59,944 nt of DNA from a virus: positions 1 through 59,944 of IMG/VR virus record IMGVR_UViG_3300043661_000028; one strand, given 5' to 3'. Both the position numbers and the translations under genes were made by a program. This document shows, in pieces, positions 1 through 59,944 of the stretch. Numbering within the stretch: position 1 is the first letter of the stretch; the number at the start of each line of letters is the position of its first letter. Below the pieces are notes generated by a model. The model was not told the DNA's origin, did no database searches, and saw only the letters and a program-made list of their open reading frames with translations.

Positions 1-252
1 CCCCGAGCTGGCCCCCGAGCTGGACCCTGAGCTGGCCCCCGAGCTGGCCCCAGAGCTGGCCCCAGAGCTGGTCCCTGAGCTGGTCCCTGAGCTGGCCCCC
101 GAGCTGGTCCCTGAGCTGGCCCCCGAGCTGGCCCCAGAGCTGGCCCCAGAGCTGGTCCCTGAGCTGGTCCCTGAGCTGGTCCCCGAGCTGGCCCCTGAGC
201 TGGCCCCTGAGCTGGCCCCCGAGCTGGCCCCAGAGCTGGCCCCAGAGCTGGC
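1..252. repeat. 12-bp tandem repeat array (21 units)
   Basis: Twenty-one consecutive 12-bp units share an invariant GAGCTG core followed by gcc/gtc/gac and ccc/cca/cct. The period is in phase with the leftward gene, so unit gain or loss would keep its frame open. The other strand is also open across the array (Pro-Glu-Leu-x) until a stop at about 286-288, but it has no start here and is taken as a shadow. Confidence 0.95.
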
Positions 253-481
253 TGATGACGGTGGCGGCGTAGATGCAGCCGAGGGGTGAGTCCATCCAGA
301 TCGTCAGGAGCGGCGCGGGCAGGCCGTGGACGTCGTAAAGGCGCTGTACGGCAGCGGTGGCGGTGTCGCGGCCGGGCTGGCGGAGGGACAGGGCGGTGGT
401 CATCCACTTGTCGCGGGTGGCGGTGATGCGGCCGAGGTCGGCGGTGGTGAGGGTGCCCGTGTAGCTGGCGGTGGCGGTCAT
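1..481 (-). CDS. QLxx-repeat protein, 3' end outside window
   Basis: The leftward gene starts at ATG 481-479, overlapping the stop of the upstream gene by ATGA, and runs off the left edge. The first ~77 residues form a compact domain ending in MDSPLGCIYAATVIS. Next come at least 21 four-residue units QL(W/R/G)(G/D/V), each coded by a 12-bp unit built on CAGCTC. The repeat resembles the repetitive tails of actinobacterial DUF6745-like proteins, but I am not certain of the family. No catalytic motif is visible. The periodic Leu and Trp/Arg residues suggest an elongated solenoid or binding surface (inference). Confidence 0.7.
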   Translation of the reverse strand, partial: MTATASYTGTLTTADLGRITATRDKWMTTALSLRQPGRDTATAAVQRLYDVHGLPAPLLTIWMDSPLGCIYAATVISQLWGQLWGQLGGQLRGQLRGQLGDQLRDQLRDQLWGQLWGQLGGQLRDQLGGQLRDQLRDQLWGQLWGQLGGQLRVQLGGQLG

Positions 482-816
482 GGGTGCCGGGTCCTTTCTG
501 GCGTGGTTTTCCAGCCGCGGACGATGCTGATGAAGTCGCGCGTTTCGCCGGGCGTGAGCTTGTCGCCGTCGTGGGGCCGCCCGGGGATGCGGCGGGCGGC
601 GCGGGCGACCAGGTAGCGGGCGTGACGTGCCGGGTGCCGGGCGGCGCGCAGGATGCGGACGGCGAGGATGAGGATGAGGGTCCAGGTGATGAGGGCGCGG
701 ATGGCGGCGGCGCGGCGGAGGCGGGCGGTCCGCTCGTGGCCGGCCAGGATGCTGGCGGCGTAAGCGCCGCAGCCGGCGAGGGTGAGGATGACGGCGGCCC
801 AGGCGGCGATGATCAT
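478..816 (-). CDS. small membrane protein
   Basis: A 112-residue protein. Residues 1-25 form a hydrophobic segment (MIIAAWAAVILTLAGCGAYA), and a second segment lies near residues 40-56 (ALITWTLILILAVRIL). A basic, Arg/Ala-rich tail follows, probably cytoplasmic. It overlaps both neighbours by 4 bp (ATGA), so it is translated as part of the leftward operon. No family recognised. Confidence 0.65.
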   Translation of the reverse strand: MIIAAWAAVILTLAGCGAYAASILAGHERTARLRRAAAIRALITWTLILILAVRILRAARHPARHARYLVARAARRIPGRPHDGDKLTPGETRDFISIVRGWKTTPERTRHP

Positions 817-1022
817 GACGCGCCGCCCTGCGTGCCCGCTTCCCAGCAGGCGGACACGAACAGCGCCGCGAATTCCTCGGCCAGCGACGCCGGCAGTCTC
901 ACGCCGTCGGCCGACAGCCAGCCGCCGATGTAGATCGCGACGGTGCCGTAGTCGACGCCGACGCTGATGATGCCGTCGTCGGTGTCGATGTGCCCGGTCT
1001 CGCGGACGTGCGGGTCAGCCAT
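813..1022 (-). CDS. hypothetical protein (69 aa)
   Basis: Acidic 69-residue protein with a beta-rich start (DGIISVGVDYGTVAIYIGGW) and a helical second half (LPASLAEEFAALFVSACWEA). It sits in the overlapping leftward gene chain, sharing 4 bp with the downstream gene and 8 bp with the upstream one. No family recognised. Confidence 0.65.
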   Translation of the reverse strand: MADPHVRETGHIDTDDGIISVGVDYGTVAIYIGGWLSADGVRLPASLAEEFAALFVSACWEAGTQGGAS

Positions 1023-1233
1023 TGACGGCCTCCCAGATCCACGGCTCGCCGGGATTCTTGGTGCGCTGCACGAGACCTTTTCGCTCCATCTGTTCGAGCG
1101 TGGCGCGAATCGCGGCGACGTTTCTGCGCGACGTGCTCTGGCCCAGCGTCACCGCCAGGTCGCAGGCACTCTGCGGGCGCCCCCTGAGCGCGTCGAGCCA
1201 GGCGGGCGTCAGGCCGTCATAGTGGTCACTCAT
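1015..1233 (-). CDS. small winged-helix-like protein
   Basis: 72 residues. The middle (SACDLAVTLGQSTSRRNVAAI, then RATLEQMERKGLVQR) matches the pattern of a winged helix: a helix pair followed by a short wing ending in GLVQRT. It could bind DNA as a small regulator of the phage (inference). It overlaps both neighbours by 8 bp in the leftward operon. Confidence 0.65.
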   Translation of the reverse strand: MSDHYDGLTPAWLDALRGRPQSACDLAVTLGQSTSRRNVAAIRATLEQMERKGLVQRTKNPGEPWIWEAVNG

Positions 1234-1624
1234 CGCACGCCACCCGGTGCCCGGCTGCGGTGGTCAGGTACCCGCACCGGCCGCAGCGGCTGGCCGGCGT
1301 TACGGGGGGGGGCGCAGGTGCCGGCCCCGGCTCGGGGACTGCGGCCAGCGCGGCCAGCTCGTCGCCGTCCGGGGGGTCCCATCCGGTGCCGGGGCCGACG
1401 CAGTTCGCCCCGGTGCGCTCGGCGGCCAGCGCGGCCAGCCGGGCGTCTGCCTGGGCGCGGGCGCGCTCCATCTCGGCGTTCACCGCCCGGTGCCGTTCGC
1501 GGGCCGCGATCACCGCTGGCGGCTCCTGACGGCCGCGGGAGGGGTCGTAGAACTTCGGCGGCCGGGTGTCGCTGGCGCGGGTCATGGCGGACCGGCCGTC
1601 CCCTGCAACGCGCGGCTCAGTCAT
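1226..1624 (-). CDS. zinc-ribbon tailed hypothetical protein
   Basis: 132 residues: a helical, Arg/Ala-rich first part (about 35-70), a Pro/Ala linker, then a C-terminal CGRCGYLTTAAGHRVACDE that looks like half of a zinc ribbon (CxxC then C). It overlaps the upstream gene by 8 bp. No enzymatic motif and no recognised family. Confidence 0.6.
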   Translation of the reverse strand: MTEPRVAGDGRSAMTRASDTRPPKFYDPSRGRQEPPAVIAARERHRAVNAEMERARAQADARLAALAAERTGANCVGPGTGWDPPDGDELAALAAVPEPGPAPAPPPVTPASRCGRCGYLTTAAGHRVACDE

Positions 1625-1889
1625 CGCCGTCTCCTAGCTGCTTCTCCCACTTGGCGATCTGGACCTGGCCGACGCGGGCGCGGTACCCGTCGCTGACCTG
1701 GCAGAACCGGCCGAGCATGTCGCGGGCCAGGGCCTCGAGCGCGTCGATCCTGGCGGCGGCGTGGTTCACGGCGTCGATGCAGAGCGCCACTTCGGCGAGC
1801 ATGCGGTATTCGCAGCGCTCGTCACTCTCCGACTCGCAGGCGGCCTCGTACAGCACGTCTCCCGCGGTGATCTGCTCGTGCTCAGGCAT
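1617..1889 (-). CDS. hypothetical protein (90 aa)
   Basis: ATG at 1889-1887, overlapping the end of the upstream gene by 8 bp. The start was chosen there because longer reading in this frame only shadows that gene. The product is acidic and helical, with four Cys (EAACES, DERCEY, ALCIDA, RFCQVS) and a long predicted helix over residues 28-62. Function unknown. Its coupling to the next gene suggests a shared role in recombination or replication (inference). Confidence 0.65.
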   Translation of the reverse strand: MPEHEQITAGDVLYEAACESESDERCEYRMLAEVALCIDAVNHAAARIDALEALARDMLGRFCQVSDGYRARVGQVQIAKWEKQLGDGDD

Positions 1890-3240
1890 CACTGTCGCCT
1901 GCCTGCTCGCGCCCGGCCATGTACTCGATGAGCTTCTCGCGGTCGCCGCCGAACCCTTCGAGGGTGTCGGCGAGCTTGCGCGCTTCGGTGAACGACAGGT
2001 TTTTGGTGGACCGGCCATCCGCACGGGGCCCGGTGAGCGGCGCGCGCCCGGTGATCGTCTCGGCGATCTTGAGTTTCTGCTCGCGGTCCGCGGTGGTGAA
2101 CCCGAGGCCGCCGAGGATGATGTGCAGGCTGGTGAGCTGGTCTTCGCTGGCCGACCCGGGCTCGTCTTCCGGCGCTTCAACAGAAGCGGCCGGACCGTTG
2201 GAATGAGGCTCTGTCGCTCCAACGGAACTTGAGGATTCCGGGTCCTGCGGCGGAGGCGGCTGCGCACCCCGAGACGGCGCGGCCCCGGCAGCCCTGGGGC
2301 GTGCTTCCCGCGCCGTGCGCTCACCAGCGGTCCTCCGCTGCGCCCCGTTCCGGGGCTCGGTGCGGGGCTGGCTTCGGGTGTCATCCTCCGCCGCAGGAGT
2401 TTCCGCGCGGCCGAGGTCCTCGACATCGACCGGGGTGGCCGTCTTGAGCAGCTCGCCGCGCTGCCGGATGCGGTTCTGGACGTGGTTGGCCTGGCGTGGC
2501 GTGCACCGGCCGTCGCGGGCGGCGGCGGCGGCTTCGAGGAAGATCTGGTTCCCGTCTTCCCTGGTGGTGAAGGTGAGCGCCGCTTCGAGGGCCTGCTCGT
2601 ACCAGGTCGGGCCGTCGTCCTGAGGCGCCGGGGCGCTGTCGTCTTCTTCCCGGTCAGTGAATATGCCCCCGGCGGCGGTGGCGTCGACTGTGGCGCCGAC
2701 GATGGCCCGCTTCTGGGCGCGCTTCATGAGGGCGTTCCAGTCCGCCCGGTACTCGCCGCGGTCCTTCCACTTGGTGGGGTCGGCTACCCGGCCGTACTGC
2801 TTGGCCCATTTCCGCTCGTTGTATTCGGCCTTGCGCTGGACCTCTTCGGCGGACTGCCAGAACTTGCTCTCGTCGTAGTCGGCGGTTCCCTCGCAGGTGG
2901 CGAGGGTTTCGCGAGTGCCGTCGGGGAGCCGCTTGGTGACGACGGCACGGTAGGTGATGCCGTGCTTGCGGCCGTCATCGTCGCGTTCGACTTCGACGCG
3001 GTCACAGGTGCAGCCGAGCTGGAACCACTGCAGGAGCTTCTGCGCGCCGGGCCGCCACAGGCTCTTCTCGTCGCCGTTGGTGCCGGGAATGTGCCCGTAG
3101 TCGACTCCTTCGCGGAGGACGGCTTGGGTGCAGGCGCGTACCTGGTCGTCGAGGGCCTTGGCCGACTCGGGTGTCATGACGATACCGGCCTGGTACTGGC
3201 CGATCCCGGCGGCGGGCTGGTAGACGTCGATGTCGGTCAT
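1882..3240 (-). CDS. phage recombination/replication-associated protein, possibly a strand-annealing protein
   Basis: 452 residues. Residues ~40-75 carry the motif VDYGHIPGTNGDEKSLWRPG followed by AQKLLQWF. I know this pattern (YGxIPGT..SLxKPGAxKLL) from many phage and mobile-element proteins next to recombination genes. Residues ~125-190 are Lys/Arg-rich (KAEYNERKWAKQ, MKRAQKRAIVGATVDA). A long Pro/Ala/Gln linker (~205-345) leads to a C-terminal helical domain (~355-452) of the kind found at the end of actinophage ssDNA-annealing and related proteins. The linker and tail suggest a flexible DNA-associated protein. I cannot tell RecT-like, Sak3-like or unrelated families apart by eye. Confidence 0.6.
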   Translation of the reverse strand: MTDIDVYQPAAGIGQYQAGIVMTPESAKALDDQVRACTQAVLREGVDYGHIPGTNGDEKSLWRPGAQKLLQWFQLGCTCDRVEVERDDDGRKHGITYRAVVTKRLPDGTRETLATCEGTADYDESKFWQSAEEVQRKAEYNERKWAKQYGRVADPTKWKDRGEYRADWNALMKRAQKRAIVGATVDATAAGGIFTDREEDDSAPAPQDDGPTWYEQALEAALTFTTREDGNQIFLEAAAAARDGRCTPRQANHVQNRIRQRGELLKTATPVDVEDLGRAETPAAEDDTRSQPRTEPRNGAQRRTAGERTAREARPRAAGAAPSRGAQPPPPQDPESSSSVGATEPHSNGPAASVEAPEDEPGSASEDQLTSLHIILGGLGFTTADREQKLKIAETITGRAPLTGPRADGRSTKNLSFTEARKLADTLEGFGGDREKLIEYMAGREQAGDSDA

Positions 3241-3243
3241 GGC

Positions 3244-3585
3244 CTAGTCCTTTCGCGCGGCCGTGTTGGTGGCGGGTGCGCCGCCCGTCTCGTCCGGCCG
3301 CAGGTTGTATGTCTGGTAGTCATCGCAGTAGCCAGGACAGCCGCAACCACCGCAGGCGAAACAGTGCTGGTGTCGGCAGGCGAAAAACCCCTGGTAGTCG
3401 TAGCAGTCCTCGTCGTGGGAGTGGTCGCACGGCTCGTAGTCGTCCGGTTCGGCCTCTTCGCCGGGCTGGCGGCAGCACGGCAGTCCCTCGAGTTCCGGCG
3501 GATGGTAGGCGTGCGGCTCGGGGCCGTTCGGGCAGTCGTCCCGGTAGGTGCGGCATAGCTGCTGTCCGTCGGTCGCGGCGGCCAT
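3244..3585 (-). CDS. cysteine-rich protein with YCDDY..YNLRP tail
   Basis: 113 residues with 13 Cys, most in residues 57-87 (CDHSHDEDCYDY, FFACRHQHCFACGGCGCPGY), so it probably binds two or more metal ions. The start is ATG 3585-3583, sharing one base with the upstream stop (TGATG). The tail YCDDYQTYNLRPDETGG recurs almost unchanged in the opposite-strand coding stretch at 21516-21599, so the two are related. Function unknown. Confidence 0.65.
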   Translation of the reverse strand: MAAATDGQQLCRTYRDDCPNGPEPHAYHPPELEGLPCCRQPGEEAEPDDYEPCDHSHDEDCYDYQGFFACRHQHCFACGGCGCPGYCDDYQTYNLRPDETGGAPATNTAARKD

Positions 3586-3818
3586 CAGTTCATCCCGCTG
3601 GCCAGGGCGACGGCGAGGTCGCGCCAGTCGCCGCTGCAGGTGGCGACCTGCGCGTACGCGCCCTCGTAGCCGTCGGCTTCGGCGGAGGCGTCCCGGTGGT
3701 CCGGGCATAGCCCGTCTGGGGTCTTGCGGCAGCCGGCGCAGAACCCGGTTTCGGTGCGGCGGGTGATGGCGGCTTCGGCGAGCGCGGCGAGGATGAGTTC
3801 CCGCAGCGGGATGGTCAC
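3585..3818 (-). CDS. hypothetical zinc-finger-like protein (77 aa)
   Basis: GTG start at 3818-3816, chosen because it overlaps the upstream stop as GTGA, the spacing used throughout this operon. An N-terminal helix (PLRELILAALAEAAITRR) is followed by CAGCRKTPDGLCPDH, a probable CxxC...CxxH metal site, and an acidic C-terminus. No family name known. Confidence 0.6.
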   Translation of the reverse strand: MTIPLRELILAALAEAAITRRTETGFCAGCRKTPDGLCPDHRDASAEADGYEGAYAQVATCSGDWRDLAVALASGMN

Positions 3819-4075
3819 CAGGTCACCCCGATTGCGTCGTTCCACTCAGCGGCGAGGCCGCTGTCCTGCGGCAGGGTGAGGGTGATGCCGCCGAGTGCGG
3901 TGGCGGCGGCGAGCGCGAGCGTGGCGTGCACCTGGGCCAGCGCGGTGATGCGCCCGGCCTGGAAGTGCATCGCGGTCCGCACCTCGTCGTCCCGGCTGGC
4001 GAAGATCGCCGCGTCGACTGACTGCGCGTCGGCGGCCAGGCGCTCAGCCCGCTGGTAGTGTCCCGGCCCGGTCAC
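3815..4075 (-). CDS. small actinophage family protein (GPGHY..AQVHATLALAAATAL)
   Basis: 86 residues with a GTG start at 4075-4073 (GTGA overlap). It begins TGPGHYQRAERLAADA and contains LAQVHATLALAAATALGG. This combination is common in small proteins of Streptomyces phages and integrative elements, to my knowledge without assigned function. The following two genes upstream begin with related sequence (NGPGHWREADLIL; GPGTGYSPREIAAAL), so three paralogues lie in tandem. Confidence 0.65.
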   Translation of the reverse strand: MTGPGHYQRAERLAADAQSVDAAIFASRDDEVRTAMHFQAGRITALAQVHATLALAAATALGGITLTLPQDSGLAAEWNDAIGVTW

Positions 4076-4323
4076 CGGGTCACCTCCGCGACCTGCTCGG
4101 CGTATTCCGGGTCGATCGCGGTCAGCCATTCGTGCCGGTCCGCCTGCGTCAGCCCGGTCCGGGTCATGGTCGCGGCGGTGAGCGCGGCCAGCCCGTGGCC
4201 TATGGCGCGGGCGAGCATCGACATCTCGTGCGGGCAGCCGGAGTGCGGGCAGCCGTATGAGCACGGGTCGGCGTCGCCGGAGAGGATCAGGTCGGCCTCG
4301 CGCCAGTGCCCCGGCCCGTTCAC
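4072..4323 (-). CDS. small paralogue with Cys cluster (83 aa)
   Basis: Begins MNGPGHWREADLILSGDADP, alignable with the start of the neighbouring gene at 3815-4075. It then has CSYGCPHSGCPHEMSMLARA, a likely metal-binding CxxxCxxxxC insertion, and ALTAATMTR in place of ALAAATAL. It overlaps both neighbours by 4 bp. Probably a member of the same small actinophage family that gained a metal site. Confidence 0.6.
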   Translation of the reverse strand: MNGPGHWREADLILSGDADPCSYGCPHSGCPHEMSMLARAIGHGLAALTAATMTRTGLTQADRHEWLTAIDPEYAEQVAEVTR

Positions 4324-4583
4324 GTCGCCGCCTGCGCGGGCTCGCTGATCTCATCGGCCTGCGCGGCGCCGGGCTGCGCCCGGGCGGCCGGGTCCGGGTC
4401 GCCGGCGCCGGCGAGGATCAGGCCGGCGATGTGGCAGATCCCGGCCTGGGCCTGCAGGGCCACCCACTTGGGCGGCTGACCGCCGGCGAGGCGGTCCGCG
4501 GTCAGCTCGGCGAGCCCGTTGAGGGCCGCGGCGATCTCCCGGGGGCTGTATCCCGTGCCGGGGCCGGGTGCGCCGCCGGTCAC
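4320..4583 (-). CDS. third small paralogue (87 aa)
   Basis: GTG start at 4583-4581, overlapping the upstream stop (GTGA). YSPREIAAALNGLAELTADR and KWVALQAQAGICHIAGLILA give two helices laid out like the middle of the two downstream paralogues, with an Ala/Gln-rich tail. Function unknown; tandem duplication within the operon is the simplest origin. Confidence 0.55.
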   Translation of the reverse strand: MTGGAPGPGTGYSPREIAAALNGLAELTADRLAGGQPPKWVALQAQAGICHIAGLILAGAGDPDPAARAQPGAAQADEISEPAQAAT

Positions 4584-5392
4584 GGCGCCGCCTGGCCGGG
4601 GGCGGTGCGGTCCCGGGTGTCCTGCGGTGTCTCCGGCCGCTGCAAGGGCAGGCCGGTGTCGCCGTCCTCGGGCCGGTACCAGGGCAGGTTGCCGGCCCAG
4701 CCGTGATTCCAGCCCCCTGGCGGTTCCCATTCACCGCGGTCGCCGATCAGGTGGGTGACGGCCTCGCGGTGGGCTTCGCCGATGATCGACCCGGCGGGGA
4801 GTTCCTCGCCGCGCTGCACTACCTGGTCGGCTTCGTCGACCCGGTAGCCCATGCCGCGCTGCTCGAGGTAGGCCCACTTGAGTTTGAGGAAGGTGTGCGC
4901 GGCGCGGAGCCGGTCGTTCCAGGGGATGCCGGGGCCGCTGGTGTTGACGGTCATGGTCCAGCCGTTCCCGGCTGCTGAGTGCGTCCGCACCGCGCTGGCG
5001 GCCGGCCGGGGCTGGGCGCGCAGGGCGGGGAGCCGGGCGGGCGGCGCGATGCCGCGCCGCTCCGCGTACCCGGGGGCCGGATGCCATGTGGTCTCGGCCC
5101 CGATGCCGGTGAAGTGCCCGTGCGGGTGTGCCTGCGGGGCGGCGGGACGGTCGTCCGGGGGTCCCCATCCCGTGGCGTCATAGTCACGGGGGGCGCCGTA
5201 GACGTCGGCCGGGTCGAGGCCGGCGCCGGACGCGCCGCCGAACGCGATGGTGGTGCCGTCCTGGCCGGCGGGGCCGGCCTTCTCGAGGAGTTCGGTGACG
5301 TCCTGGCCGTCGTCGGGGAAGTCGCCGTCGAGGACGGGCCTGCGGCCGGCCTGGCTGCGGTGGGAGCGGCGGCGGAATCTGGGGAATGTCAC
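4580..5392 (-). CDS. hypothetical protein (270 aa)
   Basis: GTG start at 5392-5390. The N-terminal ~130 residues are low-complexity, rich in Pro, Gly and Ala. The C-terminal half is ordered, with a long charged helix (RAAHTFLKLKWAYLEQRGMG, YRVDEADQVVQ) and a Trp-rich stretch (EPPGGWNHGWAGNLPWYRP). No known domain recognised. Two copies of a 13-bp repeat lie just upstream (5395-5443). Confidence 0.6.
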   Translation of the reverse strand: MTFPRFRRRSHRSQAGRRPVLDGDFPDDGQDVTELLEKAGPAGQDGTTIAFGGASGAGLDPADVYGAPRDYDATGWGPPDDRPAAPQAHPHGHFTGIGAETTWHPAPGYAERRGIAPPARLPALRAQPRPAASAVRTHSAAGNGWTMTVNTSGPGIPWNDRLRAAHTFLKLKWAYLEQRGMGYRVDEADQVVQRGEELPAGSIIGEAHREAVTHLIGDRGEWEPPGGWNHGWAGNLPWYRPEDGDTGLPLQRPETPQDTRDRTAPGQAAP

Positions 5393-5394
5393 TA

Positions 5395-5443
5395 CTGGTA
5401 GTCCCTTCGGTCGTTTTGCTATCCTTGGACCTGGTAGTCCCTT
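5395..5443. repeat. direct repeat pair CTGGTAGTCCCTT
   Basis: The 13-bp sequence CTGGTAGTCCCTT occurs at 5395-5407 and 5431-5443, a 36-bp step, directly upstream of the leftward gene starting at 5392. The copy nearer the gene includes AAGGGA on the leftward strand, a possible ribosome-binding site. The other could be a regulator site. Confidence 0.6.
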
Positions 5444-5475
5444 GGGGCGTCGTGTCAGCGGCGCCCCGTTTTTTT
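5444..5475 (+). terminator. intrinsic-terminator-like hairpin with T7 tract
   Basis: GGGGCG at 5444-5449 pairs with CGCCCC at 5462-5467, followed by G and seven T (5469-5475). The layout is that of a rightward intrinsic terminator, although the genes on both sides are leftward. It may block antisense transcription, or act on the leftward strand as a leader hairpin. Confidence 0.5.
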
Positions 5476-5480
5476 GCGTC

Positions 5481-5681
5481 TCAGGCGGCTGAGACCAGCC
5501 GGGTGATGTCCTCTGCGGGCCTGTAGCAGAGCCGGGTGTTTTCGCGCACCACGACGCGGGCGATGGCGGGAACTCCGTCCTGCGGCGGGTGGACGTGCAG
5601 GCCGGCGGCGTGACCGGAACCGCACGCGGAGCCGTCGCAGTCCACTTCGAAGGCGCTCAGCGGGAACTGGTTCAAGTCCAT
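5481..5681 (-). CDS. hypothetical protein (66 aa)
   Basis: ATG at 5681-5679, preceded on its strand by AAAGAAG, a reasonable ribosome-binding site. MDLNQFPLSAFEVDCDGSAC continues into a small beta-rich domain with GSGHAAGLHVHPP and ARVVVRENTRLCYRP. It lies downstream of the HTH gene and is probably cotranscribed. The two genes end in the same 14 bp (gcgtctcaggcggc on the + strand). Function unknown. Confidence 0.6.
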   Translation of the reverse strand: MDLNQFPLSAFEVDCDGSACGSGHAAGLHVHPPQDGVPAIARVVVRENTRLCYRPAEDITRLVSAA

Positions 5682-5700
5682 GGATTTCTTCTTTCGCGTC

Positions 5701-5988
5701 TCAGGCGGCCGGGACCTTCGGCTCCGGTTCGCTCTCGATGTCGTCGTCGCCGGTCCAGTCGCTGATGTCGCTGACTTTGACGGGCCTTGCCGGCGTCGAC
5801 AGGACGCGGGCAACCTGGCGCAGGAGCGGGACGCCTCGCGGATTCGGCGTTTTGCGCCCGGTGAGGTCGTAGATGCTCGACGGCTTGCAGCCGACCTTGC
5901 GGGCGACGTCGGTGACCAGGTATCCGCGTGCCCTGATCAGCGCGCGGATCTTCACCTTGTCCGGCCGGGCCGAGGGGATGTCTGGCAT
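5701..5988 (-). CDS. helix-turn-helix regulator (95 aa)
   Basis: ATG at 5988-5986. Residues ~10-60 form an Xre-like helix-turn-helix: VKIRALIRARGYLVTDVARK followed by VGCKPSSIYDLTGRKTPNPR, with KPSSIYDL as the likely recognition helix. It is divergent from the rightward regulator at 6195 and probably controls this intergenic region. A promoter with a TANNNT -10 sits so close to the start that the message would be nearly leaderless. The longer in-frame start at 6024 lies inside that promoter and was not used. Confidence 0.75.
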   Translation of the reverse strand: MPDIPSARPDKVKIRALIRARGYLVTDVARKVGCKPSSIYDLTGRKTPNPRGVPLLRQVARVLSTPARPVKVSDISDWTGDDDIESEPEPKVPAA

Positions 5989-5994
5989 GCGACG

Positions 5995-6030
5995 ACAGTA
6001 GACGGTACTAGGAGATGACGTCAAATCATC
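5995..6030 (-). promoter_or_regulatory. promoter with overlapping palindromes for the leftward HTH gene
   Basis: On the leftward strand TTGACG (6024-6019) and TACTGT (6000-5995) are separated by 18 bp and lead into ATG 5988 within 7 bp. The -35 lies in the palindrome TGACGTCA (6016-6023), itself inside GATGA...TCATC (6014-6018/6026-6030). This is consistent with autoregulation by the HTH protein. Confidence 0.55.
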
Positions 6031-6116
6031 TTCGGGGAATTTTCGACACCGGGATATAGCAGGAACTTAGAGGGAAGTTTGAGGGATGCGGCGTACGCTG
6101 GCAATTTCTCGCTACG

Positions 6117-6142
6117 ATGAGGTTGCTTGACGGCAACCTCAT
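6117..6142. promoter_or_regulatory. 10-bp-arm inverted repeat, candidate operator
   Basis: ATGAGGTTGC (6117-6126) and GCAACCTCAT (6133-6142) are perfect inverted repeats with the 6-bp centre TTGACG, itself a good -35 sequence. It lies between the divergent HTH genes and 52 bp before the rightward start at 6195, so it is a strong candidate for a repressor site. No convincing -10 is found at the right spacing. Confidence 0.6.
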
Positions 6143-6194
6143 TGCCGTTCACAGTCAGATACGGGGCGGTACTTCCAGGCGCAAAGGGGACACG

Positions 6195-6845
6195 ATGGCA
6201 TCAGGCCTGCGGCCCATAGAAGAGGCTCCCCCCGAGGGGCGGCGGCTGCTCGGAGTGCTCCTCGGGCAGCGCCGCACCGAACTCGGCTACACGCACCTGC
6301 CCGCGTTCGCCCGCGCCCGGCTGCCGCTGACGCCCTCGGGCAACCCGAATACCAGGCTGCTCGCCGACATCGAGAAGGCTTACCGGGACAACTTCCCCGA
6401 GGTCAGGCTGCGCCAGCTCGCGCACGCCTACCTGGTGGCCTATGAATCGCTCGTCGCCGTCGCGCACCTCCGGTCCCGCGCCCTGGTCCCGGTGCCTCCC
6501 GCCGGGCCTGCCGCTCCTGTCGTCCCGGCCGAGCCGCCGGGGTGGATGCCGCCGATGACCGACCCGGCCCGCACCGCCTCCGCCCGGCCCTACGCCGACC
6601 GCATCTGGGACCGGCTGCGGCTGCTCGCCATCCGCGGCATCACCGACCCGGACGGCACCCAGGTGTTCCTGCGCGCCGCCGCCGATCCCCGCGACTACGA
6701 CGGCATCGGCACTCCCGCCGACGCCAAGGCGTGGGACGGCACCGGCGAGCGGCTGGACCTGCCCGGCCGGGTGTGGCTGATCGCGGACATGCAGCGCCGC
6801 GACGCCGGCCGCGGCGGCTCCGGGACCGGGACGGCCAGGGCTTAA
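6195..6845 (+). CDS. HTH-type regulator with C-terminal extension (216 aa)
   Basis: ATG 6195 is preceded by AAAGGGGA; the longer frame from 6117 would start inside the inverted repeat. Residues ~18-80 (RRLLGVLLGQRRTELGYTHL, then NTRLLADIEKAYRDNFPEVR) look like a divergent Xre-type HTH domain of the actinobacterial kind. A Pro-rich linker (~100-125) leads to a second domain (ARPYADRIWDRLRLLAIRGI). It faces the HTH gene at 5701-5988 across a shared control region, an arrangement seen in lysogeny switches (inference). Confidence 0.65.
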   Translation: MASGLRPIEEAPPEGRRLLGVLLGQRRTELGYTHLPAFARARLPLTPSGNPNTRLLADIEKAYRDNFPEVRLRQLAHAYLVAYESLVAVAHLRSRALVPVPPAGPAAPVVPAEPPGWMPPMTDPARTASARPYADRIWDRLRLLAIRGITDPDGTQVFLRAAADPRDYDGIGTPADAKAWDGTGERLDLPGRVWLIADMQRRDAGRGGSGTGTARA

Positions 6846-7052
6846 GTCGCAGTAACGTCGCGGGCGGCGGGGGCGCGGGAGGCGCAATTGCGCGGCGGGC
6901 CGTCACTGATGGTCCCGGATCGCTTGCGCGGCGGCTGTATACCGGGTGGGATGAAATCCTGGGGATTGTCACGTTGCGAGACGCCCGCCGCGGAGCGATC
7001 GGCCTGGGGTCAGCCCCGGGCGGGCCTGGCCTGGTTCAGGGAGGGTGGCGTC
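6846..7052. other. 207-bp gap with 12-bp palindrome
   Basis: No supported gene. It contains the perfect palindrome GCGCAATTGCGC at 6882-6893. The frame open across it into the next gene lacks a ribosome-binding site and is taken as leader. Confidence 0.5.
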
Positions 7053-7316
7053 ATGGCCGGTCCTGCGCGCGGGAGCACGGCCAGCCCGGCACCAGGGCGG
7101 GATCTGCGGGATGCGGCGGCGGCGGTGATGAGGGCCGCGGAGCGGTGCGCTGACCTGACGGGCGCGGAGCTGCGGACCCTGAGCGCACGGCTGCGCGGCC
7201 TGGTGTTCGACGAGGCGGTGGTCGAGGCGGAGCGGGCCCGGGCGGCTGATGAGGCGCTGGCCGCCGCGGGGCTGGTCCCGCCGCCGCGCGGCCGTCACCT
7301 GCGCGCCGTCAGCTAG
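7053..7316 (+). CDS. hypothetical helical protein (87 aa)
   Basis: ATG 7053 follows GGGAGGG at 7039-7045. The 87-residue product is almost entirely helical (RDLRDAAAAVMRAAERCADL, then ELRTLSARLRGLVFDEAVVE) with a basic end (RGRHLRAVS). It converges with the leftward gene at 7313, the two stops sharing CTAG. Unknown function. Confidence 0.55.
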   Translation: MAGPARGSTASPAPGRDLRDAAAAVMRAAERCADLTGAELRTLSARLRGLVFDEAVVEAERARAADEALAAAGLVPPPRGRHLRAVS

Positions 7317-7501
7317 GCGCCGAGCGCCGCCGTGAGTTTGGCGAGCAGCTCGTCTTCGTCCTGGCCGTGTATCTCGGCGCCCGCGTAGTCGCCCAGCGGT
7401 ATCCACGCGTGCCACACGCCGTCGACTTGGCAGATGACGGTGTCGGGGTGGGCGCGGGCGAGTTCGGCGAGTGACCCGGGCAGCCGCGCAACCTTGTCCA
7501 T
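7313..7501 (-). CDS. hypothetical protein (62 aa)
   Basis: MDKVARLPGSLAELARAHPD followed by VICQVDGVWHAWIPLGDYAG and an acidic helix (EDELLAKLTAAL). The pattern suggests a small beta-alpha fold. It converges with the preceding rightward gene through a shared CTAG and is divergent from the ParB-like gene. Function unknown. Confidence 0.55.
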   Translation of the reverse strand: MDKVARLPGSLAELARAHPDTVICQVDGVWHAWIPLGDYAGAEIHGQDEDELLAKLTAALGA

Positions 7502-7564
7502 CTGCCGGACGGTACGTGCATGCGGAGACGGAAGGCAAACAGCTCCCGATACGGGCGCGTTTTG

Positions 7565-7595
7565 CCGTGCGCGCGCACGGTTACGGTGCTACCGT
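7565..7595. promoter_or_regulatory. 16-bp palindrome and adjacent inverted repeat upstream of ParB-like gene
   Basis: CCGTGCGCGCGCACGG at 7565-7580 is a perfect 16-bp palindrome. Right after it ACGGT (7583-7587) and ACCGT (7591-7595) form a second inverted repeat. Both lie about 90 bp before the ParB-like gene. They could be its operator or a parS-like binding site. Confidence 0.5.
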
Positions 7596-7680
7596 CTCCA
7601 GTTGAGGCCAGCCCCCGGAACCGGTCACAGCGGCGCCGGGGGCCTGGGCAATCATTCCTGTCCGAAAGGAAACGATTACC

Positions 7681-8667
7681 GTGACGACCACCCTAGACGA
7701 GCCTGCCCCGGAGAGCGTCGACCCGCGCACGGCCGGCATCCAGGTCGAGGTCAAGCTCCGCGACTGGAACCTCAGCTACGAGTACGTGGCCGAGTTCCCG
7801 GCCGAGAAGATCCGCTCCGTCGACTGGACGCAGGTCCGCTCCGCCACTGACCATGCCGGTGCCGACAAGCAGACGCTGGGCGAGTTCCGCATGCAGATGA
7901 TGCAGGGCGCAGTCTTCCCGCCGGTCGTGATCATGGAGCCTGACGTCCTGGTCGACGGCAACCACCGCGTGGCCGCCGCGAAGAGCCTGCGCCGCAAGGC
8001 CTTCCCCGCGTTCGTGGTGAAGTTCAGCAGCGTGGACCTGGCCAAGAGCTTCGCGGCGGCCATGAACCAGCTGAACGGGCGCCGGCTCACCACGCAGGAG
8101 GCATTCCAGGCGGCGGTGACCATGATGGCGCGGGGGATGGCCGATGAGGCGATCGCCCGCGAGGTCGGGCGTGCGCCGTCCAGCGTGCGGGACATGCGCC
8201 GCCAGAACGAGTTCGCCGAGCGCAGCTCGGCCATGCCCGAGCTGCGCAAGCTGATGGAGAAAGCGCCGATACCGGTGCGGGCACAGCAGAAACTGGCCTC
8301 GATCAGCCATGATCCGGCGTTCGCCGAGGCCGTGAAGGTGGTGGCCGAGACCCGCGCGCCGATGCAGACGGTTAACGAGATAGTGGAGGCGGCGGTGAAG
8401 GCGCGGACGGACACGGATGCGATAGTGGCCGTGCGGGCCAAGCGCGCCGAGCTGGCACCTGCCGGTCCGCCGCCGCACCGGGTGACGGTGCCGCAGTCGG
8501 TGAGGAACTGCCGGATGTGGCTCGGCGGCATCCTGAAGTTCCGCGCGAACGCCACCATCCTGCTCGACACGCAATCCGAGGAGACGCGGGTCAAGGCGGC
8601 CGAGCAGTGGAGGCAGGTTCAGGGCCTGGCCGCCGAGATGATCGACCTGTACGGCAAGCGTGACTGA
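7681..8667 (+). CDS. ParB/sulfiredoxin-fold nuclease-like protein with HTH
   Basis: GTG 7681 follows GAAAGGAAA. The 328-residue protein contains LGEFRMQMMQGAVFPPVVIM then DVLVDGNHRVAAAKSLRRK at ~75-105. The DGNHRVAAA box is the hallmark of the ParB N-terminal (ParB/Srx) fold. A helix-turn-helix follows at ~145-175 (MADEAIAREVGRAPSSVRDM). The C-terminal third is helical. It could act in partition, as a DNA-binding regulator or as a nuclease; no ParA ATPase is adjacent, so classic plasmid partition is not shown. It overlaps the next gene by 8 bp. Confidence 0.75.
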   Translation: MTTTLDEPAPESVDPRTAGIQVEVKLRDWNLSYEYVAEFPAEKIRSVDWTQVRSATDHAGADKQTLGEFRMQMMQGAVFPPVVIMEPDVLVDGNHRVAAAKSLRRKAFPAFVVKFSSVDLAKSFAAAMNQLNGRRLTTQEAFQAAVTMMARGMADEAIAREVGRAPSSVRDMRRQNEFAERSSAMPELRKLMEKAPIPVRAQQKLASISHDPAFAEAVKVVAETRAPMQTVNEIVEAAVKARTDTDAIVAVRAKRAELAPAGPPPHRVTVPQSVRNCRMWLGGILKFRANATILLDTQSEETRVKAAEQWRQVQGLAAEMIDLYGKRD

Positions 8668-9199
8668 GAATTCCGTCCGTGGCTCCGGCCGCTCCCGCGC
8701 CGGAGCCACGGACACCACCATGTTGATCTGGAAGGTGATCGCCGCCAGCCCCGGCATCACGTATGGCGAGATCCGGGAACGCGTCGAGCACGACATCCCG
8801 GCCGGCTATGCCTGCCGACGCTTCGAGCGCTGGTCCTATCGGCCCAAAAAGTACATTGGGACAGATCGGTCTCTCCCAATGTATCTACGGAAAGCACGGG
8901 GCTACATCCTTGCGATGGCTCTCTCCGACATGAAGCGCAACCGCAACATCACATCTGACGGCAGCGGCAAAGGGCAGCGGTATACGGTTGCGCGAGAACT
9001 GCATTACATGGGCAACGCCGACGCGATCGACGAGACCGGCACCAAGGCCGCCGAGCACATGGCTGTCGCCGAGGCCCTCCGCAAGGTGGAGCGCATGCTC
9101 GCCACGCCCACCGCAGTGCAGAAATACGGCCGGAAGAACTGCGAGGCTATCGAGCGCCTGGTCAGGACGCTCCGGGCGCGGGGCAGCGCGGATACCTAG
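8660..9199 (+). CDS. hypothetical protein coupled to ParB-like gene (179 aa)
   Basis: GTG 8660 lies inside the end of the ParB-like gene (8-bp overlap), so the two are translationally coupled. The product has a winged-helix-like region (LIWKVIAASPGITYGEIRER) and a long basic central part (YLRKARGYILAMALSDMKRN). A helical tail (VAEALRKVERMLATPTAVQK) follows. Probably a DNA-binding partner of the ParB-like protein (inference). The stop converges with that of the DUF5753-like gene. Confidence 0.6.
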   Translation: MTENSVRGSGRSRAGATDTTMLIWKVIAASPGITYGEIRERVEHDIPAGYACRRFERWSYRPKKYIGTDRSLPMYLRKARGYILAMALSDMKRNRNITSDGSGKGQRYTVARELHYMGNADAIDETGTKAAEHMAVAEALRKVERMLATPTAVQKYGRKNCEAIERLVRTLRARGSADT

Positions 9200-10017
9200 A
9201 GGCTCGCCGCCGCAGCCGCGATCAGCCGTCGTGCTTCAGCGCCGGTAACCGCCTCGGCTAGCAGTGCCTCGGTGATCCGGTCGTAGATGGCCGACTCCGC
9301 GCCGATGAACCTGTCCTCGGACGTGAATGTCTCCACGACGGTCACGTCATCGGCGGTGAGGTAGCCGACCATCGGGGCCACGGCCAGCTCGACGCCTGGC
9401 GGGATGATCGCCAGCGTCACGTTGCCGAGCCCGGAGAGGGTCATCAGCCGGTCGAGCTGGCCGGCCATCACCTGGGGCGGGCAGAGCAGGTAGCGGAGCG
9501 CGGCTTCGCAGATGATGAACTCGAACGTCTTGCCCGCGTCGTAGAGCACTTCCTGCCGGCGCATCCGCCCGGTGACCGTCTTCTCAACGTCGGACTCCGC
9601 GAAGCCGTGCACCCGGACGGCCTCAAGGGCCCGGTACCGGGCGTAGTCGGCGGTTTGCAGCAGGCCGGGGATGAGCATGACCTCGAAGTTGCGGATGCGC
9701 TCAGCTTCCCGGACGAGCTTGTCGAACTCGGCCTGGAGCGCGGCGTGTCCGCGGCGCAGCTTGTGCCGCCACTGCTCGTGGACGGCCTGGGCCTCGGCCA
9801 GCAGGTCGAGCAGGGCGGGGATTTCCTCCGGGTGGCCGCATGCCTGCGCCCACCCGGTGACGTCATCCTCGCTGGGCATCTGCTGGCCGCGTTCCAGCTT
9901 CGGCACGCGGGACCGGGATTTCCACCCGATCTGTGCGGCCAGCTCTTCACCAGTCAGCCCGGCGTCCTTGCGCAAGCGCTTGAGGCGCTCCGCGAGGGCA
10001 CCGGGCTGGTTGAGCAT
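9196..10017 (-). CDS. HTH regulator with DUF5753 domain
   Basis: ATG 10017-10015 was chosen because the HTH domain begins at once: ALAERLKRLRKDAGLTGEEL then AAQIGWKSRSRVPKLERGQQ (residues ~6-50). The rest (~95-270) matches the actinobacterial DUF5753 domain by its landmarks IRNFEVMLIPGLLQTADYAR, then RQEVL and a hydrophobic MVGYLTADDVTVVET region. Such proteins usually sit beside a small partner, and here the DUF6879-like gene and a 67-aa protein lie upstream in the same operon. It probably controls the divergent promoter region at 10880-10932. Confidence 0.85.
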   Translation of the reverse strand: MLNQPGALAERLKRLRKDAGLTGEELAAQIGWKSRSRVPKLERGQQMPSEDDVTGWAQACGHPEEIPALLDLLAEAQAVHEQWRHKLRRGHAALQAEFDKLVREAERIRNFEVMLIPGLLQTADYARYRALEAVRVHGFAESDVEKTVTGRMRRQEVLYDAGKTFEFIICEAALRYLLCPPQVMAGQLDRLMTLSGLGNVTLAIIPPGVELAVAPMVGYLTADDVTVVETFTSEDRFIGAESAIYDRITEALLAEAVTGAEARRLIAAAAASL

Positions 10018-10048
10018 CTCTCCGGTCGGTCGCAAGGCAGTTCCTCGG

Positions 10049-10585
10049 TCAGGCGGCGGCGTGCTCTTCCGCCGGGGTGGCGATACGGACTGCCAGGTCC
10101 CGCCATTCGATGTACCGGGCCACGGTGCCCGGGTCGTCGCTGATCGTTCTCTTCTCCATCGCACCGTCGTCGGTGAACTGCATGTGGATTACCCGCTCGT
10201 CATCGAGCAGCCACCAGTCGTTGCCGGTCCATGCGGGCAGCCCGGCCAGCCGGGCCTCGCGCCGCGAGACGTAGCCGATGCGCTCGCCGGCCCGCGAGTG
10301 CCACGGGGCCGCCCACATCTCCCACCGCTGGTAGTCGGACGGCGGGTCATCGAGCACGCGGACGCGGCTGACCATCTTGCCCTCGGCCGTCAGCCGGCCG
10401 ATCTCCTCGAGCCACGGCCGCCACCAGTCCAGCTCCGTGGGCGGCACCGGCGACCCCGCGAGGAAGCGGTCGAAGTCGGCCTGCTCGTAGCCGAGCGCGT
10501 AGGTGCTGCGCGTCTCGAGCCTGAAGGCCGACCGCCTGAACGACCGGAGCAACTCGTCCGACCACTCCAGGTCTTCGTCAGCCAT
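10049..10585 (-). CDS. DUF6879 family protein
   Basis: 178 residues; ATG 10585-10583 overlaps the upstream gene by 8 bp. FRRSAFRLETRSTYALGYEQ, then WLEEIGRLTAEGKMVSRVRV and PSDYQRWEMW, with IGYVSRREA and WWLLDDERVIHMQF, are the signatures I associate with actinobacterial DUF6879 proteins. These pair with DUF5753-type HTH regulators. By context it is the partner, possibly antagonist, of the HTH protein. Biochemical role unknown. Confidence 0.8.
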   Translation of the reverse strand: MADEDLEWSDELLRSFRRSAFRLETRSTYALGYEQADFDRFLAGSPVPPTELDWWRPWLEEIGRLTAEGKMVSRVRVLDDPPSDYQRWEMWAAPWHSRAGERIGYVSRREARLAGLPAWTGNDWWLLDDERVIHMQFTDDGAMEKRTISDDPGTVARYIEWRDLAVRIATPAEEHAAA

Positions 10586-10781
10586 CAAGGCCCCGGATGC
10601 GGTCGATGACGTTGGCCGGGACGAACACGGCATCCTCGTCGCCGCCGAGGTCGCGCAGATGCGCCCTCGTCTCGGCGTCGAGCGCCTTGCCCTGGACGAC
10701 GTAGCCGCCCGGTGCCTCGTACATGGCGGGGCAGTTGCCGACGTTCGACGCGTCGTCTTTCCACATGAACTTGAGCTGCAT
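10578..10781 (-). CDS. small conserved partner of DUF6879/HTH module (67 aa)
   Basis: ATG 10781-10779, preceded by GAAAGGACC on its strand. MQLKFMWKDDASNVGNCPAM then YEAPGGYVVQGKALDAETRA is typical of short proteins encoded just before DUF6879 genes in Streptomyces. It is first in a three-gene operon and its mRNA leader can fold into a perfect three-way junction (10799-10873). A longer TTG start would run into that structure and is disfavoured. Confidence 0.8.
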   Translation of the reverse strand: MQLKFMWKDDASNVGNCPAMYEAPGGYVVQGKALDAETRAHLRDLGGDEDAVFVPANVIDRIRGLDG

Positions 10782-10798
10782 CGCTGGTCCTTTCTCGC

Positions 10799-10873
10799 GC
10801 CAGGTTCCACCTTGATTGTTCTCCAAGGTGCCCCGGCCGTCCAGCGTAGTCCGGCCGGGGCATGGAACCTGGC
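10799..10873 (-). promoter_or_regulatory. perfect three-way-junction leader of the DUF6879/HTH operon
   Basis: Three helices meet without an unpaired base. GCCAGGTTCCA (10799-10809) pairs with TGGAACCTGGC (10863-10873), 11 bp. CCTTG (10810-10814) pairs with CAAGG (10824-10828), 5 bp. TGCCCCGGCCG (10829-10839) pairs with CGGCCGGGGCA (10852-10862), 11 bp. The loops are 9 and 12 nt. The leftward promoter predicts a transcript starting at 10873-10874, the first base of the outer helix, and the ribosome-binding site follows the last base by a few nucleotides. It may be a structured 5' leader or a protein/DNA cruciform site. Confidence 0.8.
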
Positions 10874-10879
10874 CCTCTG

Positions 10880-10908
10880 ATTCTAGAACATCAGCGTTCA
10901 GGCTTGAA
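10880..10908 (-). promoter_or_regulatory. predicted promoter of leftward DUF6879/HTH operon
   Basis: On the leftward strand TAGAAT (10885-10880) is a near-consensus -10, with a weak TTCAAG (10908-10903) 17 bp upstream. The expected start is 10873-10874. The -35 overlaps the palindrome at 10907-10922 and the -35 of the divergent promoter. Confidence 0.55.
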
Positions 10909-10932
10909 TGTTCGCGAACATTGACTTACGGT
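10904..10932 (+). promoter_or_regulatory. leaderless promoter with 16-bp operator palindrome
   Basis: TTGAAT (10904-10909) and TACGGT (10927-10932) are spaced by 17 bp. The expected start is about 10939, the GTG of the BldC-like gene, so the mRNA should be leaderless. AATGTTCGCGAACATT (10907-10922) is a perfect palindrome filling the spacer. TTCTAGAA (10881-10888) is a second, smaller palindrome nearby. Confidence 0.65.
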
Positions 10933-10938
10933 GAAGAC

Positions 10939-11148
10939 GTGGAACCGGAAACTGCTGAAATCGCGGAAGCCCCCGTGCTGCTCATGCCCGGCGTGGCCGC
11001 CCGCAGGGTCGGGGTTGTCGCTCGCACCCTGGCGAACTGGCACCGGGCCGGCAAGATCACCGCAGTCGTCACGTTCGGCGGCCAGCGCCGCTACCCGGAA
11101 CCCGAGATCACCGCGCTCGCCACCAGCCAGACCGGGGCGGCGGCCTGA
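10939..11148 (+). CDS. BldC-like MerR-family DNA-binding protein / excisionase-like
   Basis: 69 residues from GTG 10939. GVAARRVGVVARTLANWHRA then GKITAVVTFGGQRRYPEPEI reproduces the helix-turn-helix plus wing of BldC-type and excisionase-type proteins (TLxNWxxAGKI...TxGGxRRYxxxE). It lies directly at the predicted transcription start. It faces the DUF5753 operon across shared operators, so it is a likely early regulator or recombination directionality factor. No integrase is in the window. Confidence 0.85.
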   Translation: MEPETAEIAEAPVLLMPGVAARRVGVVARTLANWHRAGKITAVVTFGGQRRYPEPEITALATSQTGAAA

Positions 11149-11149
11149 G

Positions 11150-11383
11150 GTGCCTCTCCCGATCGCCCAGGTCCGCGTGCTCCGCCTTATCGCGGACACC
11201 GGCCCCGCCACCGCCCGGCAGGTGACCAGGGGCCTGCGCCTGGAACGCGTCATCACGCAGAACGCGCTGAGGCTGCTCACCGATAAAGGGCTGGTGACCG
11301 CGGATCACTTCACGGTCCCCGTGTCCTACAAGATCACCAGCGCCGGGCACCTCGCCCTGGCCGCCGGGGGCGGCGAATCCTGA
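11150..11383 (+). CDS. winged-helix regulator (77 aa)
   Basis: GTG 11150 starts one base after the stop of the BldC-like gene, so the pair is an operon. PIAQVRVLRLIADTGPATAR then QVTRGLRLERVITQNALRLL and TDKGLVTADHFTVPVSYKIT give a classic MarR/PadR-like winged helix with a wing. Likely a small DNA-binding regulator. Confidence 0.7.
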   Translation: MPLPIAQVRVLRLIADTGPATARQVTRGLRLERVITQNALRLLTDKGLVTADHFTVPVSYKITSAGHLALAAGGGES

Positions 11384-11404
11384 TGCCTTTTCGCACACAA
11401 GACG

Positions 11405-11435
11405 AGAGCGGTCCCGCCCGACACGGGACCGCCCT
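11405..11435 (+). terminator. GC-rich hairpin after the BldC-like operon
   Basis: GCGGTCCCG (11408-11416) pairs with CGGGACCGC (11424-11432), a 9-bp perfect stem with a 7-nt loop; GAG/CTC outside extend it past one mismatch. There is no T tract, as is common for terminators in high-GC actinobacteria. It lies 22 bp after the winged-helix gene. Confidence 0.6.
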
Positions 11436-11479
11436 CAACACCCGTCTCACCCGGTTTGCACGCCCAGGAAGGCCCGCAG

Positions 11480-11620
11480 ATGCCCAACGTAACACAGCCC
11501 CCCGACAGCAGTACGGACCGCCCGCTGCGCCCGCCGAACGTAACCCCGGAGTGGGTCGCGGAGCTGGAGTTCTGGGCGGCCGAGCGGGGCCTGCCGCCCG
11601 AGCCGTGGCCGCTGCCGTAA
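11480..11620 (+). CDS. very small hypothetical protein (46 aa)
   Basis: ATG 11480 follows AGGAAGG (11466-11472). MPNVTQPPDSSTDRPLRPPN then VTPEWVAELEFWAAERGLPP. The Pro-rich start and the single acidic, aromatic helix suggest a peptide that binds another protein. Gene-like because of the ribosome-binding site and its place before the WhiB gene. Function unknown. Confidence 0.5.
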   Translation: MPNVTQPPDSSTDRPLRPPNVTPEWVAELEFWAAERGLPPEPWPLP

Positions 11621-11696
11621 CCCGCACCTGGCGGCGGCGGTCTTCCCCGCCGCCGCCGCCCAGCGTCCGGGTTTGCACGGAAAGGAAGGTGACCCG

Positions 11697-11951
11697 GTGA
11701 GCCGTCACCAGGGATGGCGCGCGCAGGCCGCGTGCGCCAGCACCGACCCCGGGATCTTCTTCCCCCGGACCGGCGAGTCGGTCCAGCCGGCCAAGGCCAT
11801 CTGCGCCCGCTGCCCGGTCACCGCGCAGTGCCTCGCGCACGCGGTCAGCGTCCCGGAGCAGCACGGTGTATGGGGCGGCCTGGCCGAGCGGGAACGGCAC
11901 GGCCTCGGGCCCAACAAGCAGCCATCGCAGTTCCGAAAGGTAGCCGCCTAG
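11697..11951 (+). CDS. WhiB-family iron-sulfur transcriptional regulator
   Basis: 84 residues from GTG 11697, preceded by AAAGGAAGG. Four cysteines (13, 36, 39, 45) in the pattern C-x22-CxxC-x5-C can hold the [4Fe-4S] cluster. The GVWGG turn at 57-61 and a basic end are diagnostic of WhiB proteins, which act with the host primary sigma factor. Actinophages often carry such a gene to change host transcription or prevent superinfection; which applies here is not known. Confidence 0.93.
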   Translation: MSRHQGWRAQAACASTDPGIFFPRTGESVQPAKAICARCPVTAQCLAHAVSVPEQHGVWGGLAERERHGLGPNKQPSQFRKVAA

Positions 11952-11953
11952 CC

Positions 11954-12232
11954 ATGCGCGCGTTCTTCCGCCTGATCCTCAACCTCGCCCTCCTGGTGTC
12001 CGCAGCAGCCGCGATCGGCTGGCTCACGACCCAGGAGGCCTATCACCACGCATCCCGCGACGCCCGGATCGTGATGGTGGCTGCTGTCGCCGCCGGCTTC
12101 TTCATCGTCGCCTGCATCGTCCTTCACGCGGTCCCGTCGAAGGCGCAGCTGGCCAGGCGCAGTAAGGGCAAGGGCGGCAGGCTGTCCTACCCGTACGCGG
12201 CCCCGGCGAAGCGCGGCAGGCGGGCGTCGTGA
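11954..12232 (+). CDS. two-TM membrane protein (92 aa)
   Basis: ATG 11954, two bases after the WhiB stop. Hydrophobic segments at ~4-24 (FFRLILNLALLVSAAAAIGW) and ~40-62 (IVMVAAVAAGFFIVACIVLH), then a strongly basic tail (KAQLARRSKGKGGR, KRGRRAS). It overlaps the next gene by GTGA. This block of membrane and secreted proteins resembles accessory genes of actinobacterial conjugative elements. Confidence 0.65.
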   Translation: MRAFFRLILNLALLVSAAAAIGWLTTQEAYHHASRDARIVMVAAVAAGFFIVACIVLHAVPSKAQLARRSKGKGGRLSYPYAAPAKRGRRAS

Positions 12233-12999
12233 TCGCCGCGGCCCTGCTCGCCGTCTCCCTGCTCGCGCCTGCCAGCGTGGGGACCGGCATCGGCGGCCCC
12301 GTGTGCCTGCGGGTCACCGCCCAGCCCGGCCGCTCCTACCCGCTCGCCGGGCTCAGCGTCTCCGATACCGGCAGCGACGGCGAATCGATCAGCCTGCGGG
12401 TCGTCCCGGACCCCGTGATGCCCGCCGCGCGCCAGGCCGCGCGCCTGCGCCAGGTGCCGCCCTCGTGGATCACCTTCGGGCCCTCGTCAGTGAATGCAGG
12501 GCCCGGGCAGGCGGTTCCCGTGACGGTCACCCTGAATGTCCCTCCTGGTGCCGCGCCCGGCCCGCGCGAGAGCTGGGTGCAGGACGGCACGGTCTCCGCC
12601 CCGGCATCAGGGCCGGGCGGCCATGCCGTGCTCGGGGCGTCCGCCACGACCACGCTCGTCTTCACGGTCGGCCCGTCGGCAACCCCGCCGCCGTGTGACG
12701 CCCTGATCCTGGCCCAGTCGACCGGGAAGTTCCCGCCGTGGCCGACCGCCGCGTTCGCGACGTCGGGATGGGCGCAGGTGTTCGCGAGGGACGGCGCCGC
12801 GCCGTCCGGCCGCCCAGACACGGCTGTACGTCCGGGCACCGCGCCGGTCGCCACGTTCACGCCGGTCGCGGCGCCCTCCGTTTCTCTCGCCAAGGCCACC
12901 ATCCCGACGAAGCTCCCGGTGGACTGGAAAGGCTGGGCAATCGTGATCGGCCTCATCGTCGCCGCCGTATTCGCGGCCGGCAGAAAGCTGGGGGGCTGA
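12229..12999 (+). CDS. secreted/membrane-anchored Ig-like protein
   Basis: 256 residues from GTG 12229. Residues 1-17 are a signal peptide (MIAAALLAVSLLAPASV). The middle (~25-155) is beta-rich with PGQAVPVTVTLNVPPGAAPG and a sandwich-like strand pattern. A Pro/Ala-rich stretch leads to a C-terminal membrane helix (WAIVIGLIVAAVFAAGRKL). Probably exposed outside the cell and tethered; such proteins occur near tra genes in actinomycete elements. No enzymatic motif. Confidence 0.65.
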   Translation: MIAAALLAVSLLAPASVGTGIGGPVCLRVTAQPGRSYPLAGLSVSDTGSDGESISLRVVPDPVMPAARQAARLRQVPPSWITFGPSSVNAGPGQAVPVTVTLNVPPGAAPGPRESWVQDGTVSAPASGPGGHAVLGASATTTLVFTVGPSATPPPCDALILAQSTGKFPPWPTAAFATSGWAQVFARDGAAPSGRPDTAVRPGTAPVATFTPVAAPSVSLAKATIPTKLPVDWKGWAIVIGLIVAAVFAAGRKLGG

Positions 13000-13002
13000 C
13001 CG

Positions 13003-13287
13003 ATGGCCGGACGATTCAAGGCCGGCGGCCGCACCTACATCGACACCCCTGCCGGGCACCTTCAGGCTACGAGGGACAAGGTGGCCGACACGGCACGGAG
13101 CCGAGGTCACGACATGATGCACTGGAGCAAGGTTGCCAGCGCCGCACCGCCGTACTTTCGTGCCACCTGCGGGAAGTGCGGCGCCGGGGTGAAGGTCGTC
13201 ACCGGCCGGGCCCCGGCGAACCTGCCCGGCTATCCGAGCCTGCTCAGGTTCCGCAAGGTCACCTGGTGCCCGGGGCGGCGACGCTGA
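13003..13287 (+). CDS. zinc-ribbon protein, paralogue of 13889-14176
   Basis: 94 residues beginning MAGRFKAGGRTYIDTPAGHL and holding CGKCGAGVKVV...WC, a probable zinc ribbon. The gene at 13889 starts MAGRFKVNGRTYPDTPLGKA with the same layout, so the two are paralogues flanking the M23-like gene. Role unknown. Its stop overlaps the next start (TGATG). Confidence 0.65.
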   Translation: MAGRFKAGGRTYIDTPAGHLQATRDKVADTARSRGHDMMHWSKVASAAPPYFRATCGKCGAGVKVVTGRAPANLPGYPSLLRFRKVTWCPGRRR

Positions 13288-13889
13288 TGGCCGCCCGCAC
13301 TGGCCCGGTAGTCGCCATAGCCATCCTCGCCGCCCTGCTGGCCGCATCGCGGGCGGGCGCGGTCACGCACCTCGGCGCCGCCCCGGCCCGGGACACGGCA
13401 GCCGCCCCGGCTGGTTACGTCAACCCGCTCGCCGGGGAGCGATGGGCGCTGGCCCGCACGGATCAGGGCGTCGACTACAGGCCGCGCGTACCGGAGCCGG
13501 TCCGCGCGATCGGCGCCGGGACCGTCGTCTTCTCCAGTACCGCGTACTGCCTGCCGCACGGCTGGCCGGGATGCGCTGAGATCGCCTACAAGCTCACCGG
13601 CGGCCCGGCCGCGGGGAACGTCGTCTATGTCGCCGAGCACCTGACGGGCCTGCTGCGGCAGGGGTCGTTCAAGGCTGGTGCGGTGATCGCCACCGCGCTG
13701 CCGGGCTACCCGTGGACGGAATGGGGGTGGGCGCGGTGCGACGGGACCGGCCCGGCGGTGCGGTACAACGGCGCCCCGGACGGCACGCCGATGCCCGGCG
13801 GCCTCGCGTTCGCCCGGTTCATGCGCGAGCTAGGCGCGGGCACGGCCCAGGATCCGGGTCCGGGGCCCGACGTCGTGAGGAGCTGCTGA
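13287..13889 (+). CDS. M23-like (LytM-fold) secreted protein, probably inactive
   Basis: ATG 13287 overlaps the preceding stop. Residues 1-25 form a signal/anchor segment (VVAIAILAALLAASRAGAV). YVNPLAGERWALARTDQGVD, then RPRVPEPVRAIGAGTVVFSS, is the start of the LytM/M23 fold, in which the first zinc ligand normally lies in HxGxD. Here the sequence is DQGVDY, so the His is missing and the protein is probably a non-catalytic peptidoglycan-binding form, as in several actinobacterial element proteins. Confidence 0.6.
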   Translation: MAARTGPVVAIAILAALLAASRAGAVTHLGAAPARDTAAAPAGYVNPLAGERWALARTDQGVDYRPRVPEPVRAIGAGTVVFSSTAYCLPHGWPGCAEIAYKLTGGPAAGNVVYVAEHLTGLLRQGSFKAGAVIATALPGYPWTEWGWARCDGTGPAVRYNGAPDGTPMPGGLAFARFMRELGAGTAQDPGPGPDVVRSC

Positions 13890-14176
13890 TGGCCGGGCGG
13901 TTCAAGGTCAATGGCCGCACCTACCCCGATACCCCGCTCGGGAAGGCTCGCGCCCGCAAGGACAAGCAGAACGCGCGCCTGGCCGACCACGGGCACCGGA
14001 TGACATGGCGGAAGCTTCCTGCTGACCCGGTCTGGCGGGCTGCATTTCGCGGGACCTGCCGACGATGCCGCGGCGAGCTGGATTGCAGTGAATACGGCCC
14101 CCAGTGGCGGTCGGCGAGCAGTCCGACCCTCCTCAAGTTCATGGGTGTCAACATCGTCAAACGGTGCGGTTCGTGA
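13889..14176 (+). CDS. zinc-ribbon protein, paralogue of 13003-13287
   Basis: 95 residues, ATG 13889 overlapping the upstream stop. N-terminal MAGRFKVNGRTYPDTPLGKA matches the paralogue; CRRCRGELDC...RC gives the metal site. Arg-rich, with a possible nucleic-acid role (inference). Stop and next start overlap (TGATG at 14174-14178). Confidence 0.65.
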   Translation: MAGRFKVNGRTYPDTPLGKARARKDKQNARLADHGHRMTWRKLPADPVWRAAFRGTCRRCRGELDCSEYGPQWRSASSPTLLKFMGVNIVKRCGS

Positions 14177-14751
14177 TGCCCGCCTACACCTACCGCCTGC
14201 CCCGCAAGTACCGCTGCCGGCCGCGCGGCAAGAACAGCTACGCGGGACCGGTCGTCGGCGCGGTCATCTTCGCTGCCCTGGCCAGCGCCGGGACCAAGGC
14301 CGCCGTGCACCACGGTCACGCCGGGCACACCCGCGCCGCCGTCACCGCCGTGATCATCCCGGCCGGAAGCAACCTCGGCACCCCCGCCGGCGTCGCCAGC
14401 GCCCTGCTCGCCGCGGACAGCCTGCCGCGCACATCCTGCAACCTCAATGCGGTCACCGCATGGGAGCGCGCTGAAGGCGGCGGGTTCGGGAATCAGGCGA
14501 GTTACGACCCGCTGAACGTCAACCCCGGACCCGGCGCGGGCTGGCCAGGACATCCCGCTATCGGGGCGTGGGCGTTCCCTGACGCCGCGACCGGCCTGCG
14601 ATACACGGTCTCGACACTCAACAACGGCTACTACGGCGGCATCCTGTCCGCCCTGCGCGCCGGCAACTCCGCCCAGGCCGTCTGCAACGCGATCATGGCC
14701 AGCCCGTGGGCGGCCAACCGCTACGGCGGCACCCTGACCGCTACCTGCTGA
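14176..14751 (+). CDS. lysozyme-like/transglycosylase-like cell-wall protein
   Basis: 191 residues. The N-terminus is basic, followed by a membrane segment (~20-38, SYAGPVVGAVIFAALASAG). The C-terminal domain (~75-191) has NLNAVTAWERAEGGGFGNQA then SYDPLNVNPG and GLRYTVSTLNNGYYGGILSA, typical of lysozyme-like domains in actinobacterial phages and conjugative elements. The Glu of WERAEGG is the likely catalytic residue. It would open peptidoglycan locally for transfer or entry. Confidence 0.65.
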   Translation: MPAYTYRLPRKYRCRPRGKNSYAGPVVGAVIFAALASAGTKAAVHHGHAGHTRAAVTAVIIPAGSNLGTPAGVASALLAADSLPRTSCNLNAVTAWERAEGGGFGNQASYDPLNVNPGPGAGWPGHPAIGAWAFPDAATGLRYTVSTLNNGYYGGILSALRAGNSAQAVCNAIMASPWAANRYGGTLTATC

Positions 14752-14763
14752 AAGGTCGCCCTG

Positions 14764-15090
14764 ATGCAACTCACGTCCGCCGACCTGCACCTTGCCGGCG
14801 TCGTCATCGCCGCGCTCACCGTGGAGGAGGTCATCCGGGAGGCCCGGCATCCGATGTACGGCGAGAGCAAGCCCGACTTGCTGGGTTCCGCATGTTACGG
14901 CCTCGTCCTGGCAGTGGTCGCCCTGGCCGTCTGCCGCGTCCTGCGCGGGGCTGAGGTCATCGCCATAGCCCTGGCCGTCCCGCTGGCTCCCGGCTGGGCC
15001 CTGCACAGGCTGAGCCAGCACCGGCGCCGCGTCATCAGCAAGGGCATCGACACCGTGATTGCCCAGAACCGGTACCAGGAAAGGCGATAA
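14764..15090 (+). CDS. membrane protein (108 aa)
   Basis: Three hydrophobic stretches (LAGVVIAALTVEEV, SACYGLVLAVVALAVCRVL, EVIAIALAVPLAPGWALHRL) and a basic end. It lies in the same rightward series as the wall-active proteins and the translocase. Unknown function. Confidence 0.65.
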   Translation: MQLTSADLHLAGVVIAALTVEEVIREARHPMYGESKPDLLGSACYGLVLAVVALAVCRVLRGAEVIAIALAVPLAPGWALHRLSQHRRRVISKGIDTVIAQNRYQERR

Positions 15091-15096
15091 ACGATC

Positions 15097-16023
15097 ATGA
15101 TCCTCGCTGCCCTCGGCTGGATAGCCGCCATCGGCCTGCTGGCCGCCTGCCTGTCTTCGGCCCGGCATGGCCTGCATGACAAGAAGTACGGCCCGTGGAC
15201 CGGCGCCGGGCTGTACGCCTGCGCCGCCGTAGTCCTGCTCGCCGCCGTCGGCGCGCTCAGCCCCGCCGCCGCCGCCGTGCTGGCGTTCCTGACTCTCATC
15301 ACCGCCGCCGGGCTCGCCGTTACCGAAGCCCTGAACCCGGCGGACGGCCAGGAAGTCGCGGCCGGCTGGAGGCTAGCCGCGGCCAGAGGCGCGTACGGCC
15401 ATGCGGGCGCCGGCTTCGGCTACCTCGCCCGCGATACCCGCGGCCTGGCCGGCTGGCTGAAGGGCCGTCGGCAGGAGCGCGCAGGCAAGCTCCCGGACCC
15501 CGGCCCCGCGGCATCCGCGGCCTGGCCTGCATCACCCGTCACCACCTTCAAGCCCGACCCGAACGGAGCAAGCACCATGCCGCCAAGGAACGCCAGCGGG
15601 AACGGCACCAGGCCGCCAGCGAACGGCACCGTCCAGCAGCCCGCCATCCGGGCCAGGCGCCTGGCCGCGCAAGCCGGATCAGTGCCGGTGCCCGCGGGAT
15701 GGGCGGCTGTCGTCGCCGGGACCGCGGACTTCGAGGCGGGAAGCAACGTCGAGCTCGCCCAGTGGATGACCGAGCAGGTTCTCGGCCTGGCCGCCTGGGC
15801 CGAGGCCATTGTCGAGCAGCACGAGGCCAACCGCGCTAAGGGCGTCGACGCGGCGGCTATCTCCATGCTGCATGACGTCGCGGACGCGGGGGTGGCCTCC
15901 GCCGGGGCGATGGCCGGGGCGGTCAGCCAGTTCTGCAACTACTTCGAGCTCCCCGACGCCTTCGTCGACGAAGGCAAAACGCTGGCGCACAGCGGCGACT
16001 GGCATCAGGGCAGCCCAGGATAA
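15097..16023 (+). CDS. membrane protein of transfer region (308 aa)
   Basis: Three N-terminal membrane helices (~1-20, 31-50, 54-78) are followed by a soluble, Pro/Ala-rich linker (~120-185) and a helical C-terminal domain (NVELAQWMTEQVLGLAAWAE, then HDVADAGVASAGAMAGAVSQ). The topology and position directly before the FtsK-like gene suggest a partner of the translocase at the membrane (inference). Confidence 0.65.
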   Translation: MILAALGWIAAIGLLAACLSSARHGLHDKKYGPWTGAGLYACAAVVLLAAVGALSPAAAAVLAFLTLITAAGLAVTEALNPADGQEVAAGWRLAAARGAYGHAGAGFGYLARDTRGLAGWLKGRRQERAGKLPDPGPAASAAWPASPVTTFKPDPNGASTMPPRNASGNGTRPPANGTVQQPAIRARRLAAQAGSVPVPAGWAAVVAGTADFEAGSNVELAQWMTEQVLGLAAWAEAIVEQHEANRAKGVDAAAISMLHDVADAGVASAGAMAGAVSQFCNYFELPDAFVDEGKTLAHSGDWHQGSPG

Positions 16024-16052
16024 GCAACCCGACGTCACGAAGGAACAGTTCA

Positions 16053-18392
16053 ATGCCGCTCGCCGACCTGGATACCTTCCCCCGGCCGTGCCCGATCCCC
16101 GGTCATCCCGAGGATCCGGAAGACACGGCCCGGCCGAGGGTGCCCGAGTCGGCGTGGCGGCGGTTCCGTGCCTGGCACCTAAAGGCCCCAGCGGAACGAC
16201 TCCCGCTCACGGGCATCGCGGTGACATGGCCAGCCGCGTGGCTGATGCACCTGATCCACGTCCGCCTCCTGGACATTGCGGTGGCCGCGGCTGCTGTCAC
16301 CGCCCTGGCGTGGCTGGTGTGGGCGTGGCACACGTGGAGGTACGACCGGGCCCTGGCCGCCCGCCGTCCCGCCCGGCAGCGTTTCCTGCCCAGCGAGGCG
16401 GCAGGTGTCGCGGCGGCCTCGGGCGGCTGGGTCACCGCCGCCGCCCACTGGGGTCCCCTCGCGCCGCCCGGCTGCTGGCCGACCGTCATCTACCTGGCCG
16501 GGGGGCTCTCCGGGTACCGGTGGCTGCGCCGCCATCCTGCCGTACAGGACGCGCGGGACCAGCGGGACGCAGCCGCCGAGCTGGTCCGCCGGAAAACCTG
16601 GTGGCACCTGATCGCCCACCTGATCGGCCTGGGCGGCTTCGACCTCGTGAACGTCATCCCGACGCTGCTCGGTGAGCAGCTGCTGCTGACCAGCGCCCCG
16701 GGGAGCCGCAGCGGCCGGGCATCCCAGATCGCCGGCCATCCGGAGGGAGTGGCGGAGAACCTGCTGCATCACCTCGGCATGGACTACGGCAATATCGATA
16801 TCACGACCCCGAAGCCGGGGTGGCTGCTGGTCGACATCCGCTATGAGGACCCGTCGATAGAAGGGCCGGTCAGGCACCCGATGATCGACCCCGGCTCCCG
16901 GTTCGCTGACTTGTTCCCCGCCGTGGCGTCGGTGCGCGACCCGGTGCCGCTGCTGGTCGTCCCGGAGACAGGCGAGGTCGCCAGCGTCGCGCTGTGGGAT
17001 GAGAACGGCGGGAAGGTCATCGGCGTGTACGCCGCGGGAGGCCAGGGCAAAACTACCGTGCTCAACGACCTCCGCGAGCGGATCACCGCGATGGATGACG
17101 CGGTGCTGCTGCAGGCGAACGGCGCGAAGGTCGGCGACGAGCTCGCGTGGGCGCCGCTGGCCGCCGGGACCGCGGCCGGGTCGGTACTGGCCGATGAGCC
17201 GGCCGGGACATGCGACAAGATCCTGGCCCTGCTGGAGTACGGGCAGCAGCTGATCACCGACCGGTCCGCCACGCACGTGATCACCGGCGACTCGGTGTTC
17301 CGGCCGACGAGGAAAGACCCGGCCGTGGTCATCGAGCTGGATGAGGTCGATGAGATCCTGAAGATCCCCGGGGCGCAGGCGGCGATCGAGTTCCTGGCCA
17401 GCAAGCGGCGCTCCTCCGCCGTCACGCTGGTCCTGGCCACCCAGCGGGCAATCCAGCGGTGGACCGGCGGCGGCGGCGTTATCGCGAACCTGACTGATGT
17501 CCTGATCGGGAACATGACCCGCGCGTCGGAATCCCGTCACGCGACCGGCGCCGATCATGAGATGCCGGATATCAGCGAGTACTCCAAGGGGCAGCCCGGC
17601 TATTTCCAGCACTGGGACCCGATGGCCAAGCGGGTCGTGGCCCGGGGCCGGGCGTTCAACATCGGGACGATCGGCGAGCAGCAGCGGAACATCATCTGGC
17701 GGCGTGACCCGGCCGCCCGGCCCGCGCTCCCGGGTCCGGAGCTGGACCTGGACGGCTACGGCCAGCCCGAACCTGACGACGACAGTCGACTACCCACGGC
17801 GGATGACCCGGACAGCCTGCGAGGCCGTCTCGCTCGCGCGGTCGGCCTGCTGCCTGGCGGTAACCAGGGACGACACGCCAAGGCCGCCGGCGCAGCCCCT
17901 CCCCCGGCCGGTCCCGCCCCGGCCGCTGCGCCCGGGCGGGCGGTGCGGATGATCCCCGGCGTCCCCGCTCCGGTGGCCGCCACGATGCTCAGGCTCCTCG
18001 CAGGAGAGGGCACTACGAGGGCGGCTATCGAGCAGGCCACCAGAGTGGGGAAGACGAAGGCGTACGAGTACCTGAACGCCGCCCGTAAGGCCGGCGTCGC
18101 GAAGCAAGTCGGGCAGGGCCCGGCCGCCCGCTGGCTACTAGCCGGTAACCCCGCAGGGGATGAGGTCCCCGGACCGGCCCCCGAGCCTGTGACCAGGCCT
18201 TACGGCACGATCGAGATGCTTGCCGATGCGGTCGCCGCCGGGCTGGTCGAGTGTAACGACGATACCCGGGAGATGCTCCTGAAGGCCCGGGAGCTGGCCG
18301 GGCAGGGGGCACCCCGCCAGCGAGGTCACCTGACCCTGCTGCCCACCGGGGATGGTGACCCGGCGGACACGGGAGCGGGTGACAGGCAGTGA
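16053..18392 (+). CDS. FtsK/SpoIIIE-type (TraB-like) DNA translocase
   Basis: 779 residues. Membrane helices lie in ~50-90 and ~115-150. The ATPase core has a Walker A near 326-336 (YAAGGQGKTTVL) and a Walker B near 423 (AVVIELDEVDEI), followed by the sensor-like TLVLATQRAIQRW. A Pro/Ala linker leads to a C-terminal winged helix (~635-695, RMIPGVPAPVAATMLRLLAG then TRAAIEQATRVGKTKAYEYL). Actinomycete TraB proteins use the same plan, membrane anchor, hexameric motor and winged helix, to move double-stranded DNA between hyphae after binding short repeats. It is unusual in an element with a full virion module. Confidence 0.88.
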   Translation: MPLADLDTFPRPCPIPGHPEDPEDTARPRVPESAWRRFRAWHLKAPAERLPLTGIAVTWPAAWLMHLIHVRLLDIAVAAAAVTALAWLVWAWHTWRYDRALAARRPARQRFLPSEAAGVAAASGGWVTAAAHWGPLAPPGCWPTVIYLAGGLSGYRWLRRHPAVQDARDQRDAAAELVRRKTWWHLIAHLIGLGGFDLVNVIPTLLGEQLLLTSAPGSRSGRASQIAGHPEGVAENLLHHLGMDYGNIDITTPKPGWLLVDIRYEDPSIEGPVRHPMIDPGSRFADLFPAVASVRDPVPLLVVPETGEVASVALWDENGGKVIGVYAAGGQGKTTVLNDLRERITAMDDAVLLQANGAKVGDELAWAPLAAGTAAGSVLADEPAGTCDKILALLEYGQQLITDRSATHVITGDSVFRPTRKDPAVVIELDEVDEILKIPGAQAAIEFLASKRRSSAVTLVLATQRAIQRWTGGGGVIANLTDVLIGNMTRASESRHATGADHEMPDISEYSKGQPGYFQHWDPMAKRVVARGRAFNIGTIGEQQRNIIWRRDPAARPALPGPELDLDGYGQPEPDDDSRLPTADDPDSLRGRLARAVGLLPGGNQGRHAKAAGAAPPPAGPAPAAAPGRAVRMIPGVPAPVAATMLRLLAGEGTTRAAIEQATRVGKTKAYEYLNAARKAGVAKQVGQGPAARWLLAGNPAGDEVPGPAPEPVTRPYGTIEMLADAVAAGLVECNDDTREMLLKARELAGQGAPRQRGHLTLLPTGDGDPADTGAGDRQ

Positions 18393-18544
18393 GTAAAGAG
18401 GGGACGGGTGTGCGAGCCTGCCACGTACCTACCGCAGATCGTTCGTGCACCATCACTGGCCAGCGAACGAACGACTCCGCGAACGACTCCGCGAAAGATC
18501 TCACGAACGGTTTTCCGGTGACGCCCGGTAGTGGAAAGAGGTGA
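18389..18544 (+). CDS. small ORF overlapping translocase end (51 aa)
   Basis: GTG 18389 overlaps the translocase stop (GTGA) and the frame ends at 18544, overlapping the next start (GTGA). It reads through the CGAAC repeat cluster, giving a low-complexity RTNDSANDSAKDLTN segment. It may only carry ribosomes across a cis-acting DNA site and have no protein role. Confidence 0.35.
   Translation: MSKEGTGVRACHVPTADRSCTITGQRTNDSANDSAKDLTNGFPVTPGSGKR
18441..18510. repeat. CGAAC repeat cluster after the translocase, candidate transfer locus
   Basis: GAACGACTCCGC is repeated exactly in tandem (18469-18480, 18481-18492). CGAAC occurs at 18464, 18468, 18480 and 18504, and GTTCG in the opposite sense at 18441-18445. 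TraB proteins bind arrays of short direct repeats near their own gene. This cluster has the right place and form, but binding is inferred. Confidence 0.5.
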
Positions 18545-19269
18545 GCGGGATGGGTGCAGAGCAGGCCCGGGAGCTGTACATCCAGGCTGAGGTGCTCGCC
18601 GAGATCAGCGACCTGGCCGAGGTGGCCGGTGAAGTTCTCGCCGGCGCCGAGCAGGCCGGAGCGGACCGCGGCGCCGTCACCGGCCTGATTACCGCGATCC
18701 GGGCCCTCGACCCGGGCATGGCCGTCCGCTATGACGCGGGCAGCGCCTCTGACCGGCGCGTTAACACCGGCTACCGGTCAGAGTGGGAGTTCCTCGAAGG
18801 TGTCAGCGATGCTGAGGATCAGCTCGAGCAGCGCCGTCGTGCCGCCGCCGCCCTGCTTGCCGCCGTCGTGACGCTGCAGGACTCCGCGCTGAAAGCCCTC
18901 GGCGCCGCCGAGGCTGACCTGACTGCCGCGCATCGCCAGCTGACCGCCGCGATCGCCTGGCCGGTCAATGAGCCGTGCACCGGCTGCCACGGCGCGAAGC
19001 AGGCCGACATAGACGAGGCCGAGGCCGCGGTAGCCGGCGCGGACGACCGGGCCCGGGATGCCCGGCAGTCCGTCGCCGTGTGCGAGACCGCGGCTGAGGT
19101 CCTGGACGATCTCGCCGCCGCCGTTAAAGCGGTGCTCACCTGCGTCCGCAGGGTCCCGCAGGACCTCGGCGAGGTGTACGAGCTGGTGCACACGTTCATC
19201 CGCAACGGCGGCAGGCTCCCGGACTACGCCCGGTGGGTTGAAGGGACAGCGCGCCACGGGGTGGCGTGA
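18541..19269 (+). CDS. coiled-coil protein (242 aa)
   Basis: GTG 18541 or ATG 18550. Nearly all helix with heptad-like spacing (AEDQLEQRRRAAAALLAAVV, then LKALGAAEADLTAAHRQLTA), with CTGCHGAKQADI in the middle giving a CxxCH site. It follows the translocase and may be a structural partner in transfer. No family recognised. Confidence 0.6.
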   Translation: MSGMGAEQARELYIQAEVLAEISDLAEVAGEVLAGAEQAGADRGAVTGLITAIRALDPGMAVRYDAGSASDRRVNTGYRSEWEFLEGVSDAEDQLEQRRRAAAALLAAVVTLQDSALKALGAAEADLTAAHRQLTAAIAWPVNEPCTGCHGAKQADIDEAEAAVAGADDRARDARQSVAVCETAAEVLDDLAAAVKAVLTCVRRVPQDLGEVYELVHTFIRNGGRLPDYARWVEGTARHGVA

Positions 19270-19306
19270 CTCCCTCAAGTCACTCATGAGAAGAAAGGTG
19301 CTCCTG

Positions 19307-20218
19307 ATGAGCGCTGCAGCACAGGTGAACGGCCGCCAGCATCCCGCGAGCCGGCCGACGCAGGTCACCATGGAGCCGATCGTCATTCCCGGCCGCACTG
19401 GCAACGAGTTCCGTGCCGCGGCCGGCCTGGCATCCTGGTCGCCCGCAGTCCTGGTGTCGGAACTAGCGGCACAGGCGCCGTTGCAGGAAGCCGGCACCGA
19501 GCCCGGGCCGGCTACGGCAGGCGGCCGGCTCGACGGCGACACGGCCATCCGCGCCCTGGCCGCTGTCGTGGTCCTGGCCGTCGCCGCGTTCGCCGCCATC
19601 GTAAGTTACAGTCACATCTTCGATCTCGGCGTTCACCACGGCCAGAACGGCACTGCTGCCAGGCTGCTGCCGCTGTCGGTCGACGGGCTGATCGCGTCGG
19701 CGTCGCTTGTCATGCTGCACGCCGCCAGGCGCAAACTTGACGTGCCGTGGCTGGCGCGGGCGATGCTGGCGCTGGGCGTCGGCGCGACTGTCGCCGCTAA
19801 CGTCGGGTACGGCCTGCCGTTCGGGTGGCTGTCCGCTGTCGTGTCGGCGTGGCCGGCGGTGGCGTTCGTCGGGAGCGTGGAGATGGCGGTCAGGTTTGTC
19901 CGCGACGCCCGCCACGACAGCGGCAGCGGACAGGACAAGATGCCGGCCGTCCGCGCCTGCGACACCCGCCAGGCCGTGCCGCTGACCGGCAGGAATGACG
20001 CGCCACGCCAGGACAGGACAGCGGACAGGCCGCAGGGCGGTCAGGGCACGGCGCCGGTGTCGCGCAGCCGCGCCGCCGGCGCGTCCGGGCGTGCCGGGGC
20101 TGCTGCCATCCTGAAGGACAAGCCTGGCCTGCCAGACGCTGAGGTGGCGAAGCTGGCCAGGGTGTCGGTGCGCACGGTCCAGCGCGCCAGGAACGACAGC
20201 GCAGGGAGCACGGCATGA
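19307..20218 (+). CDS. DUF2637 membrane protein (Spd/spread-associated type)
   Basis: ATG 19307 is preceded by AAGAAAGG. Residues ~85-200 are four membrane helices of the DUF2637 type (ALAAVVVLAVAAFAAIVSYS, then LLPLSVDGLIASASLVML and GATVAANVGYGLPFGWLSAV). This family is common on Streptomyces plasmids and integrative elements, where it is linked with spreading between hyphae. The C-terminus (~265-300) ends in an HTH-like PDAEVAKLARVSVRTVQRAR, which could bind DNA at the membrane. Confidence 0.8.
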   Translation: MSAAAQVNGRQHPASRPTQVTMEPIVIPGRTGNEFRAAAGLASWSPAVLVSELAAQAPLQEAGTEPGPATAGGRLDGDTAIRALAAVVVLAVAAFAAIVSYSHIFDLGVHHGQNGTAARLLPLSVDGLIASASLVMLHAARRKLDVPWLARAMLALGVGATVAANVGYGLPFGWLSAVVSAWPAVAFVGSVEMAVRFVRDARHDSGSGQDKMPAVRACDTRQAVPLTGRNDAPRQDRTADRPQGGQGTAPVSRSRAAGASGRAGAAAILKDKPGLPDAEVAKLARVSVRTVQRARNDSAGSTA

Positions 20219-20622
20219 GCGAGACCGGGACGCCCCGCCAGAACCGCGAAGGTCACCCGTGCCCGCCGTGGTGCGAGACCGATCATGACAAGGCGCACGG
20301 TGCCGCCGGGCTCTTCATGTTCCACGGCGGCGCCACTGCCGGCATCGAGGTGCGCGGCAAGGCCGCGTCGGGGCTGCGGGACAGGATCTACGCGTGCCCC
20401 TTCAGCGCCGGCCAGCCCGGCTACGAGCCGGTCGTCAGCGTGGCCAGCATCCGGTACGGCGCCGTCGGCGCGGACCCGCAGGTCTGGCTGAGCGCCCGCG
20501 ACGCGGGCGAGCTAGCCGGCCTGGTCGAGATGCTCGCCACCGCGACCCCGGCCCAGCATCGGGAGCTGGCAGCCGCGATCCGCAGGGCTGCCGCGCAGAT
20601 CACGGAGGCATCCGATGGCTGA
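20215..20622 (+). CDS. DUF6907-like protein
   Basis: 135 residues, ATG 20215 overlapping the upstream stop (ATGA). The start CPPWCETDHDKAHGAAGLFM with His and Cys at fixed places is the hallmark I associate with DUF6907 proteins in actinobacteria. PQVWLSARDAGELAGLVEML and a C-terminal helix follow. Unknown activity; possibly metal binding. Confidence 0.65.
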   Translation: MSETGTPRQNREGHPCPPWCETDHDKAHGAAGLFMFHGGATAGIEVRGKAASGLRDRIYACPFSAGQPGYEPVVSVASIRYGAVGADPQVWLSARDAGELAGLVEMLATATPAQHRELAAAIRRAAAQITEASDG

Positions 20623-20899
20623 CCTGGAGCAGCGCCGCCGTACCGTCCGCGTCCTCGATCTGCTGAGCGATTCGTTCGAGGCGCACGAGCGCGGCGACGC
20701 AGCCGGGATGGGCCGCCTCATCGATGAGGCCCTCGAGGTAGACGCGTTCGCGGTATCCGGCATCCAGGGCGGCATCATCATCGGGGAGATCCCGGATCCG
20801 GCCCGGGACTGGCCGGGGTGGGGGCTGTATGTGGACGCCGCGAGGGAAGCGCTGATGGCGGCGGAAGCGGAGGGGGAAGGTCCGCCCGGGCCCCGATAA
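20615..20899 (+). CDS. hypothetical protein (94 aa)
   Basis: ATG 20615 overlaps the DUF6907-like gene by 8 bp. Helical start (DLEQRRRTVRVLDLLSDSFE), then GIQGGIIIGEIPDPARDWPG and a helical end. It closes the rightward operon begun by the translocase region. No family recognised. Confidence 0.55.
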   Translation: MADLEQRRRTVRVLDLLSDSFEAHERGDAAGMGRLIDEALEVDAFAVSGIQGGIIIGEIPDPARDWPGWGLYVDAAREALMAAEAEGEGPPGPR

Positions 20900-21089
20900 C
20901 ATGACCATGGCCCGGTGCCGGATCGAGCACCTGCCCCGGGCGCGAGGACATAGGGTTCCCCGTCGCGAGGGTTGTCCTCTTTGAAACACGGTGGCGGCGG
21001 CAGTGGTCACTGACCGGCTGTGAACGGCGGTTGGGTCTTGGCAGTTCCCCGGCCAAAGAACTGCCGCCTGAACGGATGCAGGGGGGCGC
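20900..21089. other. 190-bp gap with two hairpins
   Basis: GAGGACA (20944-20950) pairs with TGTCCTC (20973-20979), followed by TTTG, a possible terminator for the preceding operon. GGCAGTT (21040-21046) pairs with AACTGCC (21059-21065). No convincing gene. Confidence 0.45.
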
Positions 21090-21443
21090 GTGGTGCGGGA
21101 GGCGGACGCGGCGGCGCTGGTGGCCGACGTGATGGTGGCGCTCGGCCTGCGCGGCCACGACGTGAAGGTGACGCACGCGAACGGGCCGCGCCTGCTGCGG
21201 CTGGGTGCGCTGATGCTCGACGGGTTCGGCGTCACTGGAGACGAAGGGATGGCTGATGAGCCCACGACGCAACATATCGCCCGAGGAACATGCCCTGGCG
21301 CGGGCCCAGGGGCACGCTTACATCGCGGTCAACTGGATCCAGTGCCCGGCATGCGACAACCGGCAGGCCGGCCCGATTCACCGGACGAGTATCCGGCTCT
21401 GGCAGGGACGCGCCGACCGCGCACAGAGGCACGACGGTGTTGA
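21090..21443 (+). CDS. hypothetical protein, C-terminal extent uncertain
   Basis: GTG 21090 starts VREADAAALVADVMVALGLR then GHDVKVTHANGPRLLRLGAL, a convincing ~50-residue alpha/beta start. From 21256 the frame overlaps the zinc-finger-like frame below for 188 bp, and its second half is low in protein-like features. Either the two genes overlap heavily or a frame change near 21245 ends this one earlier. Confidence 0.4.
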   Translation: MVREADAAALVADVMVALGLRGHDVKVTHANGPRLLRLGALMLDGFGVTGDEGMADEPTTQHIARGTCPGAGPGARLHRGQLDPVPGMRQPAGRPDSPDEYPALAGTRRPRTEARRC

Positions 21444-21599
21444 TCCGCTCAGCGGTGTCACGCTCGCAGATGCCGAACGCCACCTAGCGGTCCGCGCAGC
21501 GCAGATGCCCTCCAGTGCGCCCGCTGCTACTGTGACGACTACGCCACGTACAACCTGCGTCCGGCTGAGACAGGCGGCACCGATGACGGCCCGGCCTGA
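21256..21599 (+). CDS. Cys-rich protein with YCDDYATYNLRP tail, frameshifted
   Basis: ATG 21256 reads EEHALARAQGHAYIAVNWIQ then CPACDNRQAG and GVTLADAERHLAVR. After about 21480 the protein-like sequence continues one frame back (-1) as CARCYCDDYATYNLRPAETG up to a TGA at 21597-21599. That second frame has no start of its own after its last stop. The tail matches the leftward gene at 3244-3585. A -1 shift or a base change within ~21460-21515 would join the parts into one ~114-residue protein. Confidence 0.45.
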
Positions 21600-22032
21600 C
21601 TACGGACCCCGCCAGCTAGCCGACTACCTCGGCGCGTTCTACGGCCAGGTCGACCGGGCCCGCTCCTTCGGCCTGCTGCCGGAACCGGACAAGGGCGGCG
21701 GCAGGCGCTGGTCTGCCGCCGCAGCGGACAAGATCCACGCTCGCTGGCCGGAGATCAGGGCGGCAGTAGAGTGCATCGGCGCACCCGGCCTCCGGCAACG
21801 AGGCTGGACTGAGGCGATGATCCGGGACCTCCTGGGGAAGCCGGACGTGCTGACTGATAACCCGCACTTCAAGACCGCCGCACCTAGGCGGCTGTGGCTC
21901 CTGCAGAAGGTGGAGGCGGCCGAGGCTACGCCGGAGTTCGCCTCGCGGAGGGACCGCGCCGCCCGCCAGTGCGCAGCCGCCGCTAAGGCGTCGGGAACCC
22001 GGAAGCTCTGGAAAGCGCTAGGGGGTGCGTGA
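21583..22032 (+). CDS. HTH-like protein (149 aa)
   Basis: ATG 21583 lies 17 bp before the end of the preceding product. DYGPRQLADYLGAFYGQVDR then ARSFGLLPEPDKGGGRRWSA looks like a MerR/excisionase-type helix-turn-helix plus wing at 5-45. Helical segments rich in Arg and Ala follow. The stop overlaps the next start (TGATG). Confidence 0.55.
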   Translation: MTARPDYGPRQLADYLGAFYGQVDRARSFGLLPEPDKGGGRRWSAAAADKIHARWPEIRAAVECIGAPGLRQRGWTEAMIRDLLGKPDVLTDNPHFKTAAPRRLWLLQKVEAAEATPEFASRRDRAARQCAAAAKASGTRKLWKALGGA

Positions 22033-22259
22033 TGGCTAGCCTCGCCCCCGATCCCCGCGACTGGACACCTGACCAGCTCATGGAGTGCATATCTCTGGCG
22101 ATCAGGGCAAAGGACTTCGAGGCCGTCCCTCACCTGATCACGCTACTGGCGTTCAAGGACGCGCACCTGGCCGAGACCGTGCACGGGTCGATGATGGCCG
22201 TGCTGACGGCAGGCCGGAGCGCAGTGGCGAGGGAAGGCGGCAGTGATGACGATCGATGA
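22032..22259 (+). CDS. hypothetical protein (75 aa)
   Basis: Starts at ATG 22032, sharing a base with the upstream stop. DWTPDQLMECISLAIRAKDF then EAVPHLITLLAFKDAHLAET forms a helical repeat-like protein. Similar short proteins occur in Streptomyces phages. Unknown function. Confidence 0.55.
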   Translation: MASLAPDPRDWTPDQLMECISLAIRAKDFEAVPHLITLLAFKDAHLAETVHGSMMAVLTAGRSAVAREGGSDDDR

Positions 22260-22521
22260 GGCCCGCGCCCATATCGGCGACGCCTATGACGCGATCCTGC
22301 GCGAGATCCCGCCGGCCGGCTCGACCACCTCCTGGTCCGCCGGCCGGGATCACCGGCTGCGCGTAGCCGCCGACGGTATGCGCATGGTGCTGGCCGCGCT
22401 GCTCGACGTCACCGGCCGGGATCCGGTTGATCTCGTGCGGGAGGCGTGCACGCTGCTGGCCGGGTTCGGCGCCGGAACCGTTGAGAGTACGGAGGAAGAC
22501 CATGATCGAGGTCGGCAATAA
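22246..22521 (+). CDS. hypothetical protein (91 aa)
   Basis: Overlaps the previous gene by 14 bp. DEARAHIGDAYDAILREIPP then SWSAGRDHRLRVAADGMRMV, ending in DPVDLVREACTLLAG. That last segment recurs at the start of the gene at 23012, an internal duplication. Unknown function. Confidence 0.55.
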   Translation: MTIDEARAHIGDAYDAILREIPPAGSTTSWSAGRDHRLRVAADGMRMVLAALLDVTGRDPVDLVREACTLLAGFGAGTVESTEEDHDRGRQ

Positions 22522-22711
22522 CCCTGGCAGCCTGGGCGCGGTAATCGTGCACTCCACCGAGTCCGGCCAGTTCCTCGGCTGCACCCGGGTGGAGTTCGAG
22601 CAGCTGGCCGCCGCGATCAAGTGCGGCGATTTCGACGCGTTCCTGGGGATGCGGGAGAAGTCGGCGGTGGCCGACGGCGGCGCCGACTGGCGCGAGCCAG
22701 GATCGAGGTAG
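22502..22711 (+). CDS. DUF397-like small protein (69 aa)
   Basis: ATG 22502. GSLGAVIVHSTESGQFLGCT then RVEFEQLAAAIKCGDFDAFL resembles the second half of actinobacterial DUF397 proteins (strand, then F..L..G(V/I)..G.FD). Such proteins usually partner HTH regulators, but none is adjacent, so the match is tentative. Confidence 0.5.
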   Translation: MIEVGNNPGSLGAVIVHSTESGQFLGCTRVEFEQLAAAIKCGDFDAFLGMREKSAVADGGADWREPGSR

Positions 22712-22716
22712 ACGCG

Positions 22717-22914
22717 GTGGCCGGCCTGACACTGAAGTGGAGCTGCGACTCCTCAAAGCTGCGGCGCGTGACGCTCGACATCTGCGAGCCGTGCGTCGAG
22801 GGCGCAGGCGGCGAGTGCCACACGCCGGGCTGCGCGTTCTGGATGATGCGGGCACCGGAAACGCCGCTCTATTTCGCGATGACCGGCCAGGAGTTCAACG
22901 AACGCTACGGGTGA
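22717..22914 (+). CDS. cysteine-rich hypothetical protein (65 aa)
   Basis: GTG 22717, five bases after the previous stop. Cys residues in KWSCDSSKL, DICEPCVEGAGGECHTPGCA suggest a metal-binding knuckle. Similar small CEPC...C proteins occur in actinobacterial phages. Unknown function. Confidence 0.5.
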   Translation: MAGLTLKWSCDSSKLRRVTLDICEPCVEGAGGECHTPGCAFWMMRAPETPLYFAMTGQEFNERYG

Positions 22915-23011
22915 CGGCGGCGGCTCGCATCACCTCACCTGCGCGGATGCCCTAGACTCCTGACATCTCCTGATAGCGGCAACTGCGGGCAGGTGACCAG
23001 CGTGGGTGGCG

Positions 23012-23644
23012 ATGGCTGATCCGGTTGACCTGGTGCGCGAGGCGTGCACGCTGCTGGCCGGGTACATGGGCGTCCTGGAACGCCTCGTCGCCGAGCCGTC
23101 CTCGGCGCCGGGCGGCGCCGCGGGCATGACGCCCCGCGCCGCTGACACCCCCGAACCGTGGAACGCCCCCGCCGGCCGGGCGCTGCTGGACGGCCATGAG
23201 GGTGCCCGCCGGCTGGAAGCCGCGCTCCGCTACGCGATCACCGGCCGCCCCGGCGCCCGCCGCGGCGGGTCCGCGGGGAACACCGCCGCCGCGCTGGACG
23301 CGATCCCGGCCCTGGCCGCCGGCCTGGATGAGGACGCGGGCGCCGCCGCGGTGCGGATCCTGGACCGGTGGATCAACGAGGCCCGCGCGATCCCCGCGAT
23401 CGACGAGGCGCAGCAGTGGCGCCCTTTGCGGTCCCGCCCGTGCCCGCACTGCCGCTGTTTCTTCCTGAAGGTGCTGCTCGACGCTACGGGGCGCCCGGCC
23501 GGGCATGTGGAGTGCTTTACCGTGGGCTGCCGTGACGGGAGCGGGCTGCGGGCGGTCGCGGCGATGGGCACCGACGACCATGGCCGGCCGGTGCTGGCCT
23601 GGGCGGATGGCCTTGTCGAGACCGTTCCGGACCTGGACGGGTGA
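23012..23644 (+). CDS. zinc-ribbon protein with duplicated N-terminus (210 aa)
   Basis: ATG 23012 (GTG 23006 possible). It begins with the same DPVDLVREACTLLAG found at the end of the gene at 22246. The middle is Ala/Arg-rich and helical. Residues ~145-180 carry CPHCRCFF...HVECFTVGC, a zinc ribbon. It overlaps the next gene by TGACC. Unknown function. Confidence 0.55.
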   Translation: MADPVDLVREACTLLAGYMGVLERLVAEPSSAPGGAAGMTPRAADTPEPWNAPAGRALLDGHEGARRLEAALRYAITGRPGARRGGSAGNTAAALDAIPALAAGLDEDAGAAAVRILDRWINEARAIPAIDEAQQWRPLRSRPCPHCRCFFLKVLLDATGRPAGHVECFTVGCRDGSGLRAVAAMGTDDHGRPVLAWADGLVETVPDLDG

Positions 23645-23646
23645 CC

Positions 23647-23880
23647 ATGGCTACTTTCCGGCAGGCCCTGGAAGCCCTGATCAACGATCACTCCATGGAG
23701 AACGTCTCCGATACGCCTGATTACATCCTGGCCAGCTACCTGGCCAAGTGCCTGGAGGCGTTCGACGGCGCCACGGTCGAGCGCGACCGCTGGCATGGCT
23801 GGCGAGACGGGACGCCGGGCAATGGCGGGCCGCTGAGGAAATGGCAGGAAACGACCAAGGCGGCCGGGGATGGCGCCTAG
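23647..23880 (+). CDS. conserved small actinophage protein (77 aa)
   Basis: ATG 23647, joined to the previous stop by TGACCATG. FRQALEALINDHSMENVSDT then PDYILASYLAKCLEAFDGAT matches a pattern I know from many Streptomyces phages (LIN..S.EN.S.TPD.ILA.YL..CL..F). An aromatic basic segment follows. Function unknown. Confidence 0.65.
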   Translation: MATFRQALEALINDHSMENVSDTPDYILASYLAKCLEAFDGATVERDRWHGWRDGTPGNGGPLRKWQETTKAAGDGA

Positions 23881-24093
23881 ATGGCTGAGGCGGACCAGGG
23901 GACCGGACGGGCGAAAGGCCGGTGCCCGGACTGCGGGCGGGTCATCTCCGGCCGTGCCGTCGGCATCCAGCGCGCCGCCGCCGACCGGAAGTTCGTCGCG
24001 CTCTCCCCGCACGTCCGCGCCGCGACCCGCCGCCGGAACGAGGCGTGCCTCACGCGCGGCGGGTACCGCGTCGTCCCCCGCATCGCCGGCTGA
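23881..24093 (+). CDS. small zinc-finger-like protein (70 aa)
   Basis: ATG 23881 directly after the previous TAG. It has GRCPDCGRVISGRAVGIQRA and then a basic Arg-rich part. Likely nucleic-acid-binding. The helical frame that follows has no normal start until 24179, so the two might once have been one gene. Confidence 0.5.
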   Translation: MAEADQGTGRAKGRCPDCGRVISGRAVGIQRAAADRKFVALSPHVRAATRRRNEACLTRGGYRVVPRIAG

Positions 24094-24178
24094 CCCGCGC
24101 GACCCCCGCGATATCGCGCTCGCCATAGCCAGGGAAGCCTGCGCGCCGCCGCCGCTCGGCCAGCTCGCCGCTAGCACC

Positions 24179-24343
24179 ATGCTCGCCGCCGCCCCGGTGC
24201 CCGGCAAGATCCTGGAGGAGTGGCGGCATGCCGCCCTGGGCGCGTGGATAGCGTGGCCGCACGCTGCGGACGCGGTCCACGCGGAGGAGATGACCGCCGG
24301 GCAGCTCCGTGCCCTGCTCGCCGCCCGGGACAGCCATGGCTGA
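24179..24343 (+). CDS. hypothetical protein, start uncertain (54 aa from ATG 24179)
   Basis: Protein-like sequence in this frame begins upstream of the ATG (DPRDIALAIAREACAPPPLG), directly after the preceding stop, but I find no ATG, GTG or TTG there. From ATG 24179 it reads LAAAPVPGKILEEWRHAALG then AWIAWPHAADAVHAEEMTAG. A non-standard start or a frame change from the preceding gene would give the fuller protein. Confidence 0.4.
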   Translation: MLAAAPVPGKILEEWRHAALGAWIAWPHAADAVHAEEMTAGQLRALLAARDSHG

Positions 24344-24476
24344 GCGCGACGAGGTCCTCGAGGCGGTAGTCCGCGATGAGCTGCTCGCCCAGGGCCTCGA
24401 TGAGGACTCCGCGGACGAGGCCATCGTGACCATGCGCGACCAGGGCATGTTCGACGTGCCGGACTGGACGCCGTGA
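24336..24476 (+). CDS. acidic micro-protein (46 aa)
   Basis: ATG 24336, overlapping the previous gene by 8 bp. MAERDEVLEAVVRDELLAQG then LDEDSADEAIVTMRDQGMFD: one long acidic helix pair. The tight overlaps on both sides (ATG inside the gene before, GTGA with the gene after) support it as real. Function unknown. Confidence 0.5.
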   Translation: MAERDEVLEAVVRDELLAQGLDEDSADEAIVTMRDQGMFDVPDWTP

Positions 24477-24637
24477 CCGGCCCGCGCTGGCTGCGCTGTG
24501 CTGCGTGCGGTGAGCGCATGGCCGCTGACCTCTTCTGTTCCGACCTTGCGGTCCTGACGCTGCACTGGATGAGCCGCCACGCGGCAAGGTGGCTTCAGAT
24601 GCACCCTGAGGACGCCCCCTACCTGGATGCCGGATGA
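24473..24637 (+). CDS. micro-protein with CxxC (54 aa)
   Basis: GTG 24473 overlaps the previous stop (GTGA). It reads TGPRWLRCAACGERMAADLF then CSDLAVLTLHWMSRHAARWL. A metal site is possible at C-A-A-C...C. Its stop overlaps the next start (ATGA, 24634-24637). Confidence 0.5.
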   Translation: MTGPRWLRCAACGERMAADLFCSDLAVLTLHWMSRHAARWLQMHPEDAPYLDAG

Positions 24638-24873
24638 GTGCCGCCCACGGCTGGACGGTCAGCGAGGCGTGTGCAGAGTTCGAACGCGCTGGCCTGCCCG
24701 TCGCCGAGGACCGGTTCCGCATGGCGATCCGCGCCGTCAAGCTCAAGCCCGTCGGTGAGAAGCCGTCAGGTGAGCGCGGCGGCCGCGGGCAGCTCCTGTA
24801 CGAGATCGGCCAATTGCAGCGCCTGCACTCTGCTTTGGCTCCGTGGCTGATAGCGGCGCAGGATGGACCATGA
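24634..24873 (+). CDS. HTH-like protein (79 aa)
   Basis: SAAHGWTVSEACAEFERAGL then PVAEDRFRMAIRAVKLKPVG reads as a short helix-turn-helix, followed by a wing-like GERGGRGQLLYEIGQLQRLH. Likely DNA-binding. It overlaps both neighbours by 4 bp. Confidence 0.5.
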   Translation: MSAAHGWTVSEACAEFERAGLPVAEDRFRMAIRAVKLKPVGEKPSGERGGRGQLLYEIGQLQRLHSALAPWLIAAQDGP

Positions 24874-25043
24874 CGGATCAGGCGAACGCCGGCGAGCTCG
24901 CAACGGTGCTCGAGCAGATCGCCGATTACAGCTCTGACGGCGACATCCGCGCCCACGTGCGCCAGGTGATCGAAGCGCTTCGCGGCAACGGGCTGATCAT
25001 CCTCAACGGGCCACCGCAGCACACGCTATCGGGAGACACGTGA
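24870..25043 (+). CDS. hypothetical protein (57 aa)
   Basis: ATG 24870 overlaps the previous stop. Acidic helix (AGELATVLEQIADYSSDGDI) then HVRQVIEALRGNGLIILNG. It ends just before a strong promoter at 25054. Unknown function. Confidence 0.5.
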   Translation: MTDQANAGELATVLEQIADYSSDGDIRAHVRQVIEALRGNGLIILNGPPQHTLSGDT

Positions 25044-25053
25044 CGTCCGTCTC

Positions 25054-25081
25054 TTGACAGCGGGTTAAATTTCCCTAACCT
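25054..25081 (+). promoter_or_regulatory. sigma-70-type promoter TTGACA-16-TAACCT
   Basis: TTGACA at 25054-25059 is a perfect -35; TAACCT at 25076-25081 fits TANNNT. The intervening GGGTTAAATTTCCC is AT-rich compared with its surroundings. Transcription would start near 25088 and drive the small-gene block before the terminase. Confidence 0.65.
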
Positions 25082-25164
25082 GGCCCTAGGAGCAGTATGT
25101 CCGGACCCCCGAGGGCAGGCTCCGCCGCTAACGCCCGCATCCGCTCCGCGGGCATCCCCAGCGC

Positions 25165-25213
25165 GGCATCTCAGGCCCGGCGTCCAGCCCCCGCGGATAC
25201 CGGGCCTGATGCC
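25165..25213 (+). promoter_or_regulatory. long leader hairpin
   Basis: CAGGCCCGG (25172-25180) pairs with CCGGGCCTG (25200-25208). GGCAT (25165-25169) and ATGCC (25209-25213) extend it past a 2-nt bulge. It lies in the leader between the promoter at 25054 and ATG 25242, with no T tract. Could be an mRNA-stabilising stem or an attenuator. Confidence 0.5.
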
Positions 25214-25241
25214 TGCCACCCCGCAAAACGGAGGATCAATC

Positions 25242-25439
25242 ATGTCCTGGAGCCTGAACGCGGCCGGCCACGTCCCCGCGCCCGACCCGTCCGCAGGTGC
25301 CGCAGCCGACGCCGCGGCCGCCGAGATGGAGCTGTACGAGGCACTGAAAGCGGTCCTGTCCGACCCGAAGTACGGGACGAGCACGTCGAGTTTCGGCGGC
25401 AGCCACGTCTCCGGCAGCCTCCACCAGGCGGACAGCTGA
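25242..25439 (+). CDS. conserved small actinophage protein (65 aa)
   Basis: ATG 25242 follows GGAGG. MSWSLNAAGHVPAPDPSAGA, an acidic helix, then DPKYGTSTSSFGGSHVSGSL. Proteins with this MSWSL..GH start and a SSSFGG.HVSG end recur in Streptomyces phage genomes. Function unknown. Confidence 0.6.
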   Translation: MSWSLNAAGHVPAPDPSAGAAADAAAAEMELYEALKAVLSDPKYGTSTSSFGGSHVSGSLHQADS

Positions 25440-25442
25440 GCC

Positions 25443-25670
25443 GTGGCCACCAGCCTGGTGAACGGCCTTGAGTTCTACGACGCCTGCTGGTGCGCGGGCA
25501 CAGGCTGCGGCGGCCATCTCATGCCGCCATGGGGACCGGAGGTCAAGGTCACGCCGATCGGCTATCAGGGTGCGGCGCAGCACACGTACACCATGGCCTG
25601 CGACGGCTTCCATGAGCCCGGGCCGTGCCCGCCGTCACAGCAGCCCGTACGGGTGGAATTCGGAGGCTGA
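25443..25670 (+). CDS. hypothetical protein (75 aa)
   Basis: GTG 25443. It has Cys in FYDACWCAGTGCGGHLMPPW and in DGFHEPGPCPP. A short beta segment (HTYTMACDGF) lies between. Possibly metal-binding. Unknown function. Confidence 0.5.
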   Translation: MATSLVNGLEFYDACWCAGTGCGGHLMPPWGPEVKVTPIGYQGAAQHTYTMACDGFHEPGPCPPSQQPVRVEFGG

Positions 25671-25671
25671 C

Positions 25672-25842
25672 ATGTTCGCAATCGCGGGGATTATCGCCCT
25701 GGTGATCGCAGCTTTCCTGAAGGTGGTCGGCAAGTACCCGGACGCGATCCTCTGGCTGGTCATCATCGGCGCCATCCTGATCGGCATCGAGGCCGCGTGG
25801 GGAGTCCGCCGTTCCGGCTGGTACGGCCGCCGCGCCGCATAG
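25672..25842 (+). CDS. two-TM micro-protein (56 aa)
   Basis: ATG 25672. Two hydrophobic segments (MFAIAGIIALVIAAFL and DAILWLVIIGAILIGIEAAW) around a charged turn (KVVGKYPD), with a basic tail. The form is holin-like, but it lies far from the lysis genes, so that role is not assumed. Confidence 0.55.
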   Translation: MFAIAGIIALVIAAFLKVVGKYPDAILWLVIIGAILIGIEAAWGVRRSGWYGRRAA

Positions 25843-25852
25843 CATCACGACC

Positions 25853-26140
25853 ATGGCTGAGACCTTCACCTGGCCGGACTGGCTAACAGGAATGACCGGC
25901 CGGGAACGGCTCCAGAAGATCATGGCAGCTGTCCACCGCTGCTACATGGAGCACGAACCTGGTATCCAGAATCCGAGCGGCCCGCATCTGACGATCGGCA
26001 TGGCCGAGAAGCTCATCGCGCAACTGCTTCCCGGTGACCAGGTGCAATCACGCGCCGACGGCGCGCCGTCCGATGAGGACCGGATCCGCGATGCCATGGC
26101 TGAGGCGCGCGACCACCCCGGCCGCACCATCACCAGGTGA
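25853..26140 (+). CDS. hypothetical protein (95 aa)
   Basis: ATG 25853. TFTWPDWLTGMTGRERLQKI then AAVHRCYMEHEPGIQNPSGP; helical, charged, with HLTIGMAEKLIAQLLPGDQV. No family recognised. Confidence 0.5.
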   Translation: MAETFTWPDWLTGMTGRERLQKIMAAVHRCYMEHEPGIQNPSGPHLTIGMAEKLIAQLLPGDQVQSRADGAPSDEDRIRDAMAEARDHPGRTITR

Positions 26141-26142
26141 CC

Positions 26143-26349
26143 ATGGCTGACACGGAAGCCGAGCGGCGAGCCCAGCAGGCCATCTGCGAGGCTTTCGCCG
26201 TCCAGCCGCACGTGATCGGCCTCAAGCCGCGTCCCGCGCGCCTGCGGTTCCGGCTCGTCCGGTGCGTAGATCACGTCGCTGTCTGGCTCGGCGGCCATGG
26301 TCATGACCGTGCGGCCGTGCGGCTGTGGCGGCTGTCCGGGCTGTGGTGA
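26143..26349 (+). CDS. hypothetical protein (68 aa)
   Basis: Joined to the previous gene by TGACCATG (26138-26145). ADTEAERRAQQAICEAFAVQ then a basic, beta-like RFRLVRCVDHVAVWLGGHGH. Unknown. Confidence 0.45.
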   Translation: MADTEAERRAQQAICEAFAVQPHVIGLKPRPARLRFRLVRCVDHVAVWLGGHGHDRAAVRLWRLSGLW

Positions 26350-26351
26350 CC

Positions 26352-26486
26352 ATGGCGAAGCTGCTGCGAAGGCTCAGAAGCGCAATATTCGGCAGCTCCT
26401 GGCCGGAAACGTGGACACAGTCATCAGCCCGGCTTGAGGCGGCGGCAATCAAAGCGCGTGCCTGCACCGGCGAATGGCCAGGCTGA
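26352..26486 (+). CDS. micro-protein (44 aa)
   Basis: ATG 26352 after TGACC. MAKLLRRLRSAIFGSSWPET then a helical AARLEAA-like end. Amphipathic basic N-terminus; could associate with membranes. Supported by the shared junction only. Confidence 0.35.
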   Translation: MAKLLRRLRSAIFGSSWPETWTQSSARLEAAAIKARACTGEWPG

Positions 26487-26488
26487 CC

Positions 26489-26818
26489 ATGAGCTTCTGG
26501 CCATCCGGATTCACCAGCGCCGACCGCGCGGTGCTCAACGGGCTCGCGGCCACCATGAAAACCGTCACCACGACACTAGGGAAGATCATGAGCGAAGACG
26601 CCACCGTAGCCGCCGAAGTCGCCGACACCGACGCCAAGATCGGGGCGGCTCTCGCCCTGCTCGGCACCGTTCAGGGGCTGCTCACCGCCCTGCAAGGTGA
26701 GGGCGGCCTGTCCGCCGCCACCCTGGCCGCCATCACTAAGACGCAGGCCGACGCCGATGCCCTGGCCACCGCCGCGCAGGCCGACGTCACCGCAGACACG
26801 CCAGCCGCCGCCAGCTGA
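26489..26818 (+). CDS. helical protein (109 aa)
   Basis: ATG 26489 after TGACC. MSFWPSGFTSADRAVLNGLA, then long Ala/Thr/Asp-rich helices (VAAEVADTDAKIGAALALLG). The heptad-like pattern and position before the structural region suggest a small coiled-coil virion or scaffold component (inference). Confidence 0.5.
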   Translation: MSFWPSGFTSADRAVLNGLAATMKTVTTTLGKIMSEDATVAAEVADTDAKIGAALALLGTVQGLLTALQGEGGLSAATLAAITKTQADADALATAAQADVTADTPAAAS

Positions 26819-26821
26819 ACA

Positions 26822-26995
26822 ATGGGGCTGCACTGGCGGGCCAGCATCACGCATGACCCCCGGTTCGTGAATATCCCGTACTGGCCGCACAGGATCATCG
26901 TGATCGGCTGGGGCAGGCTAAGCCGCCGCGCCGTCTTCCACCCGAATCAGCCATGCATCTACCGGATGCACCTGCAGCATTGCTGCGAACACTGA
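26822..26995 (+). CDS. hypothetical protein (57 aa)
   Basis: ATG 26822. MGLHWRASITHDPRFVNIPY then WPHRIIVIGWGRLSRRAVFH and a His/Cys-rich end (CIYRMHLQHCCEH), possibly metal-binding. It ends in the TGACCATG junction that starts the HNH gene. Confidence 0.4.
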   Translation: MGLHWRASITHDPRFVNIPYWPHRIIVIGWGRLSRRAVFHPNQPCIYRMHLQHCCEH

Positions 26996-26997
26996 CC

Positions 26998-27303
26998 ATG
27001 GGCGCACGTGTGCGCTGGCGCGGCACCACAGCACAGCGCGGCTACGACCACCGCCACCAAGCCGAACGCGAACGGCGCCTCGCCATGTACAGGCCCGGCG
27101 ACCGGTGCGCCCACGGCGGCGAACCACTGACCTGGTGGCCGCTGACGGTGGCACGGCGTTTCCTGGACCTCCCGCACACGCCCGACCGCACCGGCTATCT
27201 ACCTGGACTTTCCTGTCGCCGCCATAATCGCGGCGAGGGCGCGACCAGGGGGAATCGCAAGCGTGACAGGATCAGGACATGGCAGACATCACGCCAGTGG
27301 TGA
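26998..27303 (+). CDS. HNH-type nuclease-like protein
   Basis: 101 residues. RGYDHRHQAERERRLAMYRP, then CAHGGEPLTWWPL and DLPHTPDRTGYLPGLSCRRH followed by NRGEGATR. The order (RGYDH, C..H, DLxH, then GLxCxxHNxxxGA) is that of small phage HNH nucleases, which often sit just before the terminase and help packaging. One Cys pair is incomplete, so activity is uncertain. Confidence 0.65.
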   Translation: MGARVRWRGTTAQRGYDHRHQAERERRLAMYRPGDRCAHGGEPLTWWPLTVARRFLDLPHTPDRTGYLPGLSCRRHNRGEGATRGNRKRDRIRTWQTSRQW

Positions 27304-27662
27304 CCACCGAGGCATACCGGATCAGCACAGGCCGCGCCCGTATGCTGAACGGCGCCCGGCCGAAGTGGGTAATGGTCGGCCTGGAATGGGACGGCCCCGG
27401 CGTCCTGCTGATGGCCAGCGACCGGCTGTCACGCGCCCAGCTGGACTTCGAGGCATGGCGGTACGAATTCCGCGACATAGCGGACATGCAGGCGAACTTC
27501 ACGCCGTCGCTGGCACTGACGACGATCATCGACACGCGGCCGGCGCAGGGCCGCAAAGACGGCTACGTGCTGATCGCGGCACCGGACTGGCCGCAGGCGA
27601 TGCAGGCGCTATTCGGTGAGTGGACGCCAGGGCCGGAACAGCGCGCGCTAGAGCAGCGGTGA
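27279..27662 (+). CDS. hypothetical protein (127 aa)
   Basis: Starts 25 bp inside the end of the HNH gene. RISTGRARMLNGARPKWVMV then GVLLMASDRLSRAQLDFEAW; globular, mixed alpha/beta, with WPQAMQALFGEWTPGPEQRA at the end. Unknown. Confidence 0.5.
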   Translation: MADITPVVTTEAYRISTGRARMLNGARPKWVMVGLEWDGPGVLLMASDRLSRAQLDFEAWRYEFRDIADMQANFTPSLALTTIIDTRPAQGRKDGYVLIAAPDWPQAMQALFGEWTPGPEQRALEQR

Positions 27663-27760
27663 GCCACACATGGACGCTGCTGATCTGGACATTCCAGGCT
27701 GCGTTCGACGTGTGCGCGTGGCTGTTCATCACCGTGCTCTGGCTGGCACGACGCGACTAG
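27659..27760 (+). CDS. single-TM micro-protein (33 aa)
   Basis: GTG 27659 overlaps the previous stop (GTGA). It is one hydrophobic helix (WTLLIWTFQAAFDVCAWLFI, then TVLWLA) with a basic end. Supported by the overlap and hydrophobic character only. Confidence 0.35.
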   Translation: MSHTWTLLIWTFQAAFDVCAWLFITVLWLARRD

Positions 27761-27796
27761 CGCAGCGATGGTGACCGGCGCAGCGATGGTGACCGG
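27761..27796. repeat. 18-bp tandem direct repeat
   Basis: CGCAGCGATGGTGACCGG occurs twice without gap (27761-27778, 27779-27796), directly after the last small gene and before the iteron-like repeats. Confidence 0.9.
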
Positions 27797-27914
27797 CGCA
27801 CATGACGCCTGCGCTTGCACATGCCCGTTGCGCTTGCCGTCTGCGTTAGATGGTCGCGGTTGCGATGGGATGGCACGACGGATGGCAGTGACAGGCAGTG
27901 ACCACGGTCGGTGC

Positions 27915-27992
27915 GACCACCCGCCTGATGATCAGTGACCACCCGCCGACCTGAGCGACCACCCGCCGGTGCCTGGCACTCCGACCACCCGC
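27915..27992. repeat. four iteron-like repeats GACCACCCGC before terminase
   Basis: GACCACCCGC occurs at 27915, 27937, 27957 and 27983, with steps of 22, 20 and 26 bp, close to two helical turns. The region lies just before the small terminase gene, where cos or pac sites commonly are. The whole 343-bp gap 27761-28103 contains these repeats and no convincing gene. Confidence 0.7.
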
Positions 27993-28065
27993 GAGCCTCT
28001 GACCGGCAAGGATGGATCGCGCGCTTGCTGGAGCTGACCTGCCGCGACTCCGCAGCCGTGCGTCA

Positions 28066-28092
28066 TATATTCGGCACTCAGTGTTACGTAAC
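28066..28092 (+). promoter_or_regulatory. -10 element and GTTACGTAAC palindrome before terminase
   Basis: TATATT at 28066-28071 is a good -10 without a clear -35. GTTACGTAAC (28083-28092) is a perfect palindrome at about the expected transcription start. Together they suggest a regulated late promoter. Confidence 0.45.
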
Positions 28093-28103
28093 GGAGGGTG
28101 ATT

Positions 28104-28403
28104 TTGGCTGATTCTGACGCCCTCCGGATGCGCCGGTCGCGCCGGCACAAGGCGGGTGATCACTCGCTGTGCCGCAACTGCGCGGCCCTGAAACTTGCCG
28201 CGCCGGCGGCCTGCGGCGAGGTGACCGACGCGCGGGCCGAGCTGCGCCAGCTGGCGTACCGGATGGCTGCGGCGCACCGGGAGGACCCGTCGAACGCGTT
28301 CCTGGGCGCGGAGCTGCGCAAGACGCTGCTCGAGCTGATGCCGAAGGGCAACGCCGATGCCGATGCCGACCTCACGGGACTGTTCGGCGCCTTGCAGGCC
28401 TAG
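28104..28403 (+). CDS. terminase small subunit (probable)
   Basis: TTG 28104 was chosen because GGAGGG (28093-28098) is at the right distance; GTG 28098 overlaps it. MRRSRRHKAGDHSLCRNCAA, then ELRQLAYRMAAAHREDPSNA and FLGAELRKTLLELMP. This basic RSRRH.AGDHSLC start with a helical second half is typical of small terminase-like proteins encoded before actinophage large terminases. It should bind the packaging site and recruit the large subunit. Confidence 0.6.
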   Translation: MADSDALRMRRSRRHKAGDHSLCRNCAALKLAAPAACGEVTDARAELRQLAYRMAAAHREDPSNAFLGAELRKTLLELMPKGNADADADLTGLFGALQA

Positions 28404-29298
28404 GTTCGCCACTCCCGCCACGGACCGCCCGAACCTGGCCGCCGGGATCTCCAGGACGGCGGCGCTGCTCGGGTTCCGCACGTCGCTCGGGCCTGGCCTG
28501 ATGCCGTGGCAGGACGAGGCGAACGCCGTCACGACGGAGCTGCTGCCGGACGGCCGGTTCGCGTACCGGCAGGTCGTGATCGAGGTGATGCGGCAGCAGG
28601 GCAAGACGGTGGACCTGCTGTCGATGATGGTCGCGCGGGCCTTGCGCCGTCCCGGCACGCAGATCAGCTACACGGCGCAGACGCGGCTGGACGCGCGGCA
28701 CCGGCTGCTGGACGTGTGGTGGCCGCTGGTTGAGCGGTCCAAGCTGCGGCGGTTCATCGACGTGCGGCGCGGCTCCGGGAGCGAGGCGTACCTGTTCAGG
28801 AACGGCTCCATGCTGGGCCTGGTGTCCGGGACGAAGACCTCCGGTCACGGCGACGTGCTCGATTTGGGCGTCATAGACGAGGCCTGGGCGCAGGAGGATG
28901 ATCACCTGGAGCAGGCGATGCGCCCGGCGATGATGACGCGGGACGCGCAGCTGTGGGTGGTCAGCGCGGCGGGCACGGAGAAGTCGGCGTATTTCCGCGG
29001 GAAGGTCGACGACGGGCGGGCCCGCGCGGAGATGGGCGTGACGGAGAACGGGTGCTACATCGGGTACAGCGCGGCGGATGATGAGGACCCCGCGGACCCG
29101 GCTACCTGGTGGCGCCGGATGCCCGCGCTGGGGATCACGGTGACGGAGGAGACCGTGAAGGCCGACTTCGAGCTGATGGACCTTCCCGAGTTCCGGCGGG
29201 CGTACCTGTGCCAGTGGCCGGATGTGGCGAAGCCGGGCTGGGAAGTCATCGGCAAGGACACGTGGGGCGCGGCGGCTGTCCCGCAGGGCCGGCTATGA
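28357..29298 (+). CDS. terminase large subunit, ATPase part
   Basis: 313 residues. RQVVIEVMRQQGKTVDLLSM has the Walker-A-like RQQGKT at ~76-81. A Walker-B-like stretch is DVLDLGVIDEAWAQEDDHLE at ~166-185. VSAAGTEKSAYFRGKV is the following coupling motif, and the chain ends after WPDVAKPGWEVIGKDTWGAA. An ordinary large terminase would continue into the nuclease domain. Here a TGA at 29296-29298 ends the frame exactly between domains, and the nuclease is coded separately at 29381-29911. The start is uncertain (ATG 28357 or 28363, inside the small subunit gene). Confidence 0.85.
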   Translation: MPMPTSRDCSAPCRPRFATPATDRPNLAAGISRTAALLGFRTSLGPGLMPWQDEANAVTTELLPDGRFAYRQVVIEVMRQQGKTVDLLSMMVARALRRPGTQISYTAQTRLDARHRLLDVWWPLVERSKLRRFIDVRRGSGSEAYLFRNGSMLGLVSGTKTSGHGDVLDLGVIDEAWAQEDDHLEQAMRPAMMTRDAQLWVVSAAGTEKSAYFRGKVDDGRARAEMGVTENGCYIGYSAADDEDPADPATWWRRMPALGITVTEETVKADFELMDLPEFRRAYLCQWPDVAKPGWEVIGKDTWGAAAVPQGRL

Positions 29299-29384
29299 GT
29301 GAAAGTCCGCCGGAAGTCGGCCATCTGCCAAGGTCAGCGCCCGGCATGTATTGTTACCGGCTCGTGAAAGTCCGCCGGAAATGA
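29295..29384 (+). CDS. 29-codon linker ORF between the terminase parts
   Basis: ATG 29295 overlaps the ATPase-part stop (ATGA). Its TGA 29382-29384 overlaps the ATG of the nuclease part (ATGA). The product MSESPPEVGHLPRSAPGMYC then YRLVKVRRK has no known fold. The perfect double overlap suggests it keeps ribosomes moving from one terminase part to the other. Confidence 0.5.
   Translation: MSESPPEVGHLPRSAPGMYCYRLVKVRRK
29299..29380. repeat. 17-bp direct repeats flanking the terminase gap
   Basis: GTGAAAGTCCGCCGGAA is present at 29299-29315 and again at 29364-29380, each preceded by CCGGCT a few bases before. ATGAG also stands at both ends (29295, 29381). This looks like a duplication or insertion of 65-86 bp. 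Confidence 0.9.
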
Positions 29385-29911
29385 GCGGCGAGGTCGCGTT
29401 CGGGTGCGCGATCAGCGACAGCTGCGCCTGCCATCCGAAGAAAGCCCGGCAGCACGGCTCCATCGTCGCCGCCGGGCGTAGCGCGTCGGGGAAGATCCTG
29501 GTCGACCTGGCGCCGTTCTACGGTCACCCGTGGCTGCTGGTGCCCCGGATGGAGATGCTGTGGGCGAAGCATGACCCGGTGGCGGTGGTGGTGAACCCGA
29601 AGTCGCATTCGGGGACGCTGGTGAAGCCGCTGGCCGACGCCGGGATCCTGGTGCGCGAGGTGACGGCGCAGGAGGTCGCCGTGGCCCACGGCGAGTTCCT
29701 CGACCTGGTTGATGACGAGGGCCTGGAGCACCTGGACCAGGACCCGCTGACCGCTGCTGTGCGGGCCGCGCAGCAGCGTCCCCTGGCGGGCGCGCAGGCG
29801 TGGGACCCGAAGGTGGCCGTTGATCAGGGACCGCTGGTGGCGGCGACGCTGGCGACGTGGGCGTTCGCGCGGTGGGAAGAATTGGCCACGCCCGGCGTCT
29901 GGCAGGTCTAG
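29381..29911 (+). CDS. terminase large subunit, nuclease part
   Basis: 176 residues from ATG 29381. SGEVAFGCAISDSCACHPKK, then RQHGSIVAAGRSASGKILVD and PVAVVVNPKSHSGTLVKPLA. It follows the RNase-H-like pattern of a terminase nuclease: first strand with an Asp, a second acidic strand and a C-terminal DPKVAVDQGPLVAATLATWA helix region. With the ATPase part it makes a full-length terminase of ~490 residues. It should cut concatemeric DNA at packaging. Confidence 0.8.
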   Translation: MSGEVAFGCAISDSCACHPKKARQHGSIVAAGRSASGKILVDLAPFYGHPWLLVPRMEMLWAKHDPVAVVVNPKSHSGTLVKPLADAGILVREVTAQEVAVAHGEFLDLVDDEGLEHLDQDPLTAAVRAAQQRPLAGAQAWDPKVAVDQGPLVAATLATWAFARWEELATPGVWQV

Positions 29912-30185
29912 GTCCGGAACGCGAACCGGAATACCCGGGTCCCGTCGTCGCGGATGCTGCCGGTCCAGCGGTACACCGCAGTGTCCATCAGCGGCCTGGT
30001 CAGATCAGGTCCATCAGCGGCCTGGTCAGATCAGGTCCGGTGGCGGCCAGCGTGATTTCCGGCGGGATCGGCAGCTGCCGCGTGTCGCGGTTGCCGGGGA
30101 CGCACATCCGGCGGCCGTCGAAGTAGCCGCCGGTCAGCTCGATCTCTACCGGCGGATCGTCATACAGGTCCTCAATGCGGGACAT
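29908..30185 (-). pseudogene. small gene broken by a 26-bp tandem duplication
   Basis: From ATG 30185-30183 the protein reads MSRIEDLYDDPPVEIELTGG then YFDGRRMCVPGNRDTRQLPI, but stops at 30000 after RPLMDLI. The 26-bp unit at 29984-30009 is repeated at 30010-30035. Reading with one copy removed gives RPLMDTAVYRWTGSIRDDGT then RVFRFAFRT and a stop at 29908, an 83-residue protein of a type common in Streptomyces phages. The duplication is therefore the likely cause of truncation. If the short form is used, it ends at 30000 (61 aa). Confidence 0.7.
29984..30035. repeat. 26-bp exact tandem duplication
   Basis: Two adjacent copies of a 26-bp unit beginning TCCATCAGCGGCC (29984-30009 and 30010-30035). 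The unit is not a multiple of three, so it shifts the leftward gene's frame. Confidence 0.95.
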
Positions 30186-30208
30186 GGAGCCCAGCTTAGG
30201 AGGCACCG

Positions 30209-30430
30209 ATGCGCCTGTCCGCCGTCCTGCTGCTGTGTTCCCTCGCCGGGGTCCTGGGCGGCGCGTGGCTGATCGGCCGGTGGGCGCTGGGCGCGGCGAT
30301 CGTGGCGGACAGCGTCGCGGTGGCCGCGTGGGCGCTGTTCCACGATGACGGCGCGGGCCGCCCGGAGCCGTCGGTGCATGAGGTGCCGACGCTGGCGCAG
30401 GTGCTGGAAAGGGCCCGGCGGGCCGGGTGA
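30209..30430 (+). CDS. membrane protein (73 aa)
   Basis: ATG 30209 after GGAGGC. Two hydrophobic segments (LSAVLLLCSLAGVLGGAWLI and ALGAAIVADSVAVAAWALF) then a soluble tail (EPSVHEVPTLAQVLERARRA). Located between terminase and portal. Unknown function; possibly host-envelope related. Confidence 0.6.
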   Translation: MRLSAVLLLCSLAGVLGGAWLIGRWALGAAIVADSVAVAAWALFHDDGAGRPEPSVHEVPTLAQVLERARRAG

Positions 30431-30624
30431 AGGTCGAGATCACCGAGGTCGAGCGGCTGGCGCTGCAGCCCGGCGACCGGTTGATCGTCCACGTCGATCA
30501 GCACCTCACTGACCAGCTCGCCGACTGGATCGAGCAGATTGTCCGCAGCCGCCTGCAGCTTCCTGCTGACGTTCCGGTGCTGGTCACCGGCCTAGGCATG
30601 TCCGTGGCCGTGGTCACGCCGTGA
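30427..30624 (+). CDS. hypothetical protein (65 aa)
   Basis: GTG 30427 overlaps the upstream stop (GTGA). EITEVERLALQPGDRLIVHV then a helical DQLADWIEQIVRSRLQLPAD and a beta end. The pattern is common in actinophage genomes as a small protein before the portal gene. Unknown role. Confidence 0.55.
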   Translation: MKVEITEVERLALQPGDRLIVHVDQHLTDQLADWIEQIVRSRLQLPADVPVLVTGLGMSVAVVTP

Positions 30625-30896
30625 GGCCTGGAGAGGATGAGTCGTTCAGGATGAATGGCGGGGCGGAATACAGCCTGATCCTGGCTTTCGACTCTGATGA
30701 TGCCGAATTCACGCGCGGATTCGAGGCTGGCCAACTATGGGAGCGGCTGGAGCGTGACGGCTTCGCCGGACAGCTGATCCATGCCGAGAACGCCGAGATG
30801 GTCATGCGCATGGCCGCGGCCAAGGGCCTGGCGTTCCGCGCGGAGGACGTCGGCGACGGCTGGATGCAGGTCGCTGTTGGGCGTGAGCCTGAGTGA
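30621..30896 (+). CDS. hypothetical protein (91 aa)
   Basis: GTG 30621 overlaps the upstream stop; ATG 30651 is an alternative. EYSLILAFDSDDAEFTRGFE then AGQLWERLERDGFAGQLIHA and a beta end. The F..GFE.G.LW..L motif is frequent in small actinophage proteins. It overlaps the portal start (GTGA). Function unknown. Confidence 0.55.
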   Translation: MRPGEDESFRMNGGAEYSLILAFDSDDAEFTRGFEAGQLWERLERDGFAGQLIHAENAEMVMRMAAAKGLAFRAEDVGDGWMQVAVGREPE

Positions 30897-32335
30897 GGCT
30901 GATTGACCGGCTGATCCGCCGGGACGGCTACTGGGAAGGCCAGGCCAGCGGCGCCGCGGTCCTGACCACCTCCTACGGGTCCCCGGACCGGGAGGCGGTC
31001 CTGCCGCAGCTGACCGCGTGGGCGCAGCAGGCCAACGCGTCCGCGTCACCGGTGTTCTCCGCCATCCTGGTCCGGATGATGCTGCTGGCCGAGGCGCAGT
31101 TCCAGCTGCAGGCCAAGGACGACAAGCACCTGTACGGGAACACCAGCCTGGCGGTGCTGGAGCACCCGTGGGGCCCGGACACGGTGTCGGGTGAGCTGAT
31201 CGCCCGCTGCGAGCAGGACGCCAGCGTGGCCGGGAACTCCTACACGTGGGCGCCCCCCGGCGAGGACGTCCTGGTCCGGCTCCGCCCCGACTGGACCACG
31301 ATCGTGTCCGAGCGGGTGGCGGTGGACAGCGGGGATCCCGCTCACCCGGGCTGGTACCGCAAGAAAATCGGCTACTGGCATGAGCCGCCCAGGTCGGTGA
31401 CCGACCAGGGCAGCGGGTTCCTCGCCCCCGCGGAAGAAGTGGCCCACTGGGCGCCCATCACCGACCCGAACGCCACGTTCCGGGGCATGTCCTGGCTGAC
31501 GCCGGTGATGCGGGACGTGCAGGGCGACGACGGGATGGCCCAGTACAAGATCCGGTACCTGACCAACAACGCCACGCCGAACATCGTCATCAAGTACGCG
31601 CAGAAGCTGCAGCCGGCCACGATCGATAGCATCCGGGACCGGGTCAACGCCCGGTACGGCGGCCCGGACAACGCCGGGAAGACCCTGATCCTGGATCAGG
31701 GCGCGGACCTGGTGCTGGCCGGGAACAGCCTGTTGCAGATGGACTTCGCGAACGTCACGCAGGCGGGCATCGAGCGGATCCTGGCCGCGTCGGGGGTGCC
31801 GCCGCTGCTGATCGGCCTGGAATCCATCAAGGGCGCCGGCAAGTCGTATCAGGAGGTCATCCGCCGGTTCGGGGACCTGACGCTGCGGCCGTTGTGGCGG
31901 TCGCTGTGCGGCGCGCTGGAACCCCTCGTCCCCGGCGTCCCGGCCGGAAGCCGCTTGTGGGTCGACACCAGCGACATCGCCGCGCTGCAGGACGGCGAGC
32001 AGGTCCGCGCGCAGGTCACCCTGATCCGCGCCCAGGCGCTGCTGGCACTGGAGCAGGCCGGTTATGACCGGATGAGCGCGGTCAAGGCGATCGAGGCCGG
32101 TGACATGGGGCAGCTGGAGGAGGCCGAGGAGCCGCCGCCGCCGCAGAACCTGCCGGTGCAACATTTGCTCGGGCAGCCCGGCCAGCCAGGCGCGACCGCG
32201 GACCCGCTGCCGCCGACCATGCCCAGGCTGCCGGTCGGGTCGACGTCGCCGGGTGACGGCGGGAACAACACGCGGCCGACCCCGCGGCCGTCGTCGGCGC
32301 GCCGGGCGCTCGAGGGCGCGAACGGCCGTGGATGA
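30893..32335 (+). CDS. portal protein (HK97 family)
   Basis: 480 residues from GTG 30893. VFSAILVRMMLLAEAQFQLQ then GNSYTWAPPGEDVLVRLRPD (clip/stem region) and AQYKIRYLTNNATPNIVIKY are typical of siphovirus portal proteins. QAGIERILAASGVPPLLIGL matches the wing/crown region. It would form the dodecameric DNA entry ring at one capsid vertex. The C-terminus is Pro-rich (~420-480). It lies in normal order after the terminase and overlaps the protease by 8 bp. Confidence 0.93.
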   Translation: MRLIDRLIRRDGYWEGQASGAAVLTTSYGSPDREAVLPQLTAWAQQANASASPVFSAILVRMMLLAEAQFQLQAKDDKHLYGNTSLAVLEHPWGPDTVSGELIARCEQDASVAGNSYTWAPPGEDVLVRLRPDWTTIVSERVAVDSGDPAHPGWYRKKIGYWHEPPRSVTDQGSGFLAPAEEVAHWAPITDPNATFRGMSWLTPVMRDVQGDDGMAQYKIRYLTNNATPNIVIKYAQKLQPATIDSIRDRVNARYGGPDNAGKTLILDQGADLVLAGNSLLQMDFANVTQAGIERILAASGVPPLLIGLESIKGAGKSYQEVIRRFGDLTLRPLWRSLCGALEPLVPGVPAGSRLWVDTSDIAALQDGEQVRAQVTLIRAQALLALEQAGYDRMSAVKAIEAGDMGQLEEAEEPPPPQNLPVQHLLGQPGQPGATADPLPPTMPRLPVGSTSPGDGGNNTRPTPRPSSARRALEGANGRG

Positions 32336-33635
32336 GCACGGCGCGGTCCGGCTCGGCGGCCAGGCTGCCCACCCAGGGGACACCGAACGCCTCCACGCGT
32401 ACTGGGTGCATGGTCCCGGCGCGGCCAAGGTTGCGTGGGGGACGCCCGGGGATTTTGACCGGTGCGTGGCCGAACTCGGCAAGTACATCAAGGACGCGGC
32501 CGGGTATTGCAATTTGGCGCACCATGCGGCGCTCGGCATCTGGCCTGCGCAGCACGCGGCGATGGAGAAGAAAGCGACCGGGAGGTCCACGGTGACGGTG
32601 ACGCAGCGCGCGGCGATGGCAACCGCGGACGTCAATGACCTGCCCGACGACCAGTTCGGTTACGTCGAGCAGGGCGGGGCCAAAGACGGGTCCGGGAAGA
32701 CCGTCCCGCGGTCGCTGCGGCATTTCCCGCTCCACGACAAGGCCCACGTCCAGAACGCGCTGGCCCAGGCATCGAAGTCACCGTTCGGCGACAAGGCCAT
32801 GCCGAAGATCAAGGCCGCAGCCAAGAAGTTCGGAGTTGACGTGAGCAGCGACAGCAACGGCAGCGCGTCCCGCGCGGAGCCGGTGTACTTCCGCACCTAT
32901 GAGCTCGAGGACATCCACATCGTCCGCGCGGCCCAGGGTGACAGCACCGGCCGGCTCGTCGAGGCGTACGCCACGGCGTTCAACGCCCCCGCCGAGATCC
33001 AGGACTTCGAGGGCCACTACATCGAGGAGATCGACCCGGCCGCGTTCAACAAGGTCCTCGCCGACATCGGCCGCAGCCGGGCGGGGTTCGGCAAGGTCAA
33101 GGTCATGTACAACCACGGGATGACGATCCACGGCACCCCGTCCGAGCGGGGCAGCATGCCGATCGCGACGCCCGTGGACATCCGTCCCGAGGCCCGCGGG
33201 CTGCTGACCCTGGCGCGGTACTCCGAGACACCGTTCGCCGATGAGGTCCTGGAGAACATCCGCAACGGCGCGATCACCGCCCAGTCGTTCATCGGCCGGA
33301 TCGTCCGCTCCGACCCGCAGGTCCGCGTCGGGGTCCGTCACCGGCCGCGCGGCGGGCAGCTGACCAGGGTCCGGCGCACCGAGCTGGGCCTGAAAGAGTT
33401 CGGCCCGACACCGTTCGAGGCCTACAGCGGCGCCGAGATCGTCGGCGTCCGCATGTCCGCTCCCGGCACCTGGGAGCCGGACGAGCACGAAGAGGCACTT
33501 CCCCCCGATGGTGAAGCCGCCGCCGGTGAGCCGCCCCCGCAAGGAGACGAGGGGCACTCGGCCCGGTATCACCAGCATTCGCTGTACGTCCTGAACTCTA
33601 AGGAGCTGCGGGAAAAGGCGGGGCTGGTCTGGTAA
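32328..33635 (+). CDS. prohead protease with N-terminal extra domains
   Basis: 435 residues from GTG 32328. Residues ~22-75 (LHAYWVHGPGAAKVAWGTPG, then FDRCVAELGKYIKDAAGYCN) form a small domain often found with actinophage portal/protease genes. Residues ~120-170 (RSLRHFPLHDKAHVQNALAQ) match a DUF6582-like segment. The HK97-type protease follows (~185-345), with the likely catalytic His in VKVMYNHGM and Ser in GAITAQSFIGRIV. It trims the scaffold domain of the capsid protein before expansion. The fusion is longer than the usual ~200-residue protease. Confidence 0.85.
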   Translation: MDEHGAVRLGGQAAHPGDTERLHAYWVHGPGAAKVAWGTPGDFDRCVAELGKYIKDAAGYCNLAHHAALGIWPAQHAAMEKKATGRSTVTVTQRAAMATADVNDLPDDQFGYVEQGGAKDGSGKTVPRSLRHFPLHDKAHVQNALAQASKSPFGDKAMPKIKAAAKKFGVDVSSDSNGSASRAEPVYFRTYELEDIHIVRAAQGDSTGRLVEAYATAFNAPAEIQDFEGHYIEEIDPAAFNKVLADIGRSRAGFGKVKVMYNHGMTIHGTPSERGSMPIATPVDIRPEARGLLTLARYSETPFADEVLENIRNGAITAQSFIGRIVRSDPQVRVGVRHRPRGGQLTRVRRTELGLKEFGPTPFEAYSGAEIVGVRMSAPGTWEPDEHEEALPPDGEAAAGEPPPQGDEGHSARYHQHSLYVLNSKELREKAGLVW

Positions 33636-33657
33636 CCAGACCGGAAGGACGTGGCGC

Positions 33658-35364
33658 ATGGCCACGCTGCAGGAATTCCTCGACGAGATGGCGAGGATCA
33701 AGCAAGAACTCCAGCGGATGGAATCCGAGGAGACAGTCACCGAGGAGAACGACGGCGACTACCGCGACAGCCTCCTGACCCGCTGGGAGGAACTGGACGG
33801 CAAGTCCAAGCCGCTCATCGAGCGGATGGAGAAGATCCGCGGCATCACCCGCGCCGCCGAAGACGAGGACAACCTCGAACGTCCCGACGGCGGGACCGGG
33901 ACCAGCGACGGGCGCTCCGGCGGCCGGCGCGGCGGGCCGGACCTGGTGACGAGCAGGTACCGCAACCCGTACGAGGACCTCGACTCGGTCAGGCATCACG
34001 TCGTCCGCACCTCCGAGCTCCGCGGCCGCGCGTTCGACGCGGTGGAACTTGAGGTCAAGCGCGGCAACCTGGCCCGCGATTTCGCCGAGAACGCCACCCG
34101 GATGGTGCAGGAGAACCCCGGCAAGCTCGGCCGCGGCGTCGCCGAGCACATGCTCCTCACCGGGTCCGAGGAATACCAGGACGCGTTCAGGGCCTACATG
34201 GAGGACCCGCAGGGCAACGCCCAGCGCGCCGCGCTGAGCCTGACACTCGCCAACGGCGGGTACCTGCTGCCGTTCGTGCTCGACCCGACGATCATCCTGA
34301 CCAACACCGGGTCGGCTAACCCGTGGCGGCGGATCTCCAACGTGAAGCAGACCACGTCGAACACATGGAACGGCGTCACATCGGCTGGCGTGAACGCGGC
34401 GTGGATCACTGAAGGTAACGTCGCCACCGACGTCACCCCGACCGTGGGGAACGTCCAGATCACCCCGCAGAAGGCCGCCGCGTGGGTGTTCGGTTCCTAT
34501 GAGGTGCTGGAGGACACCGACTTCGGGCAGCAGCTCCCCCGCTTGCTGGCCGACGCCAAGGACCGGCTGGAAGAGGCCGCGTTCGCGACCGGCGCGGGCG
34601 CCGGCGGCGTCCCGCAGGGCGTCATCGTCGGCGCGACCACCACCATCAACACGGCCACCACGCTGGTCGTCGCGGTCGGCGACATCTACGCCGTCCAGGG
34701 CGCGCTGCCACCGAGGTTCCGTAACGCTCCCGGGTGCGCGTGGGTCGCGAACGTCGCGATCATCAACAAGTTCCGGCAGCTCGACACCGCCGGCGGTGCG
34801 TCCTTCTGGACGAACCTGGGCAAGGGCCAGCCGGAGACGCTGCTCGGTGCTCCGATCTACGAGTCCACCACGATGGGCGGCGTCACCACCTCCGGGGCCC
34901 TCGAAGCCGTCATGGGCGACTTCGGGCAGTTCCTGGTCATTGACCGAGTCGGGGTCAGTTTGATCTATGAGCCCTTGGTTAAGGCCAGCGGCGGACAGCT
35001 ACCTTCAGGACAAGCCGGTCACTTCACACTGGCCGCCTGACAGAGCGATCTGTCAGTGAAAACCGCACCGTATCGGTGAACCCCACCAGGCAAGACGGGG
35101 GAATACCGAGGCAACCCGTACCGGGGAGTCCGTAGAGACTGAGCGTGTGGCAACTCCGATAGACCTGCGAAGCCGGTACAGCCGAGCAGGGCTGGAGCTG
35201 AAGTTACAGTCCGGTCTGCATCGATGGGAAAGATGCAGAGCCGCGCAGAAATGACGCGGCCTCACTCACCGTGACGAGTGAGTAACAATTCGTGGTTCTT
35301 GTTCTGGAGGGTGGGCAGCCAGGTCGCCGTACCTGGCGCTTTCAGGGTGATGAAGGGCCTGTAA
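33658..35364 (+). CDS. major capsid protein (HK97 fold), split by a group I intron
   Basis: Exon 1 is 33658-35019 (454 codons), exon 2 is 35293-35364 (23 codons and TAA); unspliced translation stops at 35040. Residues 1-100 are the coiled-coil delta/scaffold domain removed by the protease. Then come the capsid fold landmarks GGYLLPFVLDPTIILTNTGS, TSNTWNGVTSAGVNAAWITE and GAPIYESTTMGGVTTSGALE. Without splicing the chain ends abnormally after PSGQAGHFTLAA. With splicing it ends PSGQAGWFLFWRVGSQVAVP then GAFRVMKGL, the expected end (GQ.GWF.FWRVG..V..P.AFR). Confidence 0.93.
35020..35292 (+). ncRNA. group I self-splicing intron in the major capsid gene
   Basis: 273 nt between GGU (exon 1, U at 35019) and UGG (exon 2), ending in the required G (35292). 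P1: exon CGGU plus intron C pairs with GGCCG, giving a U-G wobble at the splice site. P2 is CUGACAG/CUGUCAG. P4 is ACGGG/CCCGU. R and S segments are GUAGAGACUGAGCG and AAGUUACAGUCC, with P7 GACUG/CAGUC. P3 is CCAC/GUGG. P8 is CCUGC/GCAGG. P9 is UCUGCAUC/GAUGCAGA, with further hairpins GCCGCG/CGCGGC and CUCACUC/GAGUGAG. No protein is coded inside. The fold was read by eye. Confidence 0.92.
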
Positions 35365-35402
35365 GATCCTATCTGGTTTACATTCTGGCGTATACTGAGA
35401 GC

Positions 35403-35936
35403 ATGACAAATGACCCCGGTATATGCACAGTCGAAGGGTGTGGCCGGGTCGTAGTGGCGCACGGCTGGTGCCGTCGCCACTACGCCCGGATGTACCGCAA
35501 TGGAACGCTCGAAGCCCGCTCCTGGGAGCCGCAGGGAACATGCACGGTAGATGGCTGTGACCAGCCTGCCTGGTCCGGCGGCCTCTGCGAGATGCACCGC
35601 TGGCGCGTCCGGGAGCATGGCGAGCCGGGCGTGGCTGAGCCGGTCAAGCCGCATGCCCGGAAGCCGCGCAAGCCGTGTCTCGTGGAAGGCTGCGGCCGGC
35701 CGCGCAAGGGCGCCTCTTACTGCGGTCTGCACACTGAGCGGCTGCGCCGTACTGGCAAGGTCGGCCCAGCGCAGCCGACACGGGCCAAAGGCGTCGTCAA
35801 GCCACGGCCAGACGGCTACATCCGGCTGACGATGCCAGACGGGCGCCGGGTCCTAGAGCACGTGCTCGTGGAGGACCTGATGAAGTACATCGCCGAGTAT
35901 CACCGGGACGCCATGCTGAGCATGCTGTCCGGCTAG
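35403..35936 (+). CDS. freestanding zinc-knuckle HNH-like homing protein
   Basis: 177 residues from ATG 35403, 38 bp after capsid exon 2. Three knuckles follow C-x4-C-x(n)-C-x2-H (CTVEGCGR...WCRRH; CTVDGCDQ...LCEMH; CLVEGCGR...YCGLH). Then comes DGYIRLTMPDGRRVLEHVLV, the start of the phage HNH domain (GY..L..P.G....LEH.LV). The usual second half with VHHxNG is missing, so it may be a shortened or decayed nuclease. Its place next to an ORF-less intron suggests it mobilises the intron in trans. Confidence 0.75.
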   Translation: MTNDPGICTVEGCGRVVVAHGWCRRHYARMYRNGTLEARSWEPQGTCTVDGCDQPAWSGGLCEMHRWRVREHGEPGVAEPVKPHARKPRKPCLVEGCGRPRKGASYCGLHTERLRRTGKVGPAQPTRAKGVVKPRPDGYIRLTMPDGRRVLEHVLVEDLMKYIAEYHRDAMLSMLSG

Positions 35937-35951
35937 GAAAGCAGGCTGACG

Positions 35952-36491
35952 ATGACGGCCAGATACTGCACGGACAGTTTCGTCCTGGCGACGATCCTGG
36001 CGCCCCCGTCGACGCTGGCCGCGGCGCCGAACGTCGGTGGTGGCACGTTCGCGGCGGCGGCCTACTTCTGGAAGATCACCGGGTCGAACGCACGCGGCGA
36101 GACGACCGCGAGCAACGAGGCGACGTGCTCGGTGGCGCTGAACGGCACGGCGACGCTCACCTGGGCGGCGCTCCCGGCCGGGACGACCGCGGTGAAGGTG
36201 TACCGGGGGACGGTCACGAACGCGGAGAACGTGCTGGTCGCGACGCTCGGCGCGGTGGTGACCTACACCGACACGGGGATCGCGGGCGTGGCGGGAGTGC
36301 CGCCCGTGGTGTCGGGGGCGGAGATCTCGTCGATACTGACGCAGGCGGGGGCGCTGCGGGACTCCGCGCACCCGGCGGTGGTGGCGAACCCGGCCGCGTT
36401 CAGCGTGACGGCGCCGGTGGCGGGCCAGGGGCACGTGAGCCCGGGGACGCTGCAGTATCTCGCGGTGCATTCGGCGGGACCGGAACTCTAG
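35952..36491 (+). CDS. Ig/fibronectin-like virion protein (179 aa)
   Basis: ATG 35952. FAAAAYFWKITGSNARGETT then TLTWAALPAGTTAVKVYRGT and VLVATLGAVVTYTDTGIAGV is a fibronectin-III-like strand pattern. The C-terminus (SILTQAGALRDSAHPAVVAN) is simpler. Found just after the capsid gene, it is probably a capsid surface or decoration protein (inference). Confidence 0.6.
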   Translation: MTARYCTDSFVLATILAPPSTLAAAPNVGGGTFAAAAYFWKITGSNARGETTASNEATCSVALNGTATLTWAALPAGTTAVKVYRGTVTNAENVLVATLGAVVTYTDTGIAGVAGVPPVVSGAEISSILTQAGALRDSAHPAVVANPAAFSVTAPVAGQGHVSPGTLQYLAVHSAGPEL

Positions 36492-36500
36492 GAGGCTCAG

Positions 36501-36758
36501 ATGGCGCAGCAGCCGCCGATGCAGGCGACGGACACGTTCGTGGCGACGATGAAGGACGGCAGCGATCAGCTGGTGACCAAGGGCCAGGTCCTGCCGTTCG
36601 GTCATGAGCTGGTGAAACGGGACCGGGAGGGGACCGGGACGCTGTTCCGGCCGCTGGACCTGGGCGGCGAGGATGAGCCGGCGCCTGCGAAAAGCGAGGC
36701 GAAGGCTGACCCGCCCGCGAAGGCCGCGCCGGTGAAGGCCGCCGGGAAGGCGCCGTAG
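36501..36758 (+). CDS. hypothetical virion-region protein (85 aa)
   Basis: ATG 36501 after AGGAGG. DTFVATMKDGSDQLVTKGQV then FGHELVKRDREGTGTLFRPL forms a small beta domain. A Lys/Ala/Pro tail (AKAAPVKAAGKAP) follows. Similar short proteins follow capsid genes in actinophages. Unknown role, possibly head completion. Confidence 0.55.
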   Translation: MAQQPPMQATDTFVATMKDGSDQLVTKGQVLPFGHELVKRDREGTGTLFRPLDLGGEDEPAPAKSEAKADPPAKAAPVKAAGKAP

Positions 36759-37100
36759 ATGGCGTGGACGCTGCCGGGTAACCGGCTCTTCGAGTACGTG
36801 ACCCCGGCGACGGTGGCGCTGTCGCCGATCGTGTCGGGATGGTATGACACGACCGGTTTCACGAACATGCTGCTGGCGTGGGTGTTCACGAACTCGGCGG
36901 GGACGACTACGCCGACGATCGAGGGCAGTTTCGACGGGGCGACGCTCGACACTGACGTGACCTACGCGGCGCTTGCGGGAGCCTCGCAGCTCACGACCGG
37001 GCTGCTCGTCGCGGTCCTGACCCCCTACGTCCGGTTCCGTCTCGTGCAGACCACGGCGGACGCGACCCGTACCAAGATCTTCGTTCAGGCGAGGCAGTGA
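36759..37100 (+). CDS. hypothetical beta-rich virion protein (113 aa)
   Basis: ATG 36759 directly after the previous stop. LFEYVTPATVALSPIVSGWY then TGFTNMLLAWVFTNSAGTTT and VRFRLVQTTADATRTKIFVQ: all beta, probably a small jelly-roll or Ig-like domain on the capsid. No family recognised. Confidence 0.55.
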   Translation: MAWTLPGNRLFEYVTPATVALSPIVSGWYDTTGFTNMLLAWVFTNSAGTTTPTIEGSFDGATLDTDVTYAALAGASQLTTGLLVAVLTPYVRFRLVQTTADATRTKIFVQARQ

Positions 37101-37639
37101 TGACTGACATTCCCCTGTCGCCCGGCGCCGCGCCGCAGATGCCCGCCGCGCCGAACTCGGGCCCGGCTCCGGCGCCGTACGGCGGGCTGGACCTGTCCCC
37201 GGAGCCCCCGGACTACGCGGCGGACCTGGGGCCGCTGGCCGATGCGGCGGGAGCGGTGATGGCCGGCGTGACCGGCCTGGGCACGACCGAGTCTGCCGTG
37301 GCGCATGACATCGCCGCCGGGACGGCCGACGCGCCGTACTACCCTGGGCCGCTGTCGCCGATCAACGCGATGGGCGACGACGACGACGGCGGCCGCGATG
37401 ACGTATCGGGCACCGTGGCGGGGGCGGTGGCGAACGCTACCGGCCGCTGGCAGGAGTTCCAGGGCGACACCGGTGCCGGGAGCACCATCGGTGACCTTAT
37501 GACGTTCCCGCCGGGGCCGCTGGACCCTGGTGCGGTCGGCGGCCTGAAGGGCGGCACCGACCCGGCGGGGAGCTTCTACGACCCGCCCAGGGGCGGTACG
37601 CCGCAGAACTTCCCCAACACCGGCAACGAGCCGAGCTAA
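37100..37639 (+). CDS. Pro/Gly/Asp-rich protein (179 aa)
   Basis: Starts at ATG 37100, overlapping the previous stop (TGATG). Low-complexity, acidic, with PPDYAADLGPLADAAGAVMA and several PG- and GT-rich turns. No domain seen. Gene order and tight spacing place it with the virion proteins; it may be an extended tether or decoration. Confidence 0.5.
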   Translation: MTDIPLSPGAAPQMPAAPNSGPAPAPYGGLDLSPEPPDYAADLGPLADAAGAVMAGVTGLGTTESAVAHDIAAGTADAPYYPGPLSPINAMGDDDDGGRDDVSGTVAGAVANATGRWQEFQGDTGAGSTIGDLMTFPPGPLDPGAVGGLKGGTDPAGSFYDPPRGGTPQNFPNTGNEPS

Positions 37640-37649
37640 GGAGCCCGTG

Positions 37650-38195
37650 ATGTCTGAGTTCTTCCAGCCCCTGGACCCGGCCGGCGCGCCGGACCCGGTG
37701 ACGCCGCAGGACGGCCCGGCAGATGCGGCGGGATGGGCGCAGGTCACCCCGTCTGGCCAGGGCCCGGGCCCGGCGCCGTACGACATCAGCGCGCCGCAGG
37801 ACATCGCGGGCATCGGCGGCGCGGTGCAGACGGCGATGGGCCTGTCCGGCGGCGCGGAAGGCGCGGGCCCGGGCGCGGGGATCCCGGACCGGCACGGACC
37901 CCGGCAGGCGCAGGCGGAGGCGATCCTGGAATCACCGCAGGGCGCCGGGGCGATGAACGTCACCGCCGGGTTCCCCGACTATGAGTCGTCGGACGTGTCG
38001 CCGGGCGCGAACATGGAGAACCCGGTCCAGGGGCACGGCGACTACCCGGGCACCACGCAGGGCGGGGTCCCGCAGTACGGCGCGGGTGAGGGCGGCCCGG
38101 TGCCCGGTGCCCCCCCGGGCGGCAGCATGGGCACGCCGGGCGGCGACTACCCCGGCACCACCCAGGACGGCCTGGCCAAGTACGGCACCAGCTGA
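37650..38195 (+). CDS. low-complexity protein with GDYPGTTQ repeats (181 aa)
   Basis: ATG 37650 (GTG 37647 possible). Pro/Gly/Gln-rich. A C-terminal unit occurs twice (GDYPGTTQGGVPQYG and GDYPGTTQDGLAKYG), and the middle has GPGPAPYDISAPQDIAGIGG. The composition parallels the preceding gene. Probably a flexible virion surface or linker protein (inference). Confidence 0.5.
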   Translation: MSEFFQPLDPAGAPDPVTPQDGPADAAGWAQVTPSGQGPGPAPYDISAPQDIAGIGGAVQTAMGLSGGAEGAGPGAGIPDRHGPRQAQAEAILESPQGAGAMNVTAGFPDYESSDVSPGANMENPVQGHGDYPGTTQGGVPQYGAGEGGPVPGAPPGGSMGTPGGDYPGTTQDGLAKYGTS

Positions 38196-38248
38196 CGATG
38201 CGCCGCGCGGGGCGCATGACAACGACGATGATCTGAGGGAGACCCGCT

Positions 38249-38524
38249 GTGAGCGACATGGGCAAAGTACGTAAGGACGCCGCCGCCGAGGTGGAGCAGG
38301 ACGCCGCGGCCGGGCAGGCGAGGCAGTCGGCGCAGGCCGCTGAGCATGCGCGGGAGGCGCGGGAGGCTGCCGAGGCGGAGCAGGAGCAGCAGGCCCGGGT
38401 GCACGCGGAGCGCGACCTGGCGGCGCAGGGATCCGTGGATGAGGCTCGGGAGGCGGAGAAGACCGCGAAGAAGCAGGCGGCCGCCGATGAGAAGGCCGCC
38501 GGCGGGGGCAAGTCCGCGTCCTGA
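38249..38524 (+). CDS. charged coiled-coil protein (91 aa)
   Basis: GTG 38249. Almost entirely Ala, Glu, Gln, Arg and Lys in one long helix (QDAAAGQARQSAQAAEHARE then AREAAEAEQEQQARVHAERD). May be a structural or scaffold component. No family recognised. Confidence 0.5.
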   Translation: MSDMGKVRKDAAAEVEQDAAAGQARQSAQAAEHAREAREAAEAEQEQQARVHAERDLAAQGSVDEAREAEKTAKKQAAADEKAAGGGKSAS

Positions 38525-38544
38525 CCTAGGCAGGCGGTGAATCC

Positions 38545-39279
38545 GTGGCCATCACCGCCGCCGCGTTCAGCACCGGGGCCACCCCGGCCTCGACGGTTTC
38601 GGCGCCGGCCCCGGCCGGGGTGCAGCTCAACGACCTGCTGCTGATCTGGGTGGTGTCCCAGGTCGCGGCGATGACGTTCTCGGTGACCGCTGGTTCCGCC
38701 AGCTGGAACGCGGTCACGGCGGCGACCGGGCAGAACTGTTCCGCGCAGCTGCTGTGGAAGAACGCCGGCGCGACCGACGTGGCCCTGTCCGGCTCCGCCG
38801 GGTCCTACACGGTCACCGCGTCGGTCCTGCATAACATCGCGGGGATCATCGTCGGCGCGCCGGGCGCCGCATTCGACCCGGCGGTGCCGGCCAGCTCGGG
38901 GCAGCTGCTGTCGGCCGCCGCGACCTCCTACGTCGTCAACGGGGTCACCACTCTCACAGCGGGTGACCTTCTGCTGCTGTTCTGCGGCACTAGGTTCCCG
39001 GCCTCCACGAGCGGGACGATGACGCTGCCGGGCGGCTGGGCGACCGCGGTCGCCGAGCTGGACACGACGGTGGCGGCGGCGGTCGGCGTCGGCGCGATGC
39101 TCGGCACCCAGGCCCAGGTCAGCGCGGGCGCGACGGGGACCGCGACGGTCGGCCTGGCCAATGTGACCGATGACGGCGGCGGCCTGCTGGTCGCCCTCAC
39201 CCAGCCGGCACCCGGGACGCGCGCCGCGGCGGCGCTGGTGGTCCCGCAGGCAGCTGTCATGCAGGCAGCCAACTGGTAA
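38545..39279 (+). CDS. beta-rich virion protein (244 aa)
   Basis: GTG 38545. Repeated strand-like segments rich in Ala, Thr and Val (LNDLLLIWVVSQVAAMTFSV, then TTLTAGDLLLLFCGTRFPAS and TGTATVGLANVTDDGGGLLV) of the type seen in tail-fibre or capsid-fibre proteins. It lies in the unusually long segment between capsid and head-tail connector. Function inferred. Confidence 0.5.
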   Translation: MAITAAAFSTGATPASTVSAPAPAGVQLNDLLLIWVVSQVAAMTFSVTAGSASWNAVTAATGQNCSAQLLWKNAGATDVALSGSAGSYTVTASVLHNIAGIIVGAPGAAFDPAVPASSGQLLSAAATSYVVNGVTTLTAGDLLLLFCGTRFPASTSGTMTLPGGWATAVAELDTTVAAAVGVGAMLGTQAQVSAGATGTATVGLANVTDDGGGLLVALTQPAPGTRAAAALVVPQAAVMQAANW

Positions 39280-39298
39280 CTACAGGAAGGGGCCAGCG

Positions 39299-39772
39299 AT
39301 GGCCAAGACCGGATACACCCTCCCGATGGGCGCTCCCGTCGCGCTGGCCGCCGGCGTCGCGAAGTCCGCGCTCACGGTTCTGTGCCCCGCGTCGTTCGGG
39401 ATTGACCTGACCAAGATGCGGCTCGGGTTCGACGGCGTGACCGCCTCGGCGGTCCCGGTGCTGGCGGAGTTCTGCGACAACACGGCCGCGTCGAACGTGA
39501 CGCCGGGCACGAACAACACCCTGGGTACCGTGACCCAGGTGTACGGCCGGGCGATCGCGGCGGGGTTCACCGGGTTCTACGCCTCCACGCTGGAGCCGAC
39601 GGTGCTGACCCGCTACGACTCGTGGACGCTGACGCCCAACGGGGGCCTGGTGATCTACGACTGGCCGCTGGGGTCCACGCACGACACGCCGGTGTCGGCA
39701 GGGATCTCCCTGCGGCTCACGGCCCCGGCTGCGGTCAATGCGAATGGCGCTTTCTGGTTCGAACGTTGCTAG
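39299..39772 (+). CDS. virion surface protein (157 aa)
   Basis: ATG 39299. GVAKSALTVLCPASFGIDLT then KMRLGFDGVTASAVPVLAEF and a C-terminal beta region (GISLRLTAPAAVNANGAFWF). The overall pattern suggests a small capsid-decorating jelly-roll (inference). Confidence 0.55.
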   Translation: MAKTGYTLPMGAPVALAAGVAKSALTVLCPASFGIDLTKMRLGFDGVTASAVPVLAEFCDNTAASNVTPGTNNTLGTVTQVYGRAIAAGFTGFYASTLEPTVLTRYDSWTLTPNGGLVIYDWPLGSTHDTPVSAGISLRLTAPAAVNANGAFWFERC

Positions 39773-39775
39773 CCA

Positions 39776-40039
39776 GTGAAACCTGAGCAGATCGAGTACG
39801 CCGCCCCCGGTCCCGGCCAGTGCATCCTGCACAACATGGACGGCAGCCTGCTCGTCGAGCGGGCAGACCCGGTGGTGGCCTTCCCCGAGTCGCTGGTCAC
39901 CCAGGTCCGCGCCGGGACCGGCCCTGGGGGCATCAGCCTGGACGGCAAGACGCTGGTGATCGACGCGGCCAACCAGCGGGTGTCCTACCGGCTGGAACAA
40001 TGCGCGCAGCCGGGTTACCTGCTGGGCACGCTGACCTGA
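39776..40039 (+). CDS. hypothetical protein (87 aa)
   Basis: GTG 39776, three bases after the previous stop. PGPGQCILHNMDGSLLVERA then GISLDGKTLVIDAANQRVSY, a small beta-sandwich-like protein. Unknown. Confidence 0.5.
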   Translation: MKPEQIEYAAPGPGQCILHNMDGSLLVERADPVVAFPESLVTQVRAGTGPGGISLDGKTLVIDAANQRVSYRLEQCAQPGYLLGTLT

Positions 40040-40059
40040 CCGCAGGCTAGGAGGCGGCC

Positions 40060-41724
40060 GTGGCGGTCCACGGACGCGCCTACCCGGCCCCGGCGGTCAT
40101 CTCCCGGGGCAGCCTGGCCGACGCCCCGGTCCTCACGACCCCGGCACCCGTTGTCATCTCGGGTGCGCGGGACCGCCAGGCGTTCCAGGTCACCGCCGGG
40201 CAGGGCACCCCCGTTCCCGCGGTCATCTCCGCGGCTCCGGTTCCGGCTGTGCTCTACACGGCCACCTACGCTGCTGTCTACGGCGGCTCCGCCCCGGGTG
40301 CTCCCGCGGCGCTGGTCACCGGCCCGGCCGCGACCCCCGGATTCGGGCAGCCGAACGCGGCGGTGACGGCCCGGTCGTCGCCGGCCGACTTCGCGACTCC
40401 GGTCACCCCGGTGCCCGTGGTCGTCCCGGCTGCGGCCGCCCCGCGCTGGGGACTGCCGCAGCCGCCAGTCATCAGCGCCGCGCCGGGTGTCCCGGTCGCG
40501 CCTGTCCTGACGACCCCCGCGCCGGTCATCCGGCAGGCCGCGGTGACGGCAGGTTACGGCCAGCCGCAGGCGCCGGTCATCATCTCGGCGCCTGCGGTCA
40601 TCACCGCGCCGCCGCCGCCGCTGGTCGTCACCCCGCCGCCGCCGCCGCGGGCCGCCGCACAGCTGGTCGTGACCCGCGGGGCGCTGGCCGACCCGGCGGA
40701 CTCCGCGGGACGCCAGCCGCTGATCACCGCCCCGGCGGCCGCGGCGCAGCCTCCGGTCCCGGCGGTCCTGTCCCGGTCCTCCCTTGCTGACGCACCTGTC
40801 CTGACGACCCCGGCACCGCTGGTGGTCGCCCGCCCGCCCGCGCCGGCCGCGCCGGTCCCGCCGGTGATCTCCTCGGCGCCGCTGACCGCGGCCGCGCCAG
40901 CAGCGGTCACCCCGGCCGCCGTGGTGGTGGCCGGCCAGCCGCCGCCCGCACCGCCCGCGGCGGCGGTCGTCAGCCGCAGCAGCCTCGCCGACGCGCCCGT
41001 CCTGACCACGGCCCCGCCGGTGATCATCCCGGCAGTGGTCACCCCGCGGTGGGGCACTCCCGGCCAGCCTGTCATCTCCTCGGCGCCGTTCATCCCCGCC
41101 GCCGCGGTCCCGCCGCTGGTCGCCTGGCAGCAGCCTCCCGCAGGGCCGCCGGGCCCCGCGGTCATCTCCCGCGGATCCCTCGCCGACGCCCCGGTGCTCA
41201 CCACGCCCCCGCCGGTGGTGGTCCTGGCCACCGCGGTCACCTCCTGGGGCACCCCGCAGGCCGCGGTCATCACGTCGGGCCCGGCATCCCCGCCGGTCCT
41301 CGCGGCCGCCACCCCGCAGCCGGTCATCGTCGCCGCGGCGGTCAAGCTGGCCGCCGCGCAGCCGCCCGTCATCCTGCGGAACACGCGCGCCGACCCGCCG
41401 GCCCTGATCACCCCGGCGCCGGTGATCGTGGCGCAGCCGGTGCGGTGGCCGCCGACGTTCCCGGTGATCTCCTCGGCGCCGTTCATCCCGCCGCCGCCGC
41501 CGTTCACCGTCGGCACCCTGACCGCCTCCACGGCGCCAGGCGCGGCGCTGACAGCCAGCGGGGCACCCGCCGGGGCCCTGACCGCAGCGGCCGCCACGGC
41601 CACGCTGACGGCCACCGCAAGTGCGGCCGGGGGCACCGCGTACGCGCCCGTCTACGGCCCCGGTTACGGGCCGCAGGAGGGCACCCTGACCGCGACCAGC
41701 ACCAGGACGGGAGGACCCGGCTAG
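40060..41724 (+). CDS. Ala/Pro/Val repeat protein (554 aa)
   Basis: GTG 40060 after GGAGG. Most of residues 1-480 is a degenerate repeat: SLADAPVLTT occurs four times, each after SRGS/SRSS and followed by P.P.V. VISSAP and further variants fill the spaces. The last ~70 residues (GALTAAAATATLTATASAAG) are Ala/Thr-rich. No enzyme motif. It reads as a long fibrous or Pro-rich stalk protein, probably on the virion, directly before the beta-helix gene. Confidence 0.6.
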   Translation: MAVHGRAYPAPAVISRGSLADAPVLTTPAPVVISGARDRQAFQVTAGQGTPVPAVISAAPVPAVLYTATYAAVYGGSAPGAPAALVTGPAATPGFGQPNAAVTARSSPADFATPVTPVPVVVPAAAAPRWGLPQPPVISAAPGVPVAPVLTTPAPVIRQAAVTAGYGQPQAPVIISAPAVITAPPPPLVVTPPPPPRAAAQLVVTRGALADPADSAGRQPLITAPAAAAQPPVPAVLSRSSLADAPVLTTPAPLVVARPPAPAAPVPPVISSAPLTAAAPAAVTPAAVVVAGQPPPAPPAAAVVSRSSLADAPVLTTAPPVIIPAVVTPRWGTPGQPVISSAPFIPAAAVPPLVAWQQPPAGPPGPAVISRGSLADAPVLTTPPPVVVLATAVTSWGTPQAAVITSGPASPPVLAAATPQPVIVAAAVKLAAAQPPVILRNTRADPPALITPAPVIVAQPVRWPPTFPVISSAPFIPPPPPFTVGTLTASTAPGAALTASGAPAGALTAAAATATLTATASAAGGTAYAPVYGPGYGPQEGTLTATSTRTGGPG

Positions 41725-43311
41725 ATGCCCGCCAACTTCACGATCCCCCCCGACACCCGCGCCGTCGGCAGCGGCAACCCCCCCGCCGACATGAACGGCG
41801 TCGCCGACACCCTCGCCGCCATGGGCGCCACGTACAACATCCTCAACGCCGCGTACTCCGGCGGCGCCGACCCCACCGGCGTGGCCGACTCCACCACGGC
41901 GATCCAGGCGTGCATCAACGCCGCGAACGCAGCCGGCGGCGTGGTCAACATCCCGCCCGGCATCTACGCGGTCAGCCAGCTCACCATCCTGACGGGCACC
42001 GTCATCCGCGGCAGCGCCTCCGGCAGCTACCCGGGCGAGAACGCCATCCCCGGGGTCAGCGTCCTGCGCCGGATAAACACCACCAACCTGGACGTGCTCC
42101 TCGCCCCCGACGGCAACAACCACTTCCGCATCTTCGACCTGGCTATCGACGGGAACAAGGCCAACAACACCTCCGGGTACGGGCTGAAGATCGCCGACGG
42201 CGCCGCCGGGCAGGAATGCCAGGCGGTCATCGAGCGGTGCTTCTTCCACGACAGCCCGTTCAGCAACATCTACCTGGGGAAGAACCGCCGCGGCGCCAAG
42301 GTCCTCAACGGCATCTTCAACTACTCCGGTGTCGACGGGATCACCGTCGCGTCGTCGGACAACGCGATCCAGCGGAACATCTGCGGGTCGAACGGCCGCG
42401 CCGGGATCTGCCTGGGCACCACCATCACCCAGAACTGGGCGGCGTCCTCCCCGTCGAACGCGGCGGCGGTCAACCACGTGGCCGACAACGACATCTACCA
42501 GAACCAGGTCGGCATCGCGCTCGCCGCGTCCGCGTGGGGCAACATGATCGCGTTTAACGGCATCGACCGGCAGACCCTGCAGGGCATCACCGTCTACGAC
42601 AACGCGTCGAACAGCCTGCTGGGGAACTCGTTCCACTCCAACGGCACCGCGACGACCAACACCTACGGGCACATCGACATCGCCGCCGGGGTCGTCCAGG
42701 TGGATATCACGGGCAGCGCGTTCGGGCCGCTGGACGGCGGCATCACCAACGTGGCGTCGTACGGGGTGGTGGTGGCTGCGGGTGCCCCGGCGGGATGCAT
42801 CATCGGGGATGTCGGCGTGATCGACGCGACATCCACTGTTAACGGGCTGATCAGCCTGCCCGCGAAGCGGCTGAACCCGGCTGCTGCCGCGTCGGCGGTG
42901 TTCCGGCCCGCTAACCCCACGGCCACGGTCAGCAGCACCCTGGTCATGATGGGCCTGGGATCCACATGCGCGTTCACCCCGGCCGGGTCCGGCAAGGTGC
43001 TGGTGAACGTCACCGGCATATGGCTGACAGCAACGGCGGCGGCGGGAGGCACCGTGGCGGGCCGGTACGGCACCGGCACGGCCCCGGTGAACGGGGCCGC
43101 AGTGTCCGGGACACGGTTCGGGTCCGGGCTCGCCGACTCGGGCCTTAAGGCCACCTCGCCGACGGCGGGCATCCCGTTCGCGCTCACCGACATCCTGGTG
43201 CTCACCCCCGGTACGGCGTACTGGTTCGACCTGACCACCGGCACGCTCGTCCCGGCGGACGCGGCGACCATCACCAACGTCAGCATGACCCTCGTGGAGC
43301 TGGCAGGCTGA
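41725..43311 (+). CDS. right-handed beta-helix tailspike-like protein
   Basis: 528 residues, ATG 41725 directly after the previous stop. The N-terminal segment DTLAAMGATYNILNAAYSGG then DSTTAIQACINAANAAGGVV and IPPGIYAVSQLTILTGTVIR is the start of the pectate-lyase-like fold. Repeated turns (GVDGITVASSDNAIQRNICG) continue to ~390. A C-terminal jelly-roll-like domain (VLTPGTAYWFDLTTGTLVPA) ends it. It could bind or cut a host surface polysaccharide. The position between capsid and connector genes, not with the tail fibres, is unusual. Confidence 0.8.
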   Translation: MPANFTIPPDTRAVGSGNPPADMNGVADTLAAMGATYNILNAAYSGGADPTGVADSTTAIQACINAANAAGGVVNIPPGIYAVSQLTILTGTVIRGSASGSYPGENAIPGVSVLRRINTTNLDVLLAPDGNNHFRIFDLAIDGNKANNTSGYGLKIADGAAGQECQAVIERCFFHDSPFSNIYLGKNRRGAKVLNGIFNYSGVDGITVASSDNAIQRNICGSNGRAGICLGTTITQNWAASSPSNAAAVNHVADNDIYQNQVGIALAASAWGNMIAFNGIDRQTLQGITVYDNASNSLLGNSFHSNGTATTNTYGHIDIAAGVVQVDITGSAFGPLDGGITNVASYGVVVAAGAPAGCIIGDVGVIDATSTVNGLISLPAKRLNPAAAASAVFRPANPTATVSSTLVMMGLGSTCAFTPAGSGKVLVNVTGIWLTATAAAGGTVAGRYGTGTAPVNGAAVSGTRFGSGLADSGLKATSPTAGIPFALTDILVLTPGTAYWFDLTTGTLVPADAATITNVSMTLVELAG

Positions 43312-44198
43312 TGTCGCGCTACCCTGCTGGCCAGCCAGTTAGAGTCAGTACCACCGTCCGGGACGTCAACGGCAACCTCGTCAACGCCGGCGCACTCACC
43401 CTGCTCGTCAAGATCGCCCAGGCAGACGGCACGTCGCTCACCACCGGCACCTATACCACCCCGGTGAATGATTCCACTGGTGCCTACCATCAGGACATCC
43501 CGGTCACGGACCTCGCCGCCACCGGCCACTACCAGTACAGCTGGACCGCCACCGGCACCGGCGCAGGCGTCTCCTTCGGCGAATTCGACGTCTTCGACCC
43601 CTTCGAAACCAGCATCCTGCCACTGCAAGACGCCAAAGACGCCCTCAACATCCCCCAGACAATCACCACATCCGACACCGAGATCGCCGCCTACATCGCC
43701 ACCATCCGGGCCAACCTGGAGAAAGCCACCGGCGGGCCGCTGGTCAACAAGACGATCACCGCCGAACGGTCCGAGATGCAAGCCGGGCAGACGGTCATCC
43801 CCGTCCGGCAGCGCCCCCTCGTCTCGGTCACCTCAATTACCAGTGCCAGCGGCGGCACGATCGACATCAGCGCGGGCCTCGACCTCGACGTCAACGCCGG
43901 GCTCATCCGCCGCCAGCTCGGCCTGCCGTTCTACGGCCCGTTCTTCTCCTGGCTGCCTACCTGCTTTGTCACCTATATTGCAGGTTGGGGTGTTTCTGTC
44001 CCGGCGGCGTTCAACGTCTTCGCCCGGATCGTGCTTCAGCACCTGTGGACGAGTCAGCGCGGCGAGACCGCGCTCCCCATGAACGCCGGGGAAATGGTGA
44101 CCCCGCCAGGATTCGGCTTCGCCATCCCGAACGCCGCCGCCGAGCTGCTCAACGGCAGCTTCGGGGGCGTCCCCTTCTTGCAGGAAGCGTACGTGTGA
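43311..44198 (+). CDS. head-tail connector with N-terminal Ig-like domain
   Basis: 295 residues, ATG 43311 overlapping the previous stop (TGATG). Residues 1-95 are an Ig-like module (VRVSTTVRDVNGNLVNAGAL). The rest has LQDAKDALNIPQTITTSDTE then IAAYIATIRANLEKATGGPL and a C-terminal helical part, the layout of the gp6/gp15-type adaptor that joins the portal to the tail. The Ig fusion would put an extra domain on the neck. Confidence 0.75.
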   Translation: MSRYPAGQPVRVSTTVRDVNGNLVNAGALTLLVKIAQADGTSLTTGTYTTPVNDSTGAYHQDIPVTDLAATGHYQYSWTATGTGAGVSFGEFDVFDPFETSILPLQDAKDALNIPQTITTSDTEIAAYIATIRANLEKATGGPLVNKTITAERSEMQAGQTVIPVRQRPLVSVTSITSASGGTIDISAGLDLDVNAGLIRRQLGLPFYGPFFSWLPTCFVTYIAGWGVSVPAAFNVFARIVLQHLWTSQRGETALPMNAGEMVTPPGFGFAIPNAAAELLNGSFGGVPFLQEAYV

Positions 44199-44668
44199 GC
44201 ACCACCCGGTTCGCCGCCGCCGTGACCGCGCTGCTCGCCGCCTACACCGCCGCCGCCCCGCTAGCCGGCATACCCGTCTACGACGGGGCGCAAGTCAGCG
44301 GCGCCTCCGACCCCAAGTTCATCATCGTCGGCCACGACGGCACCATCGCCGCCGACGGCACCCTCACCGCCACCGCCCCCGCCGGGAACTACGTCCAAGC
44401 CTGGGCCGACACCACCACCGGCCGCGAAGAAAACGGGTGGATCAACTGCGTCGCCGTCACCCAGACAGGCGAGGCCGCCGGGCTAGCCGACTGCCGCACC
44501 GGGACCGACGCGCTGCTGGCCGCCGCCGAGGACGCCGCCGCAGCGGGCGGCGCACCCCACCTGACGTTCGACGGGACCACCGACGGGCGGATCATCTACC
44601 GGCAGGGACCGAACGGCGCAGCGGTCATATGCGCGTACCGCGTCACCTACTCCGCGCCGTGGGGCTGA
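44195..44668 (+). CDS. head-tail joining / neck protein (157 aa)
   Basis: GTG 44195 overlaps the connector stop (GTGA). TRFAAAVTALLAAYTAAAPL, then IPVYDGAQVSGASDPKFIIV and GREENGWINCVAVTQTGEAA, with helix LADCRTGTDALLAAAEDAAA. The fold pattern matches small neck/tail-terminator proteins of siphoviruses. The exact class (stopper or tail terminator) is uncertain. Confidence 0.65.
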   Translation: MSTTRFAAAVTALLAAYTAAAPLAGIPVYDGAQVSGASDPKFIIVGHDGTIAADGTLTATAPAGNYVQAWADTTTGREENGWINCVAVTQTGEAAGLADCRTGTDALLAAAEDAAAAGGAPHLTFDGTTDGRIIYRQGPNGAAVICAYRVTYSAPWG

Positions 44669-44686
44669 CATGCGATAATGAATAGT

Positions 44687-44718
44687 GGGCTGGAGAGCGC
44701 GGAAACGCTCTCCAGCCC
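44687..44718 (+). terminator. 13-bp perfect hairpin before HNH gene
   Basis: GGGCTGGAGAGCG (44687-44699) pairs with CGCTCTCCAGCCC (44706-44718), 6-nt loop CGGAAA. It follows the neck gene by 19 bp and stands 31 bp before the HNH start. It may end the structural transcript or insulate the HNH cassette. No T tract. Confidence 0.65.
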
Positions 44719-44749
44719 GATCAGCAACCCTGTGCGAGAGGGCACTGAC

Positions 44750-45250
44750 ATGAAAGAGCGTATCTGCCCGTGCGGCAACGCATTCACGCCGAATAGCATC
44801 AACGTGGCCAGGGGCGGCGGCAAGTACTGCTCCCGGGCTTGCTACTGGCAGTACACGACTCCAGCGCGAGGCGAAGGCAAAGCCCAGTGGAAGGGCGAGT
44901 CTGTCGGCTATAAGGCGCTTCACGATTGGGTTCGCCGCGAAAAAGGCAAGCCTGAGCACTGCGAGTCGTGCGGCGCGACTGAGGGCCGTCTTGAATGGGC
45001 GAATGTCTCCGGGCAGTACCGCCGCGACCTTGACGACTGGATCGCCCTGTGCCGGACCTGCCACCGCAGGCACGACTCGCCTGCATGCAAGCGCGGCCAT
45101 GAGCGGACCGCCGAGAACACTTACACCGACCGGCAGGGCTATCCGCATTGCCGGCCATGCAGGAACGAGCGGCTCCGGCGCCAGCGCGCCGGGCAGCAGA
45201 CTGAGCCGCCTCGGCGGAGCGCCATCAAAGACAAGTACGGCAAATGGTGA
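44750..45250 (+). CDS. freestanding HNH endonuclease
   Basis: 166 residues. An N-terminal zinc knuckle (CPCGNAFTPNS...KYCSRACYWQY) is followed by the HNH part: LHDWVRREKGKPEHCESCGA, then RLEWANVSGQYRRDLDDWIA and LCRTCHRRHD. The C-terminus has another CxxC/H set (CKRGHERTAEN...HCRPCRNERLRRQ). Such genes sit between phage genes and spread by cutting a nearby site in related genomes. It interrupts the head-tail block together with the next two cargo genes. Confidence 0.85.
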   Translation: MKERICPCGNAFTPNSINVARGGGKYCSRACYWQYTTPARGEGKAQWKGESVGYKALHDWVRREKGKPEHCESCGATEGRLEWANVSGQYRRDLDDWIALCRTCHRRHDSPACKRGHERTAENTYTDRQGYPHCRPCRNERLRRQRAGQQTEPPRRSAIKDKYGKW

Positions 45251-45268
45251 CTAGCTAGGGAGAGCCTC

Positions 45269-45841
45269 ATGCATGCCAGCGTCATGGACTGGGTACCCAA
45301 GACGCTGACAGCCGATGAGGTCACAGGCAAGCGGGTAGTTGAAGCCGGCTCGTACGATGTCAACGGCTCCGCCCGGCCCTACATCGAGTCGCTGGACCCG
45401 GCGTCATACACGGGTATCGACATGCAGCCAGGGCCGCGGGTTGACATGGTGATGGACGCAGCAGACATGCCCGGCCAGATCGGCGAGAATTGCGCGGACA
45501 TAGCGGCTTCCTTTGAGATGCTCGAGCACGCGCAGGACTGGCAGGCGGCGACGGCCGGGATGATCCGCGCCCTGGCCCCCGGCGGCCTCCTCGTCCTGAC
45601 CACCCGCTCCGAAGGATTCCCGTACCACGGCTACCCGGATGACCACTGGCGGTTCTCCGTCGAGGCCATGGGGCAGATCATGGACGCCGCCGGGCTGGAC
45701 GTCCTGGACCTGCTGGCCGACCCGGACCCGATGTCACCCGGGGTGTTCGTCAAGGCCCGCAAGCCGGACGACTGGACGCAGCCCCGCTCGATGCGGAAGG
45801 CGTGGGCGGACATCGCCGGGGTCACGGTGATGACCGGGTGA
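45269..45841 (+). CDS. SAM-dependent methyltransferase
   Basis: 190 residues, ATG 45269 after GGGAGAG. KRVVEAGSYDVNGSARPYIE then YTGIDMQPGPRVDMVMDAAD is the SAM-binding start (motif I as EAGSYDVNG, acidic end of strand 2 GIDMQ). SFEMLEHAQDWQAATAGMIR and LAPGGLLVLTTRSEGF give the later class I motifs. The Y-H-G-Y-P-D-D-H-W-R-F segment is often seen in sugar-associated methyltransferases. Followed with GTGA overlap by a glycosyltransferase, so the two probably act on the same glycan. Confidence 0.85.
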   Translation: MHASVMDWVPKTLTADEVTGKRVVEAGSYDVNGSARPYIESLDPASYTGIDMQPGPRVDMVMDAADMPGQIGENCADIAASFEMLEHAQDWQAATAGMIRALAPGGLLVLTTRSEGFPYHGYPDDHWRFSVEAMGQIMDAAGLDVLDLLADPDPMSPGVFVKARKPDDWTQPRSMRKAWADIAGVTVMTG

Positions 45842-46878
45842 GATGGCTGCTCATCCACCCCGGGCCGTCCTGGTCAGTCGCCGACGTATTCAACGGCTGG
45901 TCCGAAGCCCTCACCGGCCTCGGCGAGCAAGTCGAGGAATACCCCCTCGACGCGGCACTGCGGTTCTTCAACTCGGCGCTCACCGAGACCGGTGAGCTCC
46001 TGCCGTGCGGCTGCCCGGGGGTGCGGAAGTTCCTGGACCGCGAGCAGGCCATCCAGCTCGCCATCGACCCGGTACTCGGTGCAGCCAGCCGGTGGTGGCC
46101 AGACGTGATCCTGTGCACATCCGCGTTCTTCATCCCCCCGTGGCTGCTAGAGATCCTCCGCCACCACAAGCACAAGATCATCATGCTGATGACCGAATCA
46201 CCGTACCAGGACGACTTCCAGCTCAAAATGGCACAGTACGCGGACCTGACCCTGCTCAACGACCCGGTCAACCTCGCCGCCTACCGGCAGATCGGCCCCG
46301 CCGAATACATGCCCCAGGCGTACCGGGAGAAGATCCACTACCCGGCCGCGCCAGGCACCGGCCGCGAATACGACCTGGCGTTCATCGGCACCGGGTTCCC
46401 CTCCCGCATCAGGTTCTTCTCGGCGATGGACCTGGCCGGGCTGAACGTCCGCCTGTCCGGCCTGTGGATGGACCTGCCGGAGGACTCCCCGCTGCGCGAC
46501 TGGACGGCCACTGACGCCGACGACTGCGTCGACAACGCCGAGACCGCGCAGATCTACCGGCGCTCACGGTGCGGCATCAACTTCTACCGGCGCGAGGCTG
46601 AGGCGGCGCACGAGGGGGAAGGCACCGCCTGCGGGCCCCGCGAGATCGAGATGGCCGCCACGGGATTGTGGTTCGCCCGGGACCCCCGGCCCGAGTCCGA
46701 CGAGCTGTTCCCGATGCTGCCCTCGTTCAGCAGCCCGGAAGAGGCGTCGGACCTCATCCGCTGGGCACTCGCCCACCCCGAAGCCCGCGCCGCGGAGGCA
46801 GCCGGAGCCCGCGCCGCGGTCGCGGACCGGACGTTCGAGGCAAACGCGAAGCGGCTACTCCAGCTTCTCCAGCGCTAG
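45838..46878 (+). CDS. glycosyltransferase (CgeB-like)
   Basis: 346 residues from GTG 45838, coupled to the methyltransferase. RWWPDVILCTSAFFIPPWLL, then KIIMLMTESPYQDDFQLKMA and YDLAFIGTGFPSRIRFFSAM, with INFYRREAEAAHEGEGTACG and REIEMAATGLWFARDPRPES, follow the GT-B/CgeB pattern; the last part is the nucleotide-sugar-binding end. It may glycosylate virion proteins (as known for some mycobacteriophages), DNA or a host glycan; the target is not shown. Confidence 0.8.
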   Translation: MRWLLIHPGPSWSVADVFNGWSEALTGLGEQVEEYPLDAALRFFNSALTETGELLPCGCPGVRKFLDREQAIQLAIDPVLGAASRWWPDVILCTSAFFIPPWLLEILRHHKHKIIMLMTESPYQDDFQLKMAQYADLTLLNDPVNLAAYRQIGPAEYMPQAYREKIHYPAAPGTGREYDLAFIGTGFPSRIRFFSAMDLAGLNVRLSGLWMDLPEDSPLRDWTATDADDCVDNAETAQIYRRSRCGINFYRREAEAAHEGEGTACGPREIEMAATGLWFARDPRPESDELFPMLPSFSSPEEASDLIRWALAHPEARAAEAAGARAAVADRTFEANAKRLLQLLQR

Positions 46879-47154
46879 CTCCGCAGCCCGCCCGAACCTG
46901 ATCCAGCCTCCCGGGTCAGTGACGTAAATCCGCGCTGGCTGCCGGTCCTCGCCGCAATTAGGGCAGGTCCCGTCGAACGGGAACCTGCCGTCGTGCCAGA
47001 CCAGCACATCGGCGCCGCCGTCGGGGTCGGCGAAGATCACCGCCTTGCCCACGTAGCCGCCCATCTGCGGCCACCACAGGGCGACGCCCCGTCGGCCATC
47101 GATCTCCACGACCTCCCCGGCCGAGCACTGCTCAGCCGACGGCGGATTCATCAT
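46855..47154 (-). CDS. leftward hypothetical protein with CxxC (99 aa)
   Basis: Overlaps the end of the glycosyltransferase by 24 bp, in opposite direction. SAGEVVEIDGRRGVALWWPQ then VWHDGRFPFDGTCPNCGEDR and a helical end. A beta-barrel with a small zinc knuckle is likely. A moron-like single gene between head-tail and tail genes. Start ATG 47154 or 47151. Confidence 0.55.
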   Translation of the reverse strand: MMNPPSAEQCSAGEVVEIDGRRGVALWWPQMGGYVGKAVIFADPDGGADVLVWHDGRFPFDGTCPNCGEDRQPARIYVTDPGGWIRFGRAAELALEKLE

Positions 47155-47235
47155 GCCTCCCAGCGTAAAGCCCGCGCCCGAAAACTGCTCCGGCTGCTCA
47201 GCCGGCAGCCCGTCACGATGTAGGGAGAAACACCG

Positions 47236-47664
47236 ATGCCATCACAGCGGCGGCACGGCCGGAACGCCCAAATCTACCTCGGCCTGACCAGCGGCACCGT
47301 CGCGACGCCGCTGCCGTTCCAGGCGTCCTGGACCCTGAACAGGGTCAGCGACAAATCCGAGGTCACGGCATTCGGAGACGCCAACAAGACATACGTGGGC
47401 GGGCTGCCTGATGCCTCCGGCGACTTCGGCGGCTTCATGGACGCCGGCACATCCCAGACCTACATAGCCGCCTCGGACGGGCTCCCGCGCAACTTCTATT
47501 TGTACTGGGACGCGGTAAACGATCCTTCGTCGTACTGGTACGGCACCATTCTTCCCGATTTCAGCGCCGATGGTGCAGTTGCGGGGCCTGTTAACTTTAA
47601 AAGTACCTGGAACGCAGCCGGGCCGGTGCAACGTTACACGGCCTGGGGCGGGATGGGGACCTGA
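47236..47664 (+). CDS. major tail (tube) protein
   Basis: 142 residues, ATG 47236 after AGGGAGAAA. GRNAQIYLGLTSGTVATPLP then SWTLNRVSDKSEVTAFGDAN and LPDASGDFGGFMDAGTSQTY, with ILPDFSADGAVAGPVNFKST, follow the short siphovirus tail-tube fold (N.VTAFGD.....G....G.F.G..D). It would polymerise around the tape measure. It lies directly before the tail chaperone genes. Confidence 0.85.
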   Translation: MPSQRRHGRNAQIYLGLTSGTVATPLPFQASWTLNRVSDKSEVTAFGDANKTYVGGLPDASGDFGGFMDAGTSQTYIAASDGLPRNFYLYWDAVNDPSSYWYGTILPDFSADGAVAGPVNFKSTWNAAGPVQRYTAWGGMGT

Positions 47665-47667
47665 CCT

Positions 47668-48072
47668 GTGAAGATCGTCATCAACGGTGAGTCGTTCGAC
47701 TACGACAGCGAACGGCGGCCGATGTCGGAGGCCCTCGCGATCGAGGATGCCTACAAGCGCCGGTACGTCGAATGGCAGGCGGATCTCATCGCCGGGTCCG
47801 CCCGGGCGATGTGCGTGCTCGTGTGGCTCATCTGGCGGCGCGACGGCCGCGACGTACCGTACGAGCACATCATCGACGGCACCGTCGACCTCGACGTGGA
47901 GGAGCTGATGCAGTCGATAGTCGAGTCCTCGCAAGCTGCCGCGGAGGCCGCCCCGGACCCTACGACCCCCGGTGCCACCCCGGACCCGGATGGCACACCT
48001 GGGACCGTAACCGCTACCTCGGGGGCTTCGCCCAGTACCTCCACATCCGCCCGTGGGAAATCGAAAAGCTGA
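47668..48072 (+). CDS. tail assembly chaperone, unshifted form
   Basis: 134 residues from GTG 47668. MKIVINGESFDYDSERRPMS then EALAIEDAYKRRYVEWQADL and CVLVWLIWRRDGRDVPYEHI, with IDGTVDLDVEELMQSIVES, is typical of the first chaperone between tail tube and tape measure. The last ~45 residues are Pro/Thr/Ser-rich and read over the second chaperone in another frame. Confidence 0.8.
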   Translation: MKIVINGESFDYDSERRPMSEALAIEDAYKRRYVEWQADLIAGSARAMCVLVWLIWRRDGRDVPYEHIIDGTVDLDVEELMQSIVESSQAAAEAAPDPTTPGATPDPDGTPGTVTATSGASPSTSTSARGKSKS

Positions 48073-48134
48073 GCGTCGATGATTTCGAGACCCTCATCGA
48101 CTATCTAGAGGAAAGCGCCGGCGGGGACGGCTAA
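47668..48134 (+). CDS. tail assembly chaperone, -1 frameshifted long form
   Basis: The -1 frame continues as GWHTWDRNRYLGGFAQYLHI then RPWEIEKLSVDDFETLIDYL and ends at 48134; this is the usual second chaperone segment and has no start of its own. The change of frame must happen before ~47995. The run of five C at 47966-47970 (0-frame ACC CCC GGT) lets a Pro tRNA slip back with full pairing, so it is the best candidate site, though not a classic heptamer. Confidence 0.6.
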
Positions 48135-48308
48135 CCGGGCGGCGCGGCGCTCAGCGATTGCCTGGCAGGCCACCTCGGCGAGCCACACGAGCAGGCGGAG
48201 GGCGTACCAGGCGGCCATGACGGGCAGTACGAACCACACGCACAGCAGCCACCCGAGCGGCCCCATGGAGACCCACCACCGGCCGCTAGATGACACCCCG
48301 GCCCTCAT
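48105..48308 (-). CDS. leftward membrane protein (67 aa)
   Basis: Last gene of a leftward three-gene cassette within the rightward tail genes. Membrane segments WVSMGPLGWLLCVWFVLPVM and AWYALRLLVWLAEVACQAI, then a basic tail. It overlaps the chaperone long form at its 3' end and the upstream gene by ATGA. Unknown; could alter the host envelope in lysogens (inference). Confidence 0.55.
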   Translation of the reverse strand: MRAGVSSSGRWWVSMGPLGWLLCVWFVLPVMAAWYALRLLVWLAEVACQAIAERRAARLAVPAGAFL

Positions 48309-48535
48309 AGCCCCTCCTGGGCTTCTCGTTGTATCTGGAGGCGGCGCCGTTCGCGCTGGACCTGCATGTCGCGGGTGGGCGGGGTGAGCGCGATGATGGC
48401 GGCGCCGATCCAGCCGAGGAACAGGCCGAGGAGGAACCCGGTTCCGGGCCGGCCTTTGCGCCGGCCGATGAGGGTGGCGGCGACGATGCCGCCCAGTGCC
48501 CAGATGAGCAGGATCAGGGCGGCGGCGGGGGTCAT
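48305..48535 (-). CDS. leftward two-TM protein (76 aa)
   Basis: MTPAAALILLIWALGGIVAA then TLIGRRKGRPGTGFLLGLFL and GWIGAAIIALTPPTRD: a small protein of two membrane helices with a basic loop (GRRKGRPGTGF), followed by a charged helix (QVQRERRRLQIQREAQEGL). Of the small actinobacterial membrane type. Middle gene of the RHH-led cassette; overlaps both neighbours by ATGA. Confidence 0.6.
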   Translation of the reverse strand: MTPAAALILLIWALGGIVAATLIGRRKGRPGTGFLLGLFLGWIGAAIIALTPPTRDMQVQRERRRLQIQREAQEGL

Positions 48536-48699
48536 GGCTTCTCTTCCTGTTCTTTCTCCATTATCGCGATTGCCGCGTTGATGGCGGCGACGGCGATCTG
48601 GTTCATGGGCGTGTGCGCCTCGAAGGCGAGGCGGCGCAGCTTTTCGTGCACCGGCCTGGGTAGCCGGATGGTCAGCGCCTGCGTGTCATCTTCTGTCAT
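48532..48699 (-). CDS. ribbon-helix-helix regulator (55 aa)
   Basis: ATG 48699-48697. ALTIRLPRPVHEKLRRLAFE then AHTPMNQIAVAAINAAIA follows the Arc/MetJ pattern: a beta strand (TIRLP) and two helices separated by the TPMNQ turn. It leads a leftward operon with two small membrane proteins, overlapping the next by ATGA, and probably represses its own promoter. Confidence 0.8.
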   Translation of the reverse strand: MTEDDTQALTIRLPRPVHEKLRRLAFEAHTPMNQIAVAAINAAIAIMEKEQEEKP

Positions 48700-48735
48700 G
48701 CCATCACGCTACCGCGCTACCGGAGGTGTCCCGCG

Positions 48736-49155
48736 ATGCCCGGCACTGAGCAGGCGATCCTGGCCGACCGGCTCCGCAGGGCCGCGCAGCCCATCGCCGA
48801 CGACGCCCGCCTCCGCTCCGCCCGCTGGTCGGTCCGCGTCCCCCTGTCCGTCCGCCTCCAGGGCGGCGCGTCCCGCATCACCATCGCCGCCGGGGGCACC
48901 CGCGCCCCCCAGGCCAAGACGATGGAAGGCAACCCGGACGGCACGCCCTGCGCCCACCCCGTCTACGGTCACGGCCCCCGCATCCGCGGCCCCCTGATCG
49001 GCGACCACCATGACCCGCCCGGCTGGACCTGGGTCAAGCAGCCCCCGCGCCCGTTCCTGGCCGAGGCCGTCGACGCGAAGCAAGACGAGATGACGGAGAT
49101 CTTCGCCGGGATTATCGATGACTGGTGTTTGCAGATGGGGTACCGCGAACGCTGA
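48736..49155 (+). CDS. tail/neck completion protein (139 aa)
   Basis: ATG 48736. EQAILADRLRRAAQPIADDA then RWSVRVPLSVRLQGGASRIT and GPLIGDHHDPPGWTWVKQPP, RPFLAEAVDAKQDEMTEIF. The layout (N-terminal helix, beta middle, RPFL..A and an amphipathic C-terminal helix) fits the gp10/HK97-type tail-completion family. It is placed between chaperone and tape measure rather than before the tube gene. Confidence 0.6.
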   Translation: MPGTEQAILADRLRRAAQPIADDARLRSARWSVRVPLSVRLQGGASRITIAAGGTRAPQAKTMEGNPDGTPCAHPVYGHGPRIRGPLIGDHHDPPGWTWVKQPPRPFLAEAVDAKQDEMTEIFAGIIDDWCLQMGYRER

Positions 49156-49204
49156 ACAGCTGACCTTGTTCTAAGCGACGAATGACTTGATCGGAGGCCC
49201 AGCA

Positions 49205-52138
49205 TTGGTGCTGGTCAAGTCAGTAGAAGTCGATCTCTCCGTGAAGGGCGACGCCGACGCCAAGGCCAGGATCGATGACGTCGACAAACGCGCGGAGGCC
49301 CTGAAAAAGGCGTTCCCCACCTACAAGCTGAAGATCGAATCGGCGGCGGCGTCGGAGAAGCTGAAGGTATTCCGGGCGGAGCTCGCCGACGCGACTAAGA
49401 CGCGTACCGAGAACATCAAGGTTAAGGTCGACGACTCCGCGCTGGCCAAGTTCGCGAAGTCGGCGCAGGGCGCGGGCGGCCCGTCGTGGCTGGGTCCCGC
49501 GCTGGCGCTCACCCCCGCCGTCGGCACGCTAGGCGCAGTGACCGCAGGAGCGGCCGTCGGCATAGCCGGCGCGTTCACCGCCGCGGCGGGTGCCGTGGCC
49601 TCGTTCGGCGCCGTCGCCAAGCCCGTCCTGACCGACGCCAGAACAGCGGCCACGGCAGTTGAGACGGCACAGAACGCGGACGCCGCCGCGGTCGCGAAGG
49701 TCACCGCCCAGTACGCCTACGCCATGTCGGTCGCGAAGACGAAGGCGCAGCGGCAGGCCGCGTACGCGGCGGAGCAGAAAGGCTTCAGCAGCGCCGAGCT
49801 CGCCCAGGCCGCAGCCATCAGCAAGGCGTACGCGAACCTGTCCCCCGCGCAGATCGCCCTGTCCAAGCAGCTCGGGGCGATGGCGGACGCCTGGGATGCG
49901 GTGAAGGCCGCCGAGACCCCGGTGGTTGCCGGGGCGCTGCAGCCGTGGCTGAAGTCCGTCACGGCCCTGACGAAGAACCTCGCGCCGGTCATCGCCGCGG
50001 TCTCCCCCGTCATCGCCTACCTCGGCGTCCAGTTCGACGCCCTGGTCAACTCGGCCGCGTTCAAGGGATTCCGGGACTTCATCGCGGGCACCGGCACGGC
50101 CGCTGTCTCCGCGGGGGGCAGCACGATCATCGACCTGGTCAAGTCGTTCATGATCCTGCTACCCCAGTTCGACCCGCTGATCCGCGAGGCAGTCGGCTGG
50201 ATCGCGGCCCTGGGACCCGCCGTGCTCAAATGGTCGAGCAGCAAGAAAGCCGCCGGCGACATCCAGGGTTTCATCCAGTTCTTCAGCAGGAACGGCCCCG
50301 CCGCCGGGGAGTTCCTGAGGAACGTCGGCGGCGCGCTGAAGGCCCTCGCGCCGGGCCTGACCTCGGGCGGCGCGGCCGAGCTGAGGGTCCTGTCTGATTT
50401 CTTCGGGTTCATCGCGAAGCTGCCGCCGGCTATCGCGAAGCCGCTGGCAGAGGTGGCCGGGGCGCTGCTGATCATGAACAAGCTCGGCGTGTTCTCCGTC
50501 GGGATCAAGCTGATCGGCCTGGGCGGAGCTGGCGCGGCCGAGGGCGGCGCGGCCGAGGACGCCGCAGGCGCCGCGGGGTTGTGGTCCAGGCTCCTGCCGG
50601 GCGTGCGGCTGGCCGGCGGGGTGCTGATCGCCGACGTGATCATTTCCACGGTCCTGAAGACCGTCGGCGGGGGCCCGGGCAAGCCGAACCCGTTCGACAA
50701 CCCGTTCGGCGGCGCGAACCCCGCCAACCCGGTGAAGGGCGCGAAGCCGAACGCGCTGTCCTCGTGGGACCAGCTCGGGGCTGATATCGCGAACATCTGG
50801 AACAGCACCTGGAACAACACGATCACCCGGACGGCGAAAGGCTTCCACGACCTCGCGGGATGGTTCGACACCGGCCGCCACGACGTCGCGGCGACCTGGG
50901 ACGCCCTGGGGCACTACCTGGTCAGCTCGTTCGACGTCACCCGGCACCAGGTCGCCGGCACCGCCGCAGGCCTGGGTCACGACGTCGCCGGCAGTTTCGA
51001 CACGACCCGCCACCAGGTCTCCTCCGCCTGGGATACGACCTGGAACAACACGGTCGCCCGGGCGCAGCGCGGCTTCCACGACACGGCCGGGGTATTCGAC
51101 CAGCTGCGGCACGGCGTCGCCACCGAACTGGATCAGGTCCGGGCCGGGGCGGCCCTGGCATGGAACCAGCTCTGGGCCAGCACGGTGTCCAGGGTCAGCA
51201 ACGGCGTCAGCACCGTGGTGTCCTGGTTCCGGGGGCTGCCCGGCAAGATCGGCGGCGCGCTGGGGAACGCGGGCGCGACGCTGCGCGGCTGGGGCGCCGC
51301 CGTGATCAGCGGGCTGCTGTCCGGGATGACCAGCGTGATCGGCTCGGTGTGGAACTTCATCAAGGGGATCCCTGGCAGGATCCTGTCATTCCTCGGCATC
51401 AAGTCCCCGCCGCAGTGGGCCATCGACGCGGGCAAGCACATCATGAACGGCCTGGGCATCGGCATGAACCAGGCCCAGGCGGCGCTGATCAAGAACACCA
51501 AGGCGGCGGCGGCGGCTGCCGCCGGCGCGGTCAGCTCCGGGACGACCGCCGGGCACATGTCCGCGGCGGCGATCGCCGCCCTGTGGACGTCGCTGGGCGG
51601 CCCGGCCTACGCTGCCGCGAACATGGCGCGGATCGCCTACGCGGAATCCGGTGACAACCCGTCGATCGTGCAGGCCGGCCAGCCGCCCGGCCTGACCGGC
51701 TACGGCCTGTACCAGATCACCCCCACCTCCGGGATCTGGCAGAACGGCGCGTTCGGGAACCTGCTCAACGCGGCCAACAACACCCGTGCCGCGATCTCCC
51801 TGTTCAGGGGATCGGGATACGGCCCCTGGACATCGGACCCGGTCGGCTCGTCCCTGGTCGCCGGGGGCCTGGGCTACGCGTCCGGCACGGCCAGCGCGCG
51901 GCCCGGGTGGGCGTGGGTCGGCGAGCGGGGCCCGGAGATGGTCCGGTTCCGGGGCGGCGAGCAGGTCATCCCCGCCCGCGCCATCGCCGGCTCCGGCGGC
52001 CGGGGCGGCGCGCTCGTCCAGCTCGAGGTCACCGGCAGCGGACACGGCACATTCGACGCGTTCCTGCTCAAGTGGATCCAGGAGCATGTCCGGGTCAAGG
52101 GCGGCGGCAACGTCCAGCACGCGTTCGGGCGCCGGTGA
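49205..52138 (+). CDS. tape measure protein with C-terminal lysozyme-like domain
   Basis: 977 residues from TTG 49205, 9 bases after GGAGG; GTG 49208 is an alternative. Helical heads (DADAKARIDDVDKRAEALKK) lead into Ala-rich membrane-like stretches (~105-150). Residues ~525-680 contain repeats of the kind FDTxRHxV and WNSTWNNT...GFHD. After ~790 a lysozyme-like/SLT domain begins: ALWTSLGGPAYAAANMARIA then YAESGDNPSIVQAG and GYGLYQITPTSG, with the Glu of YAESG the likely acid. Length sets the tail length, and the wall-cutting domain helps DNA pass the thick wall. Confidence 0.9.
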   Translation: MVLVKSVEVDLSVKGDADAKARIDDVDKRAEALKKAFPTYKLKIESAAASEKLKVFRAELADATKTRTENIKVKVDDSALAKFAKSAQGAGGPSWLGPALALTPAVGTLGAVTAGAAVGIAGAFTAAAGAVASFGAVAKPVLTDARTAATAVETAQNADAAAVAKVTAQYAYAMSVAKTKAQRQAAYAAEQKGFSSAELAQAAAISKAYANLSPAQIALSKQLGAMADAWDAVKAAETPVVAGALQPWLKSVTALTKNLAPVIAAVSPVIAYLGVQFDALVNSAAFKGFRDFIAGTGTAAVSAGGSTIIDLVKSFMILLPQFDPLIREAVGWIAALGPAVLKWSSSKKAAGDIQGFIQFFSRNGPAAGEFLRNVGGALKALAPGLTSGGAAELRVLSDFFGFIAKLPPAIAKPLAEVAGALLIMNKLGVFSVGIKLIGLGGAGAAEGGAAEDAAGAAGLWSRLLPGVRLAGGVLIADVIISTVLKTVGGGPGKPNPFDNPFGGANPANPVKGAKPNALSSWDQLGADIANIWNSTWNNTITRTAKGFHDLAGWFDTGRHDVAATWDALGHYLVSSFDVTRHQVAGTAAGLGHDVAGSFDTTRHQVSSAWDTTWNNTVARAQRGFHDTAGVFDQLRHGVATELDQVRAGAALAWNQLWASTVSRVSNGVSTVVSWFRGLPGKIGGALGNAGATLRGWGAAVISGLLSGMTSVIGSVWNFIKGIPGRILSFLGIKSPPQWAIDAGKHIMNGLGIGMNQAQAALIKNTKAAAAAAAGAVSSGTTAGHMSAAAIAALWTSLGGPAYAAANMARIAYAESGDNPSIVQAGQPPGLTGYGLYQITPTSGIWQNGAFGNLLNAANNTRAAISLFRGSGYGPWTSDPVGSSLVAGGLGYASGTASARPGWAWVGERGPEMVRFRGGEQVIPARAIAGSGGRGGALVQLEVTGSGHGTFDAFLLKWIQEHVRVKGGGNVQHAFGRR

Positions 52139-52146
52139 GCTAGTGG

Positions 52147-52632
52147 CTACTTTCCCCGGGACCGGTCGTACTTCAGATGACAGCTAACGCATCTCGGAAC
52201 GTAATCCGACAGAGCCGCCCCGCTGGTGCCATGGACCTGTGACCACTGTTGCGCCTGGCCGCCGCATGTCACGCACCGGTAGTTCCTTGCAGGCCCCTGG
52301 CGGCGGACTACCTTCTTGTGGTTGCCGGAATAGCCCGGCGGGTTCCCGGTATGTTTCCCGCAATTACATCCAGGCTCGCAGACCGGATAGTCATGACGGC
52401 CGCAGGTGCAGCCCGCCGGGCAAATCCGGCCGGTCCGGGCGTGACGGCCGCAGGTGCAGCCCGCCGGGCAGGGCTTGTAGGTCACGGAATGCCGCTTGCA
52501 GGTACAGCCTTCCGGGCAGGGGTTTCCTGTCTTGGAATGCTTTTTGCAGGTACAGCCTTCCGGGCAGGCGGGGTGAGCCCTGAAATGCCTTTCGCAGGTA
52601 CAGCCTTCCGGGCACTTAAGACTCATATACAT
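52147..52632 (-). CDS. HNH homing endonuclease with CPxGCTC zinc repeats
   Basis: 161 residues. Six tandem motifs of the form CP(E/A)GCTC..H (CPEGCTCERH, CPEGCTCKKH, CPEGCTCKRH, CPAGCTCGRH twice, CEPGCNCGKH) make a metal-binding arm. Then YRCVTCGGQAQQWSQVHGTS and DYVPRCVSCHLKYDR form a short HNH of a type common in actinophages. It is opposite to all tail genes and lies between tape measure and the next tail gene, flanked by TTCCCCGGG repeats. It has probably entered the tail region. Confidence 0.85.
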   Translation of the reverse strand: MYMSLKCPEGCTCERHFRAHPACPEGCTCKKHSKTGNPCPEGCTCKRHSVTYKPCPAGCTCGRHARTGRICPAGCTCGRHDYPVCEPGCNCGKHTGNPPGYSGNHKKVVRRQGPARNYRCVTCGGQAQQWSQVHGTSGAALSDYVPRCVSCHLKYDRSRGK

Positions 52633-52691
52633 ACCCTATAACGTCCTGAGAAGGGGGGTGATGCTTTAAATGTCCACCTTCCCCGGGGCAC
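52151..52691. repeat. repeated gene start flanking the HNH cassette
   Basis: GTGGCTACTTTCCCCGGGAC at 52143-52162 resembles ATGTCCACCTTCCCCGGGGC at 52670-52689. Both read as MATFPG/MSTFPG starts and share TTCCCCGGG. The HNH gene lies between them, so the insertion has produced a duplicated start of the following tail gene. Confidence 0.65.
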
Positions 52692-55600
52692 CTCCGAACC
52701 CGCTCGGGTTCAAGGCCGAGCTCCTCCTCGCCGGAAGCTGGACATTAGCCCGCTGACGTCACCGCGTTCGTGATGCTGCGCGACCGGGTGCAGATCACCG
52801 GCATGGGCCGCCCGGACGAATCGAACGGGATCTCCGCCAGCCAGCTCACCCTGACCCTGAAGAACGACGGCCGGTTCACCCCGAAGAACGCCAGCGCGCC
52901 AGCCCCGTACCTGAATAATATCCTGCGGAACACCCAGATCCGGGTGAGCGTCAACGCGACGTCCGCGACGGGCGTCGCCTACAGCCAGTACAGGTTCTTC
53001 GGCGAGATCAGCAGCTGGCCGCCCGCCACCGACATCAGCGGCCGCGACACCTACGTCTCCATCACCGCGGCGGGTATCTGGCAGCGCATCGTCCAGTCCT
53101 CGGCGACCATCGGCAGTCCCTACAGCCGGTATGCCGGGCAGCAGACCGGGGTCAATGTCCCCGCGTCGTACTGGGCGATGGAGGACGGCTCCGGCTCCAC
53201 GGTCCTGGTGACGGACGTGGGCGCGGGTGCGGCAGCGACGTTCACCGGCGTCCCGTCGTTCGCCGCGGACGGGACCAGCTTCGCCGGGTCCGACGCGCTG
53301 ATGCAGTTCGCCGGCGCCAGGGTCACCGCGAATGTCACGTCGGCCGCGACGCCCACGAACACGGTGGTGAGGTTCGCGCTGTCGGTCCCGGCGGCGGGTG
53401 ACAGCGAGGCCTCGACATTCGCCGGCGGCGCTGAGGTCGCGAAGATCTTCAGCCCGTCCGCGACGATCAAGCGGGTGGACGTGTCGCTGGTCGCCAGCCA
53501 GCTGCAGATCCACGGGTACACCTCGACGGCGGGCGGCGCCGCGGCGTTCTCCGGCACGATCACCACGAAGGTCAACGGCGTCCCGGTCCTGGTCAGCGTG
53601 GAGCTCACCCCGTCCGGGTCCTCCGTCAACTGGGCGCTGCGGATCATCAAGCCCGGCGCGGCGGCGGCGCTGGACCAGGTGACCGGCACCCGCGCGTCGT
53701 CGACGCTCGCGGCGGTCACGCAGGTGTTTCTGGACGGCCAGGGCAGGCTGGCCGACACCTCCGGCGGGCATCTCGGCGTGTTCTACGCGGTGCCGTCCCT
53801 GGTCACCGCGGCGGCGGCGCTCGGCGGGTTCGCGGGGGAATTCGCGGTCGACCGGTTCAACCGGCTGTGCGGCGAGTTCGGGATCGCCACTACGGTCATC
53901 GGGTCCACGTCGGCGGCGATGGGCCCGCAGGCCGACGACACCCTCGCGAACATCCTGCAGTCCATCGAGGACACCGACGGCGGCCTGCTGTACGAGACCC
54001 GCGACCAGTTCGGCCTCGGCTACCGCACCCTGATCAGCCTGCAGAACCAGTCGGTCGCGGTGACGCTGAACTACACGGCGGGGGTCCTCGGCGCACCGCC
54101 GGCGCCCACCTATGACCTCCAGCTGGTCAAGAACTCCTGGGCCGTCACCAACACCGACGGGTACGTCGCGCAGGCGACGCTGACATCGGGGGCGGTCTCC
54201 GTCCAGCAGACCCCCAACGGCGTCGGGGTGTACGCCGGGACGGCGAACTGCAACGCCAGCACCCACGCGCAGGTCAACGCGATCGCGCAGCAGCGGCTGT
54301 TCACCGGGACCGTCGATGACGTGCGGTATCCGACGGTCACGATGAACATGGCCCGGGCGCAGGCCGCGCCGCTGTTCGCGTCGGTGCCGGGCCTGCGGAT
54401 CGGCGACTACATGCAGGTCACGACCCTGCCCGCGACGGTAGGGGGGAGCTCGACCAGCAAGCAGCTGGCGTGGGGGTACGCCGAGACGATCAGCCACAAC
54501 TCGTGGACGATCGTGTTCAACGCGGTCCCCGAATCACCGTTCGAAACCGGCTATAGCCCCGGGGTGTTCTCCGTCGTGCAGGCGGCCACGCAGGGCGTCG
54601 CCGCCGGGTCCGCGGTGGGCTCCACGGTGTCCGGGTCGCAGATCGCGGCGGGCGCGGTCGGCGGCGCCGCGATATCGAACGTGATCAGCGCCCGGTCGGT
54701 CGGCGGGGTCACCTCGTTCATCGCCGCCAGCACGCCGTTCGACTGGTCGTTCGCCGTATCCGGCACCCCGACCGACGACACGTTCTTCATCTGCACCGAG
54801 GACCAGGCGCTGCCGATCGCGGTCGGTGACACGTTCACGAACTCCGGCGGCCTCGGCGGCCCGTTCACCGTCACGTCACTGGACCCGCCGTCCGGCGGGA
54901 ACGTCAGCATCCACTACACGCCGGATGCGTCCGGCGTGATGAGCTCCGGCACCGTGTCCGGCGGGAAGAACGGCGACACCTGGGTCAACACCAGCGCCGG
55001 CAACCAGGTCAACCAGTGGGCGAACGGGGCGTGGGTACCGGTCCAGTTCGGGCCCAGCGCGACCGGGAACACCGGCGCCGTCCAGAACGACAACCCGTAC
55101 TTCGCCGCCGGGGACCCCACCGGCTGGTCCGGGTTCAACGGGTCGTTCGCGGTCACCGCCTCCCCGCCCGCGGGCGCCTCCTACCCGTACGCCGGGGTGT
55201 ACGTCAACAACGGGGTCACGGCCGGCGCGATGGAGGAAGGCGACACCAACGGCAGCGGGTTCGCCGTGACCCCGCTTACCCAGATCAGCATCAGCGGCTG
55301 GTTCCGGTCCACCTCCACGACCATCCAGATCGGGTTCGACTACGCCAACGCCGCCTTCGGGTTCGTCGCCGGGCCCACGAACCAGAACTTCACCGTCACC
55401 GCGAACACCTGGACTCAGCTGACCGCGGTGCAGACGGTGCCCGCGACCGCCGCGTGGGCGCGGCCCCGGATCGGGTGCTCCACTGCCAACGGCAGTACCA
55501 CGTACGCGCAGGCTGTCGTGTGCTCGCAGCAGGTCCCCGGGACGCTGATCCAGGCCGGGACCGTCACCGCGGCGCAGATCCTCGCCGGGACGATCACCGC

Positions 55601-56468
55601 CGGCCTGCTGGCAGCCGGAGCAGTCATCGCCGGGAAGATCGCAGCGGGAGCCATCGACGGCATGACGATCACCGGCGCGAACATCATCGCGGACGGTAAC
55701 GCCGACCAGCTGCTCATTTACTCGGGCGCCCCGTCCAGCAGCAACCTGATCGCGAACATATCCGGCGCGGCCGGCACCGACGGATTCGGTACCGCCATCG
55801 CCGCAGGCGTCGAGATCCAGCAGGGCGGCCTGGTCCTGGATGATCAGGCGGGGGCACCGACTGCCGTATCTGGCGCCAGCGTGCTGTATTCCAGTATTGC
55901 CGGGCGGCCTCGGTACCTAAGCGGCGCAGGAGCAGACGATATCCTGGAACGCGGATCGATCAACGTCGCAACGTTCCCTGTCGGCAACACCGTAACCCCA
56001 ACCATTATTTCTGCCCCAATCGCGTATCTTGCAGGTGAGGGTAGCCAGTCAAGCTCTTTCGAGCTTGAGTTCTGGGGAAATCTCTCCATGGGTGCGACGG
56101 TTGAGACCCCCGGTTTCTGGTTGTACATCGACGGAGCCGCACCTAGCGGTAACTCGGTTGTTAGCTTCGGCGGAGCCTCGCTTATCGCTAGTAACGGCTA
56201 TGACTATCACGTCAAGATGCTCGTTGCAATCTCAGGCGGTGGCGCTAGCGGCCACATCTCTATCGTCGGGCACGGGACGCTTTCCGCCCATAATGCAAAT
56301 GAGCAGTACACCGGCACGGGCGGTATCAACTTGTGCGGAGCCAGTCAGGTTACGGGCCTCGCCTTTGACACGACGGCTAACCATACGATCCAGGCATATC
56401 TTGTCTGGGGCGGTGCGGGCGGCCAGAACGCGAACACTTATGTCACCAAGATCGTCAGATATAGTTAA
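52670..56468 (+). CDS. large minor tail / receptor-binding protein, N-terminus in another frame
   Basis: ATG 52670 reads MSTFPGAPPNPLGFKAELLL then AGSWTLAR and TGA (52754-52756). One base on, the +1 frame continues DVTAFVMLRDRVQITGMGRP for ~1237 residues. Usual tail proteins begin exactly this way (GTWTDVT..V..RD.V.I..GR.DE), so the two frames belong together. If no shift occurs, the body could start at GTG 52770. It has a head domain (~1-120), lectin-like sandwiches (~125-330), a central tail hub (~340-600), repeated beta-helix turns with GTVTAAQILAGTITAGLLAA, and a lower-GC C-terminal tip. Confidence 0.75.
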
Positions 56469-56479
56469 GGGGGAATACA

Positions 56480-56827
56480 ATGGCAGGGTCCGTTATAGGC
56501 AGTGATCAGGTCAACAATGTCATTACCAGCCTCGCCGTGAACCTCCGCAACATCATGCAGCAGATCTCCAACCTGAACAAGTCCGTCAACGGGCAGGCTG
56601 CCGGGCTCGCCTACCTGGTGTCCATCGGGTACAGCAACACGATCGCTACATCGAGCCCGAACAACCCGGTAATCAACGGCACGATGATCACCGATGCTCA
56701 GTACGCGCTGAACATGATCGGCTACCTAAACACGGTCGCTGCCGTCTACTTCGGCACGGCCCCCCAGACCCCGGCGTTCTCTTTCGATGAGGAACTCTCG
56801 CAGGTATGGGCTGGGCAAATCGGCTAG
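56480..56827 (+). CDS. small tail-tip protein (115 aa)
   Basis: ATG 56480 after GGGGGAA. GSDQVNNVITSLAVNLRNIM then QQISNLNKSVNGQAAGLAYL (helix) and TDAQYALNMIGYLNTVAAVY. Similar small helical proteins follow tail-tip genes in actinophages. Its AT-richer codons resemble the preceding tip domain. Role unknown. Confidence 0.55.
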   Translation: MAGSVIGSDQVNNVITSLAVNLRNIMQQISNLNKSVNGQAAGLAYLVSIGYSNTIATSSPNNPVINGTMITDAQYALNMIGYLNTVAAVYFGTAPQTPAFSFDEELSQVWAGQIG

Positions 56828-56863
56828 CCCGTGACCCTTTGACGCCCCCGGGGGGAGGTAGAC

Positions 56864-57508
56864 GTGGCCGCTGGCGACCCTGGCGGGGCAGCGCCGGGCG
56901 CCAGCCCCGGGCCCGGCGTGGACCGTTTCGGGACACCGGTCATCGACCCGACCCAGAACGTCCTGGACCTGGTCAACGCCGCGATCAAACGGCAGGACGA
57001 CCTCCGCGAGATGCAATCCGCGCATGTCACCCAGCTCGGCCAGCTGCGCGAGGACCACGCGAGGTACATCACCGAGCTGCGGGCGCAGTACGGGACGGAG
57101 CTGCGCCAGGCCGAGACCGCCAGGATCGACGCCATCCGGGCCGTCGACGTCGGCGCGGTCAACCGGGCCGCCGAGGTGTCCGCCACCCAGGCGGCAACCC
57201 TGGCCACCCAGGTAGCCACGTCCGCCGAGGCCCTGCGAGGCCAGGTCGAGGCGGCACGCCAGCAGACCGCCACCGCCCTGGCCGCCGCCCTGGAACCCAT
57301 CCAGAAAGACATCCAGGACCTCCGCCGCGCCCAGTACGAGGCGCAGGGCCAGAAAACCCAGGTCGTGGAGACATCCGCCACCACCCGGGACGACGTGTCC
57401 ATCGAGGCGGCACGCATCCAGGCGGCGGCGCAGCGGACCCAGGTGTACGCCCTGATCATCGCGGCGCTCGTCCTCGCAGTCGGGCTCTACGCCGCCTTCC
57501 ACAAGTAG
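56864..57508 (+). CDS. coiled-coil protein with C-terminal membrane anchor
   Basis: GTG 56864 after GGGGGAGG. The N-terminal 25 residues are Pro/Gly-rich. Residues ~35-180 are a long coiled coil (DLREMQSAHVTQLGQLREDH then ALEPIQKDIQDLRRAQYEAQ), and VYALIIAALVLAVGLYAAFH is a C-terminal membrane helix. Before the holin-like gene this suggests a lysis accessory or anchor protein. Not an identified spanin. Confidence 0.65.
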   Translation: MAAGDPGGAAPGASPGPGVDRFGTPVIDPTQNVLDLVNAAIKRQDDLREMQSAHVTQLGQLREDHARYITELRAQYGTELRQAETARIDAIRAVDVGAVNRAAEVSATQAATLATQVATSAEALRGQVEAARQQTATALAAALEPIQKDIQDLRRAQYEAQGQKTQVVETSATTRDDVSIEAARIQAAAQRTQVYALIIAALVLAVGLYAAFHK

Positions 57509-57520
57509 CAGGAGACCAGC

Positions 57521-57844
57521 ATGGCCGGACCGGTCGAACGGAAAGTCCAGGCGTCCACGGCCGCCGCCGCCGCGGCCGGGCTCGCCCTGTGGGCGCTCGG
57601 CCACTACGTGTTCAGGTCCGGCGTCCCCGACGTGGTCGCCTCCTGGATCTACGTCCTCGTGCCTGGCGCGCTCACGTTCGGCGCGGGCTACCTCGCGAAG
57701 CACACGGACCGGCTGATAGCCACGGTCACCGTGCCGGGGCGCCGCGTGACCGCTGCGGACTTCCCTGGCCTGCCGCCAGGACCCGCACCAGGCGCCACGC
57801 CGCCGCCGCAGAAGACACTGCTGCCTCCCGCCGCACCGGAGTGA
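57521..57844 (+). CDS. holin-like protein (107 aa)
   Basis: ATG 57521 after AGGAGA. Two membrane helices (AAAAAAGLALWALGHYVF; VASWIYVLVPGALTFGAGYL) with a positive KHTDR end and a Pro-rich tail. Two-helix holins of this shape precede actinophage endolysins. It lies in the right place, with the endolysin ~1 kb downstream beyond a leftward cassette. Confidence 0.65.
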   Translation: MAGPVERKVQASTAAAAAAGLALWALGHYVFRSGVPDVVASWIYVLVPGALTFGAGYLAKHTDRLIATVTVPGRRVTAADFPGLPPGPAPGATPPPQKTLLPPAAPE

Positions 57845-57865
57845 CCCGCAGCCGGGAGCCGGGCG

Positions 57866-58033
57866 CTAGGTTCCTGTCGTCTCAGTCCTGGCGTGATGGT
57901 CGAGCCATGCCCTCACAGCGTCGGCGATGACACGGCGGACGGGCTGGCCGGTGGCGCTGGCATAGTCCTCAAGGCGCTGCCGCTCGGCCCCTAGTCGCAG
58001 GCTGAGGGGCTTCTCCCGGTGGCGGTCAGGCAT
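57866..58033 (-). CDS. ribbon-helix-helix regulator (55 aa)
   Basis: ATG 58033-58031, sharing a base with the stop of the upstream gene (TGATG). KPLSLRLGAERQRLEDYASA then TGQPVRRVIADAVRAWLDHH is a ribbon (LSLRL) followed by two helices around TGQPV, the Arc/CopG pattern. It is probably the repressor of the operator pair at 58858-58890 and forms a two-gene unit with the 268-residue protein. Confidence 0.8.
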   Translation of the reverse strand: MPDRHREKPLSLRLGAERQRLEDYASATGQPVRRVIADAVRAWLDHHARTETTGT

Positions 58034-58839
58034 CAGATGCTTTCTCCCAGCCAGTCCCGGTCCGCCATGGTCTCGTTGTAAGCGGCCACTGCGCCGAGGA
58101 CTTGCTCGCGGACTTCGGCCCACAGGGCGATCGTGAGGGTGCCGCCGTCCTCGCTGCAGAAGGCTGCCAGGGCGACGGGCGTGACGTCCTGGAGCCATTC
58201 CACCCACGCGCCGAAACCGTCCGCGGTCGTGCGCATCGCGGCGGCCCGCACCGTCCCGGGGGGCACCTGACCTTCGCTGACCGTGATCGCGCCGAGGGCG
58301 GCGCGGGTGATCAGGCAGCGGCTGGCCGACGTCATTGTCCGGCTGCGCGGTACTTCCGTGTCGGCGGCCGGCGCCAGCTTGTATAGCCCGGCTTCGCGGC
58401 CGATTCCGCGCAGCAGGTCTTGCAGGGCTTCGCTGACCTTGCGAGCATCTTCGTGGCTGAGGACCGGGCCGGGCTCGCCTGCGGGGTGGGTGCCAGAGCC
58501 GTAGGTGACGCCTTCCTCCAGCTCCACCAGTGCCTCGTCTGCCTCGCGGCTGCGCTCGGCGCTGATGCCGGTACCGAAGGACGGCTCCAGGGGGTAGCTT
58601 GTGCCGTCGAGCCATATCAGGTGGCCGTAGCCTTCCTCTCCGAGCTGGACATGGCCGTTCGCGTCCTCAGGCTGCCGGGCGAGTGCCTTGACGGCCTCGG
58701 CGTCCAGTGCCGCGACACCGTCGCCCAGGTCCATGATCCGCAGGCCGCCCAGAGCGGTCCCGCTCTGCTCCAGGTACTTCGCGGACTCGGGTCCGGTGGT
58801 GACGGTGTAGTCGGTCCAGCCGGGCAGTTCGGTGGCCAT
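58033..58839 (-). CDS. hypothetical protein paired with RHH regulator (268 aa)
   Basis: ATG 58839-58837 with GGGAGGAACTGAG before it on its strand. Mixed alpha/beta: ELPGWTDYTVTTGPESAKYL, then LGEEGYGHLIWLDGTSYPLE, and AAFCSEDGGTLTIALWAEVR near the end. No known domain. Translationally linked to the RHH protein, it could be a toxin-like, exclusion or regulatory protein; only the operon and its tight control are visible. Confidence 0.6.
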   Translation of the reverse strand: MATELPGWTDYTVTTGPESAKYLEQSGTALGGLRIMDLGDGVAALDAEAVKALARQPEDANGHVQLGEEGYGHLIWLDGTSYPLEPSFGTGISAERSREADEALVELEEGVTYGSGTHPAGEPGPVLSHEDARKVSEALQDLLRGIGREAGLYKLAPAADTEVPRSRTMTSASRCLITRAALGAITVSEGQVPPGTVRAAAMRTTADGFGAWVEWLQDVTPVALAAFCSEDGGTLTIALWAEVREQVLGAVAAYNETMADRDWLGESI

Positions 58840-58857
58840 CTCAGTTCCTCCCGTTTG

Positions 58858-58898
58858 GTGGTAGCTCCACTCTATGTGTGGTAGCTCCACAAAGTCAA
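58858..58898 (-). promoter_or_regulatory. promoter with tandem palindromic operators of the RHH operon
   Basis: Leftward TTGACT (58898-58893) and TAGAGT (58874-58869) are separated by 18 bp. GTGGTAGCTCCAC occurs at 58858-58870 and 58878-58890, exactly 20 bp apart, each with GTGG/CCAC arms around TAGCT. One copy fills the spacer and the other covers the end of the -10 and the start. Tandem short palindromes two turns apart are the classic target of RHH dimers. Confidence 0.8.
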
Positions 58899-58916
58899 GC
58901 CGCTAGGAGGCACCCA

Positions 58917-59864
58917 TTGATCGTCGACTACTCGGCCATCCGGCCGCCCGCCGCCGTCCTGAAAGCAGCTGGGGTCACCGCCGCCGGCCGCTACATCGGG
59001 TGGGACTCAGTCCCCGGCTTCGCCTCGATCGGCAAGAACATCACCAGGGCCGAGGCTGATGCCCTGACCGGTGCCGGGATCGCCGTGTTCCTCGCGTTCG
59101 AGTACGCAGCCGACGCGGTCACCAAGGGAGCCGCGCAGGGCCGCGCGGACGGCCGCCTGGCCATCACCCAGCTGGCCGCCCTCGGCGCCCCCGCCGGCAT
59201 GACCGTCTACTTCGCCGTCGACTTCGACATACCCGACTACGCGCCGCGCCTCCCCGACACTCCCCCGAACGCCGCCGCGAAACTCGGCCCAGCCGCGGAC
59301 TACTTCCGCGCCATCACCACGCTCGGGGGCCGCACCTGCCGGGTCGGCATCTACGGCGGCTACTACGCCTGCAAGCGGACCCTGGACGCCGGGCTGGCCG
59401 TCATGGCGTGGCAGACCGTCGCGTGGTCCGGGGGGCAGCGCGACCCGCGGGCCGTGCTCTACCAGCTCGCCGGGTCCGCCCCCCTCGCGGGCGCCGACGT
59501 CAACATCCACGAGAGCACCGCGCCGGACTTCGGCCAGTGGCCGCGCCCCAAGGGCGCCCAGCCGGACGGCCCGGCCCGGCCCGTCACCGAGGAGGACACC
59601 ATGATCATGCTCGACCTGCCCGCCAGCGGCCCCGCCGCCGTGCTGCCCGTACCCGCCGGGGCAAAGACGCTGACGCTGTACGCCGACCCCGGCTACAAGG
59701 GCCTCACGCCGCCGGAGCTGCGGGTCATCTTCCACGGCCAGGGCGCCCGCACCGTCACCCCCGGCTGGGACTCCCCTGCCGCGCTGGCCGCCCCGGCCGG
59801 GTCGCGGGTGTCGATCGCCCGGCTCGACACCGGGAACGTGCCCGTCACCGCCGCCTGGTCGTGA
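58917..59864 (+). CDS. endolysin (DUF1906 / Rv2525c-like glycoside hydrolase)
   Basis: TTG 58917 was chosen because AGGAGG stands before it; a GTG farther upstream lies in the operator. LIVDYSAIRPPAAVLKAAGV then TAAGRYIGWDSVPGFASIGK, LTGAGIAVFLAFEYAADAVT and YFAVDFDIPDYAPRLPD fit the TIM-barrel DUF1906 family. RTCRVGIYGGYYACKRTLDA and DVNIHESTAPDFGQW follow. Residues ~225-315 are a separate beta domain, probably for wall binding. It would cut host peptidoglycan at lysis. Confidence 0.85.
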   Translation: MIVDYSAIRPPAAVLKAAGVTAAGRYIGWDSVPGFASIGKNITRAEADALTGAGIAVFLAFEYAADAVTKGAAQGRADGRLAITQLAALGAPAGMTVYFAVDFDIPDYAPRLPDTPPNAAAKLGPAADYFRAITTLGGRTCRVGIYGGYYACKRTLDAGLAVMAWQTVAWSGGQRDPRAVLYQLAGSAPLAGADVNIHESTAPDFGQWPRPKGAQPDGPARPVTEEDTMIMLDLPASGPAAVLPVPAGAKTLTLYADPGYKGLTPPELRVIFHGQGARTVTPGWDSPAALAAPAGSRVSIARLDTGNVPVTAAWS

Positions 59865-59944
59865 CAGTTACCACCGCCGGGCGCCGGGTCGGCTCGATCG
59901 GCGCCATCGAGCGGCCCGGTGACTACTTCGGCCCGGCCAAGGGC
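59861..59944 (+). CDS. start of next gene, cut by window edge
   Basis: GTG 59861 overlaps the endolysin stop (GTGA). Only 28 codons are visible (TVTTAGRRVGSIGAIERPGD). The following gene cannot be named. Confidence 0.45.
   Translation, partial: MTVTTAGRRVGSIGAIERPGDYFGPAKG

Follow-up and report, generated by a model that had tools for sequence, protein, structure and literature searches.

A conserved structured leader predicted at the 5' end of a DUF6879/DUF5753 operon in a viral record

The operon and its predicted leader

The viral record IMGVR_UViG_3300043661_000028 is the window of this study, that is, the whole stretch of 59,944 bases that was analysed. It carries phage portal and capsid genes alongside genes for WhiB, a ParB-like protein and DUF2637, and judging from this gene content it is probably a temperate phage or phage-plasmid of an actinobacterium, or a hybrid element. 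The portal and capsid genes lie at 30893-35040, and 7681-20218 is the other region cited for the mixture of phage and plasmid genes.

On the minus strand, from 10781 to 9196, an operon encodes a 67-aa protein, a DUF6879 protein and an HTH_31 + DUF5753 regulator, in that order. Neither a DUF397 domain nor an RNA-binding domain was recognised in the 67-aa protein, and a fold comparison against the PDB gave no significant match. For the DUF6879 protein (10049-10585) a phospholipase D/nuclease-like fold is predicted at high confidence (pLDDT 92.8). PDB matches to this predicted fold include H. pylori NucT, PLD3, Zucchini and TrmB regulators, and the PLD HKD motif is not apparent in the invariant columns. 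DUF6879 was not named in the literature searched. At 8675-8713 a perfect inverted repeat, 15 bp per arm with 9 bases between the arms (GTCCGTGGCTCCGGC...GCCGGAGCCACGGAC), lies near the start of an ORF at 8660-9199. The structure that concerns us here sits between the predicted promoter and the 67-aa gene, at 10873-10799 on the minus strand, and the features of the locus are as follows.

10940-11149, plus strand: small MerR/HTH_17 protein, excisionase-like, divergent from the operon
10907-10922, no strand assigned: O1, palindrome AATGTTCGCGAACATT at about -40, likely HTH operator
10880-10885, minus strand: -10-like hexamer TAGAAT; the first base of the structure lies 7 nt downstream
10864-10873, minus strand: 5' box GCCAGGTTCC, nearly invariant, at the predicted +1; with 10863 it makes up the 5' strand of P1
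10863-10873, minus strand: P1, 11 bp, 5' strand GCCAGGTTCCA, pairing with 10809-10799
10829-10862, minus strand: P2 hairpin with 11-bp arms TGCCCCGGCCG / CGGCCGGGGCA (10862-10852 with 10839-10829), loop 10851-10840
10841-10846, minus strand: P2 loop bases CGCTGG, complementary to CCAGCG upstream of the start codon
10810-10828, minus strand: third arm P3, 5 bp, CCTTG / CAAGG (10828-10824 with 10814-10810), loop GAGAACAAT
10817-10821, minus strand: O2, GAACA in the third-arm loop, +52 in the leader, likely downstream operator half-site
10799-10809, minus strand: P1, 3' strand TGGAACCTGGC
10788-10793, minus strand: Shine-Dalgarno-like sequence AAAGGA
10782-10787, minus strand: CCAGCG, partner of the P2 loop, between the Shine-Dalgarno and the ATG
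10578-10781, minus strand: 67-aa protein, first gene of the operon, without a Pfam or NCBIfam family
10049-10585, minus strand: DUF6879 protein (Pfam E 3.6e-48), predicted PLD-like fold
9196-10017, minus strand: HTH_31 + DUF5753 (Scr1-type) regulator

The TAGAAT hexamer at 10885-10880 places the predicted transcription start near 10873, and in homologs a TA-rich hexamer precedes GCCAGG at similar spacing. A preliminary description of this DNA had reported the hexamer together with three perfect arms of 11, 11 and 5 bp, and both hold to the base: 27 of 27 pairs are Watson-Crick and the junction has no unpaired bases. It had also called such a structure very unlikely by chance. The leader has a minimum free energy of -53 kcal/mol, whereas shuffled sequences average -27.2 (z -7.55) and 0 of 200 are as low. 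The third arm taken alone is improbable as a chance event: both ends are closed with at least 5 bp in 0.08% of shuffles, and any 5-bp hairpin at all arises in 1.7%. About 8 other sites in the window have perfect inverted repeats of at least 11 bp with arms less than 60 nt apart, so that a single such repeat is not rare in this DNA. The telling point is rather that two nested repeats occur at a promoter and are kept in relatives.

Related leaders, their covariation and the operator half-sites

Relatives of the leader were gathered, from viral and genomic loci, by a search with the 67-aa protein. At least 25 leaders, the window included, have GCCAGG or a near variant, spaced similarly from a -10-like hexamer and followed by a hairpin; they are found in actinobacterial viruses and genomes, before homologous operons. 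The shared layout is GCCAGGT(TCC) at the predicted start, then the large hairpin P2, usually with an enclosing P1, and wherever the flanks of a leader were examined a DUF6879 gene and a DUF5753-type HTH gene lie downstream. Subfamily A comprises five leaders, those of the window, L010, L016, L018 and L099 (the same locus as L348). Subfamily B includes L008, L009, L014, L020-L023, L346, L057, L353-L357 and L360, and L367, L368, L369 and L373 are more distant. What the more distant leaders share is limited to the 5' box, P2 and the operator. The box is absent from about 16 other homologs (for example, L011-L013, L358, L361 and L363-L366), among them some close homologs that are without the leader (L011-L013, L358, L361, L363-L365). 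Distant homologs (L029-L034) have neither the box nor a long hairpin upstream of the small gene; several of them carry GAGCAAT-like repeats just 5' of the Shine-Dalgarno that are probably operator sites of the same HTH family.

Model R1, run over 299 genomes, found only the known locus in G005 and one weak match (L352), near which the operon genes were not found. Most matches from pattern scans of viral contigs were due to chance, the hairpin plus loop motif being present only in L016, L018 and L099, and in plasmid and phage BLAST searches the plasmid HTH gene alone matched and relatives of the leader were not found. Given these R1 results and the lack of a second copy of the leader elsewhere in the window record, we rejected the idea of a repeat or mobile element copied to other places.

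The first 15 leaders examined are all more stable than their shuffles (z -2.8 to -8.0). The preliminary description had suggested covariation across homologous operons as a check on the structure, and we carried this out on an alignment of the four subfamily A relatives with the window left out. This alignment has 94.4% of its cells paired. P2 is paired at 12 of 12 positions (100%), and at 7 of the 12 both sides have changed. The covariation score of 0.43, compared to 0.17 in shuffled alignments, was reached by 0 of 500 shuffles, and the signal collapses when the pairing partner is shifted by 1-3 columns. A covariance model built from these four relatives recovers the window, with 49.1 bits (E 9.6e-9) for the minus strand and only 21.5 bits for the plus strand.

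P1 is less uniformly supported. Its pairing exceeds that of shuffles in every one of the five subfamily A leaders (p 0.003-0.04), and L021, L022 and L373 show the same; it is weak in L023, L356 and L357, and several subfamily B leaders have the enclosing stem further in or lack it. In L367 the two strands of P1 are altered yet matched (CCAGATC/GATCTGG), although compensatory changes for P1 are weakly supported compared to those of P2. Conservation of the 5' strand GCCAGGTTCC goes further than base pairing would require, and this strand therefore probably has an additional role. Two general marks of a cis-regulatory leader RNA were both found, namely a position in the 5' UTR of the same gene family (by predicted promoters) and compensatory changes. 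The leader structure is not a product of chance and is, by these comparisons, a well-supported conserved element.

The third arm behaves differently. The 5-bp helix is not present in the four closest leaders, which instead share GAACAAT at this place, and among close relatives it is specific to the window. Only L368 and L369 have a comparable third arm, unlike that of the window in sequence; it is large (about 11 bp, GCCCCCGGTGC/GCATCGGGGGC) and a three-way junction is predicted for both. Since the third helix is not kept across homologs, we rejected the three-way junction as a conserved unit. Thus, of the overall reading in the preliminary description, a real structured leader with compensatory changes at the predicted 5' end of the DUF6879/HTH mRNA stands, and the perfect three-way junction as the conserved object does not.

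What is kept at this position is a short sequence. Each of the five subfamily A leaders carries GAACA twice, once at about -40 or -31 and once near +50, and GCAAT/ATTGC replaces it at both places in 15 of 15 subfamily B leaders, against a background per stretch of 7.5% for GAACA and 3.2% for GCAAT/ATTGC. Because the half-sites in the promoter and in the leader switch together between subfamilies, the GAACA-type half-site is probably a DNA operator read by the diverging HTH proteins.

Proposed loop pairing at the ribosome-binding site and alternative explanations

Two features of the locus were missed in the preliminary description: the 67-aa gene between the leader and DUF6879, and a complementarity between the P2 loop and the ribosome-binding site. 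The subfamily A loop GCUGGAC matches GUCCAGC before the start codon over 7 bp, and in the window CGCUGG matches CCAGCG beside the ribosome-binding site over 6 bp. The match is exact over 6-7 nt in all five subfamily A leaders. Each has a p value of 0.0025-0.02 when the ribosome-binding region is shuffled, the five leaders being related and not independent. The core CUGG/CCAG is invariant, and there is little covariation between loop and ribosome-binding site within the subfamily. L346, from subfamily B, has a separate 7-nt loop match to its own Shine-Dalgarno (CACCUUU/AAAGGUG, p 0.039); given that the match is 4 nt or less in 10 of 11 tested subfamily B leaders and relatives, this single case is near chance. 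Since distant leaders have only the 5' box, P2 and the operator in common, loop pairing may be specific to the subfamily of the window.

The best explanation, which we put forward tentatively, is a conserved structured 5' leader RNA that could shut translation by pairing between loop and ribosome-binding site and that is overlaid by an operator of the HTH protein. In this explanation the operon of the 67-aa protein, DUF6879 and DUF5753-HTH would be autoregulated. Transcription would start at 10873, and the leader RNA would fold while emerging, its 5' end closed off by P1. A helix of 6-7 bp would then form between the P2 loop, folded back, and the sequence next to the Shine-Dalgarno. One difficulty is the length of P1 and P2 when stacked end to end, which would oblige the RNA to bend at the junction between them for the loop to dock. 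The docked loop could keep translation of the first gene low or switchable, and the rest of the operon would be held in the same state by coupling to that gene. Candidates for releasing the loop are proteins encoded in the operon, passing ribosomes or a factor of the host. Separately, the HTH protein would repress transcription through O1 (about -40) and O2 (about +50). The match between loop and ribosome-binding site is both the basis of this proposed mechanism and its weak point.

If the match were incidental, the leader could be a passive 5' stabiliser, whose paired 5' end and long hairpin shield a low-level repressor mRNA from decay that depends on the 5' end. The structure does begin at the predicted first nucleotide, and P2 is its most general shared feature, present even where the loop does not match the ribosome-binding site. 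We nevertheless consider a stabiliser unlikely, as it leaves unexplained the conserved loop GGCUGGAC and GUCCAGC spacer of subfamily A as well as the invariant GCCAGGTTCC. GCCAGGUUCC together with P2 could instead be the binding site of an operon product, either the 67-aa protein or DUF6879, or of a host factor, in an autogenous control. The box GCCAGGTTCC stays constant across the switch of HTH operator and is thus unlikely to be a site for the HTH protein, and the predicted PLD-like fold of DUF6879 includes proteins that act on nucleic acids. Against such a protein-binding RNA, which we also judge unlikely, the 67-aa protein has no recognised domain of the kind required and the box is absent beside some close homologs of its gene.

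A third possibility is that the palindromes act in the DNA, as cruciform or looping operators, with the RNA fold a by-product. The operator half-sites at -40 and +50 do flank the palindromes. However, the arms of P2 vary freely with pairing kept, unlike a sequence-specific palindromic operator; G-U pairs are present in P1 and P2; among 26 leaders, which are not independent of one another, 18 have the better fold on the sense strand (Wilcoxon p 0.018); and the covariance model is strand-specific. These properties make a DNA cruciform less likely, and we give the DNA-level explanation little credence. Finally, chance palindromes in GC-rich DNA are scarcely credible, because homologous leaders with compensatory changes refute them even though further perfect inverted repeats of 11-15 bp exist in the window.

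Returning to the regulatory leader, it is possible, if somewhat doubtful, that these sequences represent an undescribed family of 5'-terminal leader RNAs of actinobacterial viruses and related elements, in which docking of the loop on the ribosome-binding site sets the level of a repressor operon. RNA folding and operator binding would then both govern maintenance of the element, and the match between loop and ribosome-binding site hints at how its repressor genes could be turned on or off. It would also add an RNA family absent from Rfam, with an operator-like site nested inside a structured leader and tracking the HTH subtype in its sequence. To our knowledge, little is understood of how actinobacterial phages and phage-plasmids exert lysogeny-like control, and a conserved RNA before a DUF6879/DUF5753 operon would provide a testable handle on it.

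Comparison with known systems

The closest described regulators are the XRE-DUF397 (Scr1/Scr2-type) pairs of Streptomyces, where an XRE/HTH regulator lies beside a small protein of unassigned function (PMC10364602, PMC6262351). The HTH regulator gene of the window is likewise accompanied by a small-protein gene; unlike in those pairs, the small protein is not recognised as DUF397 and its gene precedes the HTH gene, with DUF6879 between. A word search of PMC10364602 gave no mention of a leader or UTR.

Two familiar identities for an element in this position were rejected. An intrinsic terminator or attenuator does not fit, as a T run after a GC stem was not found. Nor does a leader peptide, given that the ATG in the window leader (10863) reads out of frame into the downstream genes and that L016 is among the leaders without an ATG there. 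The preliminary description knew of no described element of this form, and the Rfam searches agree: no family overlaps the window leader even at E 5, and no family of Rfam 15 reaches its gathering score in ten relatives. The leader resembles the RNA motifs that entered Rfam from comparative genomics in being a short covarying structure upstream of one gene family, and differs from them in that none overlaps it or scores above gathering in the relatives.

Leaders in which a loop or pseudoknot occludes the Shine-Dalgarno include those of S15 rpsO and T4 gene 32 and the preQ1 and SAM-II riboswitches. The leader described here, with which they have no sequence or Rfam relation and which is not known to bind a ligand, is like them in that its mRNA begins with a cis RNA structure and that a long-range pairing is predicted beside the ribosome-binding site. 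It is unlike them in that the loop for this pairing is supplied by a long GC-rich hairpin, placed at the first nucleotides of the transcript before a repressor operon.

Follow-up and report, generated by a model that had tools for sequence, protein, structure and literature searches.

The window, which is the whole 59,944-nucleotide stretch of viral DNA analyzed here, carries its large terminase (TerL) as three overlapping open reading frames (ORFs) on the plus strand, as read directly from the sequence: an ATPase gene, a 29-codon ORF and a nuclease gene, with ATGA at each joint. Gene 1 (28357..29298; ATG at 28357, TGA at 29298) encodes a terminase large-subunit ATPase of 313 amino acids that ends in the inter-domain linker, and gene 2 (29381..29911; ATG at 29381, TAG at 29911) encodes a terminase nuclease-domain protein on its own, with 176 amino acids and a predicted RNase H fold. 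The 29-codon ORF between them (29295..29384; ATG at 29295, TGA at 29384; 29 amino acids, MSESPPEVGHLPRSAPGMYCYRLVKVRRK) shares bases of its ATG with the ATPase stop at the first ATGA (29295..29298), and its own stop shares bases with the nuclease start at the second (29381..29384). In most relatives, the four-nucleotide joint at the ATPase end holds the nuclease start directly. The ORF bridges an insert of 82 bp that is unique to this contig (29299..29380), or an 86-bp unit if measured from ATGAG to ATGAG (29295 and 29381, spaced by 86 bp). Exact copies of a 17-bp direct repeat, GTGAAAGTCCGCCGGAA, lie at its two ends (29299..29315 and 29364..29380, both on the plus strand). A sequence-only reading of this stretch had given the same coordinates, ATGA joints and repeats, and direct reading confirmed all of them. 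A 26-bp tandem repeat, GTCCATCAGCGGCCTGGTCAGATCAG, is present in two copies just 3′ of the nuclease gene (29983-30034), and a consensus search of positions 27800-30300 found no local promoter or terminator.

Both halves match one PHROG terminase family, phrog_9, in order, with E values of 8e-34 for the ATPase half (profile positions 95-472) and 2e-6 for the nuclease half (561-667). The match of the ATPase to the Pfam family TerL_ATPase (1.6e-4) falls slightly under the family cut-off. Its motor domain carries the Walker A (RQQGK) and Walker B (IDEA) motifs of the P-loop ATPase that a TerL should possess, and these are almost invariant among 38 relatives. The AF2 model of this protein has a pLDDT of 80, and values fall below 50 in the last 24 residues (290-313), which form the linker. 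Such a low-confidence C-terminal tail is as expected if the protein indeed stops at the linker. Fused relatives align straight across the point where the window ATPase ends. Upstream, a 101-amino-acid ORF (28098..28403, plus strand) overlaps the ATPase start, a placing that fits a small terminase subunit, and has no family match. Further downstream, the first start codon of the head-protease frame (32100-33635) falls well within the portal gene (end at 32335).

No terminase was matched when the nuclease family profile was compared with PDB sequences, and only fold comparison revealed the likeness. The AF2 model of the nuclease, predicted alone with 57 relatives, has a pLDDT of 88.5 and a pTM of 0.86, and its 21 nearest solved folds are all terminase nuclease domains (VIA-align against the PDB). 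The best match is HK97 TerL (6z6d; Z 13.2 over 149 residues, 2.9 A), and further matches include G20c (Z 12.8) and T4 (Z 12.4). As modeled, the nuclease gene alone encodes a complete TerL nuclease domain fold, the RNase H-fold domain expected of this enzyme. Both halves are under purifying selection when compared with close relatives, as evident by omega values of 0.13-0.37 for the ATPase and 0.14-0.38 for the nuclease.

To place this arrangement among its relatives, related loci were collected by IMG/VR scans and one bacterial-genome scan, which yielded 108 distinct junctions with the window included. The terminase is split in 98 of these (the window counted among them) and fused in 10, so in most of the group the large terminase is encoded not as one polypeptide but as two, with ATPase and nuclease in separate genes. 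An exact four-nucleotide overlap with no insert, the RTGA stop-start overlap expected of a translationally coupled gene pair, occurs at 69 of the 98 split junctions and is almost always GTGA. Inserts of 82 to 1035 nucleotides occupy 23 split junctions, again including the window. Relatives whose ATPase is 70-93% identical have the same gene pair with the four-nucleotide overlap and lack the gap; the nearest (L003, 93% identity) is without an insert. Fused genes are confined to ATPase identities of 74% or less, and then occur with other nuclease domains. Because the nearest relatives have the split but not the insert, the split is older than, and independent of, the 82-bp piece. The proposal in the sequence-only reading that this might be a two-subunit terminase is therefore supported as far as the split is concerned, both by the gene pairs of the relatives and by purifying selection on the two halves, and its suggested comparison with sister phages turned up no uninterrupted single gene at high identity.

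Almost all of these relatives are metagenome contigs. One (L105) lies within an Actinomycetota metagenome-assembled genome, and the hosts of these phages probably belong to that group. No DNA relatives were found among isolated phages, no nuclease with 60% identity or more is present in 50,697 phage records, and each of the 12 isolated-phage records examined has a single terminase large-subunit gene.

The insert itself is absent from the other 107 junctions, and no relative of it was found in 1.46 Mb of loci plus the window. Thus the earlier suggestion that 65-86 bp had been inserted holds in the form of a lineage-specific insertion of 82 bp. Its 17-bp repeat is beyond chance (shuffling the 82 bp 5000 times gave repeats of at most 11), and the 17-mer occurs once elsewhere in IMG/VR, within an unrelated gene (L104). 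No Rfam match was obtained in the window at gathering thresholds, and the RNA fold of the insert is no better than that of shuffled sequences (z -0.2 to -0.4). An intein or a group I/II intron was rejected on these grounds and because the piece is just 82 bp, and a known mobile element was rejected because of the missing Rfam match, the single unrelated occurrence of the 17-mer and the lack of any relative in the 1.46 Mb.

It is very unlikely that the 29-codon ORF specifies a linker peptide or a small subunit that functions in the terminase. The exact ATGA overlap at either end would favor such a role, as would the fact that other inserts at this joint encode recognizable proteins. However, its peptide has no Pfam match, the insert that encodes it has no homologue among the loci, and most relatives have nothing at that place. 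The exact fit of three frames, which the sequence-only reading took to make chance less likely, is weak evidence for the window alone: among shuffled inserts, an open in-frame bridge arises with a probability of ~0.39, which becomes ~0.13 once the frame is counted. Moreover, the two copies of the 17-bp repeat are read in different frames within the ORF, and therefore yield no peptide repeat. The ORF is a minor lineage-specific bridge that plays no part in splitting the terminase, and its 29-amino-acid product would be only a consequence of bridging.

The joint has received many other insertions. With that of the window counted, ~18 different insert types lie at the same place, many of them bounded by RTGA. 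Some carry ORFs of 38, 58, 62, 76 or 86 amino acids, the last of which is a DUF2283 protein. Others carry whole genes between the two halves, including an N6/N4 methyltransferase (L042, 1092-1784; L098, 1158-1823; L141, 1239-1910), a Dam methylase followed by endonuclease VII (L166, 1462-2492), endonuclease VII in L053, and helix-turn-helix (HTH) genes on the opposite strand in L057 and L174. Two related phages have a 107-bp non-coding hairpin insert (L004, 3827-3933, fold z -5.2; L014, 1226-1332, z -2.6). The ATPase genes of these two phages end with TAG or TAA rather than TGA.

Exact RTGA bridging is found for eight of the 18 insert types, versus 1.06 expected (P ~1e-6), in a conservative count that leaves out L174 (the HTH gene on the other strand) and L240 (low-complexity), both doubtful as genes. 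The exact bridging is therefore significant only across the whole junction set, and not for the window alone. One simple explanation is that RTGA marks both the starts and the ends of genes in these compact operons, and that joining at this short stretch of homology preserves the chain of overlaps. The idea that a dedicated recombination sequence marks the joint was rejected, since silent-site identity at the nuclease start (0.64) is like that of the remaining gene. With no special conserved DNA at the joint, short homology or illegitimate recombination is the more likely route. The inteins of mycobacteriophage TerL genes are likewise mobile elements that target actinobacteriophage terminase genes, but they reside inside the ATPase domain and splice, whereas the joint described here accepts ordinary genes or spacers (PMC5050341). 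Nothing intein-like was found among the joint inserts.

These insertions also bear on the possibility, raised in the sequence-only reading, that the ribosome frameshifts or bypasses the gap to produce one fused large terminase. Such recoding could explain why the halves match one family in order and why fused forms occur among relatives, and a single -1 shift would link the frames at the four-nucleotide overlap. We nevertheless consider it highly improbable, as there is no slippery heptamer in the consensus of the 69 overlap junctions and the window insert folds like its shuffles. In at least eight overlap junctions, the nuclease frame is open for just 5-6 codons before its start, and any shift would therefore be confined to that stretch. 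Where complete genes lie between the halves, a single continuous product is very unlikely. Also highly improbable is a recent lesion or assembly error, by which the 82-bp insertion would have broken a single-gene terminase in this contig: the insert is indeed unique, carries a direct repeat and is known from assembled sequence alone, but the nearest relatives are split without it, purifying selection still acts on both halves, and the ATPase stop codon precedes the insert rather than lying within it, so that the separation of the genes does not come from the insert.

The two genes have not kept constant company. The identities of ATPase and nuclease correlate with r = 0.12 over 4278 pairs of split loci, compared with 0.96 between two halves of the ATPase and 0.82 between two halves of the nuclease, although the value of 0.12 mostly reflects four ATPase clusters, within which the correlation is higher (0.54-0.59). 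In the cluster to which the window belongs, the ATPase-nuclease correlation is 0.59 versus 0.76 between ATPase halves. The four ATPase clusters are less than 50% identical to one another and have one nuclease family in common, so that at least four ATPase lineages occur with the separate nuclease. The clearest example is L068. Up to the linker, its ATPase shares 67% identity with the fused terminases of Arthrobacter phages Kumotta and Shoya, but its nuclease matches that of the window at 89% identity and theirs at only 28-29%. Since ATPases of this cluster are present in nine loci, the pattern does not come from one chimeric assembly.

Phylogenetic trees are consistent with such exchange. In the nuclease tree, 93 separate nucleases all fall on one side of a branch and 16 fused ones on the other (support 96/87; 98% of bootstraps). 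In the ATPase trees, whose deep parts are unsure and whose branches are long, the split or fused label requires at least 5-6 changes. Both patterns would be explained by a single origin of the separate nuclease, repeated re-pairing with ATPases and some return to fused genes. The fused terminases of L054 (371-1828) and L055 (2276-3712) have an ATPase half that groups with split L041 and L044 and a nuclease half of the fused type, and they have apparently reverted from two genes to one through exchange.

The active site of the window nuclease differs from that of its fused relatives. RNase H-type nucleases hold their metal ligands on strand 1, immediately past strand 4, and immediately ahead of the final helix. 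In the AF2 model, residues 10, 72 and 148 occupy these three places, and HMMER aligns strand 1 of the fused family with GLDLS of HK97; their equivalence to metal ligands comes from alignments and strand positions rather than from a superposed model. Fused relatives mostly have acids at 10 and 72, whereas the window protein has A10 and N72, and retains D148. Two of the three metal-ligand acids expected of a TerL are therefore absent, and for this reason the window nuclease may not cut DNA. The missing acids lower confidence in DNA cutting, not in the identity of the protein as a TerL domain. Among the 93 separate nucleases, 50 have the A-N-D combination and 34 have E-D-D. When each protein is scored by whether the first two acids are both present or both absent, one change on the split-family tree suffices. 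Given this single change and the purifying selection on the gene, it seems probable that the clade of the window lost cutting once and that the domain was then retained under selection.

A precedent exists in gp16 of phi29, whose vestigial nuclease is also an RNase H-like terminase domain kept under selection without its catalytic acids, but there the domain is fused to the ATPase, whereas here it is a separate protein (PMC7672431). In addition, phi29 packages a unit-length genome (PMC7672431), and in the present group the acids are lost in only part of the clade. If the window protein does not cut, another nuclease might. A gene for an HNH or endonuclease VII-like protein lies upstream of the terminase (26953..27303, plus strand; phrog_1808 1.2e-4, phrog_2914 4.4e-4) and is found at the same place in relatives with 60-84% identity. 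Its product might be a DNA-cutting partner. However, presence of this gene does not distinguish acid-bearing from acid-less nucleases, and it also accompanies the E-D-D types.

We consider it very probable, from the gene arrangements and the predicted structures, that TerL in this group is encoded by two RTGA-joined genes whose joint permits partners to be swapped, and that in the window an 82-bp insert at this joint is bridged by the 29-codon ORF. The motor ATPase would stop within the linker, and the nuclease domain would begin a second, separate protein with an RNase H fold. We infer that the genes are translationally coupled, such that a ribosome ending the ATPase would restart on the nuclease gene at the GTGA or ATGA overlap, and that the two proteins would dock without a covalent link to form the packaging motor. 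Recombination at this joint probably exchanges partners and adds genes or spacers. The 82-bp piece with its 17-bp terminal repeats probably entered there and left ATGA on either side, which allows the bridge ORF to maintain the overlap chain. A more specific and quite tentative proposal is that the ATPase works with its non-covalent partner as a two-protein engine with free swapping. In the clade of the window the partner would be cutting-dead and serve only translocation or docking, and another nuclease, perhaps the HNH-like protein, would cut.

Compared with known systems, the terminase of the window shares its ATPase motifs, RNase H-fold domain, domain order and position ahead of the portal, protease and capsid genes with HK97-type TerL (phrog_9; 6z6d) and with the fused terminases of actinobacteriophages such as Rhodococcus phage RRH1 and Arthrobacter phages Decurro, BaileyBlu, Kumotta and Shoya. 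In contrast, these HK97-type and actinobacteriophage terminases are one chain, whereas the group of the window has two genes, a separate nuclease that forms its own clade and, in window-type members unlike HK97-type terminases, no acids at two of the three metal-ligand positions. Some actinobacteriophage annotations name ATPase-domain and nuclease-domain terminase genes separately. We found no description of a large terminase as split, two-gene or fissioned in open papers. Large terminases are described as single proteins that hold both an ATPase and a nuclease domain, and a review regards the RNase H domain at the C terminus of TerL as universal in tailed phages (PMC7824862).

The main finding is therefore a large terminase conserved as two genes whose parts can be exchanged, as predicted from the genomes of the window phage, which comes from soil, and ~100 relatives. 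In models of T4 packaging, the two TerL domains pull on each other via a hinge. When T4 gp17 is cut experimentally at its linker, the same division point between ATPase and nuclease domains as here, both enzymatic activities are kept but DNA translocation is abolished (PMC3012670), whereas the division in these phages is natural, conserved and under selection. A working split motor should therefore need a docking surface or some other mechanism, and a natural two-part motor divided at the T4 hinge point makes the need for a covalent link in the motor stroke directly testable. A conserved clade that has lost catalytic acids would allow what this domain does in translocation to be told apart from what it does in cutting. 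Finally, if partners are freely exchanged, phage trees built from "the terminase" may blend two histories.
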